Part shown: positions 1 through 38,525 of the stretch, in pieces | Layout of the letters: each line of letters starts with the position of its first letter | How positions within the stretch are numbered: the stretch's first letter is position 1 | DNA from: Microcaldota archaeon | GTDB taxonomy: Archaea; Micrarchaeota; Micrarchaeia; Micrarchaeales; CABMGC01 | Assembly: GCA_021797995.1 (NCBI GenBank) | Contig: JAJZYR010000008.1 | Coordinates: forward strand, 1 to 38,525 | DNA length: 38,525 nt | Direction: 5' to 3' | Notes under the pieces: generated by a model | Seen by the model: only the letters and a program-made list of their open reading frames with translations | The model's database searches: none | What the model was told of the DNA's origin: nothing | Made by a program: the position numbers and the translations under genes

Positions 1-798
1 AACTGGCTTATAACCCCTCCAGGCTTCACGCAAGGAGGTGCACCTTTGGCAGGAGGGCAATTCCCATATAATTATCCTTATAATCAAACATATATAAATG
101 AACTGCATAAGGCAGAAACAGCTGCTGTAAACCATACCAGCAAATATCTCCTGCAATTGCAGATGCAGGGCGCGCATGCGGGCCTATGGGCCATGGCAGG
201 CGCGCGCTACGAATATCTAAGCCCTGCCTTTGCAGGACCTTACAGCGTCCTAACCGATCCGAGGATCAGTGGGGCGGATGCCGCTGCCGTCCTTTCCTGC
301 GGCGCAGGCCCTGACAAGATATTAAAAGGCGCCATGAGGGGGCGGAACGCGCCTGCGCGTTCGCCAATCCTGGAGGCAGCGCGGGAGCGTACGACTGGCG
401 GCACTGCAGACAGGAAGCTGGTGCTGAACCTGCTGAACGGAGGAGCCGCCCTGCTATCCGCAATGCCAGGATATGGATCTTCCAGCACTGCCGAACGAGA
501 GGGCATAGCATCCACGCCAGCATGCTCTGATGTTTCCGGCAGGTCCCGCGGCAGGCGCGGCGCTGCAGGACTGACTGGGGGCGGAGACGCATACTTCAGG
601 TCCAAGGCTCTCCTGGATGCCGATGCTACCGGACTGGTGCACGGCCTCGCGCTAAATAAGAGTGCTGAGACGCCGTCGAAGGCAAAGAGAAGCGGCAGGC
701 TGCGCAGCCTTGCCATTATGGCTGGAGGAGCTGCTGCCGGCTTTGCGGCCGGCATTGCCCTCTTTCCGGCGATAGCAAACGCTCTCTCCTGCCTGTAG
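1..798 (+). CDS. Hypothetical protein with C-terminal hydrophobic segment; frame is open to the window edge, so possibly 5'-partial (track start TTG at 46)
   Basis: Frame of ORF 46..798 stays open back to base 1 (NWLITPPGFTQGGAPLAGGQFPYNYPYNQTYINEL...); AGGAGG-like motif at about 34-40 also allows initiation at TTG 46; C-term SLAIMAGGAAAGFAAGIALFPAIANALSCL looks like a TM helix. Confidence 0.5.
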   Translation, partial: NWLITPPGFTQGGAPLAGGQFPYNYPYNQTYINELHKAETAAVNHTSKYLLQLQMQGAHAGLWAMAGARYEYLSPAFAGPYSVLTDPRISGADAAAVLSCGAGPDKILKGAMRGRNAPARSPILEAARERTTGGTADRKLVLNLLNGGAALLSAMPGYGSSSTAEREGIASTPACSDVSGRSRGRRGAAGLTGGGDAYFRSKALLDADATGLVHGLALNKSAETPSKAKRSGRLRSLAIMAGGAAAGFAAGIALFPAIANALSCL

Positions 799-866
799 AA
801 TAAGGGCTGCGGAACGCTGGCATTTGAGGATTATCCAGACTAGGAAACGGCATGGTTCTGGAGCAT

Positions 867-1202
867 CTACTCGCGCGGCGCGATTATGTAATGCTTCACT
901 ATCTTTATGACCTGGTCGATCGCCCGCCTTATGTCGGCCTCTGTCTTTGCGCCTGTGCAGATTATCTTGCCGTTCTTGAAGAGGAGAAGCGCGGTCTTTG
1001 GCTCGTGGATCTTGCATATCGCCCCGGGAAACTGCTCCGGCTCGTAATCGACGTCTGGAGAGGCCTTCGCGATCCCGTACAGATCGAGCTCTACGCCTAG
1101 ATCCGCACTTGCAACGATATTCTCGATCTTGAACTTAGGATGGGGGCTCACCTTCGTGCCCCTCTTCGCAACGGTTTTAACAACCTTTCCAGTTTTTGCC
1201 AT
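867..1202 (-). CDS. tbp: TATA-box-binding protein homologue with a single TBP repeat (about 111 aa)
   Basis: MAKTGKVV...KFKIENIVASADLGVELDLYGIAKASPDVDYEPEQFPGAICKIHEPKTALLLFKNGKIICTGAKTEADIRRAIDQVIKIVKHYIIAPRE matches one TBP repeat (IENIVAS, YEPEQFPG, ALLLF.NGKI..TGAK.E.D). ATG at 1202; AT-rich TATA-like element upstream on the minus strand near 1247-1259. Confidence 0.85.
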   Translation of the reverse strand: MAKTGKVVKTVAKRGTKVSPHPKFKIENIVASADLGVELDLYGIAKASPDVDYEPEQFPGAICKIHEPKTALLLFKNGKIICTGAKTEADIRRAIDQVIKIVKHYIIAPRE

Positions 1203-1341
1203 TTTATCACTGCTACTTGCATTTGAGCAGTTTAAATAGGACTGAAAGGTATTTATATATTCATATAGCATCTACTATACGCATTTATGCCCCTCCCGCC
1301 TTTGCAGGCCAGGGAGCGCGCATCCTATAACGGTGGAATTT

Positions 1342-1656
1342 ATGGCAGGGAGATCGCACGGACTATTCGCAGGAAGGTCAAGGCACCTTTCAAGGCATGA
1401 CAAGCTCTCGACGCTGGGGATCAGCAGGCTCATAAACAAGTTCAGCGTCGGCGAGAAGGTCGTTGTCGTGCCGCACGGCAGCTTTAGGAACATACCGCAT
1501 CCGCGGTACAAAGGAAGGGTAGGCAGTGTAGTTGGCAGCAGGGGCAAGGCATATGTAATAGAGATTGAACTCTCGAAGTCGATGAAGAGGACGCTGGTAG
1601 TCCCGCAGGAGTACCTTCAGAGGCTGCCTCTTCCAGGACCACAAAGCCCCGCCTGA
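1342..1656 (+). CDS. rpl21e: Ribosomal protein eL21 (L21e)
   Basis: Core F..GEKV.VV...S....PHPRYKGRVGSVVGSRGKAYVIEI typical of eL21; ATG at 1342 preferred over GTG at 1333. Confidence 0.85.
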   Translation: MAGRSHGLFAGRSRHLSRHDKLSTLGISRLINKFSVGEKVVVVPHGSFRNIPHPRYKGRVGSVVGSRGKAYVIEIELSKSMKRTLVVPQEYLQRLPLPGPQSPA

Positions 1657-1698
1657 ACTGCGCTGCAGGCCTGCTGCGGCGCGGAAGGGGAACCGCGC

Positions 1699-2295
1699 TC
1701 AGTAATTCGATGCGTGGGGCATGGCAGGAGGCCTTGTCAGAAGGTAGAACCTGCTTTCCCCCTTTAGCTCCACAATGATCCTTTCCACGATCAGCTTCGC
1801 CGGATCCTGGAGCAGGGAAACCCTGCTGGCGATATCCTTGAAGCTCTCAAAGGGCTTCTCGTCCCTTGCCTCGAGGATCGCCGCCAGGTGCTTCTTGCCC
1901 ACGTTTGGCAGGAGCTCGAGGGAGTGCATCCTGATGTTGAGCGACGACGCATTGTTGAACAGGTCGACGAATCTTTTCTCGTTCTTCCTGACTATCGCAT
2001 ACACAGCATTTGTGAGCTCCTTCCTCGCACCCTCGGTCAGGTCCTGGTAGTTGAGCCTTCCCTTTATCAGCGATATCTTATCACGGTCGCCCTTGCCTAT
2101 GTAGACGCTCTCGCCGACCTTTATCTCCGCGACCCGCGGGACTGCCTCCAGAAGCGTGAACTTGGTCTCGCCTATCATCTGCACAAGCGGTTCAGAGCGG
2201 GCCGAGGAGCTTCTCCCTATCGGCAGGTAATCCAGCACTATCGCATGCTCTTCTAGATCCTCCCTCGTGTGCTCTCTCTCTTCCATCTCCGCCAC
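1699..2295 (-). CDS. DUF655 family archaeal protein (OB/HhH-containing)
   Basis: AIVLDYLPIGR...VGESVYIGKGDRDKI...LELLPNVGKKHLAAILEARDEKPFESFKDI; located beside rpoF as usual in archaea. Confidence 0.8.
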   Translation of the reverse strand: MAEMEEREHTREDLEEHAIVLDYLPIGRSSSARSEPLVQMIGETKFTLLEAVPRVAEIKVGESVYIGKGDRDKISLIKGRLNYQDLTEGARKELTNAVYAIVRKNEKRFVDLFNNASSLNIRMHSLELLPNVGKKHLAAILEARDEKPFESFKDIASRVSLLQDPAKLIVERIIVELKGESRFYLLTRPPAMPHASNY

Positions 2296-2311
2296 CGCCG
2301 CGCCGAACCAC

Positions 2312-2650
2312 TTACCCTCCCCTGTAACTGTTTACCACTGCAAATGCCTTTGCAACGGTCTCCTCGTCCACTCCCCTCTTCTCGATTATCAAAACCTGCT
2401 TGAGCAGTATTATCTCGTTGGGCATTACCTCTATCACCTTTGCCGCTGCCTTCTCCGAGAGGCCAAGCTCCATGAGCTCCTTGAGCATCTTCCTTGCATC
2501 GCCTACGGACAGCTTTGAGAGCTTCTTGGCATACTCCTCTGTGATCTGCTGCTCGTATCCGACCGCGGCGTCTTTCTCCCGCTGCTGGAGTATCTCCAGC
2601 ACTTCAGGCAGTAACGCTATCCTTGTTCCGGCATCGCTCTTTCCTATCAT
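2312..2650 (-). CDS. rpoF: DNA-directed RNA polymerase subunit F (Rpb4)
   Basis: 112 aa, helical, with VGDARKMLKELMELGLSEKAAAKVIEVMPNE; synteny with eL21 and DUF655. Confidence 0.75.
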   Translation of the reverse strand: MIGKSDAGTRIALLPEVLEILQQREKDAAVGYEQQITEEYAKKLSKLSVGDARKMLKELMELGLSEKAAAKVIEVMPNEIILLKQVLIIEKRGVDEETVAKAFAVVNSYRGG

Positions 2651-2999
2651 AAATTTCCACTCCTTCCTGTATTGCTATATATGCTACACGCTTTATTTTA
2701 AGCCTTTCTATCCATTATGGCCTATTATAGCCAACCGCAAAAGTAATTAGACCTGAAAACTTAAGTGCTTCTATGGAATTAGTAAACAGATACGGGTCGA
2801 AAGACATTAGCGGAAGTCTACAAACACAGGTTGGCTGCAGCCAGATTCAAGTGGTGTTCGTATAGAGCAAGCGAGGAGGTGGAAGAAGGATATAGACATC
2901 TATCTACTTGTAGTCCTTATCCTCTCTGCGTGCTTTACGCTCTTCTGGGTCGCCACTGCAAACTATGCTTATGCAACGTACCAAAGCGGCTACTTTGAC

Positions 3000-4430
3000 A
3001 TGGGACAGATACCTTATGCGGCGTACATGCACCTCCATTATCCCAGCGTGATTCCCGGCCTACAGTATCTCGCATTCGGAAATCATGTCTCGATATTTGC
3101 ATTTCTGCTTACCGGAGTCTTTGCGCTGTGGCCAAGCCCCATGTCTTTCATAGCCCTTCAAGACATATCGCTCGCTATTGCCGCGATTCTGATATACCTG
3201 ATAGGAAAGGAGGTTTTGAGGAGCAGATCGATAGGATTCCTGATGTCGCTGGCATTTCTCTTCAACGCCGGAGTGATAGGGATTGTTATATTCAACATAC
3301 ATCTTGAGGGATTCATACTTCTATTCTACATCCTCTCGTTCTACCTCTACATGAAGAACAATATCGCAGGATTCGTGCTGAGCTACATGGCGATGCTCAC
3401 GCTGATGGAGAGCCTGCCGTTCTTGGGAGCGACGCTGCTTGCAGGACTGCTCTACTACGAATTTGTGCACCGCAGAAGATCTCCATCATTTGATGACAGA
3501 GTCCACAGAAAGCGGATGGCCGCGATCGCAATATGCATAATCATTACGATATCGTTTGAGCTCTTTTACTCATATGCAATAGGCGCTCTGCTCTCGCAGT
3601 ACGCATCCGGGCAGTATTCCGGCATGCCTCCTGACATTAAGATCATCAACTTCATAGGCTTTCAATTACAGGCGCTTGGAAGTAACGGCATAGATCAGAT
3701 CAGCTCGACTCTCTTAATCTTTGGGATGGTAGGGACCTTCCTGGTTATCTTCAGTTTCGGTATAACATCATTGGTCGACCCGGTGATGTTCATAATATTC
3801 GAGTCTGTCTGGCTGTTCGAGGTATTCGTGCTGCACAACTTCGGCTTCGCATTGTTCTACTACCAGTACTACTCGTATGCGATAGGCGGATCGCTGGCAG
3901 CCGCGGTTCTAGGCATAATGATATTCATGGAAGAGGAAAGGAGATCCTGGCTCGTTACGGGTATTTTCCGCAGCATGAACTTCATACGCGGAGCATTGAT
4001 ACCTGTAGCCATGGTAATCTCGGCATTTGCAGTCATATGGCTGCTGAGCAGCGCGCCGAGTTTGGTCATAAGCTATGCAACACACAACGCAGGACCCGCC
4101 TCTGATTATGCACAGATAGACTCTGAGCTCGCTACGATACCTTCAAACGCAACGGTGATGACACAGACAAACGTTTATCCACACATGGTCCGCATTCTCA
4201 ACCTTGAGCTCTCTCCAAATGTAAAACAGACGGTGTTCACAAGCAGAGGCGTTGCCATGATAAACCTCACATTCTACTGGTTCAAGCCGCAATATGTAGT
4301 CTTGCTCAAGAACACGCAGGGCTACAGTGCAATGGTCTCGAACTCTTTCAACGTCTACGACTACATGGGGAGTAACTACTCCATTTACTACAACTCTTCG
4401 GACGGGCTGGAGATATACAGGTTGAAGTAG
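3000..4430 (+). CDS. DUF2079-like polytopic membrane protein (GT-C type glycosyltransferase-like); N-terminus extends upstream without a standard start codon
   Basis: Multi-TM; TYQSGYFDMGQIPYAAYMHLHYPSVIPGLQYLAFGNHVSIFAFL resembles the DUF2079 N-terminal segment. Frame continues upstream to a stop at 2808 with a plausible TM (DIYLLVVLILSACFTLFWVATANYAYATYQSGYFDMG). Confidence 0.6.
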   Translation: MGQIPYAAYMHLHYPSVIPGLQYLAFGNHVSIFAFLLTGVFALWPSPMSFIALQDISLAIAAILIYLIGKEVLRSRSIGFLMSLAFLFNAGVIGIVIFNIHLEGFILLFYILSFYLYMKNNIAGFVLSYMAMLTLMESLPFLGATLLAGLLYYEFVHRRRSPSFDDRVHRKRMAAIAICIIITISFELFYSYAIGALLSQYASGQYSGMPPDIKIINFIGFQLQALGSNGIDQISSTLLIFGMVGTFLVIFSFGITSLVDPVMFIIFESVWLFEVFVLHNFGFALFYYQYYSYAIGGSLAAAVLGIMIFMEEERRSWLVTGIFRSMNFIRGALIPVAMVISAFAVIWLLSSAPSLVISYATHNAGPASDYAQIDSELATIPSNATVMTQTNVYPHMVRILNLELSPNVKQTVFTSRGVAMINLTFYWFKPQYVVLLKNTQGYSAMVSNSFNVYDYMGSNYSIYYNSSDGLEIYRLK

Positions 4431-4463
4431 GCAATGCAAGCAGGGTTATAAATTTGCTGTGCG

Positions 4464-5393
4464 ATGGCTCTATCGGGTGCTCTCTTGGACGCGCATACCG
4501 CTTATTCCGAAGTGCTCGCGGAGATGAAAAAGCACATAGCAGGGAAGGAGGACACGATAGAGCTGATGTTCATAACCGTGATTGCGAACGGGCATGCGCT
4601 GCTTGAAGGTGTTCCCGGAGTCGCAAAGACCACGATGTGCAAGGCGATGGCAGATACGATGCAGTCGGATTTCAAGAGAATCCAGGGCACTCCGGACCTC
4701 GTCCCCTCCGATATAACCGGCGAAACGTACATAGACGACAAGAACGAGGTGCAGTTCAAGAAGGGGCCGGTCTTCACGAACATACTCCTTGTGGACGAGC
4801 TGAACAGGTCGCCGCCGAAGACGATGAGCGCGCTGCTCGAGACCCTCGAGGAGCGGCAGGTTACGGCAGCTGGGGTCGACATGCAGCTTCCGAAGCCGTT
4901 TACCGCCTTTGCAACGCAGAATCCGCTCAGGATAGAGGGCACGGAGCAGCTTCCGAAGGTGCTTGCGGACAGGTTTCTTGTGAAGATAGACGTGGACTAC
5001 CCGAAGATTGAGGAGGAGGAGGAGATGATGAGGCTCAAGGAGCATGAGGAGAAGGTCGAGGTGAGGAAGATCATAAATACAAGCGACATACTCGAGATGC
5101 AGGAGAAGGCAAAGGGCGTCACCCTCCCGAACGAGGTCGTCGACTACATCGCCAGGATAGTCAGTGCGACAAGGACCGACATGCACGTCGTCATGGGCGC
5201 GAGCCCCAGGGCCGACCTCTCGTTCATGCGCTCTGCAAAGGCGAAGGCCCTCATTGAGGGGAGGGACACTGTCTCAATCGATGATATAAAGTTCCTTGCA
5301 AGGCCGGTCCTCAGCCACAGGATCTCTGTCAGGTCGACAGGGGGCATAGGCGTCCACGGCATAATCGACGGGATAATAGCGACGCTGAAGTGA
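4464..5393 (+). CDS. MoxR-family AAA+ ATPase
   Basis: GHALLEGVPGVAKTTMCKAMA (Walker A), RIQGTPDLVPSDITG, NILLVDELNRSPPKTMSALLETLEERQVT (Walker B/MoxR signature); TATA-like TTATAAATTT just upstream. Confidence 0.9.
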   Translation: MALSGALLDAHTAYSEVLAEMKKHIAGKEDTIELMFITVIANGHALLEGVPGVAKTTMCKAMADTMQSDFKRIQGTPDLVPSDITGETYIDDKNEVQFKKGPVFTNILLVDELNRSPPKTMSALLETLEERQVTAAGVDMQLPKPFTAFATQNPLRIEGTEQLPKVLADRFLVKIDVDYPKIEEEEEMMRLKEHEEKVEVRKIINTSDILEMQEKAKGVTLPNEVVDYIARIVSATRTDMHVVMGASPRADLSFMRSAKAKALIEGRDTVSIDDIKFLARPVLSHRISVRSTGGIGVHGIIDGIIATLK

Positions 5394-5408
5394 CAAAGAC
5401 AGCGAAAG

Positions 5409-5430
5409 GTATTTAAATAGGTATACCTAT
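5409..5430 (+). promoter_or_regulatory. TATA-like element plus perfect 14-bp palindrome ATAGGTATACCTAT upstream of the pilin-like gene
   Basis: GTATTTAAATA at 5409-5419 and the self-complementary ATAGGTATACCTAT at 5417-5430; start codon of next ORF at 5447/5456. Confidence 0.55.
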
Positions 5431-5446
5431 ATCATCTGTTAAGAAC

Positions 5447-5818
5447 GTGGTTAAGATGAATGTGCCAAGAATCTTGAAGTTTCTGTATTATGCATTTATA
5501 GCCGGAACGCTGATGGCCTCCTTTGTCTACGCAGGTGCCGGTTCAAGCATCTCAGGGAGCTTGTGTGGGATAGTAGGCAGCGTAAGGACAGTAATAGGGG
5601 TGCTGTCACTGCTCCTATTCATAGCAGGCGGGGTACTTTATGCAGGGGCGCACATGCTGCCCGCTGCCGGCAACCTTAGGGGAAACCTGCAGGGCTGGTC
5701 CATGGGCATGATTGTCGGATCAGTTGTTGGCCTGATACTCGTAATCCTTGCGCCTACAATACTGACAATGATTGCAGGTCTGGGAGGCAACTCGGTCACA
5801 ATCGCTAGTGGTTGCTGA
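5447..5818 (+). CDS. Small two-TM protein with N-terminal signal, VirB2/TrbC pilin-like architecture
   Basis: Signal-like N-term followed by VIGVLSLLLFIAGGVLYAGAHMLPAAGNLRGNLQGWSMGMIVGSVVGLILVILAPTIL (TM - polar/basic loop - TM), as in VirB2/TrbC-type pilins; length 123 aa. Confidence 0.55.
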   Translation: MVKMNVPRILKFLYYAFIAGTLMASFVYAGAGSSISGSLCGIVGSVRTVIGVLSLLLFIAGGVLYAGAHMLPAAGNLRGNLQGWSMGMIVGSVVGLILVILAPTILTMIAGLGGNSVTIASGC

Positions 5819-5975
5819 TAGTAGGTATAGCAGAAGGGGCTCACTGCAAAAGGTGGCGGCAGTTCCCATGCGTAGTTTAATCCTCCGCCTTCGGGGTTGC
5901 AGGCCTGGCTTGTTGGGCTTCAGCTTTTTCCACCGGACCTGAAGTTCCCTGAAAGCGATATACGCGATATGGAAG

Positions 5976-7844
5976 TTGATTATGCAGCCATTTGTCAGTC
6001 GCATTAAGCTGAAGTATCCTCTCATTGAGTTCTACACCGCGCTGCTCCTGTTCATTGCATACACCGGAGTGTATCTCTCATTTAGCTTTCCGTACTATGC
6101 GCCTGCCGCGCTCTTCACGATTCTTTTCTTCTCCTATGTAATAATATACATTGTCTGGTCTGGCGGAAGCCTGAAGAGGATCGCGCTCCGCACACTCTTC
6201 GCGCTGATGCTCCTCCTCTTCCTTCTCTTCTTCCTGATGCCCGCCCCTGTATTCTTTGGACAGATGAGAGATCTGGTCTCACTTGGCAGCGGTGTTGGCA
6301 TATACCTCCTTTTCCTGCTGCCAACCTACCTGCTCTTTGCGTTCGGCTGCTACATGTACAGGATAAAGAAGGATCGCAGGGCCGGCTCCATCTTCTTCGC
6401 GATAGGCTTCTCGCTCCTGCTCGTCTTCTTCGGATACTTAGTCACTTACTACAGCGTAGGCGACGAGGTGCTGCTCTCCCTTCAGGCGGTAGTGCAGCTG
6501 CTGCACGGTGCAAACCCCTATTCCTCCTCGATCCTTGGCTTGCTGTACGCATACCGGAACACGGTAGGAGGAACCCTGACTACCGGCAATGTCTATGTAT
6601 CGACGATGGACTATCCGGCCCTTTACTTCCTCTCCTCCGCGCCTTTCTACTTTCTTTCCAGCCAGACAGTCTATGGCCTCGGACATACAGACATGAAGAT
6701 AGAGGTATCTGCGTTTCTTGCCCTTCTCCTCCTGACCTTGGTTTTCTTGAGGGACAGGAAGGACATACTGGGGTTCAGCCCTGCCATCGTGGTCTTCCTC
6801 GCCTTCGTTACCTCCACGATGGTCTCGGCCCCCACCATGCTGATGCTCGCCCTCGTAATAATTGCTTATGCGAGGCTGGACAGCAGATACGCCTTCATTC
6901 CCTTGGGGCTAGCGCTCTCGATACAGCAGGAGCTGTGGCTGCCTGTTGCCTTCCTGATGTTGTTCTCCCTGAACAACGGAAGGCTGAGGGATGCCGTGCG
7001 CAGCATCCTCGGCGCTGCTGCCATCTTCCTGCTCGTCAACGCATACTTCATAGCGCTGAACCCGGCAGCGTTCTTCGGCGATATCTTCCTTCCCCTTGGC
7101 CATATTATACCTTTCAGCGCCACCCCGTTTGCCTCTGTGCTCCTGTACAGCTACGGCGTCGGACTCTCGCTCTCCAGCGCGCTGATGCTTCTCTCCTCTG
7201 CGGCCCTTGCCCTCCTGCTCCTCTACTGGAACAGGAAGGAGCTGATACCGGTATTCAGCCTGGTGCCGCTCCTCTTTCTCTTCCATTCGCTTACAGGCTA
7301 TTACACCTTCTTCCTCTTCTTCCTGGTCTTCGTAATGTCGCTTGGATCCGGCAGGAGGAATGCCGGCCGCTTCACCGCCCTGCTTCGCAGTCGCAAGGCG
7401 CTCCTGTACTCCTTGCTTGCACTGATTGCTGTGATAGGCGTTGCACTGACGTACCAATCACACCTGGGATATGAAAGCAGCTTTGGCATACGCACTGCAA
7501 ACCAGAGCGTGCGCTTCGCTGGGAATAATACCGTATACAGCGCCGATGTACTCCGTACAGGGCGCGGAAACCTTACCCTTTATCTGTACTTGCAGGGCTA
7601 CAGCGCAAACGATACATACCTGCTGTACGGGCTAGGAAACCAGAGTCTCATAGGGACGGCGCCGTTGTGCGGCAGCCCCGAATGCCTGATCAACGTGAAC
7701 AGGATAACGATGCCAGAGAACACAGCCTTGTATCACCTCACTGCGGTGATTAACGGCAGCAACGAGTCATCGAAGGTTACATGCCTCGATGCGATGCTGT
7801 ACAGCCACGATTACATCTACATTAGCAGGCTCGTATGCGGCTAG
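5976..7844 (+). CDS. Large polytopic membrane protein, putative GT-C/GT87-like glycosyltransferase
   Basis: Many TM helices with YSVGDEVLLSLQAVVQLLHGANPYSSSIL, reminiscent of the acidic-motif plus 'G.NPY' segment of GT-C mannosyltransferase-like proteins, and a C-terminal extracytoplasmic domain. Confidence 0.55.
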   Translation: MIMQPFVSRIKLKYPLIEFYTALLLFIAYTGVYLSFSFPYYAPAALFTILFFSYVIIYIVWSGGSLKRIALRTLFALMLLLFLLFFLMPAPVFFGQMRDLVSLGSGVGIYLLFLLPTYLLFAFGCYMYRIKKDRRAGSIFFAIGFSLLLVFFGYLVTYYSVGDEVLLSLQAVVQLLHGANPYSSSILGLLYAYRNTVGGTLTTGNVYVSTMDYPALYFLSSAPFYFLSSQTVYGLGHTDMKIEVSAFLALLLLTLVFLRDRKDILGFSPAIVVFLAFVTSTMVSAPTMLMLALVIIAYARLDSRYAFIPLGLALSIQQELWLPVAFLMLFSLNNGRLRDAVRSILGAAAIFLLVNAYFIALNPAAFFGDIFLPLGHIIPFSATPFASVLLYSYGVGLSLSSALMLLSSAALALLLLYWNRKELIPVFSLVPLLFLFHSLTGYYTFFLFFLVFVMSLGSGRRNAGRFTALLRSRKALLYSLLALIAVIGVALTYQSHLGYESSFGIRTANQSVRFAGNNTVYSADVLRTGRGNLTLYLYLQGYSANDTYLLYGLGNQSLIGTAPLCGSPECLINVNRITMPENTALYHLTAVINGSNESSKVTCLDAMLYSHDYIYISRLVCG

Positions 7845-8014
7845 GGTGGACCGGGGGAAGGAAACTGAGGGGCACGGAGAACCGAACGCCGCTGGCTGCG
7901 GAGACCCTTGCCCCGGCACTGGCGCCAGGCCGCCTCAACATGTCCGGCATGCTGTCGTATCCCGATGTCTTTTTAATCTTTGCATGCGCTAGATATCCGA
8001 AGTATGGTGCGGAG

Positions 8015-8746
8015 ATGGGAAATGTCCTTGCAGACGCTTATGAGACCTACTCGGAGAACCTAAGGCTTGTCCTGGTGTTTTCGATACCGTTCATCATAGC
8101 CTTCGCGATCCCGCTGCTCGCCCCGCTGCCCACCTTCATAGCGGCTGGAGGCACCTTCCTCAGGACTGCAAGCATCTTCGTGAACCCAGACCTGGTCGGG
8201 CTTGCGGTAATCGTTGCGTCGATGATCTTCTCACTCCTCTTCCTCAGCCTTGCATTTGTCGGGATAAGCCTTATAGTCAGGGCGAGGAAGACGCACGTGG
8301 CCGTCGGGAAGAGGGCGCTCAAGGATATCGAGAAGTATGTGGGGAGGGTGTTTGCCGTCCTGCTGGCATACGCGCTCCTGCTCCTTGCGGCGAACATACT
8401 TGGCTATATGGCAGGGGTGCAGGGCCCTGCTACCGCCCTTGCCGGCTTTTTCGGCTTTGCCGTGATCTTCTACGTGCCTAGCGCGATCGTGGTCGACAAC
8501 AAGAGGATAGGGAGGGCTGTCAGGGACAGCGTGAGGCTCGTGCTCCATGCGCCGCAGTACTACCTGCTCTGGCTTTTTCTGCTTGCCGCAGTGATAACGC
8601 TTGCCGACGCCTTCTTTATCTTTGTTGCCGGGACTGCCTGGTCCGGCTTTATAGTGCTCATAGCGACGTCGGTGCTCATCCTGCCTTACTTTGTCATACT
8701 GCAGGCGGAGTCGTACATGAAGAGATTTGCCCTCCTTACACATTGA
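8015..8746 (+). CDS. Six-TM integral membrane protein (DUF7847/DUF975-like)
   Basis: MGNVLADAYETYSENLRLVLVFSIPFIIAFAIPLL...FYVPSAIVVDNKRIGRAVRDSVRLVLHAPQYYLLWLF; ATG at 8015 in frame with the ORF; TTTTTAAT TATA-like element about 40 bp upstream, so the track start at 7835 is probably too early. Confidence 0.55.
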   Translation: MGNVLADAYETYSENLRLVLVFSIPFIIAFAIPLLAPLPTFIAAGGTFLRTASIFVNPDLVGLAVIVASMIFSLLFLSLAFVGISLIVRARKTHVAVGKRALKDIEKYVGRVFAVLLAYALLLLAANILGYMAGVQGPATALAGFFGFAVIFYVPSAIVVDNKRIGRAVRDSVRLVLHAPQYYLLWLFLLAAVITLADAFFIFVAGTAWSGFIVLIATSVLILPYFVILQAESYMKRFALLTH

Positions 8747-8788
8747 CATTGCGTCATGTTTATATTCTGATAATACGATGCCATTAGC

Positions 8789-10072
8789 ATGCGCTTGGGA
8801 CAGGGAATGCGGCTGCTTCTTCCTCTCGCCCTAGTGCTTGGGGTTCTTGGAGCCGCGCCAGCAGCTTCCGCCGCATCTGTCTCCAATCCCATCGGCTATA
8901 CGCCGAGCAGCTGCACGGGCACAGGAGGAACGACGGCGGTCAACGGGCCGAATCCCGCAGCGACCATCGGACTCACGCTCATAGCACTCAGCCTCGCCTT
9001 CGACGTCGTCGCACTCGGATACCTGTTCAGCAAGATCATGCCGGCGCTTAATCCGGTGCAGACAGGCTTCGGCTTCGCCCCGGCGGGGATATCCGGCTGG
9101 GTGAGGAACGAGCTATACGAGCTGACGAAGTCTGCGCTGCTCGTCGTGAGCATCTATGCTGTCATAGTGATGGTGAGTGGAATCAGCCTCGTACTCTCCC
9201 CTGTACCCCTGAATGGGGGATCCAGCGGCTCGTTTGCCGGCATCGGAAATCTGATAACCGAATCAGAATCGTATCTCTGCACTGCAGACGGCAATCTGGT
9301 TTACGGGTGGAAATTCATAGGCGAGGAGAGCGTCGCAATCGGACTCCTGCAGGGCTCGCAGATAGGGCTCTGGGTCCCGCTTCCGTTCTTCCTGCCGCCA
9401 TATATCGAGCCTGATGAGCCTCCAAGCTTTGCGATAACCTCGGGATTCGCAATCAAGCCGTACCAGAACTTCATGCTCGAGTCCGGAAACCTTGTCATCC
9501 AGCATTTCGAATCCGCAGTCTTCGACCTCGTCCAGTTCGTGCTCTTCCCAGTAACCGCCATGATAAGCGGGTTGATACCTCTCCTGCCCTTCCTCGTCTC
9601 GCTGGGCCTCACGGTGCTCATACCTGTCGGCCTCGTCTTCCGCGCATTCCCATTCATACGCGGAATAGGGGGAACGCTCATCGCCATAGGCGTTGCAGTC
9701 TCACTGATCTTCCCGTCGATGCTGGTGCTTCTCGACGCGCCTGTCAGCAACTGGGCAAACCAGCTCATGCCGACGGCATACGAACCGGCGTCGAACTGCA
9801 ACGGCGGCTTCTTCTGTACCGCCTTTAAGGCCATAACGAACGTTGCGTTTAGCACTCACAATTTTGCAAAGATACCCGAGTACGCCTGGGAGGCGTTCTT
9901 CGGCATATATACGTTCTATAACGGATTTATGGGCTCTGCATTCTACTCTATAGTACAGCTCCTGCTCTTTGCAGTCAACCTTATAATAATGTTCCAGCTC
10001 ACTGACGGACTGGCAAGGGCGCTTGGAGGCTCGATACGCCTGAGCCTCGGAAGCAAGCTCAAACTCGGATGA
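8789..10072 (+). CDS. Polytopic membrane protein, paralogue 1 of a VirB6/CedA-like array
   Basis: Signal peptide; multiple TMs; core motif IPVGLVFRAFPFIRGIGGTLIAIGVAVSLIFPSMLVLL shared with the next five genes. Confidence 0.7.
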   Translation: MRLGQGMRLLLPLALVLGVLGAAPAASAASVSNPIGYTPSSCTGTGGTTAVNGPNPAATIGLTLIALSLAFDVVALGYLFSKIMPALNPVQTGFGFAPAGISGWVRNELYELTKSALLVVSIYAVIVMVSGISLVLSPVPLNGGSSGSFAGIGNLITESESYLCTADGNLVYGWKFIGEESVAIGLLQGSQIGLWVPLPFFLPPYIEPDEPPSFAITSGFAIKPYQNFMLESGNLVIQHFESAVFDLVQFVLFPVTAMISGLIPLLPFLVSLGLTVLIPVGLVFRAFPFIRGIGGTLIAIGVAVSLIFPSMLVLLDAPVSNWANQLMPTAYEPASNCNGGFFCTAFKAITNVAFSTHNFAKIPEYAWEAFFGIYTFYNGFMGSAFYSIVQLLLFAVNLIIMFQLTDGLARALGGSIRLSLGSKLKLG

Positions 10073-11310
10073 TCATGATGGACTTAACAGCTCTGGTGGC
10101 AGGCAGCAGCATTCCCAATACCTGCGGTTTCGGGGCGCTGGGGAGCAACGGACTTAACCAGGGTGCGTGGATCAACATAAACTTCATAGTGGTGCTCCTT
10201 ACCATAATGGTTGCGGTGTTCGTGTACACGATTGCCATACTCCTGCCAGCTGCCACCAGGGAGAAGCTCAGGGGAGCGGCAAAGGTCGAGGCCGGCCAGG
10301 GGATAATAGGGCTTGTGATAGTGATGCTCCTTGTGCTCTTCTCGGCAGGCACCTGCCAGCTCGGCCAGGGGCTCACTCTCGGGCTTTCTGCAGGCACATA
10401 CCAGAATCCGCAGCAGTTCTCGCAGTATTACCTCGAGAACCTGCTCTTCGTAAAGAATCCGGAGCTCTTCGGGCAGCTGTACTCCGCAGGCGCCCAGTTC
10501 CTCATCTTCGGGAATGTGCTTGATCAGATAGTGGAGAGCGTGGAACTCTCAGTAGGAGGGTATGCCGGAATACAGCTTGACTCGAACATCGTTCAGGTAT
10601 ATTACGGATACGCCGGGATTGCCACAGGCACTTACACGGCGATGCTGGTCGCCTCGTACGGCGTCCTCTTCGTCTTCTTTCTCCTGCTTCCGATAATCTT
10701 CGCGTTTGCACTTACGACCCTGGCTCCCCTCGCTCTTGTGCTCAGGTCGCTGCCGTTCGGCGGGCCCAGGCTCAGGGAGACCGCTGACGCCTTCCTGGGA
10801 ATAGCGATAGCCTTCTATTTCATCCTTCCCCTCACGCTGACCCTTGACAACTACATAATCAACTGGACATACTGCAGCACCGGGGTCGGGAACATAGCGC
10901 CGCCCATCGGCACTGTTGCCACCGGATGCAACCCGTATGCCAGCTATCTCGCCCCAGGGGGCAACATCCTTGCCAAGCTCGGCGACCTTAATACAATCCT
11001 GTCAAGCACACCTCCTTCTGGCAGCGCCACGGGCCTGGGCAGCCCAGGTATTCAGGGCAGGTTCTTCGGAGGGGTTGTCAATGGCGGCGGAGGGATTATG
11101 TCCATAATGGGAAACATTCTGAAAAACCTCTTTGACATCCCGCAGGTCATCTCAGGCTATGGAAATGAGATAGCGGCGTTCATGTTTGAGAGCATAGTAT
11201 TAATTGCGCTTGACATTGCAATAACGATAGGGTTTGCGCAGGGCATTGCGAAGGGGCTCGACGCCTTCCCGAGGGTTATAGGCGTATCGCCTTTCTGGGG
11301 TAATGTATGA
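10069..11310 (+). CDS. Polytopic membrane protein, paralogue 2 of the array (divergent core)
   Basis: Core LAPLALVLRSLPFGGPRLRETADAFLGIAIAFYFILPLTLTL; 4-bp ATGA overlap with the previous CDS. Confidence 0.7.
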   Translation: MIMMDLTALVAGSSIPNTCGFGALGSNGLNQGAWININFIVVLLTIMVAVFVYTIAILLPAATREKLRGAAKVEAGQGIIGLVIVMLLVLFSAGTCQLGQGLTLGLSAGTYQNPQQFSQYYLENLLFVKNPELFGQLYSAGAQFLIFGNVLDQIVESVELSVGGYAGIQLDSNIVQVYYGYAGIATGTYTAMLVASYGVLFVFFLLLPIIFAFALTTLAPLALVLRSLPFGGPRLRETADAFLGIAIAFYFILPLTLTLDNYIINWTYCSTGVGNIAPPIGTVATGCNPYASYLAPGGNILAKLGDLNTILSSTPPSGSATGLGSPGIQGRFFGGVVNGGGGIMSIMGNILKNLFDIPQVISGYGNEIAAFMFESIVLIALDIAITIGFAQGIAKGLDAFPRVIGVSPFWGNV

Positions 11311-13043
11311 TGCGAAGGTTTGTTTATCTCGCCGCGCTCCTCCTGCTTAGCTCCGCGACTCTGCCGGTGCTTGGGGTTCTTGGAGCCGCGCCAGCATCAC
11401 CGCTGAAGGCAGGGCAACTTGAGACCCCTGTTTCAGGCTTTACCAGCTGGCTTCCGGTCATCATCCTTGCAATCATGCTGAGCATGGCGCTCGTAAGCGC
11501 ATACTACATGATAGGCGTCATTCTGGACAATGTCAAGGTAAAGGGCCAGGCGAAGGGCGAGTTCTACCAGGCGATAGGCACCATGGTGCTGGTGATAATA
11601 ATACTCTTCATCTTCGGGATCTTCGGAACGTCACTTACCTCGACAAGCAGCCTTGCAGCCTCTCCGGCCAGCATTAACACCATCTGCAATCAGCTGAAGA
11701 ACTCTCCGTTCCAGTTTACAAGCAGCACATATGCAAGCGGAGGAGTCGACAGCCCGACCAACCTGGTCTGCAAGATAATAGCCCAAGACGCCGGATACAA
11801 GAACGGCATCCCGACAGAGACGGCAAACCTTGACTATGGGCTTGCAGCCACGTACGTTATAGCCGCAAACGAGACGAACCAGACGCTGAACAACCTGAAC
11901 GCGCTGTACTTCTTTGAGGGGGAGTCGGGATACCTCAGGGCCTTCACATCCGTAACGGTTTTCTGCGTTCCGGCAATGTGCGCGATTCCCGTATATCCTG
12001 ACAGGATTATGTGGTTCTCTTATACGTACATGCCATTCGAAGGATACCAGCTGCAGAGGGCCTTCCTGCCGCCGGTCGAGACGATGGCGACGCTCACCTT
12101 CTACCTCTTCCTGCTCCAGATGACAATAATACTCCTGCTGCTCTATGCATGGCCTGCCGTGCTTGCCGCGGGGATAGTGCTCAGGACCTTCTCGATTACG
12201 AGGAGGGCTGGGGGCTTCATGATAGCGCTTGTGATAGTCGTGCTTATAATATATCCGATAGTGGTACTGTTCGAGTACACCTCGCTCGGGAATGGGAACG
12301 CGCTCTGCCAGTACGCAAGCCCTGGCAGCAACTCCAACGGCAACCCAAACAATATAGTGGGGCCGGGGTCGCAGACCAGCCCTACATTCGCCGGAGCCAA
12401 CTCCGCATCAACCAACAAGAAAAACGGGAATTGCATAGAGGCCATAGGCACCAATTCAATACCGTCTATGGTCATACCGTACACGCGGCTGACGAATCCA
12501 GTGAAGCCTCCGAAAGGCAGCAGTGAGCAGGAGTACTACAACATAAACACACCTAATGCCCCGCCGGCAGACCATTATAACCTCAACTTCTACGTGATGC
12601 CCAACCTCGCCTGGGTCCTCAATTACTACGGATGCTACCCAAATGGCGGAAACAGCGTTCTTGGGGGCGGCCTTCTCAGTAAGGAGATTGGATTTGCATC
12701 ATGGTACCTGATACCAGGCTATGGCCTCTATCAGGGGCTCACGTCCAGCGGCGGTGGAGGCGGACCCCTGGCGCTTCTGACGGGATTCTTTAACCTCATA
12801 AGCAACAACATTGGCGGAGCTTACACGATAACTTCGCTGCACCTGCCTCCGGGATACACCTGCTTCACACCCAAGGGGATAATCACTGCCGACATAGCGG
12901 TAGTAAACGTATACGGCGTCGAGGGCGTCACCGGCTTCGTCATTCCACTCCTTAACGTACTGATATTAATCTCAGGCATACTGGGGCTCTCCGGACTGCT
13001 CGGAGGGGACACCAACCTGGTCGGAATGGCCAGATTCATATAG
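11307..13043 (+). CDS. Polytopic membrane protein, paralogue 3 of the array
   Basis: Signal peptide; core LAAGIVLRTFSITRRAGGFMIALVIVVLIIYPIVVLF; 4-bp overlap with the previous CDS. Confidence 0.7.
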   Translation: MMRRFVYLAALLLLSSATLPVLGVLGAAPASPLKAGQLETPVSGFTSWLPVIILAIMLSMALVSAYYMIGVILDNVKVKGQAKGEFYQAIGTMVLVIIILFIFGIFGTSLTSTSSLAASPASINTICNQLKNSPFQFTSSTYASGGVDSPTNLVCKIIAQDAGYKNGIPTETANLDYGLAATYVIAANETNQTLNNLNALYFFEGESGYLRAFTSVTVFCVPAMCAIPVYPDRIMWFSYTYMPFEGYQLQRAFLPPVETMATLTFYLFLLQMTIILLLLYAWPAVLAAGIVLRTFSITRRAGGFMIALVIVVLIIYPIVVLFEYTSLGNGNALCQYASPGSNSNGNPNNIVGPGSQTSPTFAGANSASTNKKNGNCIEAIGTNSIPSMVIPYTRLTNPVKPPKGSSEQEYYNINTPNAPPADHYNLNFYVMPNLAWVLNYYGCYPNGGNSVLGGGLLSKEIGFASWYLIPGYGLYQGLTSSGGGGGPLALLTGFFNLISNNIGGAYTITSLHLPPGYTCFTPKGIITADIAVVNVYGVEGVTGFVIPLLNVLILISGILGLSGLLGGDTNLVGMARFI

Positions 13044-13050
13044 TGGGACT

Positions 13051-14397
13051 ATGAAGAAATTTGCAGTACTCGCGCTTCTCCTCCTGCTAGCCGTGCCTGC
13101 GCAGGTCGTGATCGGGGCCGGAGCGGCGGCTGGCGCAGGGACAGGCTCCGGAGGCGGCTCGACAAGCCTGCTCACCAGCTTATTCAGCTGCAATGCCCTC
13201 TTCGAGTACGGAGAAACTACTATCGCAACAGGCAACCCTACTATCGCAACAGGCAACCCTACTATCGCAACAGGCAACCCTACTATCGCAACAGGCAACC
13301 CGCTTATCAGCCCTTCGCTTGTGCAGCTTGCCAGCCCCACTGCGGTTGGTAACGCAGGCTTTGCAGGCATGCTTACCGACTCGATGCTCGTGGTGCTGCT
13401 GATGCTCTCCGTGCTCGCACTGCTCTACGGGATAGGATACGCCTTCAGCCTGACAAGGCTGATGGCGTTCGTCAAGTCGGAGTATGCGGAGTCGCTTGCG
13501 AACGTTGTGATAATAGTGATAGTGATGGTGGGCGGTTTCGGCCTCTTCAACAGCGGCATGGTCTTTCTGTCTGGCGTTGCCGCCGGAGCTGTCGGAACCA
13601 GCGGTCTTACCCTCCAGGGCGGGCAGGCGCTGTCAACGCAGCAGGTCTACCTTGACCTCTGCCACGGCTACAACAGCGGCATAATATCAGCAAATCTGGA
13701 AAATTACGGTGGAGTCGTAGTAACCCTGTTCCTTTACAATGTGATAATAGGATTTGGAGTAGAGGCGATGCCGAACGGCTTCGGCTTTGTCATACATCCC
13801 TTCGACGGGATCCAGACCCTCAGGGTGGCCATCTGGACCGAGGAGGGCATGGCATTCGCAATCATAGAGATGGGGGGCATGCTCATACTCATGCTCTTCA
13901 CGATCTACTTCCTCTTCCCGATCTTCTTCTACGTCGGGCTTGCGCTGAGGACCTTGCCATGGACCCGCGCAGCCGGAGGCTCGCTCATTGCCGTATTCAT
14001 CGCCTTCTACATTGTGTTCCCGGCGCTCCTGCTCCCGTTCTCGCAGATAGTGCCCCAAAACCCCGGGCTGTGCGGAGTCGCCTTGGGCAGCAATCAGGCG
14101 CCGACCTCGACACTCTGTACTACGGAAGGCTTCTGGGCCAAACTCGGCAGCGGGTTAAGCAATGCATTATCCGGATTAATTGGTACAACAACCGCTTACT
14201 TTACAGGCGGAAGCAGCTTCGGCACGGTAATGGAGGGGAATGTCGTTGAATTCACCAACGAGATCAGCTACTCGGTAATGCAGCTGATTGGAGTCATTAT
14301 ATCCTTTATTATATCTTATGACTTGATGGAATTCCTGGGCGACGTCCTCGGGGCGCCATCGCTGCAGGCGAGCAGGATACTTAGCAAGGTGGTATGA
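13051..14397 (+). CDS. Polytopic membrane protein, paralogue 4 of the array, with TIATGNP tandem repeat
   Basis: Signal peptide; core FYVGLALRTLPWTRAAGGSLIAVFIAFYIVFPALLLPF; four in-frame 7-aa repeats near the mature N-terminus. Confidence 0.7.
   Translation: MKKFAVLALLLLLAVPAQVVIGAGAAAGAGTGSGGGSTSLLTSLFSCNALFEYGETTIATGNPTIATGNPTIATGNPTIATGNPLISPSLVQLASPTAVGNAGFAGMLTDSMLVVLLMLSVLALLYGIGYAFSLTRLMAFVKSEYAESLANVVIIVIVMVGGFGLFNSGMVFLSGVAAGAVGTSGLTLQGGQALSTQQVYLDLCHGYNSGIISANLENYGGVVVTLFLYNVIIGFGVEAMPNGFGFVIHPFDGIQTLRVAIWTEEGMAFAIIEMGGMLILMLFTIYFLFPIFFYVGLALRTLPWTRAAGGSLIAVFIAFYIVFPALLLPFSQIVPQNPGLCGVALGSNQAPTSTLCTTEGFWAKLGSGLSNALSGLIGTTTAYFTGGSSFGTVMEGNVVEFTNEISYSVMQLIGVIISFIISYDLMEFLGDVLGAPSLQASRILSKVV
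13219..13302 (+). repeat. Four tandem 21-bp repeats ACTATCGCAACAGGCAACCCT encoding TIATGNP
   Basis: Copies at 13219-13239, 13240-13260, 13261-13281 and 13282-13302; identical except the final base of copy 4 (CCG). Confidence 0.97.
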
Positions 14398-14398
14398 G

Positions 14399-15724
14399 AT
14401 GATTGGGCTTATAGGGCTGGCAGCATATGCAGCTGCGCCAGTCTGCGGAGCCGGCTGCAGCCTGAGCGGCATGATAACCAGCCCGTACGTGATAGGCGCT
14501 GCGATAGCGATGGCCGCAGTCCTGATTGTAATGGCGGTCCTTGCAATAATTTACATGATAAGCCCCTTCCTCGGGAACACGAACATAAAGGCATGGATAA
14601 GGATGAAGATCTACGACGAGATGGCGTCAATCGTCTTCATCTTTATCTTCATAGCGTTCGGCGCGCTTATCGCAACGTATCCTATGGCGAGCAGTTTTGC
14701 CAGCCTGGGCCTTGTGCCAGGCGCACCTACCTCGACAAATCCAGCAGGCTCCTCGTGCTATCAGGCAGCTACTACGCCTACGGTAATCCCTCCGACAGCC
14801 GCAGGGCCTGGGCAGACGATAAGCAATGACAATCTGTACTTCCTTTCGGTGTGCGACATAAGCTACTACAATGGTCAGGTCAATACCTTCGCGGCACTCA
14901 CCTTCTACATCGCGGCGATAGCTTCGCTCTCCCCTACCGTGAGCATTAAATATCCACCTGAAAGCAAAACTGTGTCAACTGGAGTCACGAATACCGGTGA
15001 AGATAGCGGCGAGTCTACAACGCATCCTGGATCGATATCGCCGATCTTTACAGCGGGAGTCACGAATACCGGCATAGGGTTTTCTGCAGGCTTCCCCCTA
15101 CTGCCTATCGAGCCTACCTTCCATTATACGCTGCCGCTGATCAACCTGTTTTACGGCTTCTGGATACTGATAGAGGTGCTTCAGCTGCTGATCGCCTCAT
15201 CGGGGATAATATACGCGGTGCTGATGGCAGTGGGGCTTGTCGCGCGCTCGTTCGGCATAACAAAGTCTTTCGGAGGCGCAATGATAGCCTTTGCGGTAGG
15301 GATAGGAGTGATCCTTCCGATCATGGTAAGCTTATCATACGGGTTCATAGACTATGCAATGGCAAATGCCGGGGGCCAGTTCATCTGCAGCTTCGGATTC
15401 AATAATCTTAACCTTAATGGTGCTTCTTGTCCACCCTCCACGACTCTGCCGTATAAGTTTATCGAGACAGCCGGAGACTTCTTTGGGGGCATCTTCACAG
15501 GAAATATCTGCTGCGGGACCAATACGGCGGTGTACTACCTCTCAGGCGGGCCGCTTCTGCTGCCTGTCTTCCAGTCGTTCCTGCTCTTCGGCGGCCTGGT
15601 GACCATAGGCATGTCCTTCATGCCGCTCATTATCATCACAGTAGTAGACGCTTTTATAGTTGACTTCTCAAAGAGCATAGGGGAGAGGATGGACTTCCTC
15701 TCGCTGCTTACAAGGCTTGCGTGA
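14399..15724 (+). CDS. Polytopic membrane protein, paralogue 5 of the array
   Basis: Core YAVLMAVGLVARSFGITKSFGGAMIAFAVGIGVILPIMVSL; adjoins the previous stop codon. Confidence 0.7.
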   Translation: MIGLIGLAAYAAAPVCGAGCSLSGMITSPYVIGAAIAMAAVLIVMAVLAIIYMISPFLGNTNIKAWIRMKIYDEMASIVFIFIFIAFGALIATYPMASSFASLGLVPGAPTSTNPAGSSCYQAATTPTVIPPTAAGPGQTISNDNLYFLSVCDISYYNGQVNTFAALTFYIAAIASLSPTVSIKYPPESKTVSTGVTNTGEDSGESTTHPGSISPIFTAGVTNTGIGFSAGFPLLPIEPTFHYTLPLINLFYGFWILIEVLQLLIASSGIIYAVLMAVGLVARSFGITKSFGGAMIAFAVGIGVILPIMVSLSYGFIDYAMANAGGQFICSFGFNNLNLNGASCPPSTTLPYKFIETAGDFFGGIFTGNICCGTNTAVYYLSGGPLLLPVFQSFLLFGGLVTIGMSFMPLIIITVVDAFIVDFSKSIGERMDFLSLLTRLA

Positions 15725-15728
15725 TTGA

Positions 15729-16943
15729 ATGGTGCACGAATTTCGCATAAAGGCTCTGGCATGCCTGATGCTCCCGCTGCTCTTGGCAGTTATCATGCCT
15801 GGAATCGCTGGCGGCAGCACGCTCCACCTCCTTGCGGCGGCAGGCGCAGGCAGCACCGGCGCGCAGCCTCCTGCCCAGGCCAGCGTGCTGTCGAGCTACT
15901 GTGCGAACCCGAACGTATTCGGCGCCAATGCAATAGTCAGTATAACCTCGCCATGGTACTGCACGGGCATAAACAACGCCACAATTCAGATATGGAAGAA
16001 CTGGATGCCGATAGCATATGCGGTGATGCTGCTGTCGTTCTCCATCGCCGCAGTCCTCATAATGTTAGGGATTGCGCTGAGGAGCGACAGGATGAGGGTC
16101 TTCGGGATAGGCGAGCTTTACGAGGCCTTGGCGACCGCCATCATCGTAATCCTCTTCTCGTTCGTGGCTGCAGAGCTCTTCGGAATCCTTCCCGGCTTCT
16201 TTGCAGGCTCGTTCAATCCGTATACGGTCTCGCTGAACTATCTCAGCCAGAGCATACACGCCACAGGAACGACGCTGACTTACCTCTGGCAGATAGCAAC
16301 TCTCGATTACTTCTATGCAGGGCAGCAGGTAACTGAATGCATAGGGGAAGTAGACTTTAAGTGCGCAGAGAGGATAACCGTAGTATCACCTATCTTCAAG
16401 TATGGTGTAATCTACGGTTTTTTCTGGCCGGCGTGGTCCCTGGAGGACCTCATGATCGGAGGTTTCATGGCAATGAACCTTGAGTTCTACATGATAATCT
16501 TCCTGATGTACGCGGCGATACCGGTCTTCCTCGTTCCAGGGGTGATCTTCAGGGCGTTCATGCCCACGCGGCACCTTGGGGGCATGATGATGGCTACGGC
16601 GATAGGCTTCTACTTCTTCATGCCGATGCTCTTCAGCATCGCCTATTATTTCACGAGCACTGGCGTCACAAGCCAGCTTGATGCGATAACGAATGCGCTC
16701 GGCAGGTACGGCGGATGCACCGCCGGCGCAGCTTCGTGCTCCAGCGCTATCAAGAACTCGATCTCGCCGTCCTCGCCTCTTATCGAGACGCTGGCGAGCG
16801 CGCCGAGGGTGCTGTCGTCATTCTGGCTCTCGACAATCTTCTATCCTGCACTGATAAGCGCGATGACCTACGCTTTCATAGTGCAGGTAGGGGAGATACT
16901 CGGAGGCATGGCCAGGTCTTCGTCAAGGCTCCGCGGCCTCTGA
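15729..16943 (+). CDS. Polytopic membrane protein, paralogue 6 of the array
   Basis: Signal peptide; core FLVPGVIFRAFMPTRHLGGMMMATAIGFYFFMPMLFSIAYYF. Confidence 0.7.
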   Translation: MVHEFRIKALACLMLPLLLAVIMPGIAGGSTLHLLAAAGAGSTGAQPPAQASVLSSYCANPNVFGANAIVSITSPWYCTGINNATIQIWKNWMPIAYAVMLLSFSIAAVLIMLGIALRSDRMRVFGIGELYEALATAIIVILFSFVAAELFGILPGFFAGSFNPYTVSLNYLSQSIHATGTTLTYLWQIATLDYFYAGQQVTECIGEVDFKCAERITVVSPIFKYGVIYGFFWPAWSLEDLMIGGFMAMNLEFYMIIFLMYAAIPVFLVPGVIFRAFMPTRHLGGMMMATAIGFYFFMPMLFSIAYYFTSTGVTSQLDAITNALGRYGGCTAGAASCSSAIKNSISPSSPLIETLASAPRVLSSFWLSTIFYPALISAMTYAFIVQVGEILGGMARSSSRLRGL

Positions 16944-17006
16944 ACCGCATTCCAGCCCATATAAGGATTATAAAATGTCTTGTAGCATGTTATGTAAGGT
17001 GGCATC

Positions 17007-17861
17007 TTGGCTTTCGAGTTCCGTTTGATCCTCTTCGTGCTGCTGCTGGCAGCGTCGCTGGCGCTGATCCTCGTTGCAGCTTCGATTACAGGCCTTTACA
17101 TAGTCAAGCTTCTCATCGGCATCGTTGCGGTGGTGCTGGATGTCCTTGCAATGGCGACAAGGTACTTCACGTACCTCTTTGAGCCCATGTACAAGATGAA
17201 ACGCAGGGTTGCGGTCATAGACAGCGACGACCCGTATACGATGTCCCCTTCGGGGAATGCCATAATCAGGAGGGAAAAGGACCTTGTATACGCAACGGCA
17301 TTCGTAAAGATACCTGTCTATGCATCGGCGACCGAGATGGAGGATGCAGAGAAGGCGGATTTCGCAATGGCATTCGGGAGAATGCTCTCGATAATAAAGG
17401 AGCCGTTCAGGCTTAGCACCCAGCTCTACGTCCTGAACAAGGATGAGTACGTAGAGAAGATAAGGAGGAGGCTTGATGAGGCTCAGGATAGGTACAACCA
17501 GCTTGCCTCAAAAGAGTCTGCAGAAGGGGCATCGGCAAGCAGGAACGTCTCTCCGGAGGCCGAAAGGATAAGGGGTGAGACAACCATGTGGCGCAACATG
17601 CTCGACAGCGTCAGCGGAGCTAGGTCCCACTCGCTCCTTTCTTATGCGGCCATAACCTCGGCAGGCGGAACCGAGGAGGAGGCCGTGAACCTTGCGGTGC
17701 TTAAGGGTGGCGAGCTCGCCACAGGCATAAGCACGGCTCTCGGGATATCAGCCTCGCTGGCTGACAGGGGCGAGATACTCTTCCTGATAGAGCCGGATTA
17801 CATGATACCGATCGCAAACCTCAGCGAACAGATAACAAGGAAGGAGGAAGGGAACGGATAA
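17007..17861 (+). CDS. Two-TM protein with cytoplasmic domain; VirB3 plus VirB4-N-domain-like (paralogue A)
   Basis: Two N-terminal hydrophobic segments, then a soluble domain aligning by eye with 17872..18693 (IIRREKDLVYATAFVKIPVY...; ...FLIEPDYMIPIANL). TTG start; TATA-like GATTATAAAA at about 16970. Confidence 0.6.
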   Translation: MAFEFRLILFVLLLAASLALILVAASITGLYIVKLLIGIVAVVLDVLAMATRYFTYLFEPMYKMKRRVAVIDSDDPYTMSPSGNAIIRREKDLVYATAFVKIPVYASATEMEDAEKADFAMAFGRMLSIIKEPFRLSTQLYVLNKDEYVEKIRRRLDEAQDRYNQLASKESAEGASASRNVSPEAERIRGETTMWRNMLDSVSGARSHSLLSYAAITSAGGTEEEAVNLAVLKGGELATGISTALGISASLADRGEILFLIEPDYMIPIANLSEQITRKEEGNG

Positions 17862-17871
17862 AGTGGTCTAA

Positions 17872-18693
17872 ATGGATACTGAATCTCTGGTGTATATCGC
17901 AATAACCGGGCTTGTGGCCCTCATGCTGATCATGACGAGCGCCGGCTATGGCCCCTTTGCGCTGGTAATTGCCGTGCTTGCGGCGATAGCAATACTGGTC
18001 AACATAATGATAAACTATGTCGACTTCATCGTCTTCCCATTCGTTACAAGACTGCTCGGAATAAGCTTCGTGGTTGGAAACAGGTATACGATACCGAAGA
18101 CGCAGGATTCTGTAATAAAGTACGTGAACGGAATTTATTACGCTACCGGATACCTGACGGGAAACCTCTACAACTATGTCTTCTCATCGCAGCAGGAGCA
18201 GGACGACCGGACCGCCTTTGCAGGGGCGATGGACAAATGGGAGAGGATCGTGATGAACGTTGACTTCCCATTCAAGTTCAACGTGATTGCAATGTCTGAA
18301 AACGTCCAGAAGTACCGTGAGGAGCTTGACGGCCAGAGGGGATATATCGAGTTCCAGATCTCTCGGGAGATGAACAGCACAAACCCGAACCAGATGAGCA
18401 TAGGAGAGCTGGAGAGGCGGCTTGGTATAATACAGGCGAAGATGGACAGAGTCGCCACAGGGGAGAGGCCGATGAACGTGATGATGTACATAGAATCGAC
18501 GGCAGTCGGGGTGAGCGAGAAGGAGGCTTCCGACAGGCTGGCAAACCAGCTGAGCCAGCTCCAGACGGTATTCAATGCTTTCGACCTCAGTATCATGAGG
18601 GTTACCGGGAGGGAGGTATACTTCCTCAACCGGCTTAATTACATGATACCGAACTGGGCCGAGCTGAACAAGATGTTCCAGTCGCAGAAATAG
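17872..18693 (+). CDS. Two-TM protein with cytoplasmic domain; VirB3 plus VirB4-N-domain-like (paralogue B)
   Basis: Two N-terminal TMs, then DSVIKYVNGIYYATGYLTGNLYNYV...VQKYREELDGQRGYIE...FLNRLNYMIPNWAEL; immediately precedes the ATPase. Confidence 0.6.
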   Translation: MDTESLVYIAITGLVALMLIMTSAGYGPFALVIAVLAAIAILVNIMINYVDFIVFPFVTRLLGISFVVGNRYTIPKTQDSVIKYVNGIYYATGYLTGNLYNYVFSSQQEQDDRTAFAGAMDKWERIVMNVDFPFKFNVIAMSENVQKYREELDGQRGYIEFQISREMNSTNPNQMSIGELERRLGIIQAKMDRVATGERPMNVMMYIESTAVGVSEKEASDRLANQLSQLQTVFNAFDLSIMRVTGREVYFLNRLNYMIPNWAELNKMFQSQK

Positions 18694-18699
18694 TATTTT

Positions 18700-20229
18700 A
18701 TGCGTGCGCTTGCATGTGGTATCATGTCGCTAGTAAGGATCCAGAGCATAATGGGAAACGAGCTCTCGAAGAGGGTCTTCCTCAGCAGGCCCCCTGAGCC
18801 CCCATACGAATACCTTCTGAACGACCCTACTGATTCCATCTTCATAGGCACGACAAAGCTTTTCGGCGTTCCGTTTACATGGACATACGCCACCCTTACC
18901 AACCCACATCTGGCTGTAGTCGGGATAACCGGCGCTGGGAAGTCCTTCTTCGTAAAGACCTTCCTGATCCGCGCAAGCTATGTATGGAATACGAACGCGA
19001 TAATCATCGACTGGGCCGGGGAGTACAAGGCGTGGGTAAGGCAGAGTGGCGGAACGGTGATCTCGCTCTCCAAAGGGGACTACATAAACATCATGGACCT
19101 CTCCGGCATGAAGCCGATAGACAGGGTAAAGCAGATCATGAACTCGCTTGACATACTTACCGATGTAGGCGAGTATGCGGAGCAGCGCCGCCTTACGTCA
19201 GAGGCGATTGAGCAGGCTTATGTAAATGCCGGCTTCTCGCTCTCCCAGGTTCCCGAACCCGGAAGCGAGGCTCCGACGCTGAAGGAGGTGACGGCCCTGC
19301 TCGACGAGAAGCTTCAGGACGGCTCATACGAGTATCCGGCGGAACTTGAGAATGCCATCTACAGGCTCAGGCAGTTCACAAGGGAGGGGGAGGACTACTT
19401 TGCGAAGAAGTCCACAATAGACATAGGCAAGCTCTCGTCATCGGGGCTTGTGGCCTTGGACCTCTCGACGCTTCCTGACGAGAAGTTCAGGGCTCTTGCC
19501 GCGATGTTCATACTCCAGACGCTCAAGGAGCGCATGCGCACGGAAGGATGGAGCGGCACAAAAGGCCTGAAGGCGATAGTCGTACTCGACGAGGCCTGGA
19601 AGGTGGCAAGCGACGACAGGAGCGACGCGATAACCATCGTCAGGGAAGGGAGGAAGTACCAGTTCGGCCTGATCGTGGCATCGCAGAACCCTACCGACGT
19701 GAACGAGGCCATCTTCTCCAACGTCGGGACGACAGTGATGCTGAGGATAAGATTCGAGAAGTTCATGAACTACCTCCAGGGCTCGCTCAACTTTTCGAAT
19801 TACATAAGGAGCGAAATAGGGAAGTTCGGTGTGGGGCAGGCTGCCTTTGACATGTCATTCCACTCCGCCGTCCAGTTTCCCGACGTCTTCCTCCTTGAGA
19901 GGGTTGTCGGGGAGGAGCCGCTTGACGTGTACACGATAAACGCCTCCGATATCCTCACTCCTGGGGAGCTTGCGGATCAGACAATACAGAAGGAATACTA
20001 CCTAGAGAGGATAGACCTGAACTCCAAGTTCATACAGGCTGGAATAGGCTCCGAGATGATAGCGCTTCTCTTTGCCGACCTGGAGAAAGCAGGGAAGACA
20101 ACCAGCATTCAGGGGCTGGCCAGCATAATGCTGAAGAGGGGCATTACAAAGGATACGATAGTGGAGTTCCTGCGGGGCATGAAGATCGTTGATAATGTGA
20201 TAACGCGGATACTGTCAGCTGCCGGCTGA
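18700..20229 (+). CDS. VirB4/HerA-superfamily (DUF87-like) ATPase
   Basis: Walker A GITGAGKSFFVKTFL, NTNAIIIDWAGEYKAWV, Walker B LKAIVVLDEAWKVASDD, VREGRKYQFGLIVASQNPTDVNEAIFSNVGTTVMLRI. Confidence 0.85.
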   Translation: MRALACGIMSLVRIQSIMGNELSKRVFLSRPPEPPYEYLLNDPTDSIFIGTTKLFGVPFTWTYATLTNPHLAVVGITGAGKSFFVKTFLIRASYVWNTNAIIIDWAGEYKAWVRQSGGTVISLSKGDYINIMDLSGMKPIDRVKQIMNSLDILTDVGEYAEQRRLTSEAIEQAYVNAGFSLSQVPEPGSEAPTLKEVTALLDEKLQDGSYEYPAELENAIYRLRQFTREGEDYFAKKSTIDIGKLSSSGLVALDLSTLPDEKFRALAAMFILQTLKERMRTEGWSGTKGLKAIVVLDEAWKVASDDRSDAITIVREGRKYQFGLIVASQNPTDVNEAIFSNVGTTVMLRIRFEKFMNYLQGSLNFSNYIRSEIGKFGVGQAAFDMSFHSAVQFPDVFLLERVVGEEPLDVYTINASDILTPGELADQTIQKEYYLERIDLNSKFIQAGIGSEMIALLFADLEKAGKTTSIQGLASIMLKRGITKDTIVEFLRGMKIVDNVITRILSAAG

Positions 20230-20239
20230 GGAGGCTTGA

Positions 20240-20536
20240 ATGGCAAAGACATATGTAATAAGCAGGATAAAACTCGAGAAGATACTCTCGACGTTCAGAA
20301 TCAGCACCAAGAACAGCGATGAGATGCTCAATCAGATAAACAAGACGCACAGGCACATAAACGCCGTCGCCTTCGTATCAATGATGCACAGGTATGGAGT
20401 CGGACAGGCTGACATGGCAAACATGCTGAGAAGGATAGGCTTTGACGATGTTACGATAACCGAGGTATTCAACATGCTCGACGAGCAGAGGATAAACGAG
20501 ACCTATGGAAAGATAGTTGAACTTGATGTTGACTAG
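20240..20536 (+). CDS. Small helical protein of unknown function, downstream of the ATPase
   Basis: 98 aa; 10 bp after the ATPase stop; segment DMANMLRRIGFDDVTITEVFNMLDEQRI resembles the ATPase C-terminus. Confidence 0.65.
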   Translation: MAKTYVISRIKLEKILSTFRISTKNSDEMLNQINKTHRHINAVAFVSMMHRYGVGQADMANMLRRIGFDDVTITEVFNMLDEQRINETYGKIVELDVD

Positions 20537-20544
20537 GTAATTCT

Positions 20545-20919
20545 ATGAGAAGGAAGGTTGTTTGCATAATATGCGGGAAGGAGAAGGACGGGATACCGGT
20601 AAAGATAGACAGTATCATAAAGGCGATACGCTGGATAAAGACGAACATAACCAGGAACGAGAAGAACAATATCCTTGTCGTATGCAGGGACGACTACCAG
20701 GCGTATGCCAAGGCCAGAAAGAAATATACCTCAAGGCAGGCGCTCTACCTGACCCTGGGCGTGATCTTCTTCATCATCGGTAACGTGATGGCGCTGAGCC
20801 TTGCCGGCTTTGCCATAACGGTCCTGGTGCTCGCCATGTTCTACGGCCTTTCGCTCCTGAGCTATGCGCCGGCGCTTGAGCTGCGCAGCTCCGGCAGGAA
20901 AGGCTCCAAGAAGGTATAA
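20545..20919 (+). CDS. Small protein with N-terminal CxxC motif and two TM helices
   Basis: MRRKVVCIICGKEKDG...VVCRDDY, then QALYLTLGVIFFIIGNVMALSLAGFAITVLVLAMFYGLSLL. Confidence 0.65.
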   Translation: MRRKVVCIICGKEKDGIPVKIDSIIKAIRWIKTNITRNEKNNILVVCRDDYQAYAKARKKYTSRQALYLTLGVIFFIIGNVMALSLAGFAITVLVLAMFYGLSLLSYAPALELRSSGRKGSKKV

Positions 20920-20957
20920 ATAATAAAGCACGCATCAATATCTACGGTACACAGGGC

Positions 20958-21698
20958 ATGGGTCTGGTTGAGATGGCTGGAGAGGTTGCAAGCGTTCCGA
21001 AAGTCGAGGAGCTGACCTTCAGCGGCACCCTTAACGCGGACTTTGAGGCTATTAGGAAGAAGGTTTCGCAGGTGCCTTTCTACACAGCCAAGATGGACGG
21101 CGGGACCCTTGTGCTTGCAAGGGTTGAAAGCAGGGGCATAAACAAGAAGCCGTATCTGTTTTACATGATAAAGATATGCGGCAACGCGATAAGCGTCGTC
21201 TATTCTATCCCGCATGACATGAGCGACAGGATGAGGCGCGCATATGTCATCAAGGACCTCATATCGGTGCTCTCCCTCATTGTGGGAATGTTCAAGGTTG
21301 ATGAAGAGGCCTTCTACCAGTACGTGGATTCGGTGGTAAATGACCTCCTCGGCGGCCTGTCAGACAACTACAGCGTATTATTCAACAAGTACGACGCCCT
21401 CCTCTCTGAGTACAGGGAACTGAAGAGGCGTGATCTGGAGCTTAGCGCATCGAACAGGAACCTTGCCGTGCAGACGACGCAGCTCAGCGAGGACAACAAG
21501 AAGCTCAAGGAGCAGCTGGACGCCCTGCAGAAGTACTCTGACTCCTCGCTTATGGCCATGATAGAGGACTGGATAGAGGTCCACAGCGATACGATAGACA
21601 TCAATGAATTTGCAAGGACATATGGCATAGTCCCGCCAAGGATAGAGCAGCTCCTCGACAGGATGGTTTCGCAAGGATATCTGGAGCTTAAAGAGTAG
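20958..21698 (+). CDS. Coiled-coil protein with C-terminal winged-helix-like segment
   Basis: Heptad-rich LLSEYRELKRRDLELSASNRNLAVQTTQLSEDNKKLKEQLDALQKYS; C-term INEFARTYGIVPPRIEQLLDRMVSQGYLELKE is wHTH-like; TATA-like GTATAAATAA upstream. Confidence 0.65.
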   Translation: MGLVEMAGEVASVPKVEELTFSGTLNADFEAIRKKVSQVPFYTAKMDGGTLVLARVESRGINKKPYLFYMIKICGNAISVVYSIPHDMSDRMRRAYVIKDLISVLSLIVGMFKVDEEAFYQYVDSVVNDLLGGLSDNYSVLFNKYDALLSEYRELKRRDLELSASNRNLAVQTTQLSEDNKKLKEQLDALQKYSDSSLMAMIEDWIEVHSDTIDINEFARTYGIVPPRIEQLLDRMVSQGYLELKE

Positions 21699-21703
21699 AT
21701 TGC

Positions 21704-21853
21704 ATGAAGTATTCGCTCGCAGTAAGCAGGAAGTTCAGTTACGTCAGGACATACCGCGTGGTAAGGAAGGTAAACGACCAATCGAACGCCATATCGCGAT
21801 TTGTGCAGGGCCTCATCGACAAGTACGTATTGAAAAGCGACAAAGGGGCGTAG
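21704..21853 (+). CDS. Short basic ORF (49 aa), not in the supplied track
   Basis: ATG 21704 to TAG 21851-21853: MKYSLAVSRKFSYVRTYRVVRKVNDQSNAISRFVQGLIDKYVLKSDKGA; fits between two same-strand genes. Confidence 0.45.
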   Translation: MKYSLAVSRKFSYVRTYRVVRKVNDQSNAISRFVQGLIDKYVLKSDKGA

Positions 21854-21868
21854 CGAAGGAGAGGCTTT

Positions 21869-24244
21869 ATGGTATCAAAACTGCGCATAGTCTTGATCTT
21901 CATAGCTCTCGCAGTAGCCTCGGTGGCCATAGTATCCGTTTATTTCTTCAGCGCCATCAGCGCGCTGAGCAGCAGCGTCGTCAGCGGGCCCACTGGAAGC
22001 ATAAATGCGAGCCTCTCGATACATACCGAGTCTGTGCTCCAGTACAACAATTCGCAGTACCTGGCTGGATACGCCCTTCTCAATTACGATACGAAGAACG
22101 TGTCGCAGATGAACCTCTCGCTGCGCATGTACGGGAGTGCCCCCGTGGAGCCAGTCTACTTCATCAGCACCAAGGTGGGCATCTTCGACTATTGCGTGAG
22201 GTGCTTTGGCCAGGCGTCTCTCGGGGCAGAGCTTATGGGCAGCCTGGCAGACCACGGCCTCATCTTCAACAGCAGCAGCTTCAATTACGTCAACCTTGAG
22301 AATATATCGTTGATACCGCCGCACTCGATAGTCGTGCTCCAGTCCGGGCTTATCCCGACCTGGCTGCTGCCTTATTCGGCTTATTCAGGAGCTGATATTG
22401 TATCGGGAAACGCAACGCTCCTGACGCTGCTTGACAGAGGGGATACGGTAATATATGTCGGAAGGAACTTCTCCACCTCGATAGGTAACGGAGGTAATAT
22501 CTATCTTACCACTAACCGTACAATTGAGGCTCTTGGAAACGCCTCGATAGTTGCTGAGCCGTTCATGCCCGGCCTCCAGGGCAATAAGACAGGCAGGCTC
22601 TTCTTCAGGTATCCGACGTTTGGCTTTGTCGATGGCCAGGAATATGGCAATGCAAGCGCCGTAAACTCCAGAAACGGGACGCTCATAGCGCTCAGCAACT
22701 ACCCCTTATCGGGATGGGACAACTCAAGCGCGCTGGCAAGCGACATTGCGAACATCATAGACTCCAGATTCTGGATTGCAGAGCTTGCATACGGCGTTTC
22801 CAACTTTACGCTTGCAAACGGCTCCGTAGGCAATGCGTACGCGGTTACTGATTTGCAATACCTCAACGGCTCAGCTGCTAGCCAGGTCAACGGCTCCTAC
22901 TCTCTCCTTACCGCAAGGCTCTCGAACCTTGACAGGCAGAAGGTTTACCAGATGCCATTCAGGGCGCGGCTCACGAACATCGGAAGAATAAACATGGCAG
23001 GAACAGTAGGTGAGGGGGAGAGCCTTCCGATAAACGTGTACAGCGGGAATGCCCTTTATGCACCCACCGCATTTCACCTTGACATAGCCAACCTGAATGG
23101 AACCACGTTCGGTTCACTGCCTCTCGGATTCTACAACAGGTCTTTCAACATAGTGCATTACTATACCTTTACCGTCCCTAGCGGCTATTATACGGCATCG
23201 CTTGTGAGCATAAACGGGAGCAGATATGCCGGAGCACTCTTTTACGTCTCGAACGTCAGCATATCGGCTTCCTCTCTCGACTTTAAGAACAGGACATTTG
23301 CCTTTACGCTAGAGAGCGATAGGCTTCCGCTGTCGAATATATCGTATACCATAAGCCTCAACGGCGCATATCCGCAGAACGGGGTGGTGCAGAATGGCGC
23401 GGTTCTCTATACGCTGCCAGGAGGGGCTGCAGAGGGCTACGGGACAAAGGTATTTGACTTCAGGATGCTCGGAAGCAACTACCAGTACACGTTTAATTAC
23501 GCCTCGCCGACCTCCGGGATACCGCCGCTCTATATAGAATTCGGGATCGTCGCAGTGTTCATAATAGTACTAAACCTAGTGCTCAAGGCCCCCGCCTCTG
23601 ACGACTATTACATAGACGTCCCTGATTTTCCGCCGTTAAACAGGATAAAGCTCAAGACCGACAGCAATTCGATCATAGGCATCTTCAGCAGCATAAACTT
23701 CTCCCATCACTGGAAATACATGCCACTGACAGCAGAGGAGGTGAAGAATGGCGTGAGCTCTAACATAAGATATGAGAGCATACCTGTGGCTGCGACGCTG
23801 CAGAATGTGACAGGGGTGCTGAATAAGATGGTTGCAAAGGGCTTGCTACTCTCAAGCGGCGAATATTATGCCCCGGCAAGGTGGGTAACGGAATCAGGGC
23901 ATAGCATGGAGTATCTGACCATATTCAGGAACCTTAGGGACTTCTGCGTTGCAAATGCCATGCTCTTTACAGACCTCGATGCAGACCCGCATGTCGATAT
24001 GATAGTGACGAGGAAGGGCAGCCAGGGCTATATCATAATCAACGCTGCGTCGGAGATGAAGGATATCGCAATAAATAACGCATACAGGATTTACATAGTA
24101 TTCCTGGATGAGATCGGAAGGCTCGCCTTCCTTACTAAACTATACGATTCTTACGGTGAACAGGCGGAGCTCCTTAGAATGGGGGTGGAGCATTCATACA
24201 TCGTGCTGACCGACACTGACAACCTTGAACAGCTGCTGTCCTGA
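21869..24244 (+). CDS. Large N-terminally anchored surface protein, sequon-rich ectodomain, second TM and C-terminal cytoplasmic domain
   Basis: N-term TM IVLIFIALAVASVAIVSVYFF; many NxS/T sequons (NAS, NNS, NVS, NLS, NSS...); TM PLYIEFGIVAVFIIVLNLVL; about 200-aa C-terminal domain with a wHTH-like segment (VTGVLNKMVAKGLLLSSGEYYAPA). Confidence 0.6.
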   Translation: MVSKLRIVLIFIALAVASVAIVSVYFFSAISALSSSVVSGPTGSINASLSIHTESVLQYNNSQYLAGYALLNYDTKNVSQMNLSLRMYGSAPVEPVYFISTKVGIFDYCVRCFGQASLGAELMGSLADHGLIFNSSSFNYVNLENISLIPPHSIVVLQSGLIPTWLLPYSAYSGADIVSGNATLLTLLDRGDTVIYVGRNFSTSIGNGGNIYLTTNRTIEALGNASIVAEPFMPGLQGNKTGRLFFRYPTFGFVDGQEYGNASAVNSRNGTLIALSNYPLSGWDNSSALASDIANIIDSRFWIAELAYGVSNFTLANGSVGNAYAVTDLQYLNGSAASQVNGSYSLLTARLSNLDRQKVYQMPFRARLTNIGRINMAGTVGEGESLPINVYSGNALYAPTAFHLDIANLNGTTFGSLPLGFYNRSFNIVHYYTFTVPSGYYTASLVSINGSRYAGALFYVSNVSISASSLDFKNRTFAFTLESDRLPLSNISYTISLNGAYPQNGVVQNGAVLYTLPGGAAEGYGTKVFDFRMLGSNYQYTFNYASPTSGIPPLYIEFGIVAVFIIVLNLVLKAPASDDYYIDVPDFPPLNRIKLKTDSNSIIGIFSSINFSHHWKYMPLTAEEVKNGVSSNIRYESIPVAATLQNVTGVLNKMVAKGLLLSSGEYYAPARWVTESGHSMEYLTIFRNLRDFCVANAMLFTDLDADPHVDMIVTRKGSQGYIIINAASEMKDIAINNAYRIYIVFLDEIGRLAFLTKLYDSYGEQAELLRMGVEHSYIVLTDTDNLEQLLS

Positions 24245-24279
24245 GGCATAGCATGGTGCGGCGCTGCATGCGCCTTTGC

Positions 24280-25938
24280 TCACTCCTCCTCGTCGGTGTC
24301 CTCCGCAGTCGCGCTGCCAGCCTTCCCTTCCTTCCCGGGGCTTCCGGAAGGCTCCCCTTCTCCGCCTTCGGCATCCCCGCCGTCGGGCTTGAACCTCTTC
24401 TCTATCAGCATGGAGAGCGCGCCCTTTATCTCTTCCTTCTTAGATCCGGTAATGTCGGCAAGGTCGTTTGACATCTGGTCTACGTACCGCATGAGTGCGC
24501 TGTACCTGGTCTCCCTGAGATTCTTGTTCTTCATCCCGCTTATATGTTTCTGCAGAGCCCTGCCGCAATCCTGCACTGCAAGCTTTATCTCGTCTATAAT
24601 CTCCTCCTCCTGCGCTATCGCCTGCTTCCCGACCCCGGAGTACGGAATGTAGACGCTGGAGACGTTTACGAATACGCTGACTGGCTGCTCCTCGAAGTTG
24701 TCTATTCCGTATCTCTTCCACTCTATTCCGTTGACTGCGGTCGTTATGGCGCAGCTTGACCCGTCAAAGAGTAGGGGAACCTTGTTTGCAAACCTGAGTA
24801 TGCTGCCCTTCGCGCCTTCCTGCGTGACCCTTCCAGCATTGCCGCCATAGGCGATACAGGCCTCGACGACGAACGGTATGCCTCCGCGGAAGACCCTAGG
24901 TCTTCTCTCGACCACTGCCGAGAACATAGGATTGAGTATGTTCTTGACGGCTATCCCTATCTGGCTCTCGCCTATCGTCGAGAGGGAATCGAGCTCCGGG
25001 GCTATCCACTTTACCTGTTTTATCGCCTTTATAATCTTCTCGGCATCGCCCCACGCCATATTGCGCGGGTCCGTGGCCATGTCGATTGACGGGTCGGCAG
25101 CCTTGATATCGTCTATCTTGTTCTGCGTGACCCTTGCAAATGACTCGATCAGGAAAGCCGAAAGCCTCCTGTTCTCGCTCCTGTGTGCAGCGTCAAGGAG
25201 ATCGCTCGTGCCTATCCCCAGCGGATGCGGCTTTATCTGCTTTGGCTTCCTGGGCAGCTCTTCCACTGAGCGCATGAAGACGGCGTCCTTGCCCTCGGGA
25301 TCGGTAAGCCTTATGCTGGCATGCGGATTCGACAGCGCAGTTCTCTTCAGGTATTCGTAGACCCCATGATCGCTGGACTCGTATTTCACGTCGCCAAACT
25401 CGCCACTGATGATCGTTCCCCTAAAGTCCCCGTCAAGCTTCACGAGATTCGCGGTTATGGGCTTGTTCGACTTTATATCTAGCGAGAGATCGCATTCGTA
25501 GGCGCCCCTGCCGGTACCGGACTTGATGTGTATCGGCTTTCCTGTCGTTACCTGCGAATAGAGCGTGCACCCTGTAGCCCCTATCCCCTGCTGCCCCCTC
25601 TGCTGTATATACCTATGGAACTTCGTTCCGGCAAGTACCGTTGCCAGGGCCTTGCCGATGTGCGTCTGCGGTATTCCGGGCCCGTTATCCCCGACAGTCA
25701 CGGAATACTTGTCCTCGGCTACCTGCTTTATGCATACGCTTATCTCTGGAAGTATGTTAGCTTCCTCGCAAGCATCTAGGCTGTTGGTCAGGTATTCATG
25801 GACTATCGTGGTAAGGGACCTTACCTTTCCGGAGTAGCCGAGCATCTGGCTGTTCTTTCTGAAGAATTCGGATATGGAGTACTGCTTGAACTGCTTGAAT
25901 ATCTCGTCAGCATCCAATACTTTCCTCGTCTCGGCCAA
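24280..25938 (-). CDS. top6B: DNA topoisomerase VI subunit B
   Basis: GHKL ATPase: LTTIVHEYLTNSLDACEEANILPEI, VGDNGPGIPQTHIGKALATVLAGTKFH, RGQQGIGATGCTLYSQVTTGKP. Confidence 0.95.
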   Translation of the reverse strand: MAETRKVLDADEIFKQFKQYSISEFFRKNSQMLGYSGKVRSLTTIVHEYLTNSLDACEEANILPEISVCIKQVAEDKYSVTVGDNGPGIPQTHIGKALATVLAGTKFHRYIQQRGQQGIGATGCTLYSQVTTGKPIHIKSGTGRGAYECDLSLDIKSNKPITANLVKLDGDFRGTIISGEFGDVKYESSDHGVYEYLKRTALSNPHASIRLTDPEGKDAVFMRSVEELPRKPKQIKPHPLGIGTSDLLDAAHRSENRRLSAFLIESFARVTQNKIDDIKAADPSIDMATDPRNMAWGDAEKIIKAIKQVKWIAPELDSLSTIGESQIGIAVKNILNPMFSAVVERRPRVFRGGIPFVVEACIAYGGNAGRVTQEGAKGSILRFANKVPLLFDGSSCAITTAVNGIEWKRYGIDNFEEQPVSVFVNVSSVYIPYSGVGKQAIAQEEEIIDEIKLAVQDCGRALQKHISGMKNKNLRETRYSALMRYVDQMSNDLADITGSKKEEIKGALSMLIEKRFKPDGGDAEGGEGEPSGSPGKEGKAGSATAEDTDEEE

Positions 25939-25947
25939 TGAAACACC

Positions 25948-26457
25948 TTATCTTATATTGCTGCCATCTGCCCTTCTACGGGCCAGTTCCATGAGCTTGT
26001 ACGCCTTCCTGTGTGCCGCGCCTGCAACGAGGGCGTTGATGCCTATTGTCGCTATCCCTATACCCTCCACTGTGCCTATGATACTTACTGTATCGCCGTA
26101 TATCGCAAGCTCAGTCTCGCTGACCTGCTGGATGTACTCCTTGCTCCTCCCTTCTTCGCCTATTATCCTGGCCTTTATCCTTTTTACCTGGTTCTTATTT
26201 CTAAACATATCCCTCAGATCTATATACTTGAAGAAATACGTGTCAAGGAGGAGCTTGTATGCTGTGGCCAGGCTGAAGCCGCGGCCGAACGCCTGTATCA
26301 CGTTCTTTGCATTATACTCGTCATAGCCATCGCCGCTTATCACGATGCTGTTGCCCTCGAGCACTTCTATCTTGCACCTGAGCTTACTCCTGAGCTCTTC
26401 CAGCCTCTGACCGTTCAGAAGCCTCGCCCTCTCCATAGGTATGAGTATCTGCTCCAT
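25948..26457 (-). CDS. KH-domain RNA-binding protein (archaeal Dim2/Pno1/Krr1-like)
   Basis: Two KH-like segments: EVLEGNSIVISGDGYDEYNAKNVIQAFGRGFSLATAYKLL and RIIGEEGRSKEYIQQVSETELAIYGDTVSIIGTVEGIGIA. Confidence 0.85.
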   Translation of the reverse strand: MEQILIPMERARLLNGQRLEELRSKLRCKIEVLEGNSIVISGDGYDEYNAKNVIQAFGRGFSLATAYKLLLDTYFFKYIDLRDMFRNKNQVKRIKARIIGEEGRSKEYIQQVSETELAIYGDTVSIIGTVEGIGIATIGINALVAGAAHRKAYKLMELARRRADGSNIR

Positions 26458-26705
26458 TGAATTACAGAGTGGTATGTATCTGAAGAGGATTATAAAGACT
26501 CCTGCTTATGTCCAGCCTTTACGCAGAAGCGCGACAGTGGAGTGGGAAGATGGTGAAGGCCGGATAGACAGACATGGCTTGCAGATTGCATGCGTGCGGA
26601 GCTGGGTTGAACCATAACCAAGCTCTAACATTAGTGGACCTGTAGCACCTTCTGAGACTTCCAGTAAAATTCATGCCCTCCGTAACTTTCCGACGTCAAG
26701 AATCG

Positions 26706-26757
26706 ACTTTTTATACAGAACACGGACTCTTTATACAGCTTTCCACTTATTATACAA
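26706..26757 (+). repeat. Three iteron-like direct repeats ACTTTTTATACAG / ACTCTTTATACAG / ACTTATTATACAA, 19-20 bp period
   Basis: Copies begin at 26706, 26726 and 26745, read directly. Confidence 0.8.
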
Positions 26758-26775
26758 CCCCGACAGAATAGCAAG

Positions 26776-26819
26776 CTTTATATATCTAACCCCCTTCATA
26801 CATGAATCATTCATGATTC
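26776..26819 (+). promoter_or_regulatory. TATA box (CTTTATATATCT) with downstream overlapping palindromes CATGAATCATTCATG and GAATCATTCATGATTC
   Basis: TATA 26776-26787; inverted repeat 26801-26815 (7-bp arms) and 26804-26819 (6-bp arms), near the expected transcription start. Confidence 0.65.
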
Positions 26820-26872
26820 TTTCGTGAATGCCTCGCGAAGGAGTCATGACACAGGAATGAATTCGGCATGAT

Positions 26873-27394
26873 ATGGGAACAGGGGATTCAATGGCAAAGG
26901 ACCGCGAACAGATCATGAAGGAGCTCGAGGAGCTGAGGGAAGAGGTGAAGGGCATGGGTGCCGATGCCACTAGCAAGGGCTCGCAGAATGCCGATGCCGG
27001 AGATGCTGTCTCATCCCTTATGAAGGCTATGATAGAGGAGAGGGAGAGGACGAACAGGAGGCTTGAGGAGCTAAATCAGCGGATCACGCGGCTTAGGGAG
27101 GCTGTGGCATCTGCATATGAAGAGGAACCGCAGGCATACGCACCTGCCGACAGGGAGGTGGCCCTTTCGGAACTCGACCTTCTTGTGCTTAATTTCGTCC
27201 AATCGAGCGGAATGGTAAATGCAGATAACCTCAAGGAGTACATGCACTACAGCGGCAGGAACGCCGCCTGCGCAAGGCTGAACAAGCTATACCTGATGGG
27301 GCTGGTGGAAAGGCACCAGCTGGGCCACAAGGTTTATTACAAATTTGATGCTGGCAAGACGACCAAGACACTCATTATATCACCTCCACAATAG
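26873..27394 (+). CDS. Coiled-coil / winged-helix transcriptional regulator
   Basis: N-term coiled coil; C-term LSELDLLVLNFVQSSGMVNADNLKEYMHYSGRNAACARLNKLYLMGLVERHQLGHKVYYKFD is wHTH-like. Alternative start 26891. Confidence 0.65.
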   Translation: MGTGDSMAKDREQIMKELEELREEVKGMGADATSKGSQNADAGDAVSSLMKAMIEERERTNRRLEELNQRITRLREAVASAYEEEPQAYAPADREVALSELDLLVLNFVQSSGMVNADNLKEYMHYSGRNAACARLNKLYLMGLVERHQLGHKVYYKFDAGKTTKTLIISPPQ

Positions 27395-27401
27395 GGAACA
27401 G

Positions 27402-27423
27402 GGCCTGCCTGCCAGGGCAGGCC
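27402..27423 (+). terminator. GC-rich hairpin just downstream of the wHTH gene
   Basis: GGCCTGCC-TGCCAG-GGCAGGCC: perfect 8-bp stem, 6-nt loop, 8 nt after the stop codon. Confidence 0.45.
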
Positions 27424-27483
27424 GTACTACTTCTTTCGATCACGGTAAGCGTTAAATAACCTCTTAGCTTACTTAGTACCTAT

Positions 27484-28509
27484 ATGGAGGAAGTAATCTC
27501 GATTTCGCATGCTACCGATATAGACGGGGTGGGGAGCTCCTCGCTAATAAGGATGAAGTATGGAATACCGCAGGACAGGGTTTTCTTCACCGACTACAAC
27601 GTCGAGAGCATTAGGATGGTGGAGAAGGGGATAAAGAGGCTCCTTACAAACAAGACAACCGTATTCCTCATCGACCTTGGAGTAAACGAGAGGACCGGGC
27701 CCGCCTTCCTCAGGATGCTGAGGAACGTAAAGAGAAAGGGAGGGAAAGTCCTCTGGTTCGACCACCACCCCTGGACCGGAAAAAGCGTGAGGGAACTGGA
27801 GAGCATCTGCGATACGGCAATCTACGGGGAGAATCGCAGATACTGCGGTGCGGAGATAACAAGGAGGGAGTTGGGCCTCAGGGACGGATTCACGGAGCGC
27901 TTATGCAGGCTGGTGCACTACTCCGACTTCAATATAAGACCAAGGAAGGCAAATGATTACAGGATAATAGGAACATATGCGCTGAGCATTGCCTACTACC
28001 ACACGCTCGGCCATGAGAGGAGCATGCGGGGACTCAGGCACATGACCAGCGTAATCTCCAATGGAAGGCTTCTTGACGGGAGAATCAGGTCTGATGCAGG
28101 GAGGTTCAGAAGGCTGAACGACGGCCAGGTTGCAAGGATGCTGAGAGACGTCTATCTTGGAAGGAACATCGCATTGGGCTTTGCCGGCCACATACAGAAG
28201 ACGTATGCCTGCATGAAGCTTATAGAGAAGACAGGCAGGGACATCGGGGTATATGTAAATCTCATAGACCACAGGGGGCACATGAGGAGCGTCAGGAGCG
28301 ATTGTTCGCAGCTTGCGGTGAGGTTCGGGGGAGGGGGCCACCCCCATGCATCGGGATTCTCGCCGGATTTTAGAAAGTACAACAACTTCAGGAGCAGGCT
28401 GGACAGGGAGAGACTGCTTGAAGACCTTGTCAAGACTGCAGATAGGATCAACCTGAAGCCGGCGAGGGGGCATCAGGGCAGCTCGAGCAAAGAGGCGCTG
28501 TTCAACTAG
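27484..28509 (+). CDS. DHH-family phosphoesterase
   Basis: SHATDIDGVGSSSLIRM, FLIDLGVNER, KVLWFDHHPW, FGGGGHPHASGF (DHH/DHHA1 motifs). Confidence 0.9.
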   Translation: MEEVISISHATDIDGVGSSSLIRMKYGIPQDRVFFTDYNVESIRMVEKGIKRLLTNKTTVFLIDLGVNERTGPAFLRMLRNVKRKGGKVLWFDHHPWTGKSVRELESICDTAIYGENRRYCGAEITRRELGLRDGFTERLCRLVHYSDFNIRPRKANDYRIIGTYALSIAYYHTLGHERSMRGLRHMTSVISNGRLLDGRIRSDAGRFRRLNDGQVARMLRDVYLGRNIALGFAGHIQKTYACMKLIEKTGRDIGVYVNLIDHRGHMRSVRSDCSQLAVRFGGGGHPHASGFSPDFRKYNNFRSRLDRERLLEDLVKTADRINLKPARGHQGSSSKEALFN

Positions 28510-28522
28510 ACATGGTGTATCA

Positions 28523-28828
28523 ATGAAGTATAACAAATTAATACGGGACAGGCTTCCCGAGATTATGAAAAGGGAAGGGAAGGCAGTCAAGACGCACAGG
28601 GCAGACGACAGCGAGTATATCCAGAAGCTGAAGGCGAAGCTCGTAGAGGAGGCCGCTGAGTACAGCAGGGATGAGAACGTGGAGGAGCTGGCAGACCTGA
28701 TGGAAGTGATATATGCCGTTCTTGCCTTCAAGGGAGTAGGCAGGGATGCTGTCGAGGAGATGAGGAGGAGGAAGGAGGTTGAGCGCGGCGGGTTTAGCGG
28801 CAGACTGGTTCTTGAAGAGGTTACCTGA
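28523..28828 (+). CDS. MazG/PRA-PH-like nucleotide pyrophosphohydrolase
   Basis: YNKLIRDRLPEIM...KLVEEAAEYSRDENVEELADLMEVIYAVL: EExxE...ExxD motif. Confidence 0.85.
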   Translation: MKYNKLIRDRLPEIMKREGKAVKTHRADDSEYIQKLKAKLVEEAAEYSRDENVEELADLMEVIYAVLAFKGVGRDAVEEMRRRKEVERGGFSGRLVLEEVT

Positions 28829-28861
28829 CCTTTTAGATGCCCTTGCAGCCGTGACATCGGC

Positions 28862-30070
28862 TTATGCCAGGATTCCATACCCTGAGAGCTTCCATCTCTG
28901 GCCGTAATTCCTGAGAACCGATATCTTCTCGGCCTTGTCGGCACAGATGGTGTGCTTCAGGCTTATTTCCAGCCTGCTCTTCTTTATCTTCGTTATGTAT
29001 CCGACTACTGTGCCCGTGCCTATCCCAAGAAGCACAAGCTCGTCCGGCTTGAATGCCTGCTTCGGAAGATCGGTCCTGTTGAGTGAGCTGTAATTTATCG
29101 CTATGCTGTTCGACGAGTCCGGGAGTTTTCCCACATGCCCGACTATCTGCCCGACAAGGCCGTCGGCCTTTGAGAGCGCAGGATCTGCTGTCGTTCCTAT
29201 CGCAACCAGCCCTCCGGGAATTGCCTCGTTGAGGTGCTCGCTTCCCGCTGAAAGGCTCTCTATCCTGGTGATGATCGGCTCGAATGACTCCCTCTTTGAC
29301 TTGTCCCTTGCCGTATTTATCCCGGGCCTTATCTCTATCTCGTCACCGACCTTGAACCTTCCCCGCGCTATCGACCCGCCGATCACTCCTCCAACTAAAT
29401 CCTTTATCGGAGTGCCGGGCTTATTGACGTCGAAAGACCTTGCAACATAAAGGACAGGATCGGCATTCAGGTCTCTTTCCGGGACCTTTATCTTCATTAT
29501 TTCATCGAGCAGTGCGTCGACGTTTATGTTCTTGTTCGCCATCACAGGTATTATCGGTGCGCCTTCGATCCTGCTTCCCTTGACAAAGTTCTTTATCTGC
29601 TCGTAGTGCCTCTTTGCCTTCTCCTTCCCTACAACGTCAATCTTCGTCTGCACTATTATTACGTTCTTTATTCCGAGGGCGTTGATCAGCATGAGGTGCT
29701 CCCTTGTCTGCGGCATCGGAGCCGGCTCCGCCGCGGAGATGACGAATAGCGCCGCATCTATAAGGCTGGAACCTGCAATAGCTGTTGCCATGAGGGTTTC
29801 GTGGCCTGGGGCGTCCAGCAGCGAGATCCTCCTTACAATCTCCGATTCGGAGCCGTCCGGGCACTTGTCCTCGGTGGTAAACGGGTATTGTGAGGAGCCC
29901 TTGCACCTCCTTATCGCTGCATCCGCATATCCCAGCTTTATGGTCATGCTCCTCTTTACGCTCTCGCTGTGCTTATCCGTCCACTGATGGGTGAGCGCCG
30001 CCGTAAGCGTCGTCTTGCCATGGTCTACATGGCCAAGTGTCCCTATATTCATCTCGCTCTGCTTAAGCAT
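28862..30070 (-). CDS. eif2g: Translation initiation factor 2 subunit gamma
   Basis: NIGTLGHVDHGKTTLTAALT, SLLDAPGHETLMATAIAGSSLIDAALFVISA, QTKIDVV, RSFDVNKPGTPIKDLVGGVIGGSI. Confidence 0.95.
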   Translation of the reverse strand: MLKQSEMNIGTLGHVDHGKTTLTAALTHQWTDKHSESVKRSMTIKLGYADAAIRRCKGSSQYPFTTEDKCPDGSESEIVRRISLLDAPGHETLMATAIAGSSLIDAALFVISAAEPAPMPQTREHLMLINALGIKNVIIVQTKIDVVGKEKAKRHYEQIKNFVKGSRIEGAPIIPVMANKNINVDALLDEIMKIKVPERDLNADPVLYVARSFDVNKPGTPIKDLVGGVIGGSIARGRFKVGDEIEIRPGINTARDKSKRESFEPIITRIESLSAGSEHLNEAIPGGLVAIGTTADPALSKADGLVGQIVGHVGKLPDSSNSIAINYSSLNRTDLPKQAFKPDELVLLGIGTGTVVGYITKIKKSRLEISLKHTICADKAEKISVLRNYGQRWKLSGYGILA

Positions 30071-30092
30071 CCCGACAATCCTCTTGCTGACC

Positions 30093-30479
30093 TTACTCCT
30101 TCTTCTCCTTCTTTGCGAAGAGCTGCTCGGCGGGAATCTTGCCGTATTCCGTGATTACTGCGTTTATCTGGGCAGTATCACTGCTTACCGTATTTCCGCG
30201 TATCATTCTGCGCTTCCTGAGCCCGTGCCTTGCCCCTCTTATCCCCGCCCCGCCGCTCAGGAGGGGCCATGCCTTCCGCGTGCCGTCGATCTCCCTTCTC
30301 GATGGGGCTCCGGTGTTGTCACTCAGTCCAGTTATCTGAAGCTTGAATCCTTCAAGCTTTGCCACAGACCCTTCCACCTGCTCCCCTATCCTCTTCCCGA
30401 TAACCATCGGCTCGAATTCCTTTGGCACCTCTGCCTGCGAGGTCTTCCCGCTCTTCTTGTCAGAATACACTATCTTCAC
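30093..30479 (-). CDS. rps6e: Ribosomal protein eS6
   Basis: MKIVYSDKKSGKTSQAEVP...IGEQVEGSVAKLEGFKLQITGLSDNTGAPSRREIDGTRKAWPLLSGGAGIRG...RKRRMIRGNTVS. Confidence 0.9.
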   Translation of the reverse strand: MKIVYSDKKSGKTSQAEVPKEFEPMVIGKRIGEQVEGSVAKLEGFKLQITGLSDNTGAPSRREIDGTRKAWPLLSGGAGIRGARHGLRKRRMIRGNTVSSDTAQINAVITEYGKIPAEQLFAKKEKKE

Positions 30480-30509
30480 ATAATCAACTCTTGATTATTA
30501 CTGCACGGA

Positions 30510-32666
30510 TCAGCGGTACATGCTCTCCGGCTCTTCCTTGAACCTCTTGATCCTCTCCGCAAGCTCCTTCGGGACAGTGGGCCGCACGTCCTGCATCGCC
30601 TTCATGAAATCCTCCTTGTTGACCGTGTCTCGCTTGCTTCTTATGGCGTTCATGCCAGCTTCCCTGCAGATGTTCTCTATTTCAGCGCTCGTGTAGTTTT
30701 CAGTAAGGTTTGCAAACTCAGACAACACTACGCTCTTGTCGAGTGGCATGCGCTTGGTGTGTATCTCCAATATCTTCAGCCTTGCAGGCGCATCAGGCAT
30801 CGGTATCTCGATTATCTTGTCGAACCTGCCTGGACGGAGAAGCGCATGATCCACCCTCTCGGGGTTGTTTGTAGCCGCAAGTATCACGATGTCTTTTGTC
30901 TCAAGGAGCCCATCCATCTCTGTAAGCAGGGTGTCTACGACCCTCTCGCTCACGTGGGAGTCCCCTGAATACTCGCCCTTTGGAACGGCTATCGAATCTA
31001 TCTCGTCGATGAAGATGATGCATGGCGCGGCAAGCCTCGCCTTTCTGAATATCTCGCGCACGGTCTTCTCGCTCTCCCCGACATACTTGCTAAGGACCTC
31101 GGGCCCCTTGATTGAGATGAAGTTTGCCTCGCGCTCCGTCGCAACTGCCTTTGCCAGCAGCGTCTTGCCGGTGCCCGGGGGCCCTACAAGGAGCACCCCC
31201 TTGATGGGCCTTATTCCCATCTTTACGAACTGTTCAGGATGCTTGAGGGGTAGCTCAACAGCTTCCTTTATCTCCTCCCTGATGTGGTCAAGTCCACCGA
31301 TGTCGGACCAGTGCACGTTGGGTCTCTCTACGAATACCTCTCTGAGCGCGCTGGGCTGTATGCTCTTCATCGCATTCATGAAGTCAGACCGTGTCACGGT
31401 GAGATTGAGAAGCACCTCTGCCGGTATCTGCTGCTTGTCTATTATCTTTGGAAACACGGTGCGGAGAGTGGACATCGCAGCCTCGCGTACAAGCGCATTG
31501 AGGTCGGCGCCAGTGTATCCGTGGGTCATGTTTGCAAGCTCGTCTATGCTCACGTCCTTCGCCATAGGCATGTTTCTCGTATGTATCTGGAGTATCTCCT
31601 TCCTTGCATTCCTGCTCGGGACGCCTATCTCTATCTCCCTGTCGAATCTCCCAGGCCTGCGGAGGGCCCCTTCTATCGCGTCAGGCCTGTTGGTTGCCGC
31701 AAGCACTATCACCTGGCCGCGGTGCGACATGCCATCCATAAGCGTAAGCAGCTGCGAGACCATCCTCCTCTCCACCTCGTTGGTGGCTTCCTCCCTCTTT
31801 GGCGCAATCGCGTCTATCTCGTCCATGAAGATGATCGTCGGGGCCTTCTCATTCGCATCCTTGAATATCTCCCTGAGTTTCTCCTCGGACTCGCCGACGA
31901 ATTTGGAGACCAGCTCTGGGCCTGACACCGCTATGAAGTTTGCATCGCTCTCATTTGCAACTGCCTTTGCCAGCAGCGTCTTGCCGGTGCCCGGGGGCCC
32001 GTAGAGCAATACGCCGCGCGGAGGCTCTATTCCGAGCCTCTCGAACAGCTCTGGATACCTGATTGGAAGCTCGACCATCTCGCGTATCTTCTGCTTTACG
32101 TCATCAAGCCCCCCGATATCCTCATAGTGCACATCGGCGATCTTTACGAGCGATTCCGATACGGGCTCGTCCTTTACGATGAAGTGGGTGTCCTTTGTGA
32201 TCTTCACAATGCCGTGCGGAACTACCTGCACGACAAGAAAGTTGAAGACGAGGCCGAACATCGGGATTGGCACCGAATCGCCCTTTACCAGAGGCCTGTT
32301 CTCTAGCCTTCGCTTGGCATATTCTGAGAAATCCGGCGAAAGAGGGGGTTTCTGGCTTGGCGGCGGGGCAAGGATTATCTTCTCGGCGTCCTTCACCAGC
32401 GCCTTTGACGCGAAAATCTTGTCGCCGATGCCGGCGCCGACATTCTGCCGCAGATAGCCGTCGATTCTTATAAAACCGAGGCCCTCGTCGCTGGGATGCG
32501 CCTGCCACACGGTTGCGGCAGTGGTCTTCAGCTTTCCCTTTATCTCCACTATGTCCCCAGATACAACGTCTAGGAGCTTTCTCGACTTGGCGTCTATCCT
32601 GGCTATGCTCCTCCCTGAATCGGTTACAAGCGCATCAGCGACAGTAAGCTCTATGCCGTTTACCAT
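30510..32666 (-). CDS. Cdc48/VCP-type tandem AAA+ ATPase
   Basis: N-domain plus two AAA modules: GVLLYGPPGTGKTLLAKAVANES, IIFMDEIDAIAPKRE; GVLLVGPPGTGKTLLAKAVATE, IIFIDEIDSIAVPKG. Confidence 0.95.
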   Translation of the reverse strand: MVNGIELTVADALVTDSGRSIARIDAKSRKLLDVVSGDIVEIKGKLKTTAATVWQAHPSDEGLGFIRIDGYLRQNVGAGIGDKIFASKALVKDAEKIILAPPPSQKPPLSPDFSEYAKRRLENRPLVKGDSVPIPMFGLVFNFLVVQVVPHGIVKITKDTHFIVKDEPVSESLVKIADVHYEDIGGLDDVKQKIREMVELPIRYPELFERLGIEPPRGVLLYGPPGTGKTLLAKAVANESDANFIAVSGPELVSKFVGESEEKLREIFKDANEKAPTIIFMDEIDAIAPKREEATNEVERRMVSQLLTLMDGMSHRGQVIVLAATNRPDAIEGALRRPGRFDREIEIGVPSRNARKEILQIHTRNMPMAKDVSIDELANMTHGYTGADLNALVREAAMSTLRTVFPKIIDKQQIPAEVLLNLTVTRSDFMNAMKSIQPSALREVFVERPNVHWSDIGGLDHIREEIKEAVELPLKHPEQFVKMGIRPIKGVLLVGPPGTGKTLLAKAVATEREANFISIKGPEVLSKYVGESEKTVREIFRKARLAAPCIIFIDEIDSIAVPKGEYSGDSHVSERVVDTLLTEMDGLLETKDIVILAATNNPERVDHALLRPGRFDKIIEIPMPDAPARLKILEIHTKRMPLDKSVVLSEFANLTENYTSAEIENICREAGMNAIRSKRDTVNKEDFMKAMQDVRPTVPKELAERIKRFKEEPESMYR

Positions 32667-32930
32667 ATGTCAAAACACCGCATTTAACCATTATTACGGT
32701 TTACTTTAGTGTATGAATTAATATAAATACTCCGTTCAGTTTAGGCTGCCTGGTGGGGATGGGTTCCCTGCACGTCGGAATGCATAAAAGGGGCGCGATA
32801 CTCTGCTGCGCGCCTGCCATGGCCCGGCACCTTCATCTGCTGCAAGGCATACGGTTTTAAATATTCTCTCTGCATCATATATGAACCTAATCGCCAATTG
32901 CTCGATTTTACCTTCTGGCCGGTGCCGTAA

Positions 32931-33083
32931 ATGGGAAAATTTCCAATAGCTGATGATAATCTGGCAAACGTCATGATCTGCAGGAGATGCAAGTCAAGGA
33001 ACAGGATGGCTGCGGAGAAGTGCAGGAAGTGCGGCTATGGATACCTCAGGCCGAAGAGGAAGGAGAAGAGGGTCAAGAAGTGA
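32931..33083 (+). CDS. rpl40e: Ribosomal protein eL40 (50 aa), not in the supplied track
   Basis: ATG 32931 to TGA 33081-33083: MGKFPIADDNLANVMICRRCKSRNRMAAEKCRKCGYGYLRPKRKEKRVKK with CxxC...CxxC zinc ribbon. Confidence 0.85.
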   Translation: MGKFPIADDNLANVMICRRCKSRNRMAAEKCRKCGYGYLRPKRKEKRVKK

Positions 33084-33105
33084 CGCTGATCTGACTTATG
33101 AAAGA

Positions 33106-33339
33106 GTGAATGCAATGGATGAATTGTCGCCTATAGAGAAACTGGTGGTGCAGGCCATGGAGGAGCTTGGAGCCACAAAAGAGGAAAAGAAGAAGACGGC
33201 CGATGACATAGCAAAGAAGTGCAACAGGCCTAAGAGCATGGTCACTAATGCCCTTGTGGCGCTTTCCAACAAAGGGGCCGTCAAGAGGGTTGTAAGGGAG
33301 AAGGCGTCTGGCTACTACGTCTCAAGCGCACAGGCATAG
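33106..33339 (+). CDS. Small winged-helix protein
   Basis: ELSPIEKLVVQAMEELGATKEEKKKTADDIAKKCNRPKSMVTNALVALSNKGAVKRVVREKASGYYV; GTG 33106 or ATG 33115 is preferred over 33037, which would overlap eL40. Confidence 0.6.
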   Translation: MNAMDELSPIEKLVVQAMEELGATKEEKKKTADDIAKKCNRPKSMVTNALVALSNKGAVKRVVREKASGYYVSSAQA

Positions 33340-33348
33340 GTCCCTTCA

Positions 33349-34251
33349 ATGGCAGAGAGCACCGGCTCCATCGAGTTTTTTGCCAGATATAACTCATGGA
33401 TAGCTGCAAGAACGATGGATATAAATGAAGGCACCGCTCCGAAGGATGTGGCGCGCTTCCTCATCGCTGTCAGGGAGGATGCCGACAGGAAGGCCTTTGA
33501 GATTCTGGGCATAAACCTGAAAGAGATTGACGCTTATTCTGACACTGCCACAAAGAACCTGCCTAAAGGAAGTTACATGGAGCTTGTCTCCATTTACAAG
33601 ACCCTCGGATCCGCAGACGTCGAGGAGGTTGTGAACAGGGCTTCATACGCGAGGGAGGAGCTCAAGCCATTTGCCAAAGCGTACCTTCTAAGGAGTGCGC
33701 TGGAAAAACTTGGCCTTGACCACTATATAACAAGGAAGAACAGGGCCTTCGCCGGAAACGGAGGCACGACAAAGTCGGATGGCCAGGTGCCCTTCCAGTC
33801 GCAGGGGATAGTGTTCACGGCAAAGTACGGCGAATGGATCTCGATAAAGAAGATGTCAATAGATGGGAGGACAAAGCCCGAGGAGGTTGCAGCGCATCTC
33901 TCATCAATAAGGATGGCATGCGAACGGAAGTCTGCGGAGATCCTTGGACTGGATACTGGAATACTTGAAAGCTATGCGGCTGACATGACCGCCAATATGA
34001 GGAAGAGCGCTGCAAATCTTGAAAAGATAACGAGGGCACTGGACGAGGCAGGGGCAATAAAGGCGGCCGAAGATTCATGCAAAGGGGACCAGTCTCTCAG
34101 TGATGCTGCAAGGACTTACCTCTTCAGCATCATGCTCAGGAACCTGAAGCTCGACCTCGAGGTAAGCCCTGACACGCTCATGGACATGTTTCCCGGGCTC
34201 AAGATACCGAAGCCCAGGGGAAGGATGCCGGGCCAGAAGAAGAGGCAGTAA
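33349..34251 (+). CDS. Hypothetical helical protein with internal duplication
   Basis: FFARYNSWIAARTMDINEGTAPKDVARFLIAVREDADRKAFEILGINL aligns by eye with FTAKYGEWISIKKMSIDGRTKPEEVAAHLSSIRMACERKSAEILGLDT. Confidence 0.65.
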   Translation: MAESTGSIEFFARYNSWIAARTMDINEGTAPKDVARFLIAVREDADRKAFEILGINLKEIDAYSDTATKNLPKGSYMELVSIYKTLGSADVEEVVNRASYAREELKPFAKAYLLRSALEKLGLDHYITRKNRAFAGNGGTTKSDGQVPFQSQGIVFTAKYGEWISIKKMSIDGRTKPEEVAAHLSSIRMACERKSAEILGLDTGILESYAADMTANMRKSAANLEKITRALDEAGAIKAAEDSCKGDQSLSDAARTYLFSIMLRNLKLDLEVSPDTLMDMFPGLKIPKPRGRMPGQKKRQ

Positions 34252-34288
34252 CGACTTTTATACCTGTACGTATAAATCGTCTTATCGC

Positions 34289-34361
34289 GGGGAGTTAGGC
34301 TAGCTTGGTAGGCTTTGAGCTTTGGGAGTTCAAGACACGTGTTCAAATCACGTACTCCCCG
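34289..34361 (+). tRNA. tRNA-Pro (anticodon UGG)
   Basis: Acceptor GGGGAGT/ACTCCCC; D arm GGCT-AGCTTGGTA-GGCT; anticodon arm TGAGC-TTTGGGA-GTTCA; T arm ACGTG-TTCAAAT-CACGT; discriminator G; no encoded CCA; TATA-like CTTTTATACC at about 34255. Confidence 0.9.
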
Positions 34362-34450
34362 TTGTACTCCAGGGATATAGCTAACGTCCAAAAATGGCAC
34401 TCTTCTTCATACGAAAAACCATAAATAAGAGAAATGTATATCAGCTTACT

Positions 34451-34843
34451 ATGTGGGAGTACGTCGAAGAGCATTGGGAGTTGCTTCTTAATAGGATAAT
34501 GGAGGACTTATCTGATCCAAGAGAAAAATTCAGAGAAGGAATGAAAGAGGCATGGGGTGGTTTCCTAGTAATGACGCTAGCTAATGTCTTTTTCTTAACA
34601 CTCAATGCACTGCCAAAAGAATTTCAGATAGGCACAACAGGTATACTGATCCTTATCTGTGCCACACCATTTATTGCTACACTTGCATTGGCACAGGGTT
34701 TGCGAAAGGGCGGAACATTTTACTTCATAGGGTTTGTGCTATTATACTCCTTATTTATCTATGGGCATGTGGCAAACTTCTACGAACCAGTCGGAGAGAT
34801 GCTTGGGGCATTTGTAATGCTTGCCATTTGGGAGAAGTTATGA
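34451..34843 (+). CDS. Small multi-TM membrane protein of the island
   Basis: MWEYVEEHWELLLNRIMEDLSDPREKFREGMKEAWGGFLVMTLANVFFLTL...; in-frame ATG 34451 is preferred over 34394. Confidence 0.5.
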   Translation: MWEYVEEHWELLLNRIMEDLSDPREKFREGMKEAWGGFLVMTLANVFFLTLNALPKEFQIGTTGILILICATPFIATLALAQGLRKGGTFYFIGFVLLYSLFIYGHVANFYEPVGEMLGAFVMLAIWEKL

Positions 34844-34900
34844 GCATCTTACTTATATAGTGAGCTTGACGCATTTATCAGCATGTGAACGGGACGTTTT

Positions 34901-35848
34901 ATGGTAGCTTCAGATGCTGAGAAAAAATTACTGGAAATGAAGAAGGATAGGATACGGCGTGCTATTTTATTAGTTTGCAAATTTAACAATGTCGATCCGC
35001 CAAAAATAAACTTTAAGGGTTGTACCCACGAATGGAAGAACGAGGGTGGAATACAGCTTGCACATTACCATAGTGGTATGATTTGTGTCTCTGAAAGGCA
35101 GTTAAAATTGGAACATCTTGGGGACGGACTTGAAGAGACGGCTGTACACGAAGTTATGCATCATCTTGGTTTTAATCACAATACGAATGCAAAACGAAGA
35201 GACTTTGAAAAGAGGAAAAATCAGGTCATGCGCGCACTGTGGAAGGAATTACGTGCGCCATTGCCAACTAAGGAAGGGGAAGGGAGAAGTATTAAGAGGG
35301 TACAACCATCTGTAGAACAAAAGCGACAGGAACTTGAATCGGAAGTAAGGATATTGATATCTCAACTCGATGACGCAAGCGGAGAGGCAAGACTAAGGAT
35401 CTTAGATCAGATAGAAGCAGCAAAAAGAGAACTGCACAAAATCAGTTCTGTTGACAATAAAGAACGGCCAATAATAAAGGAAGTAAACGCCAAAGAACCT
35501 AGCAGTGCACGTGTCCCACATGTAGCTATGACTAAATCTCAAATAGAAGAATCTCGTAAAAAGTTGGGCATAGAAGAATCTAAATCAACAATTAAACCTA
35601 CAAAAACTACGGTAAAAACAGAGCCCAGATCACCGCCAAGAAGTGTGGTCGCAAAGAAACATACAAGCATATTAAGCAAAATGAAAAACTTTCTGGAAGG
35701 ATTAGTCAAAGGATTTAAAACGCAGATTATTAGTGGGCATTGTTATTACTGTGGTGATAACTTTGATGACATAGTAAGACCACAAAGATGTCCATCCTGT
35801 GGACATCTCTATTGTAGTAATCCCTGCATTAACATACATCGATGTTAG
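34901..35848 (+). CDS. Putative zinc metallopeptidase (HExxHxxGxxH) with C-terminal AN1-like zinc finger
   Basis: ETAVHEVMHHLGFNHN contains HExxHxxGxxH; C-term GHCYYCGDNFDDIVRPQRCPSCGHLYCSNPCINIHRC is AN1-like; coiled-coil linker. Confidence 0.7.
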   Translation: MVASDAEKKLLEMKKDRIRRAILLVCKFNNVDPPKINFKGCTHEWKNEGGIQLAHYHSGMICVSERQLKLEHLGDGLEETAVHEVMHHLGFNHNTNAKRRDFEKRKNQVMRALWKELRAPLPTKEGEGRSIKRVQPSVEQKRQELESEVRILISQLDDASGEARLRILDQIEAAKRELHKISSVDNKERPIIKEVNAKEPSSARVPHVAMTKSQIEESRKKLGIEESKSTIKPTKTTVKTEPRSPPRSVVAKKHTSILSKMKNFLEGLVKGFKTQIISGHCYYCGDNFDDIVRPQRCPSCGHLYCSNPCINIHRC

Positions 35849-35865
35849 AGAGCCTCAAATTCTTT

Positions 35866-36006
35866 TCAATGAAGACCTAAAAGGAATAAGATGATAAGAA
35901 CCATTACAAAAGCAATTGCTGCTAGCTTAAGGCTCTTAAGCATCATGAACAATACAAAGAACACAATGACTGCTCCTCCAATAGTAGCTATAATGTAACT
36001 TACCAT
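35866..36006 (-). CDS. Tiny two-TM membrane ORF (46 aa), not in the supplied track
   Basis: ATG at 36006 to TGA at 35866: MVSYIIATIGGAVIVFFVLFMMLKSLKLAAIAFVMVLIILFLLGLH. Confidence 0.4.
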   Translation of the reverse strand: MVSYIIATIGGAVIVFFVLFMMLKSLKLAAIAFVMVLIILFLLGLH

Positions 36007-36056
36007 ATTACTCAACTTATTTATTCATAATGACCTTTAAACTATACCTTAGGGTT

Positions 36057-37457
36057 TTAGTCTTCAATTGCAGCAAATTTCTGTGTAACTATCGGTTTGA
36101 ACCTTCTTTCTTTGTATTCTTTTAGATCGTTTTTGATAAGTTTTAACTGCCCGTTCATAGTATCAATCTTGTCGTCATAAGGTTCAATTATTTTGCTTCT
36201 AACTAGCACCTCAATCTTAGAAATCGCTGGTAGTAGACCAAAAAGGCGCTTTGGTGGGTTTTCAACCTCTTTCTTAAAACGTTTTAACGCTTTCTCAAAT
36301 GTAGATAGTTCAGTCTCTGCTTGTTGAATTCTGCGACCAGTAGTGTTTAGGTAGATATTTGCTTGTTTGAGTCGTCTATTATAGAGCTCTTCTGCTTCCT
36401 GTGCTTCTTTCCTTTTGGCATCTAATCGCTCTATAGCTTTTTCAACAACAGTAGAGGACTGAAGTTTTGGATATGTATCTATTTTGTCTAACATATTATT
36501 AAAATTCATCTCGTCGATACCTGTTCTTATGATCTTTTGTTTTATCTTCATGCTTCTGTTGATTCTATTTCCCTGTGTGATGTCCCATAGTCGTATCTCT
36601 TCCCCTTGTATTTTGGTGAGTAAATTAGAAAGACTAACCAACGACTCGCCCCATTCTTCTTTGAGATTTGCCGCATTGCTTTCTGCCTCAGGTATACCCA
36701 TCTGAGTTTCTTTGAACTCATCAAAGCCTTTAATTAGTCCAAGATCAGAACCTTCCTGGCCAGTAATGCTCTGGTCAAAAGCATCCCATGTTCTCTCCAA
36801 TTTCTGTTGTAAAGTAGTTATGTTGAGTCTCCATTCGGCTTTGCCAGTGCGCCCTGATATAAGATCCCATAAACTCTCATTTACTATGTCAAATTTAGGT
36901 ATCTCCACACCGCGAGGTGCAATGTAATCAATTTCTCGCCCAGGTCTTTCAGGTTTATCCATATTATTACCATTTTGAATAGAAGGTGTATAAACCATAG
37001 ATGTAGCCCCTGATCCCATACTGGACGACCTTTCAGGTTGGGATAGATTAGCGTACCTTGCTATTATATTCTTATCAGAATACTTCAATAAAAGGTTTCT
37101 GTCTGAGATATCGAAAAGGTGGAGTCTTATGAGCCTATGGAGTATAGCATTCTTTGAACGGCTATGTTTTTGTGCCATTTGTTCAATAGATTCACCGTGT
37201 GAAAATTCATCAGTTAATGCTGCTATCTCACTATAATCCCATTTCCTACCTCTTTCGTAAGTATTACCATAGCCTATTACTTCCATTTCTAACAATTTGT
37301 GAACTACGGCCTCCGATTCGCGGCTTAAGTTTATCGCAATATTGTTTATGCTCATACCTTGCTTGAACAGCCTTGCAGCTTCTCTTTCTTCATGGCCTGA
37401 CCATGGCATACCACTACGCGCGCTTATGCGTTTCCAATCTCTATACGTTCTAGTCAT
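36057..37457 (-). CDS. Tandem HTH (SANT/Myb-like) plus long coiled-coil protein
   Basis: Two similar N-terminal segments: WSGHEEREAARLFKQGMSINNIAINLSRESEAVVHKLLEM and WDYSEIAALTDEFSHGESIEQMAQKHSRSKNAILHRLIRL; long coiled coil after. ATG 37457 is preferred over 37493. Confidence 0.6.
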   Translation of the reverse strand: MTRTYRDWKRISARSGMPWSGHEEREAARLFKQGMSINNIAINLSRESEAVVHKLLEMEVIGYGNTYERGRKWDYSEIAALTDEFSHGESIEQMAQKHSRSKNAILHRLIRLHLFDISDRNLLLKYSDKNIIARYANLSQPERSSSMGSGATSMVYTPSIQNGNNMDKPERPGREIDYIAPRGVEIPKFDIVNESLWDLISGRTGKAEWRLNITTLQQKLERTWDAFDQSITGQEGSDLGLIKGFDEFKETQMGIPEAESNAANLKEEWGESLVSLSNLLTKIQGEEIRLWDITQGNRINRSMKIKQKIIRTGIDEMNFNNMLDKIDTYPKLQSSTVVEKAIERLDAKRKEAQEAEELYNRRLKQANIYLNTTGRRIQQAETELSTFEKALKRFKKEVENPPKRLFGLLPAISKIEVLVRSKIIEPYDDKIDTMNGQLKLIKNDLKEYKERRFKPIVTQKFAAIED

Positions 37458-37464
37458 ATAACGC

Positions 37465-37632
37465 TCACTTGAAATATTCCTTGCTCTGCACATTCTTCGG
37501 TTTTATATCTACTTGAAAGTACATTATCATTTCCTTAATTGCGTCTTGCTTAGTCTTAAGTCTATTAGATAGCTTATATACCTCTACAATTCTGTCCTCA
37601 TCGGCAGATAGATCAATCTGTATCTTTACCAT
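37465..37632 (-). CDS. Small ribbon-helix-helix / DUF2683-like regulator (55 aa), not in the supplied track
   Basis: MVKIQIDLSADEDRIVEVYKLSNRLKTKQDAIKEMIMYFQVDIKPKNVQSKEYFK: short beta strand then two helices. Confidence 0.6.
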   Translation of the reverse strand: MVKIQIDLSADEDRIVEVYKLSNRLKTKQDAIKEMIMYFQVDIKPKNVQSKEYFK

Positions 37633-37643
37633 TCTAACACTAT

Positions 37644-37673
37644 GATATATGGTATATCGTTAACATATATAAA
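37644..37673 (-). promoter_or_regulatory. TATA box and palindrome GATATA-TGG-TATATC upstream of the RHH-like gene
   Basis: Palindrome 37644-37658; minus-strand GTTTATATATG-like TATA around 37663-37673; start codon at 37632. Confidence 0.5.
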
Positions 37674-37911
37674 CCTTACTGTAAATGCATAAAAATCCCG
37701 TATGCTCTGTAGAGTTCTGGGTTGATACAGAATGCGATCTTGAACACTTGGGGTAAAGATTTAAGATAATTCATATACTACTGTTGGACTCGCAAGACCA
37801 AAATGATACGATGACCATAGCAATAAGACTAGTACGATCTCAATCAACGAGCCAAGTAAAAAAGATGCTGCTCGTTTAGTTTTAATTAAATTATATAAGA
37901 CCAAACAATCA

Positions 37912-38361
37912 CTATAATTCTTTCATAACTCTGTTGTAGATCTTTATCTGCCTTCCTTCCTTAAGATTATTTTTTATATACCATAACGTATTTCTCCGTA
38001 TGCCTAACTTTCTGCGTTCTTCTGAAGTCATATTAAGTATTTGATCACGTAACTTTGTAGGATCGTTGAGTGCAATTTGTATGTATGGTATATTAAATGT
38101 CAGTGTTTTTGATATGCCAACAACGTAATTAGATAGATTCCTAACGTTATCTAGCAGTATAAACTCGTACGAATGATGTTTTCCTTTGTATTCTACTGTT
38201 TTGTTAAGGTTAACGGTAATCTTGTCAAGTAGCATCCTTGACGCTGATTCTCGTAGTCTTATATTATAGTTCTCAGTTACGATAAAATCGGATTTCTTAA
38301 TTTTCTTGTCTTCGAGCACTTGAATTACTGATAAATCAACTACCCACCTATAAAGTTCCTG
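37912..38361 (-). pseudogene. cas1: C-terminal fragment of Cas1 (N-terminal part missing)
   Basis: Frame read beyond the track start: QELYRWVVDLSVIQVLEDKKIKKSDFIVTENYNIRLRESASRMLLDKITVNLNKTVEYKGKHHSYEFILLDNVRNLSNYVVGISKTLTFNIPYIQIALNDPTKLRDQILNMTSEERRKLGIRRNTLWYIKNNLKEGRQIKIYNRVMKEL, matching the Cas1 C-terminal lobe pattern (QELYRxxxDxxVI...kKsDFIVTENyxiRL). Confidence 0.75.
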
Positions 38362-38413
38362 ATTATCAGTGGCGCAAGCATTCCTATCTTCTCGGCGGTG
38401 GGGCGCAGCAGCC

Positions 38414-38524
38414 TCAGTGTTTTGCCCTCCTTGACAGTCCCTTCCTAAGCCGCTTGAGCAGCAGCGCGTCGTACATCCTGTCGTAATGGATGAGTAGGAA
38501 CAATGCGGCGAAGAGGACGACTGC
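38414..38524 (-). CDS. C-terminus of a membrane-associated protein (5'-partial at window edge)
   Basis: AVVLFAALFLLIHYDRMYDALLLKRLRKGLSRRAKH then TGA (38414-38416); GC-rich host-like codon usage. Confidence 0.45.
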   Translation of the reverse strand, partial: AVVLFAALFLLIHYDRMYDALLLKRLRKGLSRRAKH

Positions 38525-38525
38525 G

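Follow-up and report, generated by a model that had tools for sequence, protein, structure and literature searches.

We detected, in the window (the whole stretch of 38,525 nucleotides that was analysed), a tandem array of six genes for putatively VirB6/CedA-like polytopic paralogues, which probably make up one hetero-oligomeric membrane channel in a chromosomal, T4SS-like machine of the Micrarchaeota, a phylum of tiny archaeal symbionts, built on a plan near that of the Ced/Ted DNA-transfer systems. The array sits in a phylum-wide Micrarchaeota locus that also encodes a pilin, two VirB4 N-terminal-domain (NTD)-type proteins, an ATPase, and four conserved proteins of unknown function. Because the count is exact, the array turns a general question into a testable one, namely whether different subunits at fixed positions can make up a T4SS channel.

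A six-gene array in a conserved locus

The features of the locus are listed below; the six polytopic subunits were each supported by an open reading frame check, HHalign, and the tree.

5447..5818, + strand: VirB2/TrbC-like pilin of 123 aa with hydrophobic helices (Pfam TrbC)
7835..8746, + strand: m0, six-TM protein upstream of the array, conserved in 36 loci
8789..10072, + strand: polytopic subunit, position 1
10069..11310, + strand: polytopic subunit, position 2, most divergent; TM helices 1-2 pilin-like
11307..13043, + strand: polytopic subunit, position 3; core motif followed by a long insert
13051..14397, + strand: polytopic subunit, position 4; contains GLALRTLPWTRAAGG
14399..15724, + strand: polytopic subunit, position 5
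15729..16943, + strand: polytopic subunit, position 6; contains GVIFRAFMPTRHLGG; AlphaFold2 model, pLDDT 82
17007..17861, + strand: b, N-terminal TM hairpin and cytosolic domain; paralogue of the 17872..18693 protein
17872..18693, + strand: c, detached VirB4-NTD-type protein with TM segments, phylum-wide (AlphaFold2 pLDDT 84, Foldseek)
18700..20229, + strand: VirB4/CedB/CedD/HerA-type ATPase without an N-terminal domain of its own (Pfam, NCBIfam, motifs)
20240..20536, + strand: conserved 98-aa protein; first-pass matches in 61/61 loci, 48 after best-family assignment
20545..20919, + strand: conserved single-TM protein carrying a CxxC pair; 61/61 loci
20958..21698, + strand: conserved protein with a coiled-coil-like segment and winged-helix-like C-terminus; 58/61 loci
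21869..24244, + strand: conserved 791-aa protein with an N-terminal TM segment, a middle of ~520 residues, a second TM segment, and a C-terminal tail; 57/61 loci

The initial annotation had described six open reading frames at 8789-16943, and all were present there, with overlaps of 4 bp between the first and second genes (10069-10072) and the second and third (11307-11310) and, as it had also noted, only a few base pairs between the other genes (gaps of 7, 1, and 4 bp). The core motif occurs once in each of the six proteins and reads G-x3-R-x5-R-x2-G-x4-A-x9-P over 122 homologues, where the first R is conserved in 97%, the second R in 95%, the following G in 95%, and the P in 98%. Each protein has 5-8 hydrophobic segments (Kyte-Doolittle), compared with the 6-7 TM helices of CedA/TedA, and their long variable inserts differ from position to position. 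Position 2, previously singled out as the most divergent copy, indeed had the weakest profile scores and was the least identical to the sixth copy (14%, within a range of 14-20% among the copies compared with it).

Among the neighbouring genes, the pilin narrowly missed the curated cut-off for Pfam TrbC/VIRB2 (E 1.5e-5; 25.6 bits against 27.9); it is present in 38/61 loci and adjoins the array across the order. The m0 protein is not a paralogue of the six (HHalign ≤1.2%), and its start probably lies downstream of 7835 because its orthologues are mostly ~245-255 aa long. Proteins b and c are related to each other (blastp E 4e-9, HHalign 96.9%), and the 791-aa protein had no match in a Pfam search.

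Paralogy of the six and constancy of their number

All-against-all HHalign aligned 15/15 pairs of the six at 97.0-99.5% probability (E 1e-10 to 1e-22, 217-369 columns), in agreement with the paralogy proposed at the outset. Every comparison of the six with three unrelated polytopic neighbours gave <5%, so the six align beyond mere hydrophobicity, and by profile comparison the six open reading frames are true paralogues. A shared family profile, which the initial annotation had recommended, was built and run; in the genome that carries the locus it found the six array genes and one copy in a separate mini-operon and nothing else, which leaves no unrelated transporter with the motif in that genome. 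The structural modelling it had recommended for every subunit covers one of the six, position 6. A search of the six against Pfam and NCBIfam gave no credible match, a sequence search of solved structures with the polytopic and VirB4-NTD profiles gave none, and neither did a search of a plasmid collection with the position-6 protein.

Exactly six genes were found in 62/62 complete arrays extracted from 11 families, though these are not independent events because the genomes are related and belong to one phylum. A further 11 arrays (families f6, f12, f14, f16, f18, and f23), counted via search coordinates, have six each. Six is likewise the count at loci L177, L192, and L194 and in the genome of Microcaldus variisymbioticus ARM-1. 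A candidate seventh gene at L191, weakly matched (19.9 bits) and lying beyond the array, was not counted. A 122-row tree grouped the proteins by position and not by genome, with 7 label changes against a minimum of 6 and a shuffled mean of 82; the six positions are thus orthologous across the phylum, and the annotation's question of whether they are conserved is answered by the tree. Gene order is kept across arrays, and spacing at each junction is <30 bp or overlapping in 57-59/62 arrays.

Arrays are duplicated in blocks of six: many families, f3-f8 and f21 among them, carry two unlinked arrays of six, and one genome (G005) has two arrays of six and one ATPase match. Presence of the polytopic subunit tracks that of the ATPase across 196 genomes (both in 172, neither in 16, ATPase only in 1, subunit only in 7; Fisher P 3e-17), and in most other families the array is not adjacent to the ATPase gene.

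Eight other loci have exactly one polytopic gene each, usually beside pilin and/or VirB4-type genes, and such neighbours adjoin the single-copy relatives at L174, L175, L180, L182, and L189. One of these one-subunit loci, L180, has a relative of the 20958..21698 protein. The genome with the six-gene array also holds a one-subunit operon of pilin, VirB6-like, VirB4-NTD, and ATPase genes, and the ARM-1 genome likewise has both kinds, with six array genes at L208 and a one-subunit operon at L182. Tandem duplication of the simpler one-subunit module probably gave rise to the six-subunit form.

T4SS-like and VirB6-like features

The T4SS-like setting proposed for the array gained support from the ATPase, the pilin, and the fold of one neighbour. 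The ATPase matched DUF87 (1.1e-14), AAA_10 (9e-14), and the TraG P-loop in Pfam, and its best NCBIfam matches were CedD (2.3e-19), CD1110 VirB4 (9.6e-19), and CedB (6.9e-18), all below the curated cut-offs, so that an assignment to CedB or CedD was not reached (CedD 69.5 bits against 600, CedB 64.6 against 700). It also matched the VirB4-like structure 4ag5 (E 1.3e-8), has intact Walker A (GITGAGKS) and Walker B (VVLDE) motifs, and hit only distant TraC/HerA-type proteins at <28% identity among the matches listed from the plasmid collection. The four top Foldseek matches of the c model were R388 VirB4/TrwK chains (probability 0.99-1.00, E 0.02, TM-score to query 0.35-0.40); with E >0.001, the VirB4-NTD fold predicted for c is supportive rather than conclusive. 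No VirD4-type coupling protein (PF02534) was found in the genome of the array, which is 94.6% complete (it was present in 5/14 control genomes), and among the genes of the operon neither VirB5 nor any of VirB7-VirB11 was recognised.

The VirB6/CedA-like identity given to the six in the initial annotation draws on gene context, a weak fold match, and the pilin-like N-terminus of position 2, and not on sequence homology to VirB6. HHalign against a profile of 13 plasmid VirB6 proteins gave ≤1.5%, no better than reversed sequences, and 48 family members had zero matches to TrbL at E up to 1. With Sulfolobus plasmids pNOB8/pKEF9, at two sequences per family only, no component matched except the ATPase (95.8%). 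There was a weak fold match to VirB6/TrwI (7o3v_G; probability 0.77, TM 0.32/0.43, E 0.68). The pilin profile aligned with position 2 at 91%, with positions 4 and 5 at 33-37%, and, in a similar place, with positions 1, 3, and 6 at 2.5-7%, while controls stayed <1%. The N-terminus of CedA likewise resembles the CedA1 pilin (PMC9905601).

A probable hetero-oligomeric channel and its alternatives

A hetero-oligomer of fixed make-up, as the initial annotation had envisaged, is favoured because the six are exactly conserved and duplicated as a block. The channel would most likely have evolved from a single VirB6/CedA-like subunit into one with six obligate subunits, each with its own set place in the membrane, with the pilus on the outer side and the ATPase on the inner side. 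The simplest geometry would be a six-membered ring that matches a hexameric ATPase. Hetero-oligomeric rings with different subunits at fixed positions are familiar from MCM and the proteasome. What passes through may be DNA, protein, or metabolites, and the host cell may be the partner in this exchange.

Known geometry does not predict six, as the solved VirB6 and DotA assemblies, from R388 and Dot/Icm, are homopentamers (PMC9259494, PMC12857230). These assemblies lend some weight to a reading that we consider unlikely, in which the six are alternative channel subunits that share an ATPase and each form their own homo-oligomer, such as a pentamer, for a given substrate, host, or assembly stage. 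The position-specific inserts and the single ATPase match of G005 would also fit, but subunits that substitute for one another would be expected to differ in number between arrays and to be lost one by one, whereas the count is six in 62/62 arrays, order is kept, and duplication is by whole blocks, and the tight, often overlapping spacing suggests coupled synthesis. Within the preferred hetero-oligomer, the same parts could have another geometry, such as a stack, a pseudo-symmetric shell in which copy numbers differ, or, where there are two arrays, a 12-mer; we regard this as possible but would not bet on it. Symmetry mismatch is normal in T4SS, where a pentameric stalk stands on a hexameric inner-membrane complex (PMC9259494), and many families have two unlinked arrays, while G005 has a single core ATPase locus; a ring is nevertheless more economical.

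Slightly less probable again than alternative subunits is a separate membrane complex, such as an envelope exporter or scaffold, that is not VirB6-like and whose genes lie in one operon with that of a T4SS-like ATPase. The missing sequence homology to VirB6, the weak fold match, and the distance of the array from the ATPase gene in most other families are in its favour, yet the single-copy relatives beside pilin and/or VirB4-type genes, the pilin-like N-terminus of position 2, and the co-occurrence with the ATPase all point back to the secretion-like machine. Tandem paralogues on one strand arise easily, so a young neutral amplification of one gene, with copies of no fixed role, could produce such an array, but we find this highly improbable: the positions date back to the radiation of the families within the phylum, identities to the sixth copy are low, the count is always six, and recent within-genome similarity between copies was not seen.

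The locus may bear on the exchange of material between DPANN symbionts and their hosts. In cryo-tomograms of Microcaldus variisymbioticus ARM-1 and its Metallosphaera host, host-derived nanotubes dock on a barrel in the symbiont envelope (PMC11329633). With its L208 array and L182 operon, ARM-1 offers a cultivated co-culture in which candidate genes for envelope machinery can be named; a tie to the barrel is speculation. More ambitiously, and in our judgement doubtfully, this machine may be the first of T4SS-like type to have an asymmetric channel, built of exactly six different, non-interchangeable VirB6-like subunits in a defined order that was fixed before the families diverged; present in two complete versions in many families, it would form the basis of envelope-spanning symbiont-host contacts.

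Comparison with known systems

The Ced system of Sulfolobales and the Ted system of Thermoproteales share with the Micrarchaeota locus a pilin, a polytopic channel protein, a VirB4-type ATPase, and a chromosomal location. Their members are CedA/TedA, CedA1/TedC, CedB/TedB, CedD, and CedE, with one or two channel paralogues in contrast to six in Micrarchaeota. In Ced, the paralogous channel proteins CedA and CedE have been proposed to form a hetero-oligomer, and CedB and CedD hold different parts of the VirB4 NTD (PMC11868833); in Micrarchaeota this domain is instead found on separate proteins, two of them in this order. The R388 system (MPF_T; VirB2, VirB3, VirB4, VirB6) has in common with the locus the VirB4-NTD fold, a VirB4-type ATPase, and a VirB2-like pilin, and its one VirB6 forms a homopentamer (PMC9259494). 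Patescibacteria, with their T4SS, and Nanohaloarchaeota, with giant VirB4-linked proteins, are likewise small, dependent on a host, and equipped with a conserved VirB4-type system, and a host-contact role has been proposed for that of Nanohaloarchaeota; the portions of these descriptions drawn on here do not mention an array of six VirB6-like genes (PMC12102498, PMC10266531).

The initial annotation's statement that VirB6/CedA-like subunits usually number one or a few in known systems needs a qualifier, since Rickettsiales have 4-5 tandem virB6 genes. In their rvh/virB T4SS, divergent VirB6 paralogues lie in tandem beside virB3-virB4, with 4 in Anaplasmataceae and 5 in Rickettsiaceae (PMC7648143). 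The likeness to the Micrarchaeota array is one of tandem gene layout; the Rickettsiales systems are bacterial, span two membranes, and include some VirB6 proteins with very long C-terminal extensions. Several tandem VirB6 paralogues are thus already known, and by analogy the six of Micrarchaeota may be a variant of that arrangement. The number of VirB6 proteins varies from three to five in Rickettsiales (PMC10732058), whereas Micrarchaeota have six throughout and duplicate whole arrays.

Six paralogous polytopic proteins

We found the six ORFs at 8789-16943, their overlaps and their core motif as the initial annotation had described them, in a 945 kb genome (94.6% complete) that neighbouring genes such as CDC48, aIF2-gamma, Topo VI-B and DUF2666 help to assign to Micrarchaeota. 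Several pairs already match by BLASTP (best E 1e-7), and all-against-all HHalign of orthologue alignments, with 36-37 sequences per position, joined 15 of 15 pairs at probabilities of 97.0-99.5%, which bears out the proposed paralogy; three unrelated polytopic controls from the same region (m0, e5976 and d3000) stayed below 5% against each of the six. Across the whole genome, a profile search matched only these six genes, one of which was hit as two fragments, and a single additional gene. The position-4 protein (13051-14397) carries an in-frame tandem repeat, IATGNPT x4, in its N-terminal part (residues ~57-85) that is not conserved among its relatives. The array lies among the following genes:

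5447-5818: VirB2/TrbC-like pilin, upstream of the array
7835-8746: six-TM protein (m0), upstream of the array
17007-17861 (b) and 17872-18693 (c): a pair of paralogues, each with TM segments at the N-terminus, downstream of the array
18700-20229: ATPase, downstream of the array
20240-24244: four conserved proteins of unknown function (s, s, s and l; 98, 124, 246 and 791 aa), adjoining the ATPase and kept phylum-wide

Conservation and age of the six positions

The count of six is constant: all 62 complete arrays have six genes after gene calling (families f1-f9, f11 and f21), as do 11 more (f6, f12, f14, f16, f18 and f23) counted by eye from match coordinates; in this second set a few genes are interrupted by stops or fall into two separate matches. 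Among the remaining loci, 8 of 8 have exactly one relative, and 4 others are contig ends or loci whose array has moved. The order pilin-m0-six-b-c-ATPase-s-s-s-l is retained in most of 40 same-order loci (f1 and f2), and also, with six polytopic genes, in f11; other families retain the core c-ATPase-s-s-l, with the array not adjoining. The array sits elsewhere on the chromosome (L208) in the complete genome of ARM-1 (Microcaldus variisymbioticus), and many families have two unlinked arrays.

A profile search detected the polytopic family in 179 of 196 genomes. Scoring the core ATPase at E below 1e-90 and the polytopic family by any match, tallied by hand, we counted 172 genomes with both, 16 with neither, one with the ATPase alone and seven with the polytopic family alone (Fisher P 3e-17, a value inflated by shared ancestry); these seven are drafts from the same order. 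Within the same phylum, f10, f13, f15, f22 and most of f17 are without both, and such genomes offer a natural contrast for which lifestyle trait accompanies the machine.

The expectation that the six positions are conserved in phylogeny held in a quick-search, unrooted tree of 122 sequences with SH-aLRT support, on which the labels p1-p6 and "single" (the one-subunit form) need 7 changes (minimum 6; shuffled mean 82). A branch with 98% support sets position 6 apart from all other sequences, and one with 91% does the same for position 2; positions 1, 3 and 4 take two changes each. The tree has long branches and does not resolve how the positions relate at depth. Because the labels group by position, the six types are older than the radiation of the families, and duplication copied whole arrays in blocks of six.

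One genome (G005; L087, L191 and L192) has two arrays of six and a single ATPase match, so that two channels may share one motor. Another (G189, contigs C16 and C23) has two core ATPase copies with almost equal scores, either a real duplication or a binning artefact. In f3, f5, f6 and f7, a very large protein (1153-1443 aa, in some cases truncated where the locus ends) comes after one of the two arrays:

L192 11673-16001
L194 1224-5519
L198 16232-19900
L204 12670-16131

These proteins have a lipobox-like Cys near the N-terminus, Pfam gave no match for the two searched, and they may be surface or tip components.

A one-subunit form

A second locus in the same genome encodes, in a row, a pilin, one family member, a VirB4-NTD-like protein and a VirB4/TraG-like ATPase, and additionally a protein resembling the 20958 product:

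Contig C12 ~29311-33392 (L216 2311-6392; also L189): compact second T4SS-like operon

ARM-1 has a similar locus (L182), and one-subunit loci with differing parts occur in f6 (L180) and f17 (L174 and L175), the two f17 genomes carrying the single form exclusively. Every one of the six positions aligns with the single type at probabilities of at least 99.8%. These loci favour a lone VirB6-like unit as the simpler arrangement, from which the six-subunit form would probably have evolved, although the tree, being unrooted, does not fix the direction.

Operon components and comparison with known systems

The ATPase at 18700 has intact Walker motifs and is without a VirB4 N-terminal domain; its nearest NCBIfam models are CedD, CD1110-type VirB4 and CedB, all under curated cut-offs. 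For the 17872 protein, the best four PDB matches of an AlphaFold2 model (pLDDT 84) are VirB4-carrying chains of the R388 complex (probability 0.99-1.00, E 0.02). We read it as a putative detached VirB4 N-terminal domain, and read the 17007 protein likewise because it is a paralogue. CedB and CedD, separate proteins each bearing part of this domain, are a precedent (PMC11868833). Pfam gave no confident match for the four proteins at 20240-24244, which are possibly unrecognised T4SS parts. A search of this genome for a PF02534 coupling protein gave no hit.

No sequence relation of the six to bacterial VirB6 was found, and the VirB6 fold match is weak. A pilin-like N-terminus is clear at position 2 only (91%), moderate at positions 4 and 5 and weak elsewhere. 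That the six share one complex, and any ratio or geometry for it, is our inference; the homopentameric form of the VirB6 and DotA assemblies known so far (PMC9259494, PMC12857230) argues against assuming a six-membered ring.

We found no paper naming both "Micrarchaeota" and "VirB6" in a search whose scope excludes bioRxiv preprints and most subscription papers. The nearest working model for this locus is Ced/Ted, which likewise combines a pilin, a polytopic channel and a VirB4-type ATPase, and in which the paralogues CedA and CedE set a precedent, with two members, for a hetero-oligomer (PMC11868833). For tandem expansion the closest parallel comes from Rickettsiales, where virB6 is present in 4 copies in Anaplasmataceae and in 5 in Rickettsiaceae (PMC7648143).
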